Shown here: positions 1 through 64,000 of the stretch, in pieces
Layout of the letters: each line of letters starts with the position of its first letter
How positions within the stretch are numbered: position 1 is the first letter of the stretch
Assembly (NCBI GenBank): GCA_021432635.1
Contig: MU270066.1
Coordinates: forward strand, 62,001 to 126,000
DNA from: Thozetella sp. PMI_491
Lineage: Eukaryota > Ascomycota > Sordariomycetes > Chaetosphaeriales > Chaetosphaeriaceae
DNA length: 64,000 bases
Direction of reading: 5' to 3'
The notes under the pieces: model-generated
Databases searched by the model: none
Told to the model about the DNA's origin: nothing
What the model saw: the letters and a program-made list of their open reading frames with translations, nothing else
Program-made: the position numbers and the translations under genes

Positions 1-1293
1 GCTATATAAACCCCTCCGCGCCCCCCCCCAAAAACGAACGCTGCTCTACATCAATTGGAAGGCCAGAAGTTTTGAGCAAGACAAGCGGCCATTCTCAAGC
101 CTCCTCAAGGCGTCTTAGTTCGAAGAACCAGTATCACGCCACTGATACTGATGTTGACGATACTCGGTGGCTGAAGAGAAAACAGAACTTACTTGCAAGG
201 GAAAAATACAGATCACGCCTCTGCCCGAAATTTCCTCATCGAGGTTTTAGAAATTGAGTAAAAAAGCAAAAAGAAATGAATCGATTCGAGAATCGAATGT
301 GAAGTCCAAAGATTGTGATATGGGGCATGTGGGTCATCCTACGGATTCATCTGGTAAAAGGCAAGAGGAATTTTCGTCTAGAACGAACCCACCCCAACTA
401 AGCAAATTGTGTCCTAAATTTCTTTATATACATTTAACCTGAGACACCTACCGGCCGACCCACTTTACCTTATCGATAATTATCACGACAATGATAGAGG
501 GGTAAGCCACTGGGGTCTCGCAAGATGCCGACTCGAGAATAGCCTTCTTTTTCTGCTTGAATTGCTCACTCACTGAATGCAGAGGTGGACGGGTAAGCCA
601 ATGGTAATACCAGAAAAGTGTATAATGTGAGGAGCAGCAAGGTACGGTCGCCATATTGGCCTATTTGTCTACCTGAATCGGCAGTTGTATTGACCCAGTG
701 AGCATGCATGCATTGTTGTACCACTGCTTTAGCTGCTCTCCGGGGGATTGGGCCGCTACCCCGCCTGGCTACGAGCATTAGACATGGTCCTGGCTCGCTG
801 ATTCCTGCAGAAAAGAGCTGTCCAGTCCCCTATGTTTCAGGGCCGAAGCATACAATGTCGCTTTTGCCTTAAAGCGGCAGGCTTCTCTGTCAAGTGGCAC
901 CTTCCTAGTGGCAAGCTCCCGAGTCGACGGCTCTCCTGCGACCCACCCGTTGCTTAAACAATCTTCCGCGGCCCCTCAGTGCCCCTCATGGGCACCACAT
1001 CTCCAGGGCCTTGAGGGGCTTCAAGCTGTTCCGGTCTCGTCCGCTTGCCGACAGAACTTACCGAGAGCGGACTTAGTTCAAAAGCCAATCCCTTTTGCCC
1101 ATCATGCCGTTCCAGTAGGATAATCTCTTTCGAGGCCGACAAAGCTTACACACTGTGCAAGTCCGGCCTGAATTAGCTAGGTCTTTAAAGGTGCTCGCTT
1201 TTACTTCCTCCCGTCCAGCGCCTCTCCTCCCCCGGTTATCCTAAGGCCAAAGGAAGGCACCTCTGCAAGCGTGGGGTGACTTCAACCGCGACA
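1..1293. other. Left-end region without a convincing gene
   Basis: A TATATAAA-like string lies at positions 4-10 followed by a run of nine C. The short open frames between 72 and 1142 begin at non-ATG codons or have no recognisable protein features, and base composition drops to AT-rich between about 200 and 480. I see no domain, splice pattern or RNA gene. The last few hundred bases are presumably the promoter and 5' leader of the hydrolase that starts at 1294. Confidence 0.5.
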
Positions 1294-2910
1294 ATGGCGG
1301 ACCCCGGAATGCTCTATGTCACGATGCAGCCCCAGCCGGGGCTCTCGCTTGACCAATTCCACGAGTGGTATAACAACGAGCACGGCCCGACGCGCCTCCG
1401 CCTCCCGCAAATCTTCAGCAACGGACTCCGCTACCGTGCCACCGACGGCCTTGAACCGATCTTCTTGGCCGCCTACGACGTGACGTCCATGTCCCACCTC
1501 GAAACGCCCACATACACCTCGTTGCGCGCGAACCGCTCAGATCGCGAAGCTGGCACCATTGGCCAGGTGGACGTCCGGCGGTACTTCTTCGACCACGTCT
1601 CGACCCTCGCGTCGCCCAACTTTGTCCCCCCCGAGCAGCTGACGGATGACGAGGCGGAAGGGCGCGTCCTCGTGTACGTCGCCGTGACGTTGAAAGACAT
1701 CGCCGGCGCTGAGGAAGCTGTGGCCAAGTGGTACGAGGAGGAGCACATCCCCATGCTGTCCAAGGTCCCGGGCTGGCTACGGACCCGCCGCCTGCGGACG
1801 TCGAAGTTGGACGGTGGGAGGTTGGAGATGGTCTCGCTTCACGAGTACACAAAGGTCAATGGGCTTGGTGGGCCCGAGCATAAGGCGTCCATGGACACCC
1901 CGTGGAGGACCGAGGTGTTCGACAAGTACATCGCCGACAAGGCGCGGAGGACGTACGAGCTCTTCTACGTCTTCGGCCCTGGCCCCAGAGACCTGTCGTC
2001 CCTCAGCCGGCTGCCGCCCGCCGCTGCGTTCCAAGACGCTACCACAACCACTGTGCCTGGGCCGGACAGCGTGATCTCGTCTTACGTGACTGGCCCTGAC
2101 GGCCTCCGTATCCCATACCGGCTTGAGGGGAATAAGGACCCCAAGGCCCCGACTGTAGCCTTCTGTAACTCCCTGCTGACCTCACTGCATATGTGGGATG
2201 CTCTTGTCGGGATCCTGAAGGTGGCCCGGCCCGATCTGCGTATCCTGCGTTACGACACGCGAGGCCGGCACTCTATTCCATCCCCGCCGGTGCCCGCGAC
2301 GCTCGACCTCGTCTCCGATGACTTGGCCTCGCTGCTCTCCGCTCTACGCATCCCCAGGCTACACACCCTCATCGGCGTCTCCATGGGCGGCGCCACAACA
2401 CTCAAGTTTGCGCTTAAATACCCCTCTAAGCTGGGCAAGTTCATCGCATGCGACTTCAACGTGGCGAGCAGCGATGCCAACACAGCCGCATGGAAGGATC
2501 GTATCGCCGTCGCCGAGGGTGTGGACGAGGATGGGACCGGTCCCGGAATCAACAAGCTAGCGAAGGTGACAGTGGAGCGCTGGTTCCATCCACATACGCT
2601 GGCGGAGAAGAAGGATGTGTCGCAGGCCATGGTCGACATGGTCGCTGCCAACGATGTTGAGGGGTTTCGTTACGGCTGCCAGGCGCTCTGGAACTACAAC
2701 ATGAGGGAAGAAATGAAGACCGCGGCCGTCCCCGGGCTATTTGTTGTCGGTGATGGCGACGGGAAGGGCGCGCTGGTAAAGGCGATGGAGTCGTTCAAGG
2801 ACTTGCTGGGGGAGAAAGGCGCGGAGCTCAAGGTGGTGCCCCAGGCCGGGCACCTGCCGATGAACGAATCTCCTCAGGACTTCTGGGATGCTATCAAGGA
2901 CTTCCTGTGA
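1294..2910 (+). CDS. EthD-like dimeric-barrel domain fused to alpha/beta hydrolase (enol-lactonase type)
   Basis: This intronless gene encodes 538 residues. The open frame extends upstream to a GTG at 1276, but the first ATG is at 1294, so I start there. Residues about 1-225 hold two related segments, each with a W-Y-x-x-E-H pattern (WYNNEHGP and WYEEEHIP), as in EthD/dimeric alpha-beta barrel proteins. Residues about 255-538 form an alpha/beta hydrolase similar to 3-oxoadipate enol-lactonases, with nucleophile elbow GVSMGG (Ser363), an acidic segment VVGDGDG and the terminal histidine in AGHLPMNE. There is no signal peptide, so it is probably cytosolic. The combination suggests aromatic or lactone degradation, but the substrate cannot be read from sequence. 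The hydrolase assignment is strong; the barrel label rests on pattern resemblance. Confidence 0.9.
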   Translation: MADPGMLYVTMQPQPGLSLDQFHEWYNNEHGPTRLRLPQIFSNGLRYRATDGLEPIFLAAYDVTSMSHLETPTYTSLRANRSDREAGTIGQVDVRRYFFDHVSTLASPNFVPPEQLTDDEAEGRVLVYVAVTLKDIAGAEEAVAKWYEEEHIPMLSKVPGWLRTRRLRTSKLDGGRLEMVSLHEYTKVNGLGGPEHKASMDTPWRTEVFDKYIADKARRTYELFYVFGPGPRDLSSLSRLPPAAAFQDATTTTVPGPDSVISSYVTGPDGLRIPYRLEGNKDPKAPTVAFCNSLLTSLHMWDALVGILKVARPDLRILRYDTRGRHSIPSPPVPATLDLVSDDLASLLSALRIPRLHTLIGVSMGGATTLKFALKYPSKLGKFIACDFNVASSDANTAAWKDRIAVAEGVDEDGTGPGINKLAKVTVERWFHPHTLAEKKDVSQAMVDMVAANDVEGFRYGCQALWNYNMREEMKTAAVPGLFVVGDGDGKGALVKAMESFKDLLGEKGAELKVVPQAGHLPMNESPQDFWDAIKDFL

Positions 2911-3277
2911 TCTATCCCTCGTGCGAGCGAACCCTTGCGGCAGCCTTTAGATATTAGAAGCCAATACAATCACTCAGTAAATAATCTCGTGCTTCTTGCG
3001 ATGGGTTTGTGATGGAATGCCAAATCGTGATCAGGATTAGAGAACCCATGTAATTCTTTCTGGGATGGTTATTGATCATCGGCACCTTGGGAAATCTAAA
3101 CTACAACTAGGTTTTCGTCGTAGCGTGGCTAGTGTATACATTCAACGCTTCATTTGCAAGGAGTCAGGACTAACTACTCCGTAGAGAAGTCTATCAACAA
3201 GCTTGCTCTTTTGGGGCACCATGGATATTCTAGACTTATTCTTCGACCTAGATGCGGCTAAACATCCGCCGATTTCC
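2911..3277. other. Convergent intergenic region
   Basis: This 367 bp stretch lies between two genes that point towards each other. It should hold both 3' untranslated regions and polyadenylation signals; nothing else is visible. Confidence 0.5.
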
Positions 3278-5097
3278 CTAAAGAACATACCGGAACCCCT
3301 TGTTGTCAATCTCAGTCACATCTTGCATACCCTTCTCGATAGCTTCCCGCTCCTCCTCGGGACTCATCTGTGAACCGCTCCTAGCGACCTCGCGGTCTCG
3401 GGCCTTGTTCACTGACCACATATACAGGTACAAAATTACCACCATGACGGTCTTGATCGAGTATCCAATCAGAATCCTGTTGCAACGTCAGTTAATCTAG
3501 ATTTGACGTCCGGCTATGGCGGGACAGCGCTTACGCGATATACGCCGAGGGGTAACTCGGCGCCTCAGTCGAGATGAAGGTCTGGGGTCCGATGATATTG
3601 CCCACGCAATATCCAACGAACAAGAAAGCGCCGGTCACCGTCTTCTTCGTATAGCCCGCCACATTACTGCTGACCATTGTCAAGCTGAGACTGAAGCCGA
3701 CAGACTGCAGGGAGCAGAGCCAGATGGCTACGAGACGGGCCCATCGGTTGTCCTTGATGCCGACGAGAACAGCACCGCAGATGACGCAGGCGAGGTTGCC
3801 GGCGAACATGACGGCACACCGCATGTTCGGCCAACGAGAGCTGATCCAGCCCGACACTAGGAGAGAGACAATCTGCACGACGCTCCCAGGGATCTGCATG
3901 TACTGTGTCTCGAGGGCACTGAAGCCGAAGGTCTCGAGGATGATGGAGGTGAACTAGTACATCATTGTTAACACGCCACGGCAGCCCGGGAAATCGTTCG
4001 CAAAGGTAGCACTCACGCTCGACTGAGCCGCATTGGGAATCTGGGCAGCAATAGCCATTATGAACAGGATCCAAGTCTTCGGGTCCCGCAGTGCTTGCCA
4101 CAGCTGGTATCGCTTAAACCTGTGGTTCTTGACGCCCTGCCGGTTGGCCGCGACTCGCTCCACGGCGACGACGCGCTCTTGGTCGGAGAGGAACCAGGCC
4201 GTGGATGGGATGTCGGGCATGAAGATGGTGAATACGACACCCCACGATAGACTCACCGATCCAAAGATGAGGAACACGTACATCCACTGGGGGAGCCCGG
4301 AGGTGATGTGGCCGATGGCATAGCCGAGGAGACCGCCGAAGACTCCCGCCCAGCCGTTCATTTGGCTATTGAGACACGTTAGCTGGGGTCTGCGTTGAAG
4401 GGGAAGAACTACATACTAGTAGGTGACGAGACGCAGTGGCTGCTCCGATCCCTTGTACCATAGAGCCATCACGAGCACGAAGCCAGGGTTGACAACGGCC
4501 TCGGTCACACCGAGCAGGAAACGGTTGGCGGCAATGCCGGCGAAGTTGTTGCAAGCGGGTGTGGTGATGATAAGCACCCCCCAGCAGAAGATGGTGATGC
4601 CGATGAACTTGCCCACGGGGTAGCGCTGGAGCAGAAAGCCTGCGGGATACTGCGCAAAGAGGTAACCTGGAGCGCGACTTAGTCGCTGCACATCATGTTG
4701 ACGTACAACCATGACAAGATCGTTTCGGGCAATTACCGAAATAAAATATTGAAGAGAGCCATGAGTACTGCTGGCCGACCAAGCCTGTTCCTTTCTGCAG
4801 GCCATAGACACTGGCAAAGTTGATGCTTGACTTGTCCAGATACTGGAGCATGTAAGTGACCATGAGAAGTGGCAGGACACGCAGGTCGATCTTGCGCAGC
4901 ACGCGCTTGGCTTCCTCGGGATCGATGTCGATGGCATCTTGCTTCTTGTACAGCTCGTACGCCTCGTCCAGGTCCGATGTTCGCGCGGGGGTAGGCGCGA
5001 TGTCGAGGTCGCCAGCTGCCGCGCCAGCTTCTATCCGCTTCTCGTCTGCCATCTTGGAGAGCGACAGGGACCTCGGGCTATCCGTAGTGCTGCTCAC
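3278..5097 (-). CDS. Major facilitator, DAL5/TNA1-like anion:cation symporter
   Basis: Five exons (5097-4737, 4666-4417, 4365-4017, 3953-3535, 3476-3278) join in frame to 525 residues. Introns are 51-70 bp with canonical ends (GTAATT, GTATGT, GTGAGT, GTAAGC donors). The protein has a cytosolic acidic head, the family's start of helix 1 (YLDKSSINFA), the loop RFLLGVTEA, the segment LRLVTYYQMNGW and a hydrophilic C-terminal tail. This matches the allantoate/nicotinate/vitamin permease branch of fungal MFS carriers with about 12 membrane helices, acting at the plasma membrane in proton-coupled uptake of an organic anion. The substrate cannot be assigned. It is divergent from the cellulase gene starting at 6641, but 1.5 kb separates them. 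Confidence 0.92.
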
Positions 5098-6640
5098 GAC
5101 GGCACCAGAAGATGTAGAGGCTGGTTATCTTCTATGCGGGCACGGTAAATCTACTCTCCAGATGCAATCGCTAGGCTACCCGACGTGTACGCCGTGACAG
5201 ATATATCCTGCATCGATCGGCAGCGCGCTGGCCGCCTCCCCGCTTCTCCCATGGAGCTCCTAACTCCATTGCAACGGTTTCCTAGGAGATCCACGGGTCC
5301 GGCTGCTTGGCTTGCGTTCGGGGCAATACGTCCTTCCGGTCCTGCCATTAGAGATAAGACAGCAGCTTGTCTCGGGCCAATGAAGGCGGCGTGTCGAAGC
5401 AACCCCATGTCCGCTACAGGTGTATGGGTGCAATGGCGACATCAACGCTAGCATGATGCCGATAGCGCCTATACCACATCTCAACGGTCCCCGCACGGCG
5501 CCGACCATGGGGTTGGGTGCGGGGGTTGCAGGCTGGTGGCTTGCAGGGGGGTCGGTGTGTGGCGTGTCAGTGTCGGGACGGTATCCGACGTCCACTGGCC
5601 TCGAGCGGCAACCAGCCCACAGCGTTGCGGCTATCCGGTACTCCATGCGAGATTGCTGCAACCTGAAGCTTTGCTCCTATGCTAGATTCACAATAGTATC
5701 TCGACTAGCCCTTGTATTTCTGGGGCAAGGCCCAAGTCAATAGCCGTCAATATTGCTTCTCGGGGCTACTAACACTAAGAGGGACCTGTGTCTGCTTACG
5801 TCCTTTCTGTGAGGGTATTGTCGTGCGTGGCTGCAAAATCTGGTATATACTCGTAGATCGATGGATATCGAGGAACTGGCCCGTACGATATAAATTAGAT
5901 AGACATATTGGTTAAGTCCATTGCCATAATTCCTATAGACTGGACCTAGGTTGAGTATAGCTCATCTTGGCTTTCGCATAGATATATATCTTGCTGGACC
6001 TCTCAGTACCTATAACCTGTAGAGATTCCCTCGGGCATGTGGCCAGTAGAGCATATAGTGTCAACCGCCTGAGATGTTTGCCAACCCCGTGACATCCATG
6101 TTCCTTCCTAGGTTGCGGGAAACACGGTAAGAATGGAGACCTGCCAAGCCGTGTCCGGCGGAAATCGCACATACTCGCGCCAATGTCTCCCGGCTGAGTT
6201 AGGCGGAAGAACCTACCCCATTTATACGTCTCCGTACATTTCGGCTGTATAGTTCCCCACGACTTTATTCGGCACTCCGAGAAGTTGGAATCATGTTTTC
6301 ACATGGGCAAGCGCCAGAGCGCTCGGCCGCTTCGCCCGCGGGGATCCAAACGAGTGGATTGGTTCGTTACCCAAGCCAAGCCGTGCCTGTAGATCAGGCG
6401 CTCAAACTTCCGGGTTATACATACATCAAGTATCGGGCTCTGGCTGGACTCGCCAGATGTTTATGTCATCGCTGTATGGAGTGCCGCCCTAGAGGGCGGA
6501 GCAAGGGGTTCCGACCAATTTGTCTAGTCTGCGAGTCTAAGGTATAAGACTCAAGTCGATTGAAGAGATTCGATGCGTTGAAATTCCCTATTCTGTTCAC
6601 TACATCTCCAGGCAGTGATTATACAAACATCAGGATAGCC
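5098..6640. other. Divergent promoter region, transporter / cellulase
   Basis: About 1.5 kb separates the divergent transporter and GH5 starts. Open frames here are short, overlap on opposite strands and show no domain or intron pattern. The right part is AT-rich and should hold the cellulase promoter. I could not identify a specific activator site with confidence. Confidence 0.45.
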
Positions 6641-8013
6641 ATGAGATTCTTCGACTTGTGGCTGGGTGCCCTTGCGGTTGGCACGGCTGTGGCCGCTCCA
6701 GCCTCGCACTCGTCTGCTTCCTCCAGTGTGAGCAAGCGAGCTAGCAAGTTCAAATGGGCTGGTATCAACGAATCCGGAGCCGAGTTCGGAAACAAGAACC
6801 TCCCAGGACGCCTGGGCAAGGACTATACGTGGCCTGTCCATTCCGCTATTGACGTGAGTTTCGAGGAGGTTACGCATGTGCATGCAAAATCTAACATGTC
6901 TCACTAGACCATGGTTGATAAGGGATTCAACATCTTTCGTATCCCAATCATGATGTTAGTTTCTACCCTGGAACCACTTCTCTCCCTATTTCAGCGCTTA
7001 TGTACACTAGGGAGCGCCTCGTTCCGGACAAGATGACTGGAACTGTGAATGCCACATATCTATCTGGCTTGAACGACGTAAGTCGAACCCTCAGTATCAT
7101 CTTTGGTAACAATGTACTGACAGCTATCGCAATAGATCGTCAGCTACATTACCGGGAAGTGAGTCAATACAAGGCACTGTCTTTCTGTTAGCCACGTCTA
7201 ACAAGGCTCCTAGGAATGCCTACGCGATCGTAGACCCACATAACTTTGGTATTTCCCGAAACCGCTTCCTAACACAGGAGAAGAGGCTAATGCATATCTA
7301 TCTAGGCCGCTATTATGACAAGATCATCACAGATGTTGACGGCTTCAAGGCTTGGTGGACCACGACGGCCAAGCTGTACGCCAGCAACAGCAAGGTTATT
7401 TTTGACACCAACAACGAGTATCATGACATGGACAACGCACTCGTCGTCAAGCTGAATCAGGCCGCTATTGACGGAATCCGTGCCGCCGGAGCAACTTCTC
7501 AGTATATCTTTGTCGAAGGTAACTCGTGGAGCGGTGCTTGGACCTGGGTATGTTTCCTGAGACCGCCCCCTTCCACATTGCCTGCACAATAGCACCGCTA
7601 ACGCGCCCCAACAGACAACGACTAGCGGCAACTCGGCTGGCATGGGATCTCTCAAGGATCCCAACGACAAGATAGTATATGAAATGCACCAGTATCTAGA
7701 CAGCGATGGCTCAGGCACGTCGGCGACGTGCGTATCTTCCACTATCGGCCAGGAGCGCATCAAAGCTGCGACAGAGTGGCTCAAGGCTAACAACAAGACT
7801 GGGATCTTGGGCGAGACCGCTGGCGGAGCTAATGCCCAGTGCATCACCGCCCTCCAGGGCATGCTCTCCTACATGGCAAGCCAGTCGAGCGTCTGGACCG
7901 GCTTCCTCTGGTGGGGCGGTGGCCCGTGGTGGGGAGACTACATCTACGGCATGGAGCCTCCCAGCGGGACTGCATACACTGGAGTATTGCCTAGCTTGCT
8001 GCCGTACATTTGA
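6641..8013 (+). CDS. Secreted endo-beta-1,4-glucanase, glycoside hydrolase family 5
   Basis: Seven exons (6641-6853, 6908-6954, 7011-7077, 7136-7158, 7214-7248, 7306-7547, 7615-8013) give 341 residues; two exons are only 23 and 35 bp. A signal peptide (hydrophobic core [12 protein letters not shown]) precedes a short Ser-rich linker and a single GH5 catalytic domain. The acid/base is Glu166 in the pattern TNNEYHD and the nucleophile Glu276 in [21 protein letters not shown] and [14 protein letters not shown] are family landmarks of the fungal EGII-like subfamily. It hydrolyses internal beta-1,4 bonds of cellulose outside the cell. No carbohydrate-binding module is present, unlike the bimodular EGII type, so activity on soluble or amorphous cellulose is more likely. 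Confidence 0.95.
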
Positions 8014-8586
8014 ATCTGAGAAGGTCAAGTTGTTAGGGAGACCTGTGGGTACAAAGGGCCCGTTGTGGCGTCCTTCAACAATCGGTATCCACTCAGGGGC
8101 GGCTCAGTACAGAGTCACCTACTTCAATCAATATTAGACAGCCAATCAAGAGCGGCAAATGGATCGCAAGTCTCGTATAGATGCTCTTTAGAAGCAGCAT
8201 CCTGACCCTGCTGTATGTGAGGTGAGGCACCTTGCCTTGAACTAGCGGGTCCGACGGACCGGGCCGCATTTAGAAGGACAAGGTAGGCACTTGAGGAGCT
8301 TGCTAGCCCCTCATATTCCAACCAAAATCGCGGCTTCCTCACCCAAGGCTGTGATTTCTCGCATTCCCTCCGGATTTGGAGAATTGCCACAGCAACATGT
8401 TTGCGCTAGCCGCCATGCCATAGCACTTCAGCCCGGCGTGGGCCATTCGGTGTTCGGTCCTCGCAGATTGCCGAGACACTCCACTCGCGACGGCGTCTTT
8501 TCAGCTCAAGACTTTCGCATGACTCGTTCATTCCCAGGAGAGTTCTCAGGTAATTTTTGGCATCACGAGGCTTCTTTGATATCAGA
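8014..8586. other. Intergenic, cellulase 3' end to dehydrogenase promoter
   Basis: This 573 bp spacer between two genes on the same strand shows no coding pattern. It should contain the cellulase 3' untranslated region and the promoter of the following dehydrogenase. Confidence 0.45.
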
Positions 8587-9604
8587 ATGACGGGACAGAA
8601 GACGGTGGTAATCACGGGTTGCTCGGCCGGCGGCGTAGGGGCCGCGATTGCATTTGCCCTCGCTAAACGCGGGCACTACGTCTTCGCTACTGCGAGGAAT
8701 CCCTCTAAGATACCGGCGGAGCTGACCGCTCTCTCCGTCGTGACAGCGGTGCCGCTCGACGTTGCGTCCTCGGCCTCGGTTATAGAAGCTGCAGCGACTG
8801 TGGCCCGAGCAACACAAGAAAAGGGGCTGAGCGGCATCGACGTGCTCATCAACAATGCTGGAATCGGCTATACTATCCCCTTGCTCGACGTTGACATCGA
8901 CAAGGCCAAGGAGGTGTTTGAAGCAAACTTTTGGGGCCCGCTGAGGACTGTGCAAGCCTTTTCAGACCTCCTGATTCAAAGAAAAGGCAGGGTGATCAAC
9001 GTGAGCAGCGTTGGTTCCAACATCAACCTTCCCTGGATCGGTACGCGACACAAGCTATGGCTATGTGCCACCCTTCAGCCACCTCTCCCCAGGATGCTAA
9101 CATAAGCATAGGCATATACTCTTCCTCCAAGGCTGCATTAAACTCTCTCACCAATACATTGCGGGTCGAGCTGTCGTCCTTTGATGTGAGCGTCACAACA
9201 CTGATGCTCGGGACCGTAGCAACGCCGTTCGCGGACAATGGGATGACAAATGGACTAACCCTACCGCCCAATTCCCGCTACATCCTGATCGAGGATGTAA
9301 TCGGACGCTGGGTCAGTGGCGAGGATATTCCCAAGGGTTGCTCCCCGACGGAGCTAGCCGAGTCTGTTGTCAAGGACATCCTGGGCAGTAAGAACCCGGA
9401 CCATCTCTGGAGAGGACCGCAGAGCAGCATGGGATGGTTTATCTCGAGGTTCATGCCGTGGTGGCTCATTGTAAGTGACAAAACTAGATCTCTATCACAA
9501 GCAAGTCCTAATGAGTGCTGTTGCAGGATACAATGGCGAAGGGCAATGGACTGACCGAGTTGTCCAAGAGGCTGTCACGAGGTGTTGCTCCGGCAGCAAA
9601 ATAG
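8587..9604 (+). CDS. Short-chain dehydrogenase/reductase, AYR1-like
   Basis: Three exons (8587-9040, 9112-9470, 9527-9604) give 296 residues. The first ATG followed by a Rossmann fold was taken as start. The cofactor motif TGCSAGGVG lies near residue 10, the NNAG structural motif near residue 95, a catalytic serine in NVSSVGS and the YSSSK catalytic pair just after the first intron. The layout matches classical SDRs related to 1-acyldihydroxyacetone-phosphate reductase (AYR1) of lipid droplets and ER, which use NADPH. A weakly hydrophobic stretch near the C-terminus (FISRFMPWWLI) could associate with membranes. The substrate is uncertain; many fungal paralogues of this group act on other carbonyl compounds. 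Confidence 0.9.
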
Positions 9605-9905
9605 GCTTTGCTTGGACGAATGTAACCAAAGTGTAGCCAATCATCAACGGTCTAGCAGTTGGGGCATCTCGCTTGGTATTTATTTTAACCGAGCCATCGC
9701 TGGAGGTGTAACTACATGTATGTATGGTAGATGATAGAACTTGGTTCGCACCAATTCCAACCGAATATCATAATGGTACTGTCGCCCAAATGCTACCACA
9801 TACCCCGCCTAAGGGGCCAATCTTACTCTTCACCCACCCTCGTAGAGAAGAGCGATATTGCTTCGATCAGCCTGCTGTCACGACTACGTACACGAAACCG
9901 GGCAT
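9605..9905. other. Convergent intergenic region
   Basis: About 300 bp lie between the dehydrogenase and aldolase stop codons. Only 3' untranslated sequence is expected and nothing else is seen. Confidence 0.45.
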
Positions 9906-11029
9906 TCAAAGAGGCTCAAGGCCCCGGCCCATGTATGTGCTCTCGCCGAACTGTCGCTCTGCGACTTGGAAGAGCGGTAGTCCCTGGAAATAGCCCGCCC
10001 GCGGCGAGCCGAGGGCGGCATACGACGCCGCGGCCTCCTCGTGCCCGATCGTGAGGAGCGGCATGCCGCTCCCCGCAGAGCTAGCGTCCGCAGCGAGCTG
10101 CGACTGGCACAGCTTCTCCAAGAGTACAAAGTGGCTAACGGCGGCTTCAATGGTCTCCCCTACCGTCAGTAGGCCGTGGTTCGCGAGCAGGGCGGCCTTG
10201 GAACCCCCGAGGTGGCTGGCGATGCGCTGCCCCTCCTCGTTGGCGAGCACCAGGCCGGCGAAGTTGGGGTACACTACGATGTCGTTGTAGAAGGTGCAGA
10301 AGTCCTGTGTAAGCATCTGGATGTTGCGGCCCGTCGCGCACATGGCCCGCCCGTAGGGGCTGTGGGCGTGGGCGGCGCAGTTGACGTCCGGGCGAGCTTT
10401 GTGGATCTCGGCGTGGATGGCATAGGCCGCTGAGATTCTAGGTGAGCGGCACGTCAGGGGAGGATGGATCGCTGAGGCTCACCAGTGTTTAGGCGACGGT
10501 TCCGCCCCCCCTCGATGACCTTCCCGTCATGGCCCACTCGGATAAGGTCCTCGTCCTTGATGAGAGTGAAGTGCAACCCTGCGCATGCTCATGTTAGTAC
10601 TGCACTACCAGCATCCTCGTAGGCCGTCTGCTCTCCTTGGAAAACTTACCAAACGGGTTCACCCAGAAGCTGTCAGGCTCGACAGGATCTCTCACGGTGA
10701 TGTGGCCAGCCACGGTCTCGGCGAAGCCGAACTCCGCAAAGATGCGGAATGCAATGGCGAGGCGATGCTTCAGGTACTTTCGCTCCTCATAGGGATCGTC
10801 AAACTTGGGCGGGGTGATGTCGTCGTCATCTTGGAGAATGTCAGCCTAGAGTCACCTCGAACCCAACAAGACCAAAATCGGGCGGGGCTCGGCAGTTCCG
10901 AAGGCATGAATCGTTTGGTGGATAGGCCGACTTACACGTAACTGAGGTGTCCGGGTCGCCACTCGCGTACTGGGGCTTCTTTTCTGGCACCGAGGTGCCG
11001 TTCTCTGGGGTGATAGCAGAAGGGGCCAT
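9906..11029 (-). CDS. Class II aldolase/adducin-domain protein
   Basis: Four exons (11029-10936, 10829-10650, 10578-10483, 10429-9906) give 297 residues. For the last intron the first AG (ending 10438) breaks the frame; the next AG, just before 10429, keeps it. Residues about 45-260 match the class II aldolase/adducin fold: GHITVRDP, the paired metal ligands in AAHAHSPYGRAM and a third histidine in LLANHGLLTVG. The family includes fuculose- and rhamnulose-phosphate aldolases and ribulose-phosphate epimerases, using zinc to handle short phosphorylated sugars; fungal members are largely uncharacterised. The N-terminal 35 residues are low-complexity and there is no signal peptide, so a cytosolic role is likely. 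Confidence 0.92.
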
Positions 11030-12008
11030 GGTGGGACAAGTATCTGCTGGAAGGACGTGATCGAGATGTGCAGGGCAAGCCGAGACTCCCTGGGGAGGAG
11101 ATGGGAGAGGGGAGGGTTATGGATGGAGATGCAGTTTAGGGCGTTCTCCCCGCATCCCCATCGCCCTATCAGTGACCTAACTTGATCGGCTTTCAATTTA
11201 GGCCCCATGACTGGCCGGTGCCCAGACTTTTGGGATACTGCCTGCCAATCAGTACTATTCCCGGGAGCCGTCGCGTGGCGCCGCCCCGAAAGCGGACTTG
11301 GTGGCGGCAGATGGAGAATAAAGAGCCCGGCCGGTGCGGTAGTGCCCGGGGGCCGCTCGTGCAGTGTTTACTCGCCCCTATGTAGACAACTGACTACGCT
11401 TTTGGGATGCTGACCAACTCGATTATACATAGTGGCACAGCACCCATTCATTTAGGCCACTCTGTGGGAAAGCGTGGCCAGTTCTGGTAACCCTTCTCGT
11501 GCCTTTCGAAGCTTACCTTCTCACCCGTGGAGCCTCAGCAGGGATCGGGCCTCAAAAGCGGCTCCGAATGCGCAATGATGTTGCAGGAGCGACCTGGGCG
11601 AGCCTCCACCCGGCCAACGAGTCTGATGAGAGTGTCTGCCCTCTGCCCTGCCCCGTTGCCTGCGGTAAGATCGGGATGGACCGACCGCCCCGTATCTTAT
11701 CTGGTATCCGGAGGTGTGGGGCTTAGGTTCCCGACCCGGTGTTAGCCTGGTGTCCCGTCGGCAAACACCTTCTGGTTTGGGGCTAGGTGTCACCACATTG
11801 GCTCATCCTGTCCCTGATGGCGTTTGGGGCCCCCCGCTAGAATGTGGGGCACAGCTGTTGTCTCGGCAAGCTCCAAGCTCCAAGCTTCAGAAGCTCCTTC
11901 CCGCCTTCCCCATTCTCCCTGCCTTCCGATACATCTCAATCCCCCAGCTCGTTCCCGGACGTGAAGGCGACTCGGATCTGAATAGGCTCATCTGGATCGT
12001 TTTACACA
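11030..12008. other. Divergent promoter region, aldolase / amidohydrolase
   Basis: About 980 bp separate the divergent starts of the aldolase and the amidohydrolase. Pyrimidine-rich tracts precede the right-hand start. Open frames here overlap on both strands and show no family features. Confidence 0.45.
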
Positions 12009-14849
12009 ATGGAGGACAAGACGGGCCTCCCGCCCTACAGCGCTGTTCCGCAACCCCTCGCTTGGCGGCGGCGAGGACCGCGCAGGTCGCGAGCGCTGCG
12101 CTTCGTTGGAATTGCCTGCCTGACCTTCATCGGATATGCTCAATGGCGCCAGCTCGCAGCAGTGCCGCGGTCGGCCGGCGATATCACCGCTCAAGGCCTC
12201 TCGGTCAAGCGCCTCCTGGATGATCTCGCCGTCTGCTCGGCCCTGAAGAAGGACCCCATCGACCCCATTGGCCTGGGCCGGGAGCGCAACGCGCGTTACC
12301 AGGATGGCTTCAAACCCACCTTGATCAAGAACGCTTCGGTGTGGGTAGGCGAGCCGACCGCCGGGACGTCTGATGAGGACGCCCGCAAGGGTGTAGGCTA
12401 CTCGTGGGTAAACGCAGATGTATACCTGGAGTATGGCCTGATCCAGCGGGTGGAAGCAGGTATTGCGCTGAGCGCTCTGCCCGCCGACACTCTGGTCTAC
12501 GATGCCAAGGGCCGCCCGCTGACGAGCGGTATCGTCGACATGCACAGCCATGCCGGTGTCGATTCTCTGCCTAGCTTGCGCGGCAGAGAAGACACCAATG
12601 AAGTAAGCGCCGACATCACTCCATACGTGCGTTCCATCGACGGTATCCAGCCGAACGACCATCAGATCCAGGTTATCAAGTCCGGTGGCGTCACCACGTC
12701 GCTTATTCTCCCCGGAAGCGCCAACAACATGGGCGGTGAGGCGTTCGTCATCAAGCACGCGGTCGGCAAGAAGGACGGCCGCAATGAGACGAGTGCTGTT
12801 GACATGCTGGCGGACCCCGAGCGCAGCTGGCGTTACATGAAGATGGCTTGTGGCGAGAATCCGAAGAGGGTGTACGGGAAGTCTGGAGAGCATGGCCCGA
12901 CGAGTCGGCTCGGTGAGAGTTGGGAGTTTCGGCACGCCTTCGAGCAGGCTGCAGCGCTCGTCCGTGAGCAGGACGACTGGTGCCACGCTGCTAGCACCCT
13001 CGGTCTGGACAGCGTCAAGGGGTATCTGCCGCAGGAGATTCGATGGGAGTCGCTGGGTGCTCTGCTCCGTGGTCAGGTCCGCCTCAACACACATTGCTAC
13101 ACTATCCCGGACCTCGAGGCCTTTGTCGACCACACGAACGAGTTCAAGTTCAAGGTCCGCGCCTTCCACCACGCGCACGAGACCTTCCTCGTCCCTGAGA
13201 TCCTCAAGCGGGCGTGGGGCGGCGAACCCCCCGCCTCTGCGCTCTTCGCGAACCACATGTGGTATAAGGCCGAGTCTTTCTGGGGCTCCGAGTTTGCCGC
13301 AAAGCACCTCTATGACAACGGCCTGGTGCCCATCTTTGTCAGCGACAACCCGGTCATCAATGCACAGCATGTCCTCTTCGAGGCCGCCAAGGGATACAAG
13401 TTCGGCCTTCCTTATCATGCTGCTCTCGCTTCCGTCACCACCGCCCCCGCTGAACGGCTTGGCCTTGGCCAGAGGATCGGCAAGGTGAAGCCGGGTTTCG
13501 ATGCCGACGTTGTCGTCTGGGATAGCGACCCTCTCAGCGTTGGTGCGGCCCCTGTGCAGGTTTGGATTGACGGAACCGCGCAGTTCGAGGACCCAATCGA
13601 GCTGAAGAAGGCCACGCCTGCCCCGATCGTCCCCGACGAGAACCTGGCGAAGGTTGCCGAAGAGCCTAGCCTCCACGGAGAAGTATTCATTACCGGGGTC
13701 AAGAAGGTCTTGCTCTCCACTGGTGAGCAGCATGCTGTCTCCGACGACAAGGTGCTCAACATTGCGGTGTCCGGAGGCAAGATCACCTGCATCGGTCTTT
13801 GCGCCAGCGAGCTAGAAGCCGCGTCCAAATCTGAGTGGCCAGTCATCAAGGTGCGTAACGGTTATCTCACGGACTCGCTCACCGCTGTTGGTGGAAACCT
13901 TGGCTTGAGCGGTGTCGGATCCGAGTCGAGCACCGACAACGGCGCCGATGGCTCCCACTTCAGCCGGGCGGTTGATGGCCTGGCGCTCGACAACAAGAAG
14001 CTCCGCAAGAGCTACCAGGTCGGTGCCACAGTAGCTATCTCTGCACCCAAGTCGCAGAGTGGCGGCTTCCAGGGCACCAGCGTCGGCTTCCTTACCGGCG
14101 CCGTAACTGCCTTGGAAAGCAAGGCTGTCTTCTCCCAGGACGTGGCTGTGCACTACAACCTCAGGCCATCCGTCAAGCGCGGCGACACGCCGTCCATTTC
14201 CTCGGCCATCGGTGCCCTTAGGCGCAAGCTGCTGGAGGCCGCTGCACATCGCGACACGCCCGAGTATCCTTACTCGGAAACGGCCTTTTTGCGGCGGGTG
14301 GTCAGGGGCGAACTTCCGCTGGTCATCGATGCTCAAAGCGCCGACGTCATTGCGACTGTTCTCAAGTTCAAGACGGAACACGAAGCTCTGAAAGATATCC
14401 GACTAGCGTTCCACGGCGGTGCTGAATCGTGGCTCGTGGCGAAGGAGCTCGCGGCGGCCGACGCGGGCGTCATCCTGAACCCTTTCCTGTCGTACCGGAC
14501 ATCGTGGGACGAACGACGTGCTCTGACTGGCGCGCCACTCACCAACGGCACCGCCGTCGATGTCCTCCTCGACGCCGGGGTCCCAACGGCCATCGGCCTG
14601 GATGAGGACTCGACCGTGATCGAGCTGTCTCTCCTGGCCGGCATTGCGTATCAGAACGGAGAAGGACGAATCAGCGAGAAAGAGGCGCTCGACTTGCTCA
14701 ACACGAACGTGTATAAGATTTTCGGGCTAGAGAAACAGGCACCGCGCTCCGATGAGGGGCATTTTATCCTCTGGGAAGGGAGCCCGCTGGAGATCGGCTC
14801 GAGGGTGAAGGCGGTCGGTGGAGGTAGGGGAGCTGTGTCCGTGTTCTAG
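12009..14849 (+). CDS. Membrane-anchored tandem amidohydrolase
   Basis: This single-exon gene encodes 946 residues. A basic N-terminal tail precedes one hydrophobic segment (about residues 31-45, LRFVGIACLTFIGYA), predicting a type II membrane protein with the bulk in a luminal or extracellular compartment. The first half is a metal-dependent amidohydrolase: the HxH metal site in DMHSHAGVD, more conserved histidines in KVRAFHHAHETF and ANHMWYKAE, an aspartate in FVSDNPV and the C-terminal signature KPGFDADVVVWDSDPL. From about residue 550 a second related unit follows, ending LLNTNVYKIFG...FILWEGSPLEIG, but lacking a recognisable HxH site. Fungal proteins of this type are often labelled carbohydrate esterase family 9 or imidazolonepropionase-like; the real substrate is unknown to me. 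Confidence 0.9.
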   Translation: MEDKTGLPPYSAVPQPLAWRRRGPRRSRALRFVGIACLTFIGYAQWRQLAAVPRSAGDITAQGLSVKRLLDDLAVCSALKKDPIDPIGLGRERNARYQDGFKPTLIKNASVWVGEPTAGTSDEDARKGVGYSWVNADVYLEYGLIQRVEAGIALSALPADTLVYDAKGRPLTSGIVDMHSHAGVDSLPSLRGREDTNEVSADITPYVRSIDGIQPNDHQIQVIKSGGVTTSLILPGSANNMGGEAFVIKHAVGKKDGRNETSAVDMLADPERSWRYMKMACGENPKRVYGKSGEHGPTSRLGESWEFRHAFEQAAALVREQDDWCHAASTLGLDSVKGYLPQEIRWESLGALLRGQVRLNTHCYTIPDLEAFVDHTNEFKFKVRAFHHAHETFLVPEILKRAWGGEPPASALFANHMWYKAESFWGSEFAAKHLYDNGLVPIFVSDNPVINAQHVLFEAAKGYKFGLPYHAALASVTTAPAERLGLGQRIGKVKPGFDADVVVWDSDPLSVGAAPVQVWIDGTAQFEDPIELKKATPAPIVPDENLAKVAEEPSLHGEVFITGVKKVLLSTGEQHAVSDDKVLNIAVSGGKITCIGLCASELEAASKSEWPVIKVRNGYLTDSLTAVGGNLGLSGVGSESSTDNGADGSHFSRAVDGLALDNKKLRKSYQVGATVAISAPKSQSGGFQGTSVGFLTGAVTALESKAVFSQDVAVHYNLRPSVKRGDTPSISSAIGALRRKLLEAAAHRDTPEYPYSETAFLRRVVRGELPLVIDAQSADVIATVLKFKTEHEALKDIRLAFHGGAESWLVAKELAAADAGVILNPFLSYRTSWDERRALTGAPLTNGTAVDVLLDAGVPTAIGLDEDSTVIELSLLAGIAYQNGEGRISEKEALDLLNTNVYKIFGLEKQAPRSDEGHFILWEGSPLEIGSRVKAVGGGRGAVSVF

Positions 14850-15072
14850 TTGTGAACTCTGTGCAGCAGAGAAAAGTGTATCATTCCTTCGTAGCTTTAT
14901 TCCCATATATAAGCCTGTAACGCTATCTATGCGTGACCAATCTAGCGCAGGGCGGCTCAACAGATCATGGAGCGGCCAAAACCAGGAGAACGTCCAGCCG
15001 GGGAGAGTTTTTCGTCCCTCGTGCATCCAACGCCGAGAAGGATGCAAGGCCCTCAGTAACATATACAAAGCC

Positions 15073-16154
15073 TCAGATGCTGTCCAAGTACTCGGTGATG
15101 GCCACGTTGACCTGCTCGGGCTTCTCCCAGAAGGCCGCGTGCCCGGCCTCCTTCACCAAGAAGAACTTGGAGTTGGCAAAGGTCTTTCGCACGAAGGGAT
15201 CCAGCTTGTCCCAGTACATGTGCCGGTCATGCTCTCCCATGATGAGGAATACCGGGAGCGTCTCCGCGTGCTCTAAGAGCTTGGCAGGGTCCTGGTGGCG
15301 CTCGGTCATGAGCAGCATCCGAGCTGTAGGGTGCTGCTCTGCGATGGCCCCGACCATCGCAGCCCGTTCCGTGTATGACAGAGACTCGAGATTAGGTGGG
15401 TAAAAGCAGCTGTCGATGAACGGACCAAACCCTTGGATCTGCGCCACATGGTCTTCAGTCAGGAGCGGGGCGACAAACTCGAACACAGCTGGGTGGGCGA
15501 TTTCCGTGTGCTACATGAGTGCGCCGGCAACGTCAGCTTATCGGCCCGCCGCCGTTCCACGCCGGGGTGCAACTTACCATGGAGCGCCAGGGGATTCCCG
15601 CGAGAAGAATTATCCCACTGATCCAGTCGGGGCCCAGGTGGGCAAAGACATCACAGGGAATCAGCCCGCCGTAGCTCCTAGCATGCTTTCAGTGAACAGG
15701 CGCCTCGAGCCAGTTGCTCAATGCCGAGAGGTGCTTCGCTTACCAGCCCGCCACGACCACCCGCTTGGCCCCGAAAGTATCGCAGACAGCCTTGAAGTCC
15801 TCCGCGTTACGTTCAGACGAATAGGCCTCCTTCTCGAGAGGGTGGCCCGAGCGGGCTTGGCCCCGGGGTTCGTAGGTGATCTTATTTTGTAAGCCAGTTT
15901 GCCTGTGGGGAACGGGATGTGTCGTCGCTGAGAGGATTACTCATCCCAATCGAGTGGCAACGCACCAGGGAGAACTTGGAGAGCAGGGTTTCATCCTCAA
16001 ACTGCTTGGCGAATGCGAGACTGGAGCACCCAAAGCCAGGCACGAAGACGATCGTCGTGGCCGCGCTGGGCGACTGTCCGGCCGCCGCCGCCCAGATGAG
16101 GGTTCCATCCGCGGAGCGGATGGTGGCTTTCTGGGTATCGAGCACTTGCGCCAT
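15073..16154 (-). CDS. Alpha/beta hydrolase
   Basis: Four exons (16154-15966, 15880-15744, 15677-15578, 15510-15073) give 287 residues, all in phase. The oxyanion strand reads FVPGFGCSS, the strand after intron 1 ITYEPRGQARSG, and the nucleophile elbow GWSYGG is split by intron 2. The catalytic acid is in IMGEHDRHMYW and the histidine in EAGHAAFWEKP. This is a complete Ser-Asp-His triad of the lyase/haloperoxidase-like or lactonase-like group of small cytosolic hydrolases. A TATATAAA box (16255-16262, minus strand) sits about 100 bp upstream of the chosen ATG and supports it. It is convergent with the amidohydrolase, 223 bp away. The substrate is not predictable. Confidence 0.88.
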
Positions 16155-17901
16155 GATGCGAAACTGCTCGAGTCGTGGGAGAGCGGGAGTTAATTAGGCC
16201 GGAACGGTCGGAGATGCATCCATCTCTTGAGGAAAAGGCACTCGGGCGGTCTTGTTTATATATCCGCTGGGATGGCAAAAGTCCGATAATGAGACCCATG
16301 TTGGCGGGACCATCGTCTCGGCTTAGTGCTCGACTAAGCCAAGCAGACGACCTGCTTACATAGTAACGCGGGTACTGCAACGTTGGGTTTTAGTTTGTCT
16401 GGGCACACGATACGATGAAGGCCAATAGATGACCCTCGGTAGATATGTGTTGTATTCCGTAAACCTTCCTAATTCGCCATCAGCCCAACGATACTAGCCA
16501 ACTGCTTTATTGCGCAGCCATACCGACGGCCTAGCCGACGCTTACTAACCTGTTTTGCACGCCTCTCTTCCGCTTTTCAGCCCTTTCTATCCTGGCCCTC
16601 CCGTATTTCACTGGTGAGACGTAAATCATTACTTGATGGGTCGGATGGACCGCTTGATGGGTCGAAAAGGCGGGCATAAAGAGTGGGTTGAGGTAAGCAT
16701 GCTTAGCATGACCGAGAGCGTGATTTGTTGTTGCAATTGTCTCGCTATCCGCAAGTGACTTGGCTTGTTTTGCTACGTCGAAATCTCACAAGGTCCTCCA
16801 GACCACATCTCTCGATCCGACCCACATGCTATTGTTAAACCTTTCCACAATCGCCCTCACGTGCGGAATCAACCGGTAGCTCATATGTAAAACCCGAGCT
16901 CGTGGATCCACAGACGGAAACTCTGTCACCATCTCAATTTGTGCCTCCGTCTGTATTAAGTTTGCTCACTGATGAAGGTCTTGATGGTCGGAGAAGTGTT
17001 GATAATGCTGGATAGAGACAGGTCCAAAAAAGGAAATAGGCAGTGGTGAATCAAGCTCTATATACTGGACTTGGCCCTATAAAATTAGGGGCTGTTTAAG
17101 CGGAGGTGAGGAGCTTCGGGGAAACTGTCGTCTCGATAGCAGGTCACATGTCAAGGCAGGAAGTGTTTGTTTGCCGGGCGTGCCTGGACTCACATTCACC
17201 TCCGGGTTGACCTGGTCCGTGACCTGGCAACCGACCTAAGTGATAAAGGTTGCAGCGTGGGTCAATTTGGCACCGATGATGAAGAGGCGCGTGATCTTGG
17301 CGCAGTTGCTGCGCAGAGCTTAACTCCTTTCCGCGACGACTAGGACGAAGAAATGTGTCCCAAGTCTTAGTTTGGCCTCCTGCCTCAGGATTCGATCCCC
17401 GTTGAATCCGCCATAGGCGGTATCAAAAACACTCCCGGGAGTGTTCTGCCAGATACAGTTTTGCCACTCGTTCGGTTCTTATTCTCCCCTTTCTTTTTTT
17501 TTTTTTTACTCCCTTCTGGTGCTTTGAAGAAAGAAGGTTGAAAATAGAGCCGGCATCGTCGATTCGAATTTCGAGCAAACCCGTCCCTGTCTTGCTTGCT
17601 ATACTAGTATCGGATACTGCCAACACATAATATGGGTTATTATTCAAATACCACAGAGAAATCGATAGAAAATCAGCAAGAAATGTAAGATATATCGTCA
17701 TTCCTCAGCTCCTTCCCGTTGTGGTGGCCTTCAACACTCGCTTTGACACAAATCTTGACAGAGTCGAACCGCGGCCGCCTCGGCTTTTTGAGTAGTCTCA
17801 AGATCTATTTATCTTTACTCTTCTACCTCTAAAAAATCTACCAAAATGACCTCTCTCTACCATGTCACACACATGTCCTCGTCGCGGCAAGCAATCTACC
17901 T
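16155..17901. other. Long intergenic region
   Basis: About 1.7 kb hold no convincing gene. Near 16255 is the TATA element of the minus-strand hydrolase; a run of T lies near 17492-17508. The 92-residue open frame at 17423-17701 is AT-rich and lacks features. I saw no tRNA: the GATTCGATCC string near 17390 is not in a clover-leaf context. Confidence 0.45.
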
Positions 17902-18879
17902 TTAAGAAAAAAGCGCCGCCTTGACAGCGTCCACCTCTTCGGCAGTCCCACAAACAAGTCCAGCCCTCTCGTCCGTATTGCCAAGCGGGCTATTGAGAAT
18001 GTCTTTACCACTAGTAGGATCAATAGCTTTCCCACCGGCGCACTCGATGATAAGGGCAACAGGACAGAGCTCATACAGCCGCCGCAGCTTGGCCTTGCTC
18101 TCGGAGGTGACGGGCGAGATATAGATCCCATGACCCTTGACGAGCGCATGCACGATGTCGGGCACCAAGCCGCCGCTGTAGCGCAGGGTGTACTTCTGGT
18201 CGATGTACCCGTTGACCAAGCTTAGATACCTCTTGTCCTGCGCCGCAGCACGCAGGTTGGCCGGGGCGAAATACCGCGTCTTGAATGGCGGCGGGGTGAA
18301 GCGCACGTCCGGGCGAATCACCGTGGCGACGCCGTCGGCTGCGATAGCGACTTCAAAACAGGTCGGGGTCCCACCGGGCGTCCTCAGTGCAACTATGGCG
18401 GTCGCCCGCGGGCCGAGCACGCCCAGGATGGAGGCAACGAGCGCTGTCCTTGGCTGCGGCCCGATGGCTGAATGGCCGTCCCATATTCCTATGATGGTTC
18501 CAACGGTCCAGTTCGATGCGATGATAGAGCTGCCGTCTAACGGGTCGAATCCAATAGTGTACTGCTCGCCTCCTGCGGGCCCCGACTCACCGCCTCCTGC
18601 GGCCTTCTCCACCGGCTCCTCCTCGCTGCTCGCAGTGACTATGGCCGGGCATTGCCGGATGGCCGTGCGGATAGCCTCCTCTGCCAACACGTCTACATTG
18701 AGCTGGTCGTCTCCGAACGCATTGGCGGAGCCAGCCAGCGCCACGGTGTGGGCGGCCTGAAGTGTCTTTGCCACGGCCGAGACGGAGTTGAGCAGCACCG
18801 GGAGCACGGAATCGCGAAGCTGCGCCCGCTCCTCCGAGGGGAGAACCGAGCGGAGGTGGTCTTGGAGGGTCGACGGCAT
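17902..18879 (-). CDS. Sedoheptulose-1,7-bisphosphatase / fructose-1,6-bisphosphatase family
   Basis: A single-exon gene of 325 residues. Family landmarks are all present: the metal site acid pair in TASSEEEP, the signature GFDPLDGSS, the substrate loop LRYSGGLVPDI and the C-terminal ECAGGKA. The enzyme is a magnesium-dependent sugar bisphosphatase. Its closest resemblance by these motifs is to the sedoheptulose-bisphosphatase branch best known from plant plastids, rather than to the fungal gluconeogenic FBP1, but I cannot separate the two by eye with certainty. No targeting peptide is evident, so it would act in the cytosol, feeding the non-oxidative pentose phosphate pathway. It lies divergent from the small gene at 20059. 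Confidence 0.88.
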   Translation of the reverse strand: MPSTLQDHLRSVLPSEERAQLRDSVLPVLLNSVSAVAKTLQAAHTVALAGSANAFGDDQLNVDVLAEEAIRTAIRQCPAIVTASSEEEPVEKAAGGGESGPAGGEQYTIGFDPLDGSSIIASNWTVGTIIGIWDGHSAIGPQPRTALVASILGVLGPRATAIVALRTPGGTPTCFEVAIAADGVATVIRPDVRFTPPPFKTRYFAPANLRAAAQDKRYLSLVNGYIDQKYTLRYSGGLVPDIVHALVKGHGIYISPVTSESKAKLRRLYELCPVALIIECAGGKAIDPTSGKDILNSPLGNTDERAGLVCGTAEEVDAVKAALFS

Positions 18880-20058
18880 TGGGCTCGTTCAGCTCTGCAA
18901 AGCTTTGCGTGATTTTTCAGTGCCGTTTCCGCTGGAGCCGTAACGTTTCCTGATACCGCGATCGGAGCAATGGCGTCTGCCCCCAGAGGCTCAGCAATAC
19001 CACAAAGCCTTTAGCAAGTGACGCAGGGAAAAGGAGACCGGATCTCTAGGCAGGAGCGGACGATCAAAGATTGATGCCGAAATCTGAGTTCGGTGGCTAG
19101 CTCTAGCTTCCGTGTCTCGGGGCTTAGGCGCATGGCGACCCACTCCGAATGCCGGAGCCTGAGCGGCCCGTCTAGGAGCCATTTCTCAACTATCGACCCG
19201 GGCCCCAGGCCGGACGAGCCGGGTCCCCCTCGACGGAAGAATCCGCGATCCGCCGTGCTTCAGATGACCTAGCGGTGGGGAGAATTCTAATAGTAGATTC
19301 AGATGCCAGGGCTGGTAGGTGGGGAATAAGCGATGGGCGTTCCGACCACTTCGGGGAGAGGCCGAATGCGCCTCGTGATGCGCCGGTCGGGGCAGATTCC
19401 GGGCCAAGATCTTTGCTTGTACCGTTATGGCCCTAAGTTCCCGAGGGAATAGGCCGGCCAGTTTCTTCATCCATTTATGCATTGTACTTTTCAGTGTTTT
19501 GATTGGGGGCTAGCCGTTCGTCCCTTCTCAGGGGCTGGTGTCATCGGTCAAGTCCGGGTCGTGAGCCTGATTGCAAGGGTCAGCTGAGCACAAACCAGGC
19601 TAGCTTTGTGTCGAGGAAGCCCCAGTCGGGTCCGCCTATTCAGGACACAGCTCCGCGAATTGCATCGCGTTTGGTCGTAAATGCACGATACAATAATGGC
19701 CAAGCAGTCGCAGAGCTCGTAGCATACGTAACGGTTTCTTCCGGCCCACATCCTCGCACGCGACCCATCCCGTCAGCCTGAGCCATCTGAGCCCAACCGC
19801 CGGGCCGGCGGCTGCAATGTTTCACGAACTAGGCAGGGAGCTATCATGCGCTCGAGGGCTATAAAGAGCGCAATTTCCTCTTCGTTCCAATAGTTAGTTA
19901 TTCACTCTCAGATTACATCACTCAATACTCGAGCAAAGTCGCTAGTCTCTCGCATTCCCTATCGCATCGCGGGTCCTTCTTCGCAGTAGATTCGCGACAG
20001 ATCAAACCCATCTTCTGAGCGAGTCGTATCTTGAGCGATACCGCTACACCTCCACAAG
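18880..20058. other. Divergent promoter region
   Basis: About 1.2 kb between the bisphosphatase and the small gene on the plus strand. No coding pattern is seen. Pyrimidine-rich and TCGCATTCC-type strings precede the right-hand start. Confidence 0.45.
19860..19865 (+). promoter_or_regulatory. TATA box of the small Cys/His gene
   Basis: TATAAA in the context GGCTATAAAGAGC lies about 195 bp before the ATG at 20059, leaving room for a leader of roughly 160 bp. Assignment is by position only. Confidence 0.45.
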
Positions 20059-20358
20059 ATGTCTGCCAGCTCAGTCAGCGACGTCAAGTCCGCGAACACG
20101 CTCGTCGGGGACTCGACCGTCACAGTCCCAAAGCCTCCATCCAAGTTTGACCGGATCGTCCGGTGCAGCGAGGGGCACCTCTACACCACCATCTGGGTGC
20201 CCATGGTGTCGCTCAAGGCGCTCCGCTTCGGCCAGCAGCGCTTCCAGCACTGCCCCGTGGGCCACCACTGGGCTATGGCCGAGCGCGTCGATGAGACGCA
20301 GCTAAGCGCAGAGGAGCTGAGGAACGCACAACAGCGTCGCGATGCCCGCATTGCATGA
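20059..20358 (+). CDS. Small conserved-looking Cys/His protein
   Basis: Single exon, 99 residues, start at the first ATG. The centre shows RCSEGHLYTTIWVP and RFQHCPVGHHWAM, a C-x3-H ... C-x3-HH spacing that suggests a metal-binding ribbon, flanked by a Ser/Thr-rich head and a charged helix (ELRNAQQRRDAR). I recall similar short proteins in fungi and actinobacteria, but know no function. There is no signal peptide or membrane segment. A TATA box about 195 bp upstream and the balanced composition support a real gene. It is intronless, flanked by long non-coding regions. Confidence 0.75.
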   Translation: MSASSVSDVKSANTLVGDSTVTVPKPPSKFDRIVRCSEGHLYTTIWVPMVSLKALRFGQQRFQHCPVGHHWAMAERVDETQLSAEELRNAQQRRDARIA

Positions 20359-22087
20359 GGTCGATGCCAGCCATGGCGAATTATAACGAATGGCGGAGTC
20401 GGGGTTAATTATAATGTCCTTGTGAGCCATGACAAATAATACAATAATCCTGTAAACTCCTCCCACCATTATGAATGAGGCAGGCGACGCAAGACCAGGG
20501 CCGGACGTGACATGCCATCCCACATTCCGAAGCATGCATGATATATAATGGTGGGGACCCCTGTAGGTGTCGCCTTGTCCATACAAGTACCTCACCGCCG
20601 CACTCACATGCGGATCATCTGGGATATGTTGATGCTGAGATTCCAGGTCACCGGCGCGGAATGCACCCCGCCCGCGTTGAATGCTGGTGTGCATCCAGTA
20701 CAGCAGGCGATAGTGTGGGCGCCACCAGCATCCCTTGGGACACTGTTCGACGGCACTGATGTCGCCTATCTCTTGGCAAAAGCTTGTTTTGACAAGCAAG
20801 GCGGCGTAGTCCCCCCCGAAGGCGTCCTGCCGGCCCTACATGGCTGCGGCGAGCTTAGGAGCATACAATTTGAACCAAATGATTGTTTCTGTTCTGTCCA
20901 GACCCATAGAAAGCGTGCATAGTAGCCTTGCATAGGTCCCGAGATAGCTAGACCCAGGTGAGACTCACAGACCCCTCTCTAGCACTATAAATACGGAAGC
21001 ATTGCCAGATACTGAGAGAGCAAACAGAAAAAGCCTGTCTCACCACTGCTCGTCGACCCTTTGGGACGACATGCTGCTTCCGGCCTAGTCTTACTGCATG
21101 CTTCCCAGCTTCGATTTATTGGAGCGCGATTTTCCTTCTCCCGACTCTATGTTCCCGCCGGTCCGAGATGGGGGGAAGTCGTGAGGCCGAATGCACTGTC
21201 TATTGTACCAACCAATCTCTCCTCAATCTGCCGGCCCCCGACACCCGCATCCCATCTATGGTCTATCGCAGCATATCGCACGAACCCCTCCATCCCGTCT
21301 TCGCCTAAGATATACCACCTTCTTAACTTGGCATGCAGCTGTATCGCCCGTACAACAACTACAATCGGCCTCAGTGATTCCGCATGAAGCGGCTGGGTAT
21401 AGCGCAGCCAGGGCGCTTATGCTGTGCGACACAAGCACATCGCGAAGCTGTGGCGATGATTGCGCTCGTTCCCAGTAGCCATTCCCGCGTCGAGACACAC
21501 CAAAATGGTGCGCGATATCCAGCATTCCGCCAACAGAACCCCGCGCGATGCCGCGTGGCTTCACGGGTGCGTCACCTGATGTCCATGCCAACACGACGTC
21601 GTATCTATCATTCCAGCTGGCTTCCTGGGCGCCTGCCGAATTTGCGCTGGGGTGACGCGCTCCTCTGTACCAGGTTGAGTAGATCGTTGGAAAGATTGCC
21701 CCTCTAGGATAATGATGGCCGCTCGGCCCGTTGCTGCGACAATTGGGGCCGTTATCGCTGGATAATTAGGTGCCATTTGCTCGGGCCCAACTCGAGTGTT
21801 GTCCCGGCTGGATGCGGGGGCAGCCTCTACCTGCTTCTAATTTGCTATCACCGCTGGATGTTGGCCCTATCTGTGATATGGAAGCTGTTACACCCGGGCA
21901 CAACCAGGATGCAATGTTGGGACCAGGGGTCCCTTATATGCCACTCCTTTGTCTTACTCCCGGTACCAGGGCTCTCACTCTCGACTGGTAGCTCTCTCCG
22001 CAGCACCTGCCTGCAAGCCGGTCAAGCTGTTCTGCCCAAGGTACCTCTGGCATTGTTCAGTGAATCAAAAGATACTTGAATCTAGTC
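20359..22087. other. Long intergenic region with an orphan promoter-like element
   Basis: About 1.7 kb without a convincing gene. A strong TATAAATA at 20986-20993 is followed by a purine- then pyrimidine-rich leader-like stretch, but the next ATG (21071) opens only a five-codon frame. The open frames at 21061-21387 and 21256-21594 overlap antisense and lack features. The right end is the oligopeptide transporter promoter. Confidence 0.45.
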
Positions 22088-24669
22088 ATGGCTGTTGACG
22101 AAACCGTGACCTCCGTCCCGGAGTCTGCAGAAAGACCCGTGGAAGACAAGGAGAAGCCGGCATATGAGATGCCCTCCAGCCTAAAGGTGATGGATGAGGA
22201 GAGGGTCGGGGGCTTATCTCACGAGAAGAACGCATCCGACACCGATTCGTACGATGCGAGAAAAGAAGACCACTTTGGGGAGGCACATGTCGTGTCCGAC
22301 GCCAAAGAGCTCATCACCCATGTCCTACATGTTGACGATGATCCTACGCTTTCGCCCTGGACATTTAGGGCCTTCTTCCTAGGTATGAGCCTCGCTTGCA
22401 CATGTCTGACCGGCACTAATCCCCTCGTGCCAGGTGCCGGGTTGGCCATCTTTGCCGCGGTGCTCCAGACCATCTACTACTTCAAGCCGCAGGCCATCTA
22501 TGTCTCCATCGTCTTCCTGACCGTGATCGCGTACATCCTGGGCGAGGCGCTCGCCATGATCCCGCGCATCGGCCCCGTCGGCCGCTTTCTGAACCCGTTC
22601 CCCTTCAACTCCAAGGAGCACGTCTTCATCGTGGTCATGGCCTCGGCCGGGGCGACATCGGCCATTGCGACCGAGATCTTGGCCGCCCAGAGGCTCTACT
22701 ACGACACGGACCCCAGCCCCGGCGCCGCCGTTTTCCTCGTCATTGCGTCGCAGCTGCTTGGCTACGGCATCGCCGGTCTTCTCCGGGGAATTCTGGTCCA
22801 GCCTTCCAAGATGCTCTGGCCCATCAACATTCCCGTCAATTCGCTCCTCGAAACCCTCCATCGCGACAAGGCCGAGACGGCGAAGAGACTGCGGGTGTTT
22901 CTTATCATCTTCTTTGTCATGTTCTTCTACGAAATAATTCCGGAATGGATATTTCCACTTCTCCAGGGAGTTTCGATCTTCTGTCTGGCCCAGAAGCACT
23001 CGCTGGTTTTCACCAACCTCTTCGGAGGATCTTCCGGGAACGAAGGGCTCGGCTTCTTGTCCATCAGCTTCGATTGGCAGTACATCGCCTCGCTTGGTTC
23101 GCCGCTCTGGATGCCGCTCTATACGCTTACAAATTCATTGATCGGGTATCTGCTGTGCACCATCTTGTTCATGGGGCTTTACTATGGCAACATATGGGAT
23201 AGCCAGAACTTCCCCTTCCTCAGCCAGCTGCTTTTTGACCAAACCTCCAACTCGACCAACTTCGTCACATACAATCTCACTGCCATCCTGACTCCGGATA
23301 ACGAGATTGACGTGGATGCGGTCCAGGCGGTCGGCATACCATATATGACGGGTACCTACATCGCCTATCTAATCACGACTAACATGGGCGTTACTGCAAC
23401 GTTGGTTCACATGTTGCTGTGGCATTATGACGTATGTTTCTTGATTCAAACGATGTGAGCCACTTCCCGTTGACAAATCCCTAGGATATCAAAGAAGGGT
23501 GGTCGTTCTTGACCGTAGAGAACCTCAAGAAACTCCTCTCCGCCGAGACTTGGCTCTTTTGGAGGAACCAAGAGGACCCCGAACTTCACAAGCGGAAGAC
23601 TCTAGCCGACCCGACCAAGGATCCCCACTACAAGTAAGAGGAAACTGCGCTTATGGTTGCCGCTATTCAAAACTAATTTTTCAATAGGCTCATGATGCAA
23701 AACGGCTACAGGGAGGTTCCTCAGTGGTGGTACGGTGGCGTCTTGCTCATCTCCTTCGTCATGGGCATGGCGACGATCTACGGCGTCGGAAGCACACTTC
23801 CCTGGTGGGGCTTCATCATTAGCAACATATTTGCCGCCATATTTATATTGTTCTTTGGAGCGCAGATGGGGATCACCGGCTTCCAGTTCAACCAGCAGCC
23901 GATCCTGCAGATGCTGGCGGGGTACATGCATCCCGGCCGACCCCTTGCCAATATGTACTTCACCGTTTTTGGTTTCAACGGTGTACAGCAGGGCCAGTGG
24001 CTTCTGCGAGATCTGAAGCTGGCCCAGCTAGCGCATCTATCCCCGCGGTCTACATTCACAGCCCAGATGTTGGGGACGCTGATCGGTGCCATCTTCGACT
24101 ACATCATGATGGAGACAATCGTCACCAACCAGTTTGATATCCTCACGTCCATCGAGGGCTCCAACATCTGGTCCGGCCAGAACGTCCAGCAGTACAACAC
24201 CTTGGCTCTGGCGTGGTCCATGGCCAAGGATATGTTTTCGGTCGGGGCGCGCTACCAGTGGGTCACCTTGGGCTACCTCATCGGCTTCTTCGTGCCACTT
24301 CCTTTCTGGATACTCCACCGCTACACCAAGCTCCAGGTCTTTGAGTATATCAATCTCAGCATCATCCTGTGGTACATGGGGTGGCTCTTCGTCGGCGTCA
24401 ACTCGTCCATCCTGTCGTACTTCGCGGCCGGCTTCTTCGCCCAGCTGTATCTTCGCAGGTACAAGCCGGCTCTATTCGTCAAGTGGAATTACCTCGTGTC
24501 TGCCGCGCTGGACGGTGGCACCCAGGTTATTGTCTTCATTCTCTCATTTGCCGTGTTCGGAGGCTCTGGAGAAGCGCACGACTTCCCTATCTGGGCTGGC
24601 AACAACGGAGGCATCGGAAACAATAATAATCTGGACTACTGCATGTATAATCCTGCGAACAACTCCTGA
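22088..24669 (+). CDS. OPT-family oligopeptide transporter
   Basis: Three exons (22088-23431, 23485-23633, 23688-24669) give 824 residues. The open frame extends to a TTG at 22076; the first ATG is at 22088. A charged cytosolic head of about 85 residues is followed by some 14-16 membrane helices. The OPT hallmark normally written NPGPFN-KEH appears here as NPFPFNSKEH, and the later cytosolic motif as LSPRSTFTAQ. The C-terminus ends after helix-rich sequence with GNNGGIGNNNNLDYC. OPT proteins are proton-coupled carriers of tetra- to hexapeptides, glutathione or metal chelates at the plasma or vacuolar membrane. Subfamily and substrate are not decided by what I can see. Confidence 0.93.
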
Positions 24670-25090
24670 TTAGGGCACTTTGTATGGGTGTCTTGAGTTC
24701 GGGAAAGCCTGTTCCAAACACAGGACGTTGTCGGATGATCAGACTTAAAGATTGACGTATCTTGAACAGCACAAGTACTGAATAGATCATATGCGTGTGT
24801 CTTTGTGTCTTAGTTAGTCTATCCCTCTTCAAACCGGACGCAATAGGATTTGGTGACTTGGTGCTCCAGACGCGCAGCCTTGTTCTTTTGGTTGCATTGG
24901 CCTCCCAGTTGGGAAGCAATATTCCTTCCTACAGGGGCGAATCAACAGTGCACATGTAAGACATGCAAGACTGCGGCATGCATCTAAAAATTTCACGGCC
25001 TGTCGACTAAACCCCTCGCTGCACCTCAAAGCCGTCTGGCCCTCCCGACCACCCTCAGCACCCGTGAGTATCCGGCCCGGCTTCGCGACA
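24670..25090. other. Intergenic, transporter 3' end to kelch gene promoter
   Basis: This 421 bp spacer shows no coding signal; it should carry the transporter terminator and the promoter of the next gene. Confidence 0.45.
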
Positions 25091-26149
25091 ATGCGTACCG
25101 GCAAATATGCTGCCGTGTTCCTTATGGCCGCTTTAGCGGCCTCGGCCTATGGCTCTCCAATGCGCTACCCTGCTCCCCTAGGGACATGGTCGACGCTGCC
25201 CAATATCACTTTGAACGGAGAGCAGTGCCCTCGACAAGAACACAGCGCGGTCTTGATCGATGACGATTTGTATGTACTGGGAGGAGTCTTGCCGCTGAAT
25301 GGCACGACAGATCCCGCCACCGACTTGGTCCAAAAGCTCAATTTGAAGACGAACACTTGGACCGAATTGGCGCCAATGCCTCTGGGAATGAACCATGTAA
25401 ACGTCGCTGCTGTCCACGGATTGATCTACTACCTCGGAGGCCTGGCGGTCGTCGACCCCGCCGAGCTGACATACTGGGGTGCCTCCGGCGCATGCGCTGT
25501 CTACGATCCTGCGACTAATATATGGTCCGAGTTACCGGACATGCCAGAGGGACGAGCCGCCGGCAGCGCCGCGACAATGGTCGTCGGAGACACCATATAT
25601 CTCGCAGGCGGGCTTCTTAACACTAACGTCACGAGTGGTGACGAGGAATTGACCACAGCCATGTTTACATCGTACAATGTCGTTACCCAAGAGTGGACGA
25701 TCCTCCCGGACCTGCCGGCTCCCCGGGACCACGCCGGCAAGGGCAGCTATGGCAACATGCTCTATGTCATTGGGGGGCGAGCTTTCGGGCACTGGAACGT
25801 GGTCGACACGGTCTTTGGGTACAACATTGACACGGGGACCTGGTCCACCGGCTTTGCTCCCATGCCTATTGGCCGTGGCGGGACTGCTTCGGCGACCATC
25901 GGGTCTAAGATGTTCATTGCCGGGGGCGAGGGCGACCCTGACACCCCCACCAACGTCTGGCCTCAGATGCAAGCATATGATGCGGTTCGGAACACCTGGA
26001 CCAGCTACGCGGACATGGCCACGCCGGTGCACGGGACAGCAGCTGTGACGTACCATGGCAAAATTATCATCCCCGGAGGAGGGTTACATATCGGCGGCGA
26101 CCCGACCCAGCTCGTCCAGACTTTCAACCCATGGGGATTCGGTCACTAG
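25091..26149 (+). CDS. Secreted kelch-repeat beta-propeller protein
   Basis: Single exon, 352 residues. The frame opens at a GTG (25064); the ATG at 25091 begins a clear signal peptide (AAVFLMAALAASAYG), so I start there. Six kelch units follow, each ending in a hydrophobic strand plus GG: YVLGG, YYLGG, YLAGG, YVIGG, FIAGG and IIPGG, each with the W ~ 20 residues before the next unit (NTWTEL, NIWSEL, QEWTIL, GTWSTG, NTWTSY). This predicts a six-bladed propeller secreted or held in the wall. No catalytic copper-radical residues of the galactose oxidase type are evident and the length is too short for that family, so a binding role is more likely. Several N-x-T/S sites are present. Confidence 0.88.
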   Translation: MRTGKYAAVFLMAALAASAYGSPMRYPAPLGTWSTLPNITLNGEQCPRQEHSAVLIDDDLYVLGGVLPLNGTTDPATDLVQKLNLKTNTWTELAPMPLGMNHVNVAAVHGLIYYLGGLAVVDPAELTYWGASGACAVYDPATNIWSELPDMPEGRAAGSAATMVVGDTIYLAGGLLNTNVTSGDEELTTAMFTSYNVVTQEWTILPDLPAPRDHAGKGSYGNMLYVIGGRAFGHWNVVDTVFGYNIDTGTWSTGFAPMPIGRGGTASATIGSKMFIAGGEGDPDTPTNVWPQMQAYDAVRNTWTSYADMATPVHGTAAVTYHGKIIIPGGGLHIGGDPTQLVQTFNPWGFGH

Positions 26150-28259
26150 CCCCGAGAAACCGAGTCGAGATCGCCTTGGACCTTAATCGTCTCGGGAAAG
26201 GCATTGCTGCCTAGAGCTTTGGTTCCTTTCTTAGGTTGGTGTTTTGGAGACAATTTCATATCTCGCCAAGCAATACAGATATTTGGCGACCAAAGGGGAA
26301 ACCGGATGGGCGACGAGCCTGGCGCATTGGCATCGGGCGCAGCTACTCTCTAAAACTCCTAGTCTTGTAGGCAGAGCTTGGTAGAAGAGCTAGCCTAGTG
26401 AGATAGGGCTGCCCTTAATATATTGCGGAAATCACCCCGGTTTTACAGCGATCATGGCAACTGTATTGTGAAAGAGTGAGTCCAAGATGCCGACGCAGAA
26501 GCGCAGGCTTGCCATCTTCCTAGGCTTTTGTGCCGGCACAGCGTGCATTTTCTCCCTCGCGACGTATTATGCAGTCTTTTTGCGGCTACAGACAGCTTTT
26601 TCACAAAGGACGACACGCCGAGCGAGGAGGCGGGAGTGGAAGCAGAGGGCGAAGCTGACGGAAACGAAGCAGGGGAACAAGCTGAGATGGCCTCACCGCT
26701 TACCTCCAAGCGACTGACCGATGGGAAGGATTGGATTTAATTTCACGACATGGTATCAAACTCCGGGACATCTGTGGCATCAGCTACAGGTACGAGGAGA
26801 CCTGGATCCGGTCGAGACACCGCAAGTTCCGCGGAGAGAAGTCGAATCCTGATGGACTATGTTGGGAGAACTCTGAAATGTCCGATAGACGCAGATTGGA
26901 CAAGGCAGCTTTTCAGCTACGGGCTCCGTCCTCGACAAAGATTCTGCTTAGAGAGGCATAGGGTGAGAGAGACGTATATCTGGGACCGACAGCAAGCGGG
27001 AGATAGCGACACTGCTACGACCGCATGATGTACTACTACTAGTACCTTGCCGGTTCGAGATATTTCATGCATCTGGCAGACGGCATTGCCCTCCTTAGAC
27101 AAGACAAATGGCCGGTGGGCACCGGCGAGGATGCCGAGAATGGGACCATCTCCGCGACCCGGAGCAGGATACGTAAAATGCGTTGTACAACTCCACCCCC
27201 TGGCTTGAGTTTACGTACCGCACACGCACGCTGGCCTCAAGCTAGAAATAGATCCCCGAAAGCTCACTACATTGATAGATTTAAGCTCTCAGAGCATCAC
27301 GGGAAATGGGGGAGGAAAGGCACTAATTATGGTGGAGGATGGCATGTACTCTCAATTCATTTGATCCTTTTCTGCCTAGCAGCTGCGGTAGCGCGGCGGC
27401 AGACGAGTTGTAGCGACTAGTGAAGCATCTGGTGCACGCCGTGAAAGTGGGAGGAGTGTGTGTGACGCGTCCCCGGCAGGGGGTTGGCCGACTTAATGCG
27501 CTTAACTCCTTGGAATGTCTCCTGAAATGGCACATTCCACCGCCCAACTCCCGCTGCGAGGCCGTGCCACCCTGGTACCTGGCGGCGCTAGCCCGCCCTG
27601 CGTCTATGGATTGCGACTGCACCAGCAAACTAGATCTATAGATATGACAGGCGCTCCTGAGGTAGAACAAAAAAAAAGGTTTCATTTCATACACCGTTCT
27701 ACGATTATGTGGTGGTTCTATCGTCCTGCATTGCCAACGCCGTTTCTCATGATGGGCCCTCCTGGACTCCCTTATATTCGCCCTGAACATTTCGCAACCA
27801 GACCGGACCGACCGACCAAACGCCTAACCAGCACATGCGACCACGCATGTGTCTGTGTCTTGTGAAAACCGATTGCTCGAGGCACATGTCCAGTTCCAGT
27901 ATGCCATTTGGTATGAGATAGGCAACGTACGCATGCCTCCCCATCCATGATGCTGACACAGCCACTACCATAGCGGCCGCTCGAGGAGGCCGCGAATGTG
28001 CACGGTCCATCGCTAAGCACAGCGAGGGCTCCTGACAAGGCGTGCTCTCCGCCGCCGAAAAGGGCCTCTTGGAATACCCTGGCGAGAGCACAGCAGGAGC
28101 TCAAAGGGTACGTGCGAACATGCACTAAGATGTGCCGGCCAAGTGGCCAGGGTGAGCCGACAAGGCCGCATCTCCATCGCTGCCGCCAATGTCTCAGACA
28201 CCGGACGTCATGTCTCGGCTATCTGTCTTTCCTCCCATGGAACAGGGATCCCGACGAAA
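26150..28259. other. Long intergenic region
   Basis: About 2.1 kb. A short frame starting at ATG 26487 encodes a plausible basic head plus one hydrophobic helix (LAIFLGFCAGTACIFSLATYY), but then runs into Arg-rich sequence, while another frame over the same bases reads as a balanced acidic tail; I do not accept it as a gene without more support. The rest has no coding pattern and includes the 3' region of the minus-strand glycosyltransferase. Confidence 0.4.
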
Positions 28260-30076
28260 CTAGTAGCGGACGTCAGGCCAGCGCACTTTGGAGCATTCGC
28301 CCTGGTCACTGATCCATTTCTTGATTTTGTCGACATCCCAGCCGCTCATGATCCGCTTCTTCTTGTCGTCTTCCTTCTTGACAGGCTTGCCCAGCTGGAA
28401 CGACCTGCTCGTCGAGCAGAGACCGTCCGTGTACTGGTACATGAAGCACTCCTCGAAGGGGAGGCTCTCGCACGCAGCCCGGCAGTCCTCGAACGAGCCG
28501 TGGGCCTTCTTCTGCAGGTCTGTGTATTTGTCCGTGTCCCACACCCGATCCTTCTGCCAGTCCCAGCGCTTGTCGTCGCGGTCGAGGTAGAAGCGGTCAT
28601 CGGCTCCGTTGTCCCAGTCCTCACGTGTCTTCTGGAGCTTGGGGTGGAGGTACTCGTAGTAGATGTCCTTGATGCGCAGGGCCGGGGGCGTCGACGGCAA
28701 GTTCTGGGAGGCGTAGCGCTTGCGCTCGAACTCCCAGAAAGTACTGATCTCCTCGCTATCCAGGTGGTGCATGGTGACGATGGGATGGCACCAGTGCGAG
28801 GGGCCGAAGGGCATGGTGGACGGCTTCTCGCCGTTGATGGTGGGCCACTATGGACGGGCAAGATTAGCCTGAAGTCTGCGCGTCGTGGGGGATCGTCCTA
28901 GGGCTGCACCCCGGAACCGCCTCGCGCCTCAGCTGGCAGAATTGCGATTTGGCTTGGCGCCGACGTGCGCAAGGTCCACTGGGGGCAGAATGCCCGGTGC
29001 CCGGCGAAGTGGACCAAGAGAACACTCCGGAACCTGCTCCACGACCCGGGCCGAGGCGGCCGATGGAGGGATCAAGAAAAAAAAAACACAAGACTTACCA
29101 CGTTCTGCACCTCAATCTTGGCCTTTTCCTTCATGGCGAGGGCGAACACATAATCACCGCAGCACTCGTTCCTGGCGCGGGCGTCATAGTCGTTGCCTAC
29201 GCCTGGGTTTTTGCCCGCAAAGTTTTCCATGGAGGCCTTGCTCAGGAGGTACCCGGAGCCACCGTGGCCGAAGGGGAAGTTGCTGACCATGGCCACGCTT
29301 CCGAGGTACAGGTTCTTGTTGGCCTTGAGACCGCCGAGCCACTGCATCAGGTTCGGCCACAGGACGTACGTATCGGCATCGACAAAGAGATACCAGTCGT
29401 AGCCGGGCTTCATCTCGTACGTCTTCTCGGCTATGTGGACGTTCTTGTACTTGTCGAGATTCCATCCCTCCGATGACGGGTCGCCCAGCTTGTTGCAGTT
29501 GCCCTGGTCGACATCGCACCACCGTTGGCGGCGGTACAGATCGAAGTCAGAGTTGCCATCCCTGACCGAGTCCAGGACGGTCTCGAGGCTGTCATGGACG
29601 TGGTAGCCTGCGACGTGCTGATCCAGATCGCTGAAGACGAGGAAGTCCGGCAAGCACTTGAGCACTGTCATGAGCTGGGTAGGGAGTCTGCTAAAGACCT
29701 CGCTGGCGCCTGTCTTCATGACGAGTAGGATGCCGCTGGTGTCCGGGAAGCTATCGCACAGGGGATCGCGGTTGGGCCGCGGCGGGAAGTCATGGTTGAC
29801 CGGCCTTGCCGGCACGCTGTCGTCGGTAGCGTTCTCCGGGGGTGCTGTCCCCGGCGCCTCGCCCGAGCCGTGGGGGCCATGTCCATATCCCGGAACGGTG
29901 CCGACGGGTTGGTAGGGCGAGTCAAAAGCAGACCAGGAGCCGAGTCGTTTGGACGTGATGATCAGCACGATCAAGGTCAAGGCTGCGAAGGTGAGGGTCG
30001 AGGCCGACTTCCGCGAAAACATCCTGGCGGGATGAGACAGCATACCACCGCGCCAAGAGTTGCTCGATCGAATCAT
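28260..30076 (-). CDS. Type II membrane glycosyltransferase (GT31/fringe-like)
   Basis: Two exons (30076-29099, 28847-28260) separated by a long 251 bp intron give 521 residues. An ATG at 30076 is used; in-frame ATGs follow at residues 12 and 19. One hydrophobic anchor (about residues 26-44, TFAALTLIVLIIT) predicts a Golgi type II protein with a Pro/Gly-rich stem. The luminal domain carries the sugar-nucleotide metal motif in YLFVDADTYV (a DxD), then the fringe-like loop FPFGHGGSGYLLS and CCGDYVFALAM. This pattern matches the beta-1,3-glycosyltransferase family GT31 (C1GalT/fringe-like) as found in fungi. The C-terminal 90 residues contain a Cys-rich segment (RAACESLPFEECFMYQY) resembling a PAN/apple-like module. 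Probable role: extending glycans on secreted proteins. Confidence 0.88.
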
Positions 30077-33000
30077 TTATGACTGGCCGAGACGGTCGGT
30101 GGATCCAACCTGGCGGTGACGACTTCTCTCCTAGAGGATGAAATGCAAAGGGTAGTCGTGAGGTGGGTTGAAGATTGAAGAAGAGAAAAAAAAAGACTAG
30201 GTGATCTCGACGTGCTGTGCAGCCACGGTCACAATAGGATCTCACATCCCCCACCCCTCCCCTTTGCAGCGCCAGCAGGCTGGCTGACCTGACTGGGGGG
30301 GGGGGGGGGGGAGTGGAGGGGGGAACAGGGAAATTGAGTGAGCTGAATACGAGTAAATGCCTGTAGCCTGGGATCTGACAAGTTCAACGGCAGCAAAAGC
30401 ACAGTGCTCGGGTTGCAGCGGGGGGTAACGGCCAATGGGATTGGCTCGGTGGCCTTTGCTCGCTCCCGTTTAGCGGATCCGATCTGCCGCTACTGACCAG
30501 TCGGGATTAAACACTATACTACAGTATGGTAAGGTAAGATATGGTAACCTGCGCCATTGCGACTTGGGTGGAGTGCACCAGTTCCCCGGAACGGAAGCCG
30601 CAACGGGTGGGCTGGCAATCAACCTTTTTTTTGAGTTTGTCGCGGGTGGCCTTGTGTCGCAGGTCAAAGAAGCATTTCGCACCGGCAGAGCTAATAACCC
30701 TAGCAGGTATTACGGTACATGTAGCCTCGTCGCATGCGAGCTTATTGCCACGTCTCCTCCTCTCATTGCCTCTCGAGCATGACATGCGCTCTCACCCCGA
30801 ACGCCTCGTTCGCCCCCGCCCCTGCTCAGCACGTGCCACTCGAGCGCCGTCTGTTGGCGCCTGAGGCGCCCTCACCACCAACTGATGACCCGGCTGAGGC
30901 GTCGGGCTCCTCGCCCAATGACGGCCAACAAGAGGCTTTGGCCATCAAGAGGCTTCGACCAAGTGGCGCGTCGTGAGCTGAAGGGGGGCAGCGCAGCCGA
31001 TCGCTCGGAGCCTTTTCCCCTATTCCCCCTAATCCTGTGGGCACTAGCGGCCTGGATTGGCCGTGGACCCCCGGTGGATTTGCGATTTGCGCGACGATTT
31101 CTGGATCTCTGCTACCTGCCGGCCCCTCGGCATTGCACGTCTCAATTTTCCCCAAGCGTGGTCGCTGCACGAGGGTGCCAAGTTGATCCGTCCCTTCTCG
31201 GTCGGGCAGGTGTCACGCCATTGCAGACCATTGCAGAGGGACCAAATTTTTTTTTTTCGGCCCAGAGCGGGGCAGCTTTATTTTTGGGCTTGGGGAGCAC
31301 TGGTACTCCGTACTTGGAAGTAAACGAGCAAGGAGGACCCGAATTGGGACCTAGCATCCCTGTCAGCTCCCTATTATTGCCTGCGCTGGCTCGAGCTTTT
31401 CGCATGAGCGAGGACATGTCGTGTAATTTAAGTGTGAAGCCCAAGTTTGGTGCACCGCCTACCCTAGGTCTCGTTTCACCGTGTGTTCGTGGAACAAACA
31501 CGAGGCGCACGTCGCTCCTGCTTCGCTGCGGATTGGCCGTTGCCCTGAACACATCCCAGCCTGCCGGGCGGGCAACCACTGGCGATCGACGTCATTGCTT
31601 TGTCTGCTCGCGCTCGTCGCCCTGGAATTCGGCGACAGACGCCCGGGCCTGCTCCGCCTGCCTGACTGACTGATCCTGACCCGCGTTCGAGGAGCGTTGG
31701 AATGGAAGAGAGGGCGAAAGAGAAGGCGTGGCGCATTATAGGCTGCGACCATCGCCTAGCGCGTCCACGACGGGCCAACGGCAGAGTTGACTTGGGGAAC
31801 TAGCTATGCGCCACTGGACAGCGGCCAAAAGAGCGACGGAGGACAGCGCTGCCAAAGAGGGTTTGGCTCGGCTTCTTTTGGCGAGCCAACGGCGGTGCGG
31901 AATGTCAGGCTCACAAAGAAGATGAAGAGCAGTGGGGAAGAGAGGAAGAGAGACAATGCTCAGGAACCGAGACTGGGTCTCAAGCCACACCTTGATGCCA
32001 GACAATGTCTCACCCCGGCCACGTTTCCGGAATCAACAGAGCCGTGCTGACTCTTGCTGCCGGTGCGAACGGGTCGCATTCCTTGCCATGAGTTCCGGTT
32101 ACTTGGAAAGCTGTCTCGTGGTCTCTACGCACAGTGTGAAATGTAGGACAGCGCAGCCGTATGTCGCCAAGAGATCTATGGCCTGCCACGAGTAAATCCC
32201 AGCTTCTTGTTCATCCCAGGTGGTCTAGACGCAGGCGGCAAAAGTGGCAGGCCCCATCCATCAACGCTTCCATTTGTGCATCTACAGCTTCCGCAGCTTC
32301 CACAGTGGGGTCTGTTAGCTAGTTGTTGCGCTCATGTTTTCGCTCAGTCTTAGCGCCGAGCCGCAAAGGAAGAGCAACCAGAGTAGAGGATCCGCATGTT
32401 CGCAACCCGGAGGCCAGCGCTGGAGTCTACGTAATTAGTAGGGCGCTCAGCTCGGCATCCTTCTGTTCGCAACACCCACCTCCGCGCAGTGAAGCCAGCT
32501 GTAGCGAGCATAACGGCGTAGAGCCACTAGTGGCAGCCGGTGGCCTATCCCTTCCAGCCGGCATAGAGTGCTTCCCTCCCCCATGATTTGTTCCCGGAAG
32601 TATAGGGGACGTCGGAGAGAGACGCCGAAGCGGACGTGATGTCATGGCTCATCCAACCAGGCTAGCGGTACCGATCGGTGGGCGAGACACGCTGTAAGCG
32701 GCAACGGGGAGCTGTCGCGCGAGGTGCGGTCCGTTGTGGCGCCAGTGAAGGTTTGCCCGGCTTTCGGTTAGGGACGTTGGGGATAGGGCGGCGCCGTCGA
32801 ACCGCTAGGCTGGGCTAGGAACCGGCGGAGACTACCCTGGTGTCTTTAGCCATCCCTAAAGTGGATTGGGAGCGAGAACAACGCGACCCAGGCTAGTGCC
32901 GCGTCTGGTACAGCGTATCGACCTTGGGTAAGACGGAAGCGATGAGCCAGATGCCCGAGCGCCCCTGCATGCATCGTATGCTTGAGAGGAGAGAAGTCGT

Positions 33001-34029
33001 TGTCCGACTTGCTAGGCCAAGAAGGCCAAGACCAGCTCGGAGGCTAGGTTCTCCAAGCATAGGATGGCAGGGAGGGTCATGGCGTTGCGATGGAACATAC
33101 AAAGACCGGGGGAGGCTGGGGAGGTGCAAGGCTTCGACTCTGAAGCCCGTGTTGTCAATACGTAATCGTAATCGGTAATCCGCAGCTATTTGGGGGAAGA
33201 GCAAGCTGAGGGAAGTTAGCAATCTTTCTCAGCAGGGTATTGTACATACATAGTACTTCGTAAGCACTTCAGGATACCATGCTGCATGCATGCGGGGGGC
33301 CCTGCTGGCTTTCCTCGTATTCCGGCCGATTCGTTCGCTAGCGGCTGCTCGGATCGAATGGGACCATTAAGCTTTCTGTTTCATGTTTCCGTGGGATGAT
33401 GCCCCGCATACGGTGGTGCTTCAGGCACTAGCCCCCCCTGCCAATGAACCCAATCCGGTCTGTTGGCTCTCACTCAGATCCGAGCCTGGATCGAGACTAT
33501 ATTCATAGGCAGATAAGCTATAGAAAGTCGAATTGTGCTGTCCATTTAAGGTTCATCCCCGACTGATAACTGCAGGTCGAAATCGAAGAACACGCACGCC
33601 AGCATGCGCCACGCTTCGACCTATAGACGAGACGGGATGGCTTCAATGCTACGTAACGACCGGGTGCTTCAGGCCGTCGACTTGCTGCGCCAGAGTCTTT
33701 CCGGGGGTCTTCATGCTGATGCTCACACATGCCCTTTCTGTCAGAACTTGCTAGAGGTGGCCGCGCGTTCTCTTGGCACTTCACAGCAAGACTTCCGCAA
33801 CGGGCGGGTGTCGGCGAAGATCCTCGTTCGGACAAGCAGCTCCTACGGGAAATCGGCAACTAAGATGACCGTCATCTCAGGGGATTCGAACGCCGACTAA
33901 ACACTTGCACAGCCCTTCTGCATGACCTTGCAGCTGTCCATTTACAGTCATCTAACTCATACCCATGCTTGATCACTACAGGATTTGAAACGATTTCATA
34001 TCGGACATGCATACGAGTTACTACCCACG
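30077..34029. other. Four-kilobase region with no convincing gene
   Basis: The left 250 bp are the glycosyltransferase promoter, containing a run of 17 G at 30295-30311. The longest plus-strand open frame (30885-31673) starts in a GC-rich context, overlaps an antisense frame of similar length and has no domain, so I do not call it. A frame at 33604-33900 has a CPFC element but nothing else. No repeat family, tRNA or transposon ends were recognised. Confidence 0.45.
30295..30311. repeat. Poly-G run of 17
   Basis: An uninterrupted run of 17 G on the plus strand, followed by GAGTGGAGGGGGG. It lies about 220 bp upstream of the glycosyltransferase ATG, so it is poly-C on that gene's sense strand. 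Its exact length may be affected by sequencing error. Confidence 0.9.
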
Positions 34030-36451
34030 TCAGAGCGACGAACTGTTGCGGTTAGCTCGGCCACATCGGCGTAGTATAGATCCCAAAGCTTGCCCCAGTC
34101 CTGTCACTGCCATGAGAAAAAGACTGATGATACCGAACACGACCATCGGGACCAGCGTGAACGTGGTAAAAACTTTACGAAGCGGTCAGACTCTTGAGGC
34201 GGGGAGGAAAACCAAAGAAGCGTGGACTCACAGACGATACCGCCAGTTCTTTTGACCACAGAGAAGAGCTCGTTCTGCATGACTTCTCTGGCTCTCGCGG
34301 GTATAGCCCAAGGGCCAACCAGGCGGAACTTAATATTGAAGTTCGGTCCCATCGCCCAAGTGTAGAAGACCTTCCAGCCATGCGCTCGCAGTACGTGGCT
34401 CGCTGTTGGCGCCGCACCCATGTCCAACGCCATCTGGTAGGCGTAGCTCTCATGATCGACACCGCCCTTGGTGTCGGCGAAATCGCAACCGCCACGGGCA
34501 TGCATCGCATAGTCAAGCTCGTACGGTGCTACCGAGTTTGCGTATTGAAATGTGCGAGAGCGTACCTCCCGAAGGGAATCGGGATCTGGCTGCGAGATCC
34601 GGGTGCCCTGGTATTGCACCCAGCGGAGAACGAAGAGCTGGGCCTGGAGCTCTACCAGCGGAGGTATTGCGCCTAGTTGCCACGTTAGTACCTTCCCACA
34701 TATGCTGCATCTGAATCGGGTCAAGGAGTACCGATTGCAGGCCGCGAAAAGCCGATGTAAGCAAACCCATCCTGAATGTCACGATAGATGCCTCGGAATT
34801 TTGCTTGCTTTGGGCTCGGATACTCGTCGTCCAGGAAAGGAAAGCTCTTGCGGTACCCCGTGGCCAGGATGATGAGGTCGGGTCTAACCGGGCCAAGCTT
34901 AATGTTGCTGTCCTGAAGACGCCGACTCTCTCGGCTACCATTGTCTTCAAACTCCATGACACCGTCGTCGATCCTGCAAGGCCAGGGCGCAAGCTCGATC
35001 ACGCGATTCGGATCCGTCTTGGGGATCTCCACGTTCAGGAGGTTGCTGCGAAGCCAGTTCAAGGGCCAGAGCCACGAGCGGCCCCCCCGAAACGGCGCGG
35101 AGATGTACGGGATAGCCTTGTCCGTCTTTACGGCAAATGCTACTGACCTGTTAGATCGCATGCTCCAAAAGTATAGGCAGAGGGACTTGCCAGAGTCAGC
35201 GTGCCGACGGCTCCAGCTGAGCCCACCGGCCCACTGATCTAGACCGACTGTCGTTCCGCTGATGACCCAGAACATGGCCTTGATCCATTTGTCGTAGTAT
35301 TCCCACAGCAGGGGGCTTCTCTGGAGCCAAGGGTGGACATATGCTGTATCGAAGAGACTAGCCGTGCACGTATCGATTGCCTTGTTGGGGCCTTCGGCCA
35401 CTGTCCGCCTACCGAACCGCCCTAGCAGGAGAGGCCACGGGACAATCTTGGGTGCGACAAAGAAGCCGCCTCGATGGCACATGATGACCCTTTTGACATG
35501 AGGGTGCGTTACGGCGAGCTGAGCGATGTCATGGCCCGTCTCCTTGGTCGTATTAACAGCTATACAAAGCAGGGAACGTCAAATGTGAGCTTGACTTACG
35601 CCAGCACCGAGAACAACAACGGTGTCTCTTCCCCAAAACTCGCTCTCGGTTCCTTCCGGATTCTTGAACGCTGCCGAGTGCATTACTCGAAATGGCTACA
35701 TGCCCCGTTAGCGCTTCCTAGATCTCAGACCAGAGAACTATAGATGCCTACCGGCTTTGTTGTACTGCCCAATAAGTCTCCCTCGAGTCCAGGCACATCC
35801 TGCGGGATATTGGGATTGACGTTGAGGCCGGTGCATATCACTAAGACATCACACCTGTATTCGACTGTCACTGTGTGCCACCCTGCGTCCGCATAGTCGT
35901 CTCCCATGTCGGTACTATGCCGCATCGTTTTCTCAACGGTAACGACATGTTCGGGACAGCCTTGCTCATCGTCCCAGTGGCGCGACACGCTGATCACCTT
36001 GGTCCGACATTCGATATCTCCCGCGAGTTTGTTCTCTTCGGCAAAGCCTTCAAGATACCGGGCATAGTCTTCAGCAGACAAGAAGTCGGGTGCGTCTTCG
36101 GAAATGCGCCACTCGGAAAATGGAGTGAGAAACTTTGAGGAGACAAGCTATAGATGTGTCAGCAAGGAATTTCATTCTCTTGGTGCTGCCACTTCATCTG
36201 AGAAGAGAGCTCTCGGTTCAGCACTGGCCCGACTAAGAGCTGGTGTCTCGTCTGTGCGTCAAGGACTCAGGTAGACTCACTTCTGCACTCCGATATGTGC
36301 GGTACTTGAATGTTCCGCCAATCTCAGCTTCCGCTTCGAGCAATTTGACCTGGAACGGTCGGATCCCGGGGAAGAAGCGATGTGCTTGTTTGAAGTAGTG
36401 CAGCGTGATGAGACCTGCAGGTCCTCCACCAACCACAATGACCCTACTCAT
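34030..36451 (-). CDS. Flavin-containing monooxygenase with C-terminal membrane helix
   Basis: Six exons (36451-36281, 36147-35752, 35695-35600, 35542-34732, 34672-34232, 34172-34030) give 685 residues. The FAD motif VVGGGPAGL is at the very N-terminus, a second dinucleotide motif VVVLGAGETG spans intron 3, and the FMO/BVMO landmark LIILATGY lies before GFAYIGFSRPAIG. After the last intron a hydrophobic helix (LVPMVVFGIISLFLMAV) and a basic tail end the protein, suggesting an ER tail anchor. It would oxygenate N, S or ketone groups using NADPH and FAD. Within exon 4 a 48 bp segment (35190-35143) has GC...AG ends and a TCTAAC branch-like site; if spliced, the protein is 669 residues. No pathway partner is adjacent. 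Confidence 0.88.
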
Positions 36452-38109
36452 TTTTCTTCTCAGCTGACCGGTGTTCTCAATATATGAAGCTTGCCGCCGG
36501 CTGGTGGTAGAATATGAGATGCTTTAGCAATTTCGTGCTTGCCACATCCTCTGCTGTTCAAAGTTTGAGGTGCCAGGAGCAAGGCTCTGCTGACGAGGAG
36601 GTGAAATGTCGCTTCGTCCCTGGGACAACGCTATGAATCTTTCTAGGATGAAAACGCCTAGCTCGCACTCGGCCGATCGCATCGAGCTGGGTTGGTGCGG
36701 CGAATAAGAAGTCGGCTCATGCACGATTTGCAGAGCTGGTCAGCACAAGACCCTCAAAGCGGAAAAGGACAAATGCAGCTGAAGATAGAACGCATAGCGC
36801 CCCCAGCGTCGCGGCATATATTGTCAGCTCGGATTCCTTCCGTGCGGAGAAAATAGCATTTGTATTGGCTTGGGCTGCTGTTTTTGGTACTTGGGGAAAC
36901 ACCGCGATCACGGATCACTTCCAACGAAGCTTTTTGTGTCTGGCCTCTTAGCTACTCACGGGTGGCCACGTATGCCGTGCGACTCGATACACGAGCAATA
37001 GGGCCGTCTATCGATCTGTCACCGGAAAGCGGCTGCGCTACTAGAGAGGCTGCTAATGAATGAGGAGCATTCAGGTGCGTCTACCAATTGGCTACACATC
37101 CCGAGAGGCCTGTCCTTGGGACACACCATAATTGCAGTGCAGGTATCACTCTTACCGGCTGGCGACAGCGCATCTCCAGTGCTGCCTTTAGGGTAGACTA
37201 CAATTGCAGAGTACCTAGCCATTCTTATTCTGGAATCACATGATTTCGGCCAGACCAGTTGGCGAGTGCCTTCCAGGCGAATCAGTGAAACACATTAGAC
37301 TCTCGGCACAACCGTTGTATTCTTGAATCTTGGCTAGTCCACGTCGGGCAAAGTTCAGCCTCGGTTGCTCGTCATACCTTATACTCATGCAGTACCAAAC
37401 GCCAGAGAAGAGGTGGAAGCATGGGAGGGATTTGTGCTTTAAGCAACCCATCCCTTATCGCAGTCTGTGGCACGCATCTCCAGACGATACATGGGCTCAA
37501 GCAGTCGGTTGATATCATAATACTCTTCTGCGATGGAATTCCAATATAGCTCTTCTTGTCAGCTCGTCCTGTCAGATCGTCCCTCTATACCACAGATTGG
37601 CAAGACGAGTTGTAAATTCCCACTCCCGTGCATCGAGACTCGCATTGAATCATCACTGAACCTTGACTTGTCTTGTCGTACACAACTTTGCTGCATCATG
37701 AAGCCTCGTGAGGAGAGAGCTTGTAGCCTCCGAAACCATGATCGCCCAAGAATTTGGCCGACTCCGTGTTCAGCGGAGTGCCAATGTGGATTGCTTTGAC
37801 ACTTTCCACAGTAGAGCACAGGCCGCTCGGGCAGCAATATATCCTTTCGGCGTGCATCTATACTCCCTTCATATCCGCCCCTGCGCTGGAGTAGGCCATT
37901 AGCCTTGCCTGTGGCTGCGATGATTACGGCACTCTTCGGCTGTATGAAGTCGCGAAGTCGTGGTAGCTTGGTATAAGTGATGGGACCTAGGCGCATGTCT
38001 CTTGATGTAGTATCGAATTCCTTCTACTCTCTCTTCGTCACTCGTTGTCTGGTCTTATCCTCGGAGGGAGGCATATTAGCTCGTACATTCTTTGCGCTTC
38101 TATTCCAAC
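36452..38109. other. Divergent promoter region, monooxygenase / repeat wall protein
   Basis: About 1.66 kb. A minus-strand frame at 37559-37996 reaches 145 codons but has no recognisable feature and overlaps shorter frames. Treated as regulatory DNA for the two divergent genes. Confidence 0.45.
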
Positions 38110-41100
38110 ATGCGCTCATCTGGCCTCCTGCTAATGGGGGCCGCCCTAGTCGGCAGGGCGACGGGCAACGCCGACATGTATGACTGCAGCTACAATGCTG
38201 TGGGCGTCCCTGTCCCGGACAGCAACACGTTCAATCTACCCATGGAGAAAGGGCGCCAAGATCGGTGCTATCCCGTTTGTCTAGATGATCCGGTAAAATG
38301 TACCCAGAAGATCCCCGTCTGTTTCGACGTTCAGAACAGAGCCATTACTTTCGCATTCGGCGACGTGGACAACTATGGCTACATCTACAACAGCCTCACG
38401 CTCCTTCTCAAGGCTCAGAAACCGGCTGGCCCAAAGAAAACCTGGACCCTCAACAACAAGGCCTGCGTGACCAATTTGTTCAAGACAAGCATCACTTGCA
38501 CTCTGTCGTACACCGATCTCGTCGTTGGCGCTACTGACCTCACTGGTGCGCTCTTCATGTGCCCCAGTCAGGATAGTGAGGGCTGGATCTTCTCCTTCGA
38601 CATGAGCGTGGAGCTCAAGGACGGCGATGGGAATATCCAGGTGGCTAGGAGCAAACAATCCTGCACAGACTGGCCAGCCTGCCAGAACGTCAACAGTGCA
38701 ACATACTGGCAGCTGTCCTACCGCTGTACCAGATGCCGGGCCTCGGGGCTGATTCCGACGTCGAACCCCATCACAATCCCTGTTTCTGCCCCAACTCTGC
38801 CGCCTTTCGGCCGAGAGAGCACTTGCAAGGTCGTCACCACCACGATCGGCGGCAAGCCAACAACTTTCACCATCACCGGCCCGACCCATACAGCAACAAA
38901 AAAGGAGTACACCACCGTCACTCACTTGGCGACGCTTACTACGGAGATCCATGGAAAGACGCTCACTAAGGTATGGCGCTAGCCCCTCCCGCGTAGATGC
39001 CGCAATTCTAATTCATCTCAGATTGAAACGGTTACAGACAGGATTTCTGCGACCTACACGCAAAAGCTCACGACAAAGCAGTATGAGACGGTGACAACGC
39101 CAGTAACAATCAAGACAACCCTTCACGACGGCAAGTCAACTACAATCATTAGCACTGTAACGTCTCGCGTCCCAGTAACCGAGCAGCACACAACAACCGC
39201 GTACAAGACAATTGAGACGCCCGTCACTCATTATACGACACTCAGCAATGGAAAGCCTACGACTATTATCAGTACCATCACATCACGAGTTCCTATGGGC
39301 ACTGTGACAGAGAAGGCGGGAACGCTGACGCAGCAGCACACGACGACAGCTTACCGCACTGTCACTACTCCCGTGACGCACTATACAACGCTCAGCAATG
39401 GGAAGCCAACGACCATCATCAGCACTGTCACATCTCGTATTGCAGTTACGGAACCGCATACAACTACTGCTTACAAGACTATCGAGACGCCCGTGACCCA
39501 TTACACAACGCTCAGCAATGGCAAGCCCACGACCGTTATTAGCACCGTAACTTCTAAAGTCCCGGTCACCGAACACGTCACCACCACAGCTTACCGCACA
39601 GTCACAAGCATTGGCAGCTATACGACATACGTCAGCGGCAAGACCGTCACTCAAGTTACGACTCAGATCAGCAAGGTCCCGGAGTACTATACGACGACTG
39701 CCATATCCTTCCGGACTGTTGCCACCCCGGTTACGTTCACTACAACGAATCAGCAGGGCCACACCATCACCGCGGTATCGACGGTGACTTCCAAGGTCCC
39801 GTACACAGAGAGGTTTACAACAAAGGAGATCTCGACAGCGGTATCTACAGCGTATCGAACCTTTACCACAACAGATCGAGAAGGATCGACCATCACAAAA
39901 GTCAGCGCCTACACTACGCAAATTCCATACACCGAGAGGGTCACGACCACCGAGAAGTACACTACCAAGGAGATCACCACCGCAGTCTCCACGGCGTACC
40001 GCACATTCACAACAACCGATCGCCAGGGGTCCACTATAACTCAGATCAGTGCGTACACCACTCGCGTCCCCTATACCGAGAAATTCACGACTACGGAGCG
40101 ATACACAACCGCAACTGTGTCGACTGCATACCGCACGTTTACCACGACCAACCGGGAAGGCTCTACAATCACGCAGATCAGTGCCTATACCACCAAGATA
40201 CCATATACGGAAGTCCGATCCACTACGTTGGTTTCGACGCTGGTTTCCTTGCGCACCTTCACGACCACCGACCACCTTGGGCAGACGGTGACGCAGGTCA
40301 GTTCCTACACCACACGAGTTCCTTACACGGAGAGGTTCACGACAACCGAGAAGTTTACGAGTGTTGCGGTATCAACTGCTGTTTCTTACCGCACGTACAC
40401 CACAACGGACCGGCAAGGGTCAGTGGTCACCTCAGTGAGCACCTTTACCACGCGGGTTCCTTATACGACTACGGCACTGTCTACGGTCATCTCTTACAAA
40501 ACTTTCACGACAACGGATCACCTCGGCTCTACCGTCACCCAAGTCTCGCCGTACACAACCCGTATTCCGTACACAGAAAGCCTCCGTTTTACCACGACAG
40601 AAAAATACACCACCAGAGAGGTCTCAACCGCTGTCTCTACGGCGTATCGTACTTTCACCACAACAGACCGCCAGGGATCAACTATCACCCAAGTTTCGGC
40701 ATATCCTACGCGTGTCTCTTACACCGTCACGACCACGGCGGTCTCATATCGCACGGTCGAATCTCCTGTCACCTACACGACAGTTCGCAGTGGGCAGACA
40801 ATCTCGCAGATCTCTACCATCACGACTCGCATTCCCTATACCGAGTCATTCACTACGACGGCTCGCGAGACCTATTTCAGGACAACCTCCTATCCAGTCA
40901 CATACACTACCGTGCAAGGCGGCAGAACGACGACCGATATCTCCCTGGTTACTTCACGGGTGCCTGTCACAGAGAGGTACACTACTACCGAACGCGAGAC
41001 AGCCTGGCGTACGACCTCGTTCACTGTAACATACACTACCGTTCAGAACGGGAAGACAACTACTGAGGTGTCTCTGATTACTTCTCGCGTTGCGGTCACC

Positions 41101-42279
41101 GAGTACAAGACGACAACGGCGCGCGAGACCAAGACAGAGGTCTCCTACCGCACGGTGGCGACCCCAGTGACGTACACAACGGTGGAGAACGGACGTACGA
41201 CGACTCTCGTTAGCCTCGCCACGTCCAGGATTCCCTACACGGAGACATTCACAACTACAGCTTGGCGGACCACCTCGTTCCCAGTCACCTACACCACTGT
41301 CCAGAATGGGAGGACAACGACGCAGGTGTCGCTCATCACCTCGAGAATTCCCTTCACAGAGTCGTTTACTACCACTGCTAGAGAGACGCGAACCGAGGTG
41401 TGGTATCGCACGGTGCCGACTCCCGTCACATACACGACCGTCGAGAACGGCCGTACCACAACGCAGGTTAGCATCATCACGACGCGCATTCCCATCACCG
41501 AGACTGTCACGACGACCGCGCGGCAGACGGACTGGAGGACGACCTCATTCCCGGTTACGTATACGACGGTGCAAAATGGACGCACAACCACTGAGATATC
41601 GCTGGTCACAACGAGGATTCCGGTCACGACGACCGCGCGGGAGACAGAGACGCAAACCCAACGATTCTCTACTACGCTAGTTAGCACAATCGTAACTACG
41701 CGGGACGGCAAAGAAACCACTCTTTTCAGCACCTTGACTCGGACAGAGACTACACGCATCCCGACCACGTATTCGTATCCGACTACGATCGTGACCACGC
41801 GCGATGGACAGCCGACTACGCTTGTTTCCACGGTCAAGGTTCCCGTCACGACGACAGAGCGTCAGACGGAGACCTACAGGACCACGGTCGTGACCACGAA
41901 AGACGGCACCCCTACGACGTATCTGGCGACTTTGACTCGGACCCAGACGACTGATCGACCGACGACTGTTTATAGCGTCACGACTTACCTCACCACAATT
42001 GCGGGCACACCGGTTACGCAGTTCTCAACTATCACCCGGACGCAGACGACCGACAGGCCGACTACTATTCCAACAACACTGGTCAGCACCGTCACCACGA
42101 CGCGCGATGGGACGCCGGTCACGTATCTCTCTACGATCACGCGGACTACCGACCGGCCCACAACCGTGCTGAGCCTGCTGACGGTCACCACAACCCGCGA
42201 GGGCATTCCGACAACTTACATTAGCACCCTCAGACAGACAACCAGCATCTGTACTAGTTCTGCTTGGGGTCACCCGTAG
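38110..42279 (+). CDS. Giant Thr-rich repeat cell-surface protein
   Basis: Two exons (38110-38970, 39022-42279) give 1,372 residues; the frame upstream begins at a TTG, so the ATG at 38110 is used. A signal peptide (GLLLMGAALVGRATG) is followed by a Cys-rich globular domain of about 210 residues with a dozen or so cysteines and no family I recognise. The remaining 1,100 residues are Thr/Ser/Val repeats in four related classes. One runs around YTTLSNGKPTTIIST, one around YRTFTTTDRQGSTIT, one around VTYTTVQNGRTTT and one around TTRDGTPVTYLSTI. Dense O-mannosylation and an extended wall-spanning shape are expected, as in adhesins. No GPI signal or membrane helix is present at the C-terminus, so attachment would be non-covalent or through the Cys domain. 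Confidence 0.9.
39112..42240 (+). repeat. In-frame coding tandem repeats
   Basis: Over about 3.1 kb the exon consists of diverged units of roughly 35-50 codons. Four blocks can be told apart: about 39110-39660 (LSNGKPTT type), 39730-40730 (TTTDRQGST type), 40740-41640 (VQNGRTTT type) and 41650-42240 (TTRDGTP type). Neighbouring units inside a block are more alike than units of different blocks, which points to local duplication. Confidence 0.85.
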
Positions 42280-43186
42280 GCTAAAGGCAGATGAAAGGCT
42301 GAGTGACAATATGCGATCACTCTACTCTGTACTTCTCTTCTTATTTAACTTCGTTTATTGAAATTAGTAATTAATTAGCAGTACGAGACGTAAACATAGG
42401 CCGAGATGAGAGTAGAAAATCGAAAAGTGTCAGTCCATGGAAGTTATGATGGTCTGCATCGAGGCCCATATCCCTTCGTGCTGTTTCTGTGTCGAATGTC
42501 TTGGGAAAACCCCCGGGGCGGGAGGTCTTCACAGGCGAAGACCGCGATAATGGTAGGCGCAAAGAAGAGCCAGGTGGTTCGCTCGCCCCATAATATGATA
42601 AGAACAGCTATATATTATGGTCTTATGGTTTCTACCAAGCTCGCCACCCTTTGCTTTGCCAAAGTCTCGGTCTGATATGCTCGCTAGGCCATTGGCTATC
42701 TACGATAGCTGGAATGCTTGCCCCTGATAGTGTCTAAGCCAAGCCTCCCGGCGCGGACCTAGCTCTGGTTCGGGAGCTTGGGCCCATAGGAACGCCCGAA
42801 TCACCGCCAGGAACCACAACCACATGCCGTTGTGGGGTTTAGCTTCGCTAGGATTCAACGGCAGGGGTGCTCCGGGCCAAGACTCGAGGAATTAAAAAAC
42901 GGTGGGGCTTATACCGAAACTGCGCATTAACATTCTTGGCGATGTTACGCCGATCAATGATATCGGGTTCTTGAGCACGCGGCCGCCTATCTGAGCTCGC
43001 CAGTCCAAAGCTAGTTACCGACATAGACTTGGCATGCACGAGTGCTCCGTAACCGTAAACCTTCCCGGGAGGCCCGCTGCACCTCACGATACATAAAGAA
43101 CATGTGCCTTGGGTCGCATCGCACCCACCCCAGGCGGAGACTCGCATCGTAGGGTGTCGTTTGCTTCCCAACTTTGGCTCGTCGTC
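42280..43186. other. Intergenic, repeat protein to nucleotidase
   Basis: This 0.9 kb spacer is AT-rich at its left end, as expected for a 3' untranslated region, and shows no gene. The right end is the nucleotidase promoter. Confidence 0.45.
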
Positions 43187-44922
43187 ATGTTCTCTTTGAG
43201 ACGGTCCATTGCTGCAGCCCTCTGCCTGGGCTCCCCGCTTGTCGCGGGGGTAGCCGCGTCCGTGGCTAAGGAGGATGTACTCGTGAGCCAGCGCAAGCTC
43301 AGCAAGCGCTTTGTGGACGAGAACGGCAACTACAACATCTCGTTCTACCACATCAACGACGTCCACGCCCACCTGGACCAGTTCTCGTCCTCCGGCACCG
43401 ACTGCTCGCGCCCCGAGAGGGGCTGCTTCGGAGGATATGCCCGCGTCAAGACGGTGCTGGACCAGACCCGTCCTTCGCACCAGGACAGCCTGCTCCTCAA
43501 CGTTGGAGATGAGTTCCAGGGAACCATGTTCTTCTCGTTCTATGGCGGTGAGAAGATCGCCGAGACGCTCAACCAGATGGGCTTTGACGCCATGACCCTC
43601 GGCAACCACGAGTTTGATCGTGGCGATGAGCACCTCGGCCAGTTCCTGCAGAACTTGACTTTCCCCATCGTCAGCGCCAACATCGTCTCGGACAACGAGA
43701 AGCTGAACAAGACGATCAAGCCTTATCATATCTTCGAGAAGCACCAGCTGGCCCTCATTGGCGTCACTACCGAATCTACCAAGACCATCTCGTCACCCGG
43801 CAAAGGCACTACGTTCAGCAACCCCATCGAGGCTGTGCAGAACACCATCGACTATATCAAGGCCAACGAGAAGGGTGTGACGAGGATCGCGGCCATCACG
43901 CACATTGGCTACGAGGAGGACCAGAAACTGGCCCAGGCCACGACCGGTCTGCACCTGATCATGGGCGGCCACTCGCACACGCCCCTGGGCGACTTCGAGG
44001 GCGCCCAGGGCAAGTACCCAACAATTGTCAACAACAAGGACGGTGATGAGGTCTTCATCGTAACGGCGTACCGCTGGGGCGAGTATCTCGGCTATATTGA
44101 CGTCACCTATGACCCCTCTGGAAAGATTCTCGCGTACCACGGCGCCCCGATCCATCTGACCAACACCACGGAGCAGGACACGGAGCTCCAAGCCGAGATC
44201 GCTGAGTGGAGGAAGCCATTCGAGGAGTTCTCAGCCCAGGTGATCGGCACCAGCAACGTCGTGCTGGATCAGACCCTCTGCCAAACGCAGGAGTGCCTAC
44301 TTGGCGACTTCATGACCGAGTGAGTTCCAGACCCCCAGCATGTGCCCTTAAGAAGCCGCCTGGCTAACCGAGCCAAAGCGCGATGCTGACCTACCGGCAC
44401 AACTCCTCCGACGCCGCACATTTCGCCATCATGAACGCCGGCGGCATCCGCGCTACCATCGATGACGGCGACATCACGCGCGGCGAGGTGCTCACTGCGT
44501 TCCCCTTCAGCAACGCCGTCGTCGAGGTGACCATGAGCGGCGAGCATCTCTGGCAGACCCTTGAGGGCCTCGTCAGCAAGGTCAACCAGGCGAACGGTGT
44601 CGCCGTTACATCCTTCTTCCAGGTGAGCAAGGGCATCCAGGTCAAGTACAACCCGGACCTGGCCGTCGGCTCACGCCTCGTGTCGGTCCGCATCGGCGGT
44701 AAGCCCCTGGACCGCGCGGCCGAGTACACGGTGGTCACTGTCGACTTCCTCGCTTCGGGCGGCGACAACATCTTCAGCCCAGCTTTCGAGAATGTCGTCG
44801 CACTCAACACCTTGGACGAGGTGCTGGTCAACTACATCCAGACCGAGAGTCCCGTGAACATCCAGCTGGAGGGCCGGATCGCCATCACGAACCGGACAGC
44901 CTGCCGTAAGCGCCGTCTTTGA
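43187..44922 (+). CDS. Secreted 5'-nucleotidase / metallophosphatase
   Basis: Two exons (43187-44319, 44379-44922) give 558 residues. The frame opens at a TTG (43109); the ATG at 43187 begins a signal peptide (RRSIAAALCLGSPLVAGVAAS), and a KR site before FVDENG may mark pro-peptide removal. The N-terminal domain has the dimetal motifs YHINDVHAH, GDEFQGT, GNHEFD and GGHSHTP; the C-terminal domain has the substrate-specificity motifs NAGGIRA and FPFSNAVVEV. This is the standard UshA/CD73-type two-domain layout. It would release phosphate from extracellular nucleotides such as AMP. The C-terminus (CRKRRL) lacks a GPI signal, so the enzyme is probably soluble or wall-bound. Confidence 0.94.
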
Positions 44923-46509
44923 GCTCCCGAATGTTCACTCTCGCGGACTTGTTAGCCAAGCCAGCGTGGAGAACAGCTTCTAGGCGATAGCGTAGCCGAG
45001 AGGATGCTAAGTCTCCCATTTATCATGGAAAATAAAATTCTAGTGTAATGTTCAATAAGGGGCTTGATCTCGAGAGTCTAGGCTACTCCACGATAAAGAT
45101 GATATGTACAAAAGTATATTTTCATGTGGCATGCAACGCGATGTCGTTATTGAGTAAATGATGCAACTATAGTGGCTGTTTATCGTACGTAGGTAGCATT
45201 GAGGTTTCTATTTGGCTGAGTGCAGCGAAATTCTGGAACTTCCGGCCAAGCTGGAACATGATGCTCTAGACGTTCCTTACGACGATCTATATCTCTACTG
45301 TTGGGAATTACCCTTCCTTTATGAGCATCCCGAGGGTTTCCTTCATATCCTTGATATCGCCGCTCTCGATATACCATGCTTTGCGGAAGGATTCTGGATC
45401 GCCAAAGGTCTTGCGAATGAACTTCTTGTCGGCCATTATGATTCTTAGCTTTCGTCACTGCCGTGAGTAGTCTCGTTGGAACCCTCAATGCTCTTTATCA
45501 CAGAATGGTCGGGAAGGCGTGGAGCAACGACGGGCTCTTCAGTGATCGAAGTTAGTCTTCTTATGATGCTGCTTCTGTCTGCTCTACTGCCGTTCTTGAA
45601 ACCCAGTCTCCAGTCACCGAAAGTAACACCTTCCTGGGAAAACAGCCTGTTGGGTCCAGCCGGGCTGGGAACCCGGCTGGTAACGTTGTCAACGACTTTT
45701 GGAGCATTTGTGATCTGCTGGGTAGCAACCCTGGCTTCAGTGAGAGCAACAATTTTCAAGTGAATTAGTTTTAGTAACCCAGGAACGTCCCACAATGAAA
45801 ACTTGGTAAGCAGGTGTCGCCGAAAGTGTCCTTTGGCTCAGTGTGTACTTTTTTTAATGACGCTTTCAGTTGATGACTGGACTGATACAGCAATGTCATG
45901 GAAAATTACCACAGGAATCGGAATAGAGACGGGAATGCGTGATAGATAGCTGCCTACGGAACCCTGTGAAGGCTGCCAGTGTGTTTTTGCTTCGACTCCC
46001 AAGCAAGAAGGCATCGTCTCGGCCCACTAGCGCTGCCTAAGCTCATTAGCGGTATTTCGGTAGTTTAGCGCTGCCCCGGCTTATTAGTGCTGCCCCGGCT
46101 TATATGCTCTGTCTCGGCACAGTAGCTCTGTCTCGGTTCTGTAGCTCCGCCTCGGTACCTGGGTAGTTTGTGCCAAACCCACGCTCTCGGATCAAGGTAT
46201 CTTGGGAGAGTTCAAGGACAGAATAGGTGGAAAATGCAACTGCAGGGCTTGCCGCTGCCCCTTGTTCAAACCCATTGGTTTCGATTCTTTGAGCCAAATT
46301 CTGCTCTAGTGAGTGCTAGACTATACTACACGCCTCCTTGCTTATACCGACGATACTGCCTTCATCCGACCTCCGGCATCCAAACCGCCAAGCTGTAGCG
46401 CGACTAGTTAATATAAGCTCAGCGGAAAAAACAACAACACTACAAGGCTTTTCTCAGCAGCTAGCTTGCAGGTAGCTCTTTATTCCGATCTACATGACTT
46501 AAGGCATTT
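44923..46509. other. AT-rich intergenic region with possible gene remnants
   Basis: About 1.6 kb of AT-richer DNA. Minus-strand frames at 45445-45795 (116 codons) and a 42-codon ATG frame near 45437-45309 look weakly protein-like but are separated by stops and show no family. A 19 bp tandem repeat occupies 46019-46151 and is listed separately. Confidence 0.45.
46019..46151. repeat. 19-bp degenerate tandem repeat, seven units
   Basis: Seven units of exactly 19 bp, most beginning TCGG or CCGG and carrying TAGC/GCTC near the middle and TGCC/TGTC at the end; for example 46076-46094 is CCGGCTTATTAGTGCTGCC. An eighth, weak unit may extend to 46170. The array lies about 360 bp beyond the UstYa-like gene's stop codon. 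Confidence 0.85.
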
Positions 46510-47583
46510 CTATGATCCGAGGTCATCTCCAATCCGTGATATGGAGAGTTCTGGCGGAATCTGTTTAGCTCCAGGTGGTTGCGGTACACCCCCTGGTTCT
46601 GTGAAAACCTTCGTGACAGCTACTTCCTTCTGCCATTCTAATAATGCAGCATGATTCATGCACTGCCGTTTGATGTTGAAGTCAGGATAAGGCCTTTCCT
46701 GGGTCTCCATCCACTGGTGGCTTATCAAGTCGAGACTCGGCATGCATGTCAGCGCTTGTAAGAGGATGTCCAGGCAGTGCGAAATGTGTGCCTGATGTCG
46801 TAAAGGCATGGTTGATCTAGTTTGGCAGAATGATATTAGCTCGACCGGTTCTAATAGTGAGTATACTTGCGAAAGGCATAGGCTTACAGGTTCGTATATC
46901 TATGCGCATAATAGTGGTCGAAGTAGATGTACTGTCGCAGCTGGTTCAAGCAGTGCAGCTGATGCTGAGAGTCCAGCTGCACCATGTACATATCCTGCCC
47001 TAGGCCCCAGTCTTCAGGGAACTTAACACCCAAATCGGTATCTTTTCCGAGTTTGCGCATTGCGTCTTCGTTTATGGCAATGTACTGGATATCAGATATT
47101 TCATCCCATGCTTTGTCAACCTCGTCGCTTGGCGGCTGTCGATAGATGATATGGGGGTCGTAATCGTCGAACAATGTCCCGCGGACCGTCATTGTCTGAA
47201 ACTCAATCGGTATCGAACCTAATATCGGGCCTGGTCCAATCACACCATTAGCTATCATTTTATGTTTGAATGCCGGATGATAGGGCATACTGTAAGGTGA
47301 GAGCTGTTCGATCACATGCCTCGGGCGAAGCATCCAACCCCTCCAGGCGAGGAAAAGCACCACCCATGCTCCCAAGAAGAAGACGATATTCAGGACCAAG
47401 AGACACCCGAGCTTCGATGCCTGCGAGCGAGGAAGAGGACGTGACTGTGCCTACCGGAAAGATGGTTGAGTTCGGTGACGTCCAGATGGATTGAGCTTCA
47501 CGCACCTTCTCTCTAGTATCGTCTTCGTCCACATCCTGGCTCGGCACACTCTGGTAGATGCCTTTCATCGTCCTGAGGAGCAT
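46510..47583 (-). CDS. UstYa/DUF3328-family oxidase-like protein
   Basis: Three exons (47583-47506, 47420-46888, 46816-46510) give 305 residues; an alternative in-frame ATG is at 47568. One N-terminal helix (VLNIVFFLGAWVVLFLAW) anchors a luminal domain. Two copies of the family's HxxHC motif are present: HQLHC (about residues 179-183) and HISHC (about 214-218), 30 residues apart, as in UstYa/UstYb. Family members oxidise or cyclise peptides in fungal RiPP pathways (ustiloxin, asperipin, victorin) and also act in some non-ribosomal pathways, in the secretory route. The gene is divergent from a small secreted peptide gene, sharing 557 bp of promoter. The C-terminal RQCMNHAALLEWQ segment also fits the family. 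No tyrosinase-like partner is in the window. Confidence 0.9.
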
Positions 47584-48140
47584 AAAGGTTTTGGAGCTCT
47601 GTCATGCCCATTCAGGAGCTTTTGCTGCTACCAAAAGGAAAAGGCGAAAAACAGGTGAGCGAGCAGCCTTCCTAGAGATGGGGGGAAAAGTCCCAGAATT
47701 CACAGCTCCTGCCAAATCAGAATCAGTATACGAGCCGAGCGTGGATTACTTCCACAAAGGACCGAAAGTACGACTCAAACACTCAAACAGCAGGAGATAT
47801 GTTACACATACCTGATTTATCCTTTCCGGTGCATAGCAGCTATGCCAAGACAGGGAGGTCACAGAATCCTACCGGAGTTAAATAAGCGTGAGGTCACGAA
47901 AGTCATAGCGCCTGCCAATTACATCATGAATACCTAGTTTCAGGTATAATCCTTTTTGACCCCAGCTATCCCCTTTCGTCAAGCGAATACATGCAGCTCG
48001 GTTAACGGCTCACTCTATAGACAGCTAGACGGAAGTATAAAGTAACCATTCGGTGCCAAGGAGCTCCATTGACCGATGAGTATCAGCCCACCAACCTCCT
48101 ATCTATCCATCACAAGTACCAGCCACATCATTGTGCCAAT
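47584..48140. promoter_or_regulatory. Shared divergent promoter, UstYa-like gene / small secreted peptide
   Basis: The only sequence between the two divergent starts. A TATAAA at 48036-48041 lies 105 bp before the peptide ATG. An upstream ATG at 48076 opens a 33-codon frame that overlaps the peptide start in another frame and stops at 48174; it could lower translation if the transcript begins before it. Confidence 0.55.
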
Positions 48141-48347
48141 ATGCGCTTCTCCATTATCGCCGGCGCTGTCCTAGCGTTCGCGACCACTGCTGCCTCGGCC
48201 CCTACCCCTGCATCGGTCCAGTTATATGGCCACCTACCCAACTTCGTTGCCGATTCTGAGACTGAGGCAAATGCTGCCAGCGCTTCCAAGCTTGTTGCTA
48301 AAGACCCCGCTGGAATCTACAAGTATAAACTGGCTATTGACGACTAG
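48141..48347 (+). CDS. Small secreted peptide, candidate precursor
   Basis: Single exon of 68 codons. A strong signal peptide (FSIIAGAVLAFATTAASA) with a likely cut after residue 20 leaves a 48-residue acidic product that ends GIYKYKLAIDD. It has no cysteines, so it is not a disulphide-rich effector, and no KR dibasic KEX2 sites or repeated cores, unlike classical dikaritin precursors. Three tyrosines fall in LYGHL and IYKYK. A TATA box 105 bp upstream supports expression. Its position divergent from a UstYa-family gene suggests it could be that enzyme's substrate, with the Tyr-containing C-terminus as the modified part; this is inference. It could instead be an unrelated small secreted protein. 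Confidence 0.7.
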   Translation: MRFSIIAGAVLAFATTAASAPTPASVQLYGHLPNFVADSETEANAASASKLVAKDPAGIYKYKLAIDD

Positions 48348-49062
48348 AGGATAAGGGTTGTCAAATATCAAGACACAAGGAGGATCATGTTGAAGGACTT
48401 GATATCTCTGTCTGTAGTGTTGGGCAGACTGGGAGAAGAAGGGGTATAGTTCAGCTGGAGTCATATTTACTTGCTACCTATTTGCTTCGAAATTCGCCGA
48501 GTATGCAAGATCCTGTGTTCCTAATTGTGCTTTGCGCAGGCAATGTAGGGACAATGCCGAATGAGTATGCACTGGGAGGGGAGTCTAGATGGAATTAGAC
48601 CATAGTTTGGAGATCGACCATCTCATTGGCCAATCAAACTTATACTCCACCGAATGAGTGAGTTGTCAGCCATTCCATCCAGCTAAACTAACCCTGAGTT
48701 TGCGCTCGGATGGAAGCAGACTTTATTGCCATATTATGGAGGAAAAGCACATGTTTAAATCCTTGCTGCAGCGATTTCGTGAGGACGGCCTGCTGGGGGG
48801 GGAGTTCTTTAACTCCGCTGGGAAGTTCTTGTTAGTCCATGCAGAGGCATTTGCGAGAGTTGCCCAGGGATTTTCCGGAGCCAAAGTTACCCTACAATTT
48901 GTCACAGTATGAACCTTCATAAATCTCCCAGCCAGCCACCCATGTATCCACTCTTGCTTGCGACCTATGTATGGGGGTAGGGCCCGGCAGAGCCTCTGTG
49001 GCAACTACCTAACCCCAATTCCATAGAGCAGCCGTGCACGTCTCGTTTGTCACCCCGTATCC
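48348..49062. other. Intergenic region
   Basis: About 0.7 kb between the small peptide and the LysM remnant. A frame around 48744-48912 and its antisense partner (48723-49004) have no recognisable features. If the LysM remnant once had a longer N-terminal part, it should have been here, but I cannot detect it. Confidence 0.4.
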
Positions 49063-49344
49063 ATGCTCCTGCCATATTCAATACAAAAAGGTCCACCTCA
49101 GTTGAACACGACGACGATGACGACGACGAGTATTTCGCGAACAGTGACCACTAACTCCATGAGTGCAAAACCGGCTTCGACGGGGACAGGCTTTACTCAA
49201 ACATACACGGTGAAGCCAGGGGATTTCTGCTTTGCTATTTGGACCGAGTTCAACCTTACTTGAGCACAAGCCTTGGCCCTGAACCCAACCCTCGATGAAA
49301 ATTGTAACCTCCGGGTCGGCCAGGTGCTGTATATCGCGGACTAG
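49063..49344 (+). pseudogene. LysM-domain gene interrupted by an in-frame stop
   Basis: From the ATG at 49063 the frame reads a Ser/Thr-rich linker (TTTMTTTSISRTVTT) and the first half of a LysM domain (YTVKPGDFCFAIWTEFNLT), then meets TGA at 49261-49263. In the same frame, beyond the stop, the second half of the domain follows (ALALNP, CNLRVGQVLYI) up to a natural stop at 49342-49344. The domain is therefore whole except for one stop codon. LysM proteins bind chitin fragments; in plant-associated fungi secreted ones can shield the wall. There is no signal peptide here, so the piece looks like the C-terminal part of a formerly larger protein. A GT...AG intron that would remove the stop is not evident. 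Confidence 0.7.
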
Positions 49345-49439
49345 GCGTATACGAGGGACTTCAACGGCAATAGAAGTATCATTTTTATATCAGATCTAGC
49401 TCCCCGAACTCGTTAGATTTAATATAGCCATTGCATGGC

Positions 49440-52400
49440 TCACAGTAGTGAGACTGATCGTCCGCTTTTGTATCTCTGCACCAGTCGCTGTCTCATCCTC
49501 TCCCCAAGGTCCATCAGACTCTCGGCGTTAAGTATCTCTAGTATGGTTAGCATCACACCAAACTTCTGCCTGAACCAGTGACGGAGCTCAACGCTGACGA
49601 GCGAGTCGACTCCGATGTCTCTCAAGGGCGCGTTGTAATCCACCTCATCGACACCGCGCATCAGGAACCCAAATAGCGCTGCGCCGATTTCCCTAGCCAA
49701 AAATGCCACCGTCTCTTTTCTCTCCAACACCAGCGGGCTCACGACACAACTAGCAAGAAATTCCTTCAGTGTCGCGTTTTCGGGCGTCTTTGCTTCTTCG
49801 TGGTTGGCGCCTTCGGCAGCCTCGAAGAACAGCCCCCTCGAGTCTTTCTTCCAGCTTGTGATTCCTGGTCCTTTTGCGCTGAAACCGATGGCTATCTGGC
49901 CATGACTCACGTATCCCTGCAATTCATCGCGCTCATCCTCCATCTTTGGACGGTACGGCCCAATCATTACTTCAAGCGCCTCCAGGACATCCCTCTCCCG
50001 CAGCGCATGTAGGGTCTCAGCTCGCAAGGCGTCGAGCCGGTGCGGCTCGCGGGCAAGGATGCCGATGCCATGCACTGCACCGATGTCGAGGGCCGAGCAG
50101 GGGAGGCCTAGAGAGTGCCGATACTGGACGAATGCGTCGAGAAAGGTATTTGCAGCTGCATAATTTGCCTGGCCGACCAGGCCACAAAGTCCGGAGAGAG
50201 AGCTGAAGAGAAAGAAGAAGTCGAGCGGTTCTGGCTGATCCTGCAGAGCGTAGTGGAGATTCCATGCTCCGTGAACTTTTGTGGTTATAACGTCGTGCCA
50301 TTGGGAGAAGTTCATTTGGGTAAAGGTTTGGTCCTGCATCTAGGTCAATACGATGCGTGCCATTGACAGAGCCGTACAAGTGCGAGGGCCAGTGGCGTGT
50401 ATGCTCTAACTCACCCTTAAAACCGCGGCGGCGTGGAAGACACCTGCGATCGGCACTTTTGATGAAGATATCATTCTTCTTACATCGTCGATAGCACCGA
50501 CATCGCCCCGGATGATTTGGACGGTGCAGTCTTGCAAAGCCAACTCGTGGACCAAGTCATGGTTGCTGTCTATGCCATTGTCCGCAGATCTAGAAAAGAA
50601 TATCAGATGTCTAGCCCCTTTTTCCACAAGGAATCTGGCAGTTGATTGGCCGAGGCCGCCGAGACCACCAACAAGGAGGTAGGCCCGGTCAGGGCGCAGT
50701 CGTGTCTCTCGGGGCGCCGGTTGGGCCGTTAGATTGCCTGGATTATCCGGCATAACAACTACCGCATCGTCATTGCGTTTGGAATTATGCAGATTCCGGA
50801 ACGCGTCGAAAGCCTCGGATGCATCGAATATCGTAACGGGACGGATAAGGCGGACGAGGCCCCGAACATACAATTCGAATGCTCGAGAAACTAGACTGAT
50901 TCCAGCTTGTCAGCGTCCAAGCTGGTACTTGCGGAGCTGTCGGTGTCCTGTGAACCTACCTCTTCCAAATTATCGGGCGTTGGAAACATAGCTCATCAAA
51001 ATCGATATTCGCGAACCAGCGATTGCACCCAAAGTCGCAATCCAAAGTAGCCTTGTCGTCCGGGTGTCTCTTTCCGATTTGTACAAGAGTCCCTAGCGGC
51101 CCAACACACTCCCAATAGGTGCGCAATTCGTCCCGCGCGGGGGGGCAATAGAGCACAACATCTACTCCCTGACCATTAGTAGCGTCTAGGAGGGAGCCAG
51201 AGAGGAAATCACCCGTCCCGCTTAGAATGTGATGCTGAGGCACCTCCAGAACGGACGCAAAATATTTAACCTCGTCTTCGTTTCGAGCTACACAATAGAT
51301 CTTTTGGGAATCCCAGTTAATATTAGTCGTGCTGAGACAGCTTAATGGGTCAAGAAGACAAAGTTGACGTACCTCAGCTCTCGCCAGCTTAGCGAGCTGT
51401 ATCGCAGCCACACTTTTTGGACTGCATCCTCCGTCAACCAATACAGACTAAAGATGTGGTTAGCATCAATGTTTCCTGGTCTTACTTAGGGCTAAGCCAC
51501 GCACATATCCTTCTCGGAGTTTCACTACTTCCTCGAAGGCATAAATTGCTGCTCCATACGAAGTTGGTATTGTCACAGCTTGAACAAAAGTTAGGGCTTC
51601 CGGGATGATGATGCACGCTGTCTCGGGCACTGTGACAAGAGTAGAGAGAGGCGCGCGGACGTTGAAAGCCACTCTGTCCCCGATCCTCAGATCGTGGACG
51701 TGCGGGCCAACGTCACAGACAATACCGGTGCCTGCTAGCCCCGGCCGCTGTTTGCCTTGGCTAGGATGTCTGATGACTCGGGCAATATCCTGGAGCTACT
51801 GGATTTTAGATGCCGTGGAAGTTAGAATGTCTTTATGTCCGGGCAACTTACCTCGCTGCACATCTGCATGGCCCTAACGTCAATATTGACACAGTTCCCG
51901 GTCAAGGGCGACTGGTTTGTCTCTACCCAATGCAACAATTGTATTGCACCGGGCCTCTCCACTGCGACCTCCCTGGAGGCATTCTGGTTTCTTTCCCCCA
52001 ACAGCATCTCGGAGATCTTAACCTTGTGAAATCTGCCAATCTTAACTAACCCATTGTGCAACACATATTCGCTGTCTCGGTCCATTTCTCGAGATAATTT
52101 GCGATTGGCAAAGGTAGCCAGCATATCAGCGGTGGCCGCCCAGCCATTCTTGTCAAAGTGCTCGAGCTCCATGGTCACGAGGTCGATCGAATTCTCCCTG
52201 CGAAGTGTGCGCGCCGCGCCCAAGATGAGCGAAAAGTTGGGGTCTTTGCAATCAATTTGGGAGGCACCTGTGACCCAGAGCATCCCGCCGTCTTGAACCG
52301 AAAGCAGGGACTGCTTGAAAGCAGCGTATTCAGACGCTTGCATGCTGTATAAATATGCCCCCTCGAGATCCAGGAGACACAGCGTGGGCCCGGTTTGGGG

Positions 52401-55400
52401 CAGCTCTTGTCCGATTATAAAAAATTCCAGGTTAAAGCCCCGGGCTGTCAAAAGATCTGTAGCTTCTGAGACAACTGGGTGGAGCGAGTCCCGGCAGAGT
52501 ACATTGACTTTTGTAACTGCTGCCAGCCTTGTGGCCAGTCTGGTAATAATGGCGCCACCATCTCTTTCAAGGAATATAGCGTCGGCGCCATTGAAACCAG
52601 CCTCACTGAGACTCGTACGCCATATCTCCTTTTCTTGCAGCCTCACTAGATGGCCTTCTTCGATGAAGTCTTCTTGAAAGGAGTGAGTCCCGTTAGTGAG
52701 CGGGGCGTCTCGATAAATGAGTAGGCGTCCACTGGGTTGAAGCAACCGTCCAAGGTTGGTCAACATTGGGACGGCATCTTTCGGTTTAGCGATATGCCCG
52801 GAGAAGGCAACGAGGTCGAAAGACTTCTCTTTCAGCCCCTGAGAAACTAGATCATTAGAAGGATCCAAGATGGTATAAGTCACATCCTGAAAGCCTTTCA
52901 GTTGTGACCTGGCGGTGGCCAAATCATCCGGCGAGCTCCTTGTATACACATACTTGGAGTAAGTGCGTTCTCCGCGCGCAGAGACAAGAGACTGCAAAGT
53001 AAAGCTGGAGATGTCTTTCGTATCTGAGCCAACTTCTAGAACGTGAAGACTTGGCTTCTTGTTCCCTAAAAGGTCGAGGAACTCGGATGAATGCTGGAGG
53101 TGAGTTGCATTGATGAAGTCAACATCGGGCTTCCATTCTAGGGTAGCGCCAGCATGGGGATCATAGTCGACTGGCGGGAAGCTACTCGAAAGTGGGGAGA
53201 CTTCTAGGCTCTTGATCTGAAATGCAACCTTCCCATTGGAGACTCCAGTGATATTGCTACTGGTGCCTCGGTTGGGATGTTTGGACGCCTCGGCAATCAC
53301 TTGAATCGGCCCGTCCACACCCTCAACTTGCATTGCTTCGATATATCTGGGTGCGGAGGTAGTGTTGAAATTCCTTTCCAACCCGTAGCAGTCAGCTACC
53401 ATGCATAAGTGCACACTTGAATCAAGAGCTGTGGGGTGGATCGAATAGGACGACGTTCGCTCGCACGATTCGACCGCTGTCCCTGTTGCCTTCTTTTCTG
53501 TCACGTGAGAAGAGATGCTCGAGAGTCCTCGGAATGCCGCTCCGTAACTGAGCCCATATCTTCTCCATGTATCATAAAACGAGTCTGACGAGGCCTTACG
53601 GGGTAGCGCCTGGATGATGGGAAGCGGCATTTCGAATTGGTGATCACCTCGGCATTGTCCTGAAACATTTCTTGTCCAGGTTTCCCCTCTCAAGGTAGAG
53701 ATAGAGAAGTCGTACCAGACCGATTTGCCGTCTGATCCTATTGTTTCCTTGGGGCTGAGAGTAGTGACGAGCTCAATAGGCTCATCGTTGAGGACGAGGG
53801 CTTCTAAGAAGTTGACTTTTCGAGCCGAGTAGCCAACAGATCCTGACAGTTGTCTCATTGCCTCTCCAACCATGGATATATATCCCGACCATGGGAAGAC
53901 GGTGTCACCATCAACCACGTGGTCTCGCAGCCAGGGGACATCTGAAACTCGCAATCTGCATCTCCATACTGGATCAGAATCCGAGGACTCCAAGATGCGA
54001 GTGCCAAGCAACTCGTGGTGATCAAATTTCTTAAATCTCCAAGCGCTTGAAATTCTGCTCTCGGCCCAGTATTCCGCATCGTAGTGCCATGGATAGGTTG
54101 GAAGGTCCGTAAGGAGTTGTCCTTTGGGGTTAACCAAGCCAATCTCTATGCTGTGGCCCGCCAGCCACAGCTGGCCCGCCGTTTTGAGAACACATACCAG
54201 ACCGTCCTCGCCCCGGACTAGCGTAGGGATGTATGGCGCTGTCTTGCCTTCCGCTTGAACAGTCTGCCTCAGCGGCCCAGCTAGTGCGGCGTGTGGCCCA
54301 ATTTCCACGAATATTGGAGACGGAATATCGGCTAACACCGCCCGGACCGCCGTATCGAAGAGCACCGGAGATACGAGGTTCCGGGCCCAGTAGTCTGACG
54401 ACAAATCATGGTGAACAGTGCCTGTCACCGATGAATAGAACGGGACAGTGGGCCTCCGTGCATGGATTTTGCCGGCCAGGCGAGCTTCGTAGTTCGGCTT
54501 GACTGCTTGCATGTGGTCTGCGCGAATGTCAGTATGACAGAAGTATTTTGAAATTGGCGAGAGAGCAACGAACGAGAGTGATAGCCACATTCAACATGCA
54601 GTGCTCGGACAAATACGTCCGGATATTGTGCCTTGATTTGCTCCATCACAGACTTGAGGACCTCCTTCTCGCCCGACAAGGTAACACTCAATGGAGAGTT
54701 CTCGCAGCCGATGATTACGCCAGGTTGAAGGTGTTTTTGAACTCGCGTTCTCCCCAGTCCAACCGCTGCCATTCCCCCACTATGGGCGGCTTTGAGGTAT
54801 GGTGTGATCTGACCCCTATAGTACGCCAAAAGAAACGCTTCCTCGGCAGTGATAGCACCGCTTGCGTATGCTGCTGCTGTTTCACCAGAAGAGTGGCCCA
54901 CAACGGCGGCTGGAGTTATGTTCCAAGAGTGAAGCAGATCCACAAGAGAGATCTGGATTGCGGCGAGACATGGCTGGGAGAATTCAGCCTCATAGAGGCG
55001 GCTTTTGCTCTTAGGGGCTAGTAGTTCAGCTAGATAACTGTCAGCCTAATCTTGGCTTCCTTTTCGATCAAGGTGACTTGAACTGAACTCACAGGTCAGT
55101 GACCATGATGGAGGGTCAGGTAGCATAGCAAGGATGCTCTCTAGGCCGTCAATTCGTTGTCGGACTAAGGGATGATGCTCGTATAGTTCCTTTCCCATCT
55201 GCGCCCATTGAGCCCCTTGTCCTGTAAATACCCATACCATACTTTCAGGGACCGGTGCGGGTTTAGATGTTGAGGAAAGCTCGAAAGGGGTTTGGCCATC
55301 GACAATGGAGAAAGCACGGTGAGAGTGAACTTTTCGTCTTGCCCCTAAAGTGTAAGCCAAGTCACTGAATCTGCCAGGAGCTTTTGCAAGATAGCTTTCC

Positions 55401-57177
55401 GTATTTCTGGCCACCTTCTGGAGGGTGTTTGTGTGCGTTGCAGAAAAAAAGAGCAAGCGTGGCTCTGGAGCCATCTCCGGGGGGATAAGGCCGCTTTGAG
55501 GGACTGAGGGGACTCCAAAACAGGATGCAGATTCTAATAGTACCTTTTCACTTGGTCAACTCTTTCTCCTCTCATGCAAATATCAAAATATGGAGACTAA
55601 CATGCGCATTTGTGCCACCGATACCGAAAGAATTCACGGAAACCCTCTCGAAGCGGTCTTGAGGCCAGGGTAAAGGTTTCGTGGGGACAGTGAGTTTCGC
55701 CTCGTTCCACGGGACTGCAAGTGAAGTTAAAATTAGTTTTTAAGTTGATATACTCAAGAAGCCATGGCTAGGCTTACTTCTTGGATTTGGAGTTTTGAAG
55801 TTGATGTTGGGCGGAATAGTCGAGTTTTCCAAGGCAAGCACCATCTTGATGACGCTGGAAATCCCAGAAGCCCCTTCACCGTGGCCAATATTAGGTTTTA
55901 CCTTTGGTTCCAGAAGTTAGCATTTCGTGGTGCACATATTCATAGAAGACAAATGTGTACCGATCCGATGTAAATACCATGTTGGCCCCATACACTAGCA
56001 ACTGCTTGGGCTTCCAGGGGGTCGCCGACCTTTCTCGCGGTTAGTTCTCCCTGTACCCAAATATTACAATTTTGAAATTTTGCATCTGACGTACCACAGT
56101 TCCCGTCCCGTGGCATTCTACCATTGCCGTCTTCGATAAATCTTCGATGCCTGCAATACGATGGCCCATACGCATCAGCCGCTCGTGGCTCTTGGGATCA
56201 GGGGCCGTCATCCCTGCGGTTTTTCCATCGCTGCCGAGGCAGGTCGACCGAATAACAGCACGGATCGGGTCTCCATCGCGAATTGCATTCGACAGACGCT
56301 TGATGTATATGGCCGATATGCCCTCGCCCCTCGTATAGCCGTCGGCGTCCGCGTCGAAGCTTTTGCAGGAACCGGTAGGGGATAGAACTCCTTGCTCGGT
56401 CATGGTTGCTGTAGACCCTGGGGATTGTATAAGGTTCACGCCTCCAACTACAGCCGCCACGCAGTTTCGGCTGTGGAGATCCTGGCACGCCATATGCAGC
56501 GCAACTAAGGAAGACGAACAGGCCGTTCGCGTAACCAAGCTGGAACTCTATTAGCTAAAATACGAAACTGATACTAGTTCCTTTGGAGGAAATCAGAAGT
56601 ACCTGGGCCCTTTAAGGTCGAACTCGTACGATGTCCGGTTGGCGATTATGTAGTCGCCAAAGACATCAGCCCGAATCGGTTGGAGGTGTTGGTCGTCTCG
56701 CAGCTTCAACTCCTTCCAATCATCACCCATAGCGCCCACATAGACTCCAATCTCCTTTCCTCTCCAGTCCGTTTCACCTGCGCTCTCAAAGGCTTCGTAT
56801 ACGACTTCGAGAAACAGCCGTTGTTGTGGGTCCATCAGCTCTGCCTCTTGCTTCCCGAAGGACCAGAAGCTCGAGTCGACGTGGGCTAAGTTCACATCGT
56901 CGAGAAAATACCCGACCTTCGAGGACACATGTGAGACTCTTTCTGGACCGTACCAAGCGTCCACGTTGTATCGACTTTTGGGCACAGGGCATAGGCCACT
57001 CTTCCCGTTGACAAGTAGATCCCAATACGAGGAAGCGTCGTGAACGCTACCTGGCAGTCTCATCCCCATACCAATTATGGCAATCGGCTCAAACGACTGT
57101 CCGGGCATGGTCGCCGGCTGAAAGTCCCTCTCTGCAGTGTGATGATTATTCGTATGAGTAGCTTGATGTTTTTCCAT
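49440..57177 (-). CDS. Reducing type I polyketide synthase, KS-AT-DH-(MT)-(ER)-KR-ACP
   Basis: Thirteen exons give 2,328 residues in one frame: 57177-56603, 56539-56095, 56029-55961, 55901-55778, 55714-55602, 55543-55093, 55029-54574, 54517-51852, 51795-51505, 51447-51373, 51300-50960, 50895-50415 and 50339-49440. The frame opens at a TTG (57213), but the first ATG is 57177. KS (about 28-445) has Cys199 in RTACSSS and histidines in VECHGTGT and [12 protein letters not shown] (470-870) has Ser639 in GHSSGE. DH (910-1210) has His944 in [13 protein letters not shown] and an Asp in HPTALDSS. The MT core is short with a changed SAM loop (LEVGSDTKD). The ER (about 1590-1870) has [13 protein letters not shown] where GGVG is expected. 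KR (1900-2150) has VGGLGGLG and Tyr2089. ACP Ser is about 2275 (GVDSL). No thioesterase is present. The product is an iteratively made reduced chain. Confidence 0.95.
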
Positions 57178-58121
57178 AGCCAAGGGAACACCGCTGACCT
57201 CCTTTTTCGCCAAACTAGGTTTATTATTGCTAGATCAGAGGTTTTACTGAGGTAATTTGTGAGGCCGGAGTTGGAATAACAGACAGACGAAGTAAGCCTT
57301 AGCCAGATAAGACCTCTCTTGGGACGCTCCTAATGAAACTGCCTACTTTAGCCTGGCACTTCGATAGTCCGATGACAGGTTAGGCTCTGCTCTGCCGAGG
57401 GAGCGAATCAGGTAGGAAGCACTTCCGGAAATAGAGGCTAGCTGAGGTTCGCGCGCCCACGTAGCACATATTGGATATATATATCGTACTTCCTGTACTT
57501 TCCTTTGGTCTGGAGGCCAAATGAAACCCTACACGGCCTTAGCCATCGCTGGTGGTTGGCCATGTAAGCCTTAGCCCCAATTGTACTCCAAGACACGGCA
57601 TAGCGCCACTTCTCCAAGCACCAGTAGTTTCGCATATTTCCCACCATTGATTGTCCTAGCGTGAATCGGCTGTCTAACCCCAAGCTACTGCTGACAGGTG
57701 ACGTAAACTGCATATGCTTGGCCCCCAGTTTGACTACATATACGCATACGAAGCTAGCTAAAATTGAAAATTTGATCGATTTGTCAGGAGCATGGAGCGC
57801 TGAGAGTACACTGCCAGGTTAGGCTACAGCTGACTTACGCTATGCCCCGAACGGAAGACTTCCAAGTGGCTCGGGGGCCGAGGGAGTTGTTAGCCTGCTG
57901 CGCAAAGGAAAAGGGGGAAAGGATGGCTTGGAGCCAGGAGAATCCACCACCGCTGATTCCACATCTATCGCTAGAACAGTTCGTTTGGATTAGCAAAGAA
58001 ATAGAAAAAGAAAAAAGAGGGAGAACCTCATACGGTACAAAATTCTGCTTTATTCGGTTGACTCTGACTACCATTTGAAAAAGTGTCCTTTTTGTCAAAG
58101 GCAGTGTCTCCTCAAATTTCG
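57178..58121. promoter_or_regulatory. Divergent promoter region, PKS / acyl ligase
   Basis: About 0.94 kb shared by the two divergent starts. The 11-mer CAGGTTAGGCT occurs twice in the same orientation, at 57376-57386 and 57815-57825, and could be a cluster regulator site. A purine-rich tract lies just before the ligase start. No gene is seen inside. Confidence 0.5.
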
Positions 58122-59747
58122 ATGCTCGGGATGGCCACAATCCCTCGAATGGACGGTTTTGTCCTCGGACACCAGAGACGTGTTGAATCAGTCGTAGAAC
58201 CTCTACAGATCGATCCGGTGCCAGTCTTTATTCGACCGACAACAATGACAAACGGCCCTAGAGATGCAAACGCCCTCTTGTCAGATCCGATCGCGCTACA
58301 TTCCGTGTTACACCCCGAAAGACTCGTCGCGATAGATCTAGCAACCCACCGGCGATGGTCCTACCGAGAACTGCACAACGACATCCAAAAGGCCATGTCA
58401 GTCCTTGCTAGAATAGGTGTCAATCGTGGTGACAGGGTGGCAGCGGTGTGTCAGAATAGTGTCTGGCTGGTTGTCCTACAGCAGGCTCTCATGCGGCTCG
58501 GGGCCATCTTTGTGCCCCTTAACTGGCGACTAGCAGAGCGAGAACTCTCCGAGTTGTTAGCTGACTGCGCCGCCTCCATCGTCTATACGGATAGCTCCGT
58601 ATGCTCTAGCCAGCTGTTAGACAACCGCACACTTGATATTGTGGCTTTTGGCGCGGCAGTGGATGCAGCCGAACCAGCAGAGAGTGTATCCACGACTGAG
58701 CTCACCACCACTTGCATGATCCTTTACACCTCAGGAACATGCGGCGCGCCTAAAGGCGTCTTAGTGACGCCCCAATTCCTCCTCGCTACTGGTATCAACT
58801 TTCAAGTCCTCGGCGAGGTCAATTCACGCAGCGTTTTTCTTTGTGATTGCCCCATGTTCCATGTCATCGGCATAGCAACCTCCATATGGCCCGAGCTCTA
58901 CTGCGGCGGCGCTTTCGTCGTCTCCCCCAAGTTCGACGCCGGCCTAACAAACGAGCGTCTGGCTGATGCAGTGCTGGGAATCACACACTACTTCTGCGTT
59001 CCCCAGATGGCGGATGCGCTGTCTCGTGCCCCTGGCTTTGACCCTTCGCGGTGGAAGAAGCTCAGGGCGCTGTTTACGGGTGGCGCGCCAAATCCCCCAG
59101 CCCGTATCAACTCGTGGCTTGACCGAGGTATCCGCATGGTGGATGGCTATGGTATGACAGAGACGGGCACAACGCTTGGTATGCCGCTTTCCGAGGAGTT
59201 GATCCGTGCCAAGGCCGGGTCTGTAGGGCAGCCAGGACCTATGACCGCGATTCGGATTGTGGACGAGTCCGGTCGAGATGTGCCGGCAGGGGTGCCTGGA
59301 GAAATTTTGATTTCGGGATTGAACGTCACCAGCGGGTATTGGAACCGGCCAGAGGAGAGGAGCCGCAGCTTTACGGAAGATGGGTGGCTACGAACAGGGG
59401 ATATCGGAAAGCTTGATAGCGACGGCTTCGTCTTCGTCATTGATCGACGGAAGGACACGTTCATTTCAGGCGGAGAGAATGTATACCCAGCAGAGGTGGA
59501 GGCAGCTCTGTTAGAGCATCCGAGTGTGCGTGAATCTGCTGTCGTCGGAGTGCCAGACGACGCTTGGGGGGAGGTCGGTCGTGCGTTCATTGTTCCTGTT
59601 TGGGGCTGCCAACCCGGCCAGGACGAACTTTCGCGTCACTGCCGCTTGTGCATTGCTGCCTTCAAGGTACCCAAGGAGTTTGTTCTTGTAGACAGCCTGC
59701 CACGAACTGCATCTGGAAAGGTCATGAAACAGATGCTGAGAATCTAA
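58122..59747 (+). CDS. AMP-forming acyl-CoA synthetase/ligase
   Basis: Single exon, 541 residues from the first ATG (the frame opens earlier at a GTG, 58083); another possible start is ATG 58131. All adenylate-forming motifs are present: the P-loop-like A3 motif as YTSGTCGAPKG (Cys replaces the usual Thr), FHVIG, DGYGMTETG, the A7/A8 region WLRTGDIGKLDSDG and RRKDTFISGGENVYP, and the terminal lysine in PRTASGKVMKQ. It matches medium-chain/4-coumarate CoA-ligase-like enzymes that join a carboxylate to CoA with ATP. No PTS1 peroxisomal tripeptide is seen (it ends MLRI). Divergent placement next to the reducing PKS suggests that it activates a starter acid or the released polyketide acid. Confidence 0.93.
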   Translation: MLGMATIPRMDGFVLGHQRRVESVVEPLQIDPVPVFIRPTTMTNGPRDANALLSDPIALHSVLHPERLVAIDLATHRRWSYRELHNDIQKAMSVLARIGVNRGDRVAAVCQNSVWLVVLQQALMRLGAIFVPLNWRLAERELSELLADCAASIVYTDSSVCSSQLLDNRTLDIVAFGAAVDAAEPAESVSTTELTTTCMILYTSGTCGAPKGVLVTPQFLLATGINFQVLGEVNSRSVFLCDCPMFHVIGIATSIWPELYCGGAFVVSPKFDAGLTNERLADAVLGITHYFCVPQMADALSRAPGFDPSRWKKLRALFTGGAPNPPARINSWLDRGIRMVDGYGMTETGTTLGMPLSEELIRAKAGSVGQPGPMTAIRIVDESGRDVPAGVPGEILISGLNVTSGYWNRPEERSRSFTEDGWLRTGDIGKLDSDGFVFVIDRRKDTFISGGENVYPAEVEAALLEHPSVRESAVVGVPDDAWGEVGRAFIVPVWGCQPGQDELSRHCRLCIAAFKVPKEFVLVDSLPRTASGKVMKQMLRI

Positions 59748-60594
59748 AATAGGGCATATCCAACGGCGCATTAGCAACAGGTTAAACTCGCGGTATACTG
59801 ACCCACCGAGCTCGCGAGAATTTGTATCGCTATTCGCCTTGCCCTTCGACTCGCGTGCTCCGACAGGTTCCGGAACGCAGCGAAGCCAGTGGTATACGCG
59901 CAAGACTTACAACTTGCCCCACACGGTCAGACAGTCGTCTTTAACTGATCTTTCAGTCTGTGCTCGCCTTCGCCTTGGCCCAATAACATACCTCCTTCTG
60001 TCCGTTGGCTGTGCCACTACCTCCCTCCGTAGTGGCTCCACGAGCTTAGAAAGCGGGCCTTTGAAGAGTGAAAACTAAAAGTCAAAACTATAGAGTCAAG
60101 AAGTAGCTGGACACGCAGGGCGTTAGACGGTTCCGGGGAGTACAAGTCTAGTAGAGCGCAATGTAATGTCACCGGAATCCGGCCTTTGTATAGGCTTTGT
60201 ACATGCATCAAGCTAACGAATACCATTTTTCCGCCGGCGCTGCTCGTGTTGCCCTGCGGTGAAACCAGAGTATGCAACCCTACTCAGCCAGAAGTCAGAA
60301 ATAAGGCACGACCCGAAGTACCCAGATAGTGTCTTAGTGGAGGCAGTCAGGCCGAGAGGTACAGACGGATTACTCATTTTAACATGTAAGATGACGAAAT
60401 GTCTAGAAGTGGCCCAGTGATGAAAGAAATGGTCCGCCAATCCCTTCCATTGATTTGGGCCGTGCCATTCTCCCAGCACCTTTTCCGGCTGTCCCGGCGC
60501 GTCTGTCGACTCGGACCATTCTCCAGCCCACAATACGGCAGCATCTCACACCTTGCAACCCGTCAACGCGGTACTTGTCTATCAGCCATTTATC
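59748..60594. other. Intergenic, ligase to cupin
   Basis: About 0.85 kb with no coding pattern. It should hold the ligase 3' end and the cupin gene promoter. Confidence 0.45.
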
Positions 60595-61188
60595 ATGTAT
60601 TTTCTTGGTTCAATCTGCCTTCTTGCTTCACTAATTTGTAGCACCTCTAGTCTGTCGCCACGCTATAGTCACGGCGGACCGGTACCGATCGACAAGCGCT
60701 CCGCCCAGGAAGTCATTACAAAGCTCGGCCTCGCCCCTAATGTCGAGAAAGGCTACTATATAGAAACATTCCGAGACTCATACACTATCAACAATCGGTC
60801 TGCCAGCACCGGGATCTACTACCTCCTAGAAGGCTCCGCTGGCCATTCCTATTGGCACCGAGTCGACTCCGTCGAGATGTGGCACTACTACGCGGGTGCA
60901 CCGCTAAATCTGTCCCTATCGTTCGACGACGGAAAACCGGTGCGAAAAGTTACGCTAGGCCCCGACGTGTTCAATGGCCAGCGGCCACAGTTCGCGATCG
61001 CCTCTTGGCAGTGGCAGCGTGCACAGAGCCTAGGCGACTGGACCCTGGTTGGGACGACCGGTAGGAAGAGCAATAATGAGAGGCGTTAAGACTAGTCCGC
61101 TAATTTCAGAGCAACAGTCGCTCCAGGGTTTGACGAAAGTGGCTTCGAGCTCGCTGCACCGGACTGGCAGCCCAGATCTGATAGTTAG
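60595..61188 (+). CDS. Secreted cupin of the DUF985 family
   Basis: Two exons (60595-61060, 61112-61188) give 180 residues. The frame opens at a TTG (60553), but the ATG at 60595 begins a signal peptide (YFLGSICLLASLICSTS), so I use it. The rest is a single-domain cupin_5/DUF985 fold: GYYIETFRDS, a metal-side histidine pair in GHSYWHRVDSVEMWHYYAG, and the C-terminal TVAPGFDESGFELA that appears only after splicing. The 3' splice site has two AGs two bases apart (TTTCAGAG); the second keeps the family frame. DUF985 proteins are beta-barrels of unknown activity and are usually cytosolic, so a leader peptide is uncommon. It is downstream of the acyl ligase on the same strand. Confidence 0.85.
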
Positions 61189-61737
61189 CGGCGCGACCAG
61201 CTTCGGAGGAAACCGGAGGTCGCTGTGGTGTTACTAGTATCAATGCGATATTCTATAGCTTCTATATCAAATATACCTGTTTTATGATATCTCAATTCAT
61301 CAAGTTTAGTTCCTAGAGAAATATACCAAGGCTTCCGGTGTAGGAATCATAGAGCAGAGCCCATCACGGCAGGTCGTATCTCATTGGGAGCGTCGCTAAT
61401 AACTCGATCTTTTCTCAAACGAGCTTCAGGTTGCGATAGGTCCCGACTGCTCATACTAGTCAGAATACGGACATAAGAAGCATTGATAGACACTTGTGTT
61501 TCCTGACATTGACGGCTCTCTGCGAATCATTGGCCAGGATACGAGTCGAATGATTCTCAGCCGAAAGGGTTTGAAGCCAGAGCACTTCTCCGCATTCCAT
61601 TCTATAAAAGCCTCCCTTACGTCAGCTCCAAAGCGTCCCCTCTCCTGCATTGACTCGACTTGGGCTGCCCTGTAGATGCTCGACTAAAGGCAAACAGTAG
61701 TCAACTATAACGCTTGGTGACAACCATCTCGAGAGAT
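61189..61737. other. Intergenic region
   Basis: About 0.55 kb of AT-rich sequence without a gene signal. Confidence 0.45.
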
Positions 61738-62232
61738 ATGCCTACCAACAAAATACAGGCAGCCTTCTGCCACGTCTGTGTCAGCGAGAAGAAGCCTCTA
61801 GTTGGGTACAGAACCCTGAGCGGTGTTAAAACCTGCGGGCTATGTAATCGAAGGTTCTGTCCCATGCATCAAGGCAGCACCAACGAAGCTATATGCAATG
61901 CAAACCATGAGGAGTTTCCAAACGATCACAGGGAATCGGACACCGGTTACGATAACACCCAAGCGGTAATGAAAGCAGAAGTAACTCAAGACCATTATCC
62001 ACCCCGAGAAAGAGATCCTCCTAGTACATTTCATCTAATGCTCGTTCTCTTAGCCGAACAACCTCGCACCAAACGAAAGTGCGACGGACACTTCCCCCCG
62101 AGGCCGCACGTGTGGATGCTTCTCATGGGCTGGATGCTGCGAGTGGGGATGTATACACACTTGCAATACGGGGAGATGATGTGGCATGAATTAATGCTGG
62201 ATGTAGTTCTGACGGAGATCGAGGTGATATAG
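61738..62232 (+). CDS. Uncertain small protein with a Cys/His cluster
   Basis: An uninterrupted ATG frame of 164 codons. Near its start are CHVC, then CGLCNRRFC and PMHQ: a C-x2-C-x18-C-x2-C-x4-C-x2-H arrangement that could bind zinc, as in small treble-clef or AN1-like fingers. The remainder is low in recognisable features, with a Met/Trp-rich tail (HVWMLLMGWML). No signal peptide or intron is seen. I do not recognise the family. The Cys/His spacing argues for a real gene, whereas the tail looks atypical and may be non-coding sequence read past a missed splice site. Confidence 0.4.
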   Translation: MPTNKIQAAFCHVCVSEKKPLVGYRTLSGVKTCGLCNRRFCPMHQGSTNEAICNANHEEFPNDHRESDTGYDNTQAVMKAEVTQDHYPPRERDPPSTFHLMLVLLAEQPRTKRKCDGHFPPRPHVWMLLMGWMLRVGMYTHLQYGEMMWHELMLDVVLTEIEVI

Positions 62233-62675
62233 GCGTGAAAAGATTGCTCATGGCCGTGTATGTTTATGTGAAGGAATACTGGGACGGAAAAGCAGATAAC
62301 AGAGCGTTCCAGGCGAAGTTCTTGGGAATCTTTCAATCAATCTACAAGATTCTCCATTTTCAAGGCGCTACCACGCCGGCATCCGGCATATGACCGCGTC
62401 CTCCATATGCCGATGCCCTTCTCCCGGCCAGCCTATGCCAAGCCCCAGTCCGGTAGTAGCAGTGTCGACTTCACCCGTCGCGCCCGGGCTCTGTCCTCCA
62501 CAAATTATTTTACCGAGTATTGATCTGCGGAGAGAGAAATATCGCCGTGTTCCTTCACCCCATGCGAATGCGGATCCGTCGGCTTCTAGTTGTTTGGTGC
62601 CACGGGGTTTAGGGCTCGTCAAGAATCGGCTACAACCCGATGAGATCGTGAATCTTCCTAGCCAATGTAGTTTCG
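62233..62675. other. Intergenic region
   Basis: About 0.44 kb. Open frames on both strands overlap here and run into the next gene in the wrong frame; none is supported. Confidence 0.4.
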
Positions 62676-64000
62676 ATGAAGTTGAGATTTGGAAATTTCG
62701 CTATCGCGGCGTGGTATGTGCTTGCTCATGGCAGCCACGCCACACCTCTTCAGAGTGGTTGCGACCGCGCATGTCTGGAGGGTCATATGTCAGATTTCCT
62801 CGATGCATTGGCTGCTCACGATCCGTCTCGCCTCTCGTTTACATCTGGGGTCAAATACGTGGAAAATTATCAGTTCCTCCCTCTCGGACTGGGCTTGTGG
62901 GCAGTCGCTTCATCCCCAGGGAAGTACAGGCATGTGTTTGCAGACCCGGAAGCCGGTCAGGTGGGAGCCATCACGACCATCAAGGAGAATGACACGAGAG
63001 TCATTTACATCGTCCGTTTGAAGATCGATACGGATGGCAGGATCAGTGAGATAGAGTCGCGTATAACTCGTGATGCGACCGGTGCAGCTCGCTACGAGAC
63101 GATGGGTCGCCCGGAGGACGTGTGGTCCCAGGTTGTGGCTCCAAAAGAGAGGATCTCTCGCGAAAACCTCATTGCAAACACGAACAAGTATTACACTGGG
63201 ATGGAACGCAACGACCCTAACGGGGACTACACATTCTTTGACAAGAACTGCAGCAGGATCGAAGATGGCCTGCAGACTGTCAACGTCAAGGACGGGGCCG
63301 CCTACGGACATTCTAACGACACCACCTTCGCCTCGCTTACGTGCGAAGAGCAATTCCAGACCGGTTTCCTCGGATTCGTCACCCTTATTCGAGAGCGCAG
63401 GTTCCCCATCGTGGACGAGGAGCGCCAGGCGATGCTGACGTTTACTACTTTGGACCACAATGGCACCGTCCGCTCACTACCGAGTGCGAATGGTACTGCT
63501 TCGCCCATCCCTCCATATTTTGACGTCCCGCGCACCCTAGCGGCAGTGGAGGGCTTCCGGCTCCGCGGCGAGAAGCTGTACCGCATCGAGATGACCCTCA
63601 CGGAAGTTCCTTACGGCCAACGCGAAGCGTTCCCCGTCGACCCTCCGCAACGCTTCCAGGTCGCTGATACTGACCAGGTACTGGCTAGCCCGTGTGATCG
63701 CGTGTGCCTTGAGAGCCTCGTGGACGAGGTTCTCAAGGCCATGGTCGCTCACGACCACTCGACTCTACCCTTGGCGGAGTACGTACGCTACTCGGAAAAC
63801 GGCCAATTTCTTGCCATTGGTAATGGTTTGTGGCTGACCTTGGCGAGTTTCGCGACCCCTGGGAAAGGCAAATACGCGGCGCGGTTTGCAGAACCAGCCA
63901 AAGGAACCGCTGGATACTGGGGGGAGACGCACGAGTACGGTACACCAGGCGTCTTGGCCCTCAGGATTAAGACGGACGGTGAGAAGATCACCGAGATCGA
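62676..64000 (+). CDS. Secreted protein with two DUF8021-like domains, cut by the window end
   Basis: A frame from ATG 62676 stays open to the last base (441 full codons, no stop). It starts with a signal peptide (LRFGNFAIAAWYVLAHGSHA). A first domain begins CDRACLEG at about residue 29, and a related second copy begins CDRVCLES at about residue 342. Shared landmarks are the Cys-Asp-Arg start, A-H-D, ENYQFLPLGLGLW / ENGQFLAIGNGLW and LKIDTDGRISEIE / LRIKTDGEKITEI. The pattern recalls the fungal DUF8021 family, secreted or enzyme-associated proteins of unknown activity, perhaps with a SnoaL-like fold. The first domain ends near YGQREAFPVDPP. The 3' end, and possibly introns, lie outside the window. 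Confidence 0.8.
   Translation, partial: MKLRFGNFAIAAWYVLAHGSHATPLQSGCDRACLEGHMSDFLDALAAHDPSRLSFTSGVKYVENYQFLPLGLGLWAVASSPGKYRHVFADPEAGQVGAITTIKENDTRVIYIVRLKIDTDGRISEIESRITRDATGAARYETMGRPEDVWSQVVAPKERISRENLIANTNKYYTGMERNDPNGDYTFFDKNCSRIEDGLQTVNVKDGAAYGHSNDTTFASLTCEEQFQTGFLGFVTLIRERRFPIVDEERQAMLTFTTLDHNGTVRSLPSANGTASPIPPYFDVPRTLAAVEGFRLRGEKLYRIEMTLTEVPYGQREAFPVDPPQRFQVADTDQVLASPCDRVCLESLVDEVLKAMVAHDHSTLPLAEYVRYSENGQFLAIGNGLWLTLASFATPGKGKYAARFAEPAKGTAGYWGETHEYGTPGVLALRIKTDGEKITEI

Follow-up and report, generated by a model that had tools for sequence, protein, structure and literature searches.

The locus described here is a head-to-head pair of genes, one for a UstYa-family protein and one for a short secreted-type peptide, in a window of 64,000 nucleotides (the whole stretch of DNA that was analysed) from Thozetella sp. 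PMI_491. The features of the pair and its surroundings are as follows.

43097-44919: 5'-nucleotidase-like gene in two ORFs, upstream neighbour (Pfam)
46510..47583, minus strand: UstYa-family gene (DUF3328, PF11807), from Pfam matches, splice enumeration, and the genome search
47568 (or 47583)-47506, 47450-46888, and 46816-46510, minus strand: UstYa exons, preferred among the listed splice models
46950..46964, minus strand, start 46964: first HxxHC motif of UstYa (HQLHC), from a motif scan
46774..46788, minus strand, start 46788: second HxxHC motif of UstYa (HISHC), from a motif scan
47584..48140: divergent intergenic region of 557 bp, from the ORF positions
48141..48347, plus strand: ORF of the 68-aa secreted-type peptide, a putative precursor, from the ORF list and the repeat and splice scans
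48141..48200, plus strand: signal-peptide-like N terminus, roughly residues 1-19 or 1-20, from a crude scorer, with the cleavage site placed by eye
49063-49263, plus strand: ORF with a LysM-like end, between the peptide and the polyketide synthase (Pfam)
49440..57234, minus strand: polyketide synthase (PKS) of the highly reducing (HR) type, its 3' end facing the peptide
58068..59744, plus strand: AMP-binding enzyme adjoining the PKS (Pfam)
60454-61086: Cupin_5 protein (Pfam)

The minus-strand gene of the pair is a real member of the UstYa/DUF3328 family with an open gene model. PF11807 matches two of its exons, at 46887-47450 (minus strand; E 5.3e-28, 98.8 bits) and at 46510-46809 (minus strand; E 1.3e-18, 68.2 bits), both above the gathering cut-off of 25 bits for this family, and the sequence-only reading of a UstYa-type protein with two HxxHC motifs is borne out by these matches together with the motifs listed above. 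The preferred model from intron enumeration comprises three exons, remains open, and encodes 310 aa; by eye, its product has a short N terminus followed by a single hydrophobic stretch of membrane type. The two coding regions are separated by 572 bp if the likelier UstYa start codon (47568) is used and by 557 bp from the upstream one (47583), and a TATAAA box is found at 48036 (+), 105 bp ahead of the peptide start codon, so that the gap, the opposite strands, and the TATA signal noted earlier are all present. A candidate for a shared motif, CGGAGTTAAA, was dropped: its only copies in the window are one in the divergent region and an inverted one at 48808, and two copies are too few. Two short tandem repeats with a 19-bp period lie at 46065-46155, between the 5'-nucleotidase-like gene and the UstYa gene.

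The signal-peptide-like start of the 68-residue ORF scores 4.76 with a crude scorer (thresholds used: 3.8, 4.2, and 4.5), and after the likely cleavage the mature peptide would begin with Ala-Pro or Pro. The peptide has no Cys and no Arg after residue 2, ends in IYKYKLAIDD, and carries three Tyr in its mature part, one of them in the N-terminal half of that part. No tandem repeats were found in the peptide region by the repeat scans, and KR, RR, and KK are all absent from the 68 residues; the repeated cores and KEX2 sites that mark dikaritins are thus both missing, as the sequence-only reading of a cysteine-free secreted peptide with neither had it. For internal similarity between the two parts of the mature peptide, p is 0.05. 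Enumeration under the donor, branch, and acceptor motifs used gave no spliced model for the peptide. The codon log-odds of the peptide frame is 0.183, against 0.047 or less in the other five frames, which is a weak test: 7 of 59 comparison ORFs (partly genic DNA) score above the peptide, and exon 3 of the UstYa gene itself scores -0.067.

Relatives of the peptide were sought in several collections. Its own genome returned only the peptide itself, the viral contigs gave 61 pattern matches with 0 confirmed, and there was no match among PDB sequences or in Pfam. NCBIfam gave no match either, and as it missed the UstYa exons too, this result has little weight. The DNA of the UstYa-peptide pair had no match in the plasmid collection. 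Since its own genome is the sole fungal genome that was searched, the lack of relatives is no proof that the peptide is novel.

The search of this genome (72.3 Mb, 157 contigs) with PF11807 yielded at least 149 matches with 150 of 203 candidates scored, and merging by hand gave at least 125 (about 125) gene-level positions at 90 or more loci. Compared with an average of about 6.4 DUF3328 genes per strain (9399 genes in 1461 strains; PMC7329392, section 7), this is a very large expansion. On the contig of the window (C52), no other UstYa gene is among the PF11807 matches listed, and no second UstYa-type HxxHC pair was seen in the 94 kb read (the window and stretches L010-L012).

Sixteen UstYa neighbourhoods besides the window were followed (C84a, C84b, C2, C18a, C76, C10, C15a, C63, C18b, C20 at 738k, C15b, C26, C28, C7, C88, and C9), two of which, C84a and C84b, are 4.5 kb apart. 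The stretches were chosen around the best-scoring UstYa genes, with three smaller ones added for likeness to the window gene and for their layout, and none was chosen for a precursor. Three-fourths of these neighbourhoods (12/16; stretches L013-L016, L019, L020, L022+L023, L024-L027, and L042) contain a repeat-type precursor, in each case divergent from a UstYa gene at a distance of about 0.9-2.1 kb. Nine of the precursors were flagged by the repeat scan (C84a, C84b, C2, C18a, C15a, C63, C26, C28, and C7), and three further ones are found at C20 and C15b, both recognised in frame translations, and at C9. The C7 precursor is divergent from one UstYa gene and codirectional with a second. At C2, C18a, C28, and C20 the scan did not identify the signal-peptide exon, which at C20 is visible in the frame translations. 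The repeat units are mostly separated by KR, but the repeat frames of C18a and C26 hold no KR or RR and that of C63 holds one, so that the lack of a KEX2 site has some precedent in this genome. Unusual separators between the repeat units were observed at C18a, C26, C63, and C9, and introns between the repeats in the C20 and C15b precursors.

At two other UstYa genes this slot is taken by an unrepeated peptide, C76 (73-residue spliced model with one KR, the one model found) and C18b (C18:713k; 46-residue spliced model, the longer of two), and more weakly at C10, where a 44-residue unrepeated candidate falls below the scan threshold and a spliced model was not found. The two firmer ones, both of secreted type and with Cys, are located at about 7007-7280 of stretch L017 and about 6921-7140 of stretch L021, and would be companions of the window peptide in a single-core type. 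The divergent slot at C88 holds no peptide. Nor was a real peptide found in the divergent slot of nine further anchors (three at C36, two at C20:731-735k, two at C20:385k, and two at C30), of which one at C20:731-735k is known by its motifs only; a fourth UstYa gene of C36, at the stretch edge, fell outside the scan. Judged from the sequence, their sole divergent match is the membrane segment of a facing UstYa gene, and there is one same-strand signal-peptide match, at C20:735k. In stretches L043 and L044 (C20:385k and C30:161k), two UstYa genes face each other head to head and no peptide was seen in between; these pairs may represent another type of pathway.

The mature window peptide was compared with 15 precursor stretches of its own genome, and none of the similarities was significant (lowest uncorrected p 0.028 among 15 tests). 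Together with the Tyr in the N-terminal half, this leaves unsupported the proposals of a core in the C-terminal IYKYKLAIDD and of a likeness between this tail and known cores.

The occupancy of slots of up to 2.5 kb was counted with the crude signal-peptide scorer for 17 UstYa genes, including that of the window, and 51 control slots. With a threshold of 4.2, a signal-peptide-like ORF was found in the divergent upstream slot of 10 of 17 genes against 3 of 51 control slots (1/17 each for same-strand upstream, downstream same, and downstream opposite). The respective counts are 10/17 and 7/51 with a threshold of 3.8 (1, 3, and 3 in the three control slots) and 9/17 and 3/51 with 4.5 (1 in each). 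The same-strand upstream match is the C7 precursor as viewed from the other UstYa gene there. Without the window, the counts at 4.2 are 9/16 and 3/48 (Fisher p 6e-5) for genes outside the nine anchors at C36, C20, and C30, whose inclusion would lower the divergent share. When only unrepeated peptides are considered, again with the window left out, the enrichment is not significant (2/16 vs. 2/48, p 0.26). The divergent slot of UstYa genes is clearly the precursor slot in the sample followed, and the window peptide occupies this slot; a separate single-core type of precursor in the genome is suggested.

These counts bear on the explanation that the ORF merely encodes a small secreted protein of an ordinary kind, such as an effector or a signal, which acts without modification and has the UstYa gene as an accidental neighbour with its substrate elsewhere. 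A peptide with no repeats, no KEX2 sites, and no homologue found in its own genome would suit this explanation, against which stand the slot statistics and the scan of the surrounding 94 kb of C52, where no repeat-type precursor was flagged that could serve as the substrate instead. The latter absence is not firm, since the C20 and C15b precursors, which are split by introns, escaped the repeat scan. We regard the ordinary secreted protein as quite improbable. The only frames flagged in these 94 kb are a Thr/Ser-rich one and its antisense frames; the former, at 38983-42276 of the window (+), is an open frame of 1098 codons with Thr/Ser-rich repeats and no Pfam match.

Repeat arrays are able to contract, and most of the precursors seen in this genome have repeats. 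The window peptide could accordingly be what is left of a decayed locus, the leader and tail of a precursor that lost the repeats between its cut sites and yields no product. Some debris may indeed be present in the neighbourhood: the ORF that starts 0.7 kb downstream of the peptide matches, at its end, the first 19 of the 43 LysM positions and stops there, and is perhaps a gene remnant, and the piece that follows it, to 49341, has no Pfam match (49063-49341 was searched in two pieces). No relic of a repeat array was recognised, however, as the plus strand between the peptide stop and 49062 contains neither residual repeats nor a stretch with more than two dibasic pairs. The open peptide ORF, the open splice model of the UstYa gene, and the unrepeated peptides in the same slot at other UstYa genes also speak against decay, which we consider improbable.

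The relationship of the window UstYa to its paralogues was examined for 17 proteins of the same genome, with which it is 25-39% identical. The nearest ones by identity, C2 (38.9%) and C63 (36.9%), both adjoin repeat-type precursors. In the FastTree phylogeny the window protein joins a clade of C63, C76b, C20, C88, C84a, and C15a at a node with a support of just 0.155, and in the IQ-TREE phylogeny it is among branches with weak bootstrap values and its position is not resolved; the tree omits more than 100 of the genome's UstYa genes. A placement within the precursor-linked clade was dropped, since the support of 0.93 applies to that clade with the window gene excluded.

The neighbouring PKS offers a further explanation, in which UstYa would serve its polyketide cluster as a tailoring oxidase, and the peptide, a small secreted protein unrelated to either, would lie in between by chance. 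The synthase has KS, AT, DH, KR, and ACP domains above the cut-off, along with MT and ER-like matches below it; its 3' end is reached 1.1 kb past the peptide stop, and the AMP-binding enzyme follows behind it. DUF3328 proteins are noted in clusters for polyketides and NRPs (PMC12048977, section 22), a signal-peptide-like ORF is encountered in control slots as well (3/51), and the tree does not tie the window UstYa to the precursor-linked clade. Against this explanation, the peptide is located where precursors sit elsewhere in the genome, and UstYa genes are not clearly enriched near KS genes: of the 90 UstYa loci listed, 4 have a KS gene within 20 kb (2.5 expected) and 2 within 12 kb (1.5 expected), counted on lists merged by hand and with a naive uniform expectation. 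Proximity of UstYa and PKS genes was accordingly rejected as a genome-wide rule, the count within 20 kb being near chance. We regard the polyketide explanation as unlikely, although it deserves attention.

The reading that we put forward is that the pair forms a two-gene ribosomal-peptide module, with the peptide as a single-core, KEX2-free substrate of the UstYa protein. Because the tree does not place the window UstYa, our confidence in this reading was lowered slightly, to the point where its chances appear evenly balanced; weighing all the evidence, a UstYa-modified ribosomal peptide is narrowly favoured. The signal sequence would direct the 68-residue peptide into the secretory route, and the UstYa protein, anchored in the membrane and a copper oxidase by its family, would oxidise side chains within the one mature segment, which is about 48 residues long. 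The oxidation might consist of a cross-link, a desaturation, or a hydroxylation, with one of the three Tyr as a possible site. Since there is neither a repeat array nor a dibasic site, signal peptidase would suffice for the maturation of the peptide, perhaps along with some trimming by further proteases. The idea of a UstYa-modified, single-core ribosomal peptide, already part of the sequence-only reading, is now better supported, by the head-to-head repeat precursors in 12 of 16 neighbourhoods and by the unrepeated peptides at two (a third weakly); the C-terminal core that went with it finds no support. An extension of the module, in which the adjacent PKS would make an acyl chain, the AMP-binding enzyme would activate it, and the oxidised single-core peptide would be joined to it as a fungal lipidated RiPP, has gene proximity as its one basis. 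We hold it to be highly improbable.

If single-core, KEX2-free peptides are real UstYa substrates, searches based on repeats and KEX2 sites miss a part of the class, and the head-to-head UstYa slot would allow precursors to be found independently of repeats. With its about 125 gene-level UstYa matches, this genome would be well suited to testing the idea.

Among known systems, the dikaritins are KEP products cyclised by UstYa homologues, with ustiloxin, asperipin-2a, phomopsin, epichloecyclin, and victorin listed in PMC10512285. The window pair resembles them in having a UstYa-family gene close to a secreted precursor-like ORF (572 bp, divergent), and the asperipin-2a pathway in having a single UstYa gene (PMC7329392, section 7). 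Unlike in dikaritins, the peptide is devoid of repeated cores and KEX2 sites, and no tyrosinase was recognised near the window gene among the ORFs put through Pfam (a part of all ORFs), nor a second UstYa gene among the matches listed. Both repeated cores and KEX2 sites having been looked for and not found, we do not assign the pair to the dikaritins. The peptide likewise shares with the KEX2-processed repeat proteins (KEPs) a signal-peptide-like N terminus and an adjoining DUF3328 gene, but it is not a repeat protein and so falls outside their definition; the frequency of DUF3328 genes is highest in the position adjoining a KEP gene, and for 1758 of 7878 KEPs the nearest 15 genes include one (PMC7329392, section 7).

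The two HxxHC motifs and the single membrane-type stretch, the latter judged by eye in the window protein, recall CctR of the cyclochlorotine pathway, a dimeric binuclear copper enzyme with an HxxHC(x)nHxxHC arrangement and a single N-terminal transmembrane helix (PMC12435403). CctR differs in acting on a nonribosomal peptide, and no condensation domain is among the matches listed for contig C52. For cluster 55 of Trichoderma reesei, a putative RiPP precursor has been described in which one core is predicted, at a KK site (PMC7099791, section 10); it is comparable to the window peptide as a putative single-core precursor, but it has the KK site and a sulfatase gene beside it, and no UstYa gene is named in that section.

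The usual mark of a dikaritin precursor is a series of repeated cores bounded by KEX2 sites, as in the working definition of a Venturia survey, which combines a signal peptide, repeats, and kexin sites (PMC9632046). Among the papers listed, none points to an unrepeated UstYa substrate in its title or the beginning of its abstract. The lichen RiPP clans R1 and R2 (PMC12048977) differ from the window pair in that genes with signal peptides and Kex2 sites, though without repeats, are mentioned for them, whereas here a single defined, Kex2-free peptide sits in the slot where precursors are found elsewhere in the genome. In common with the window, these clans have UstY homologues without a repeated precursor, and their authors raise a single core peptide as one possibility (section 22).
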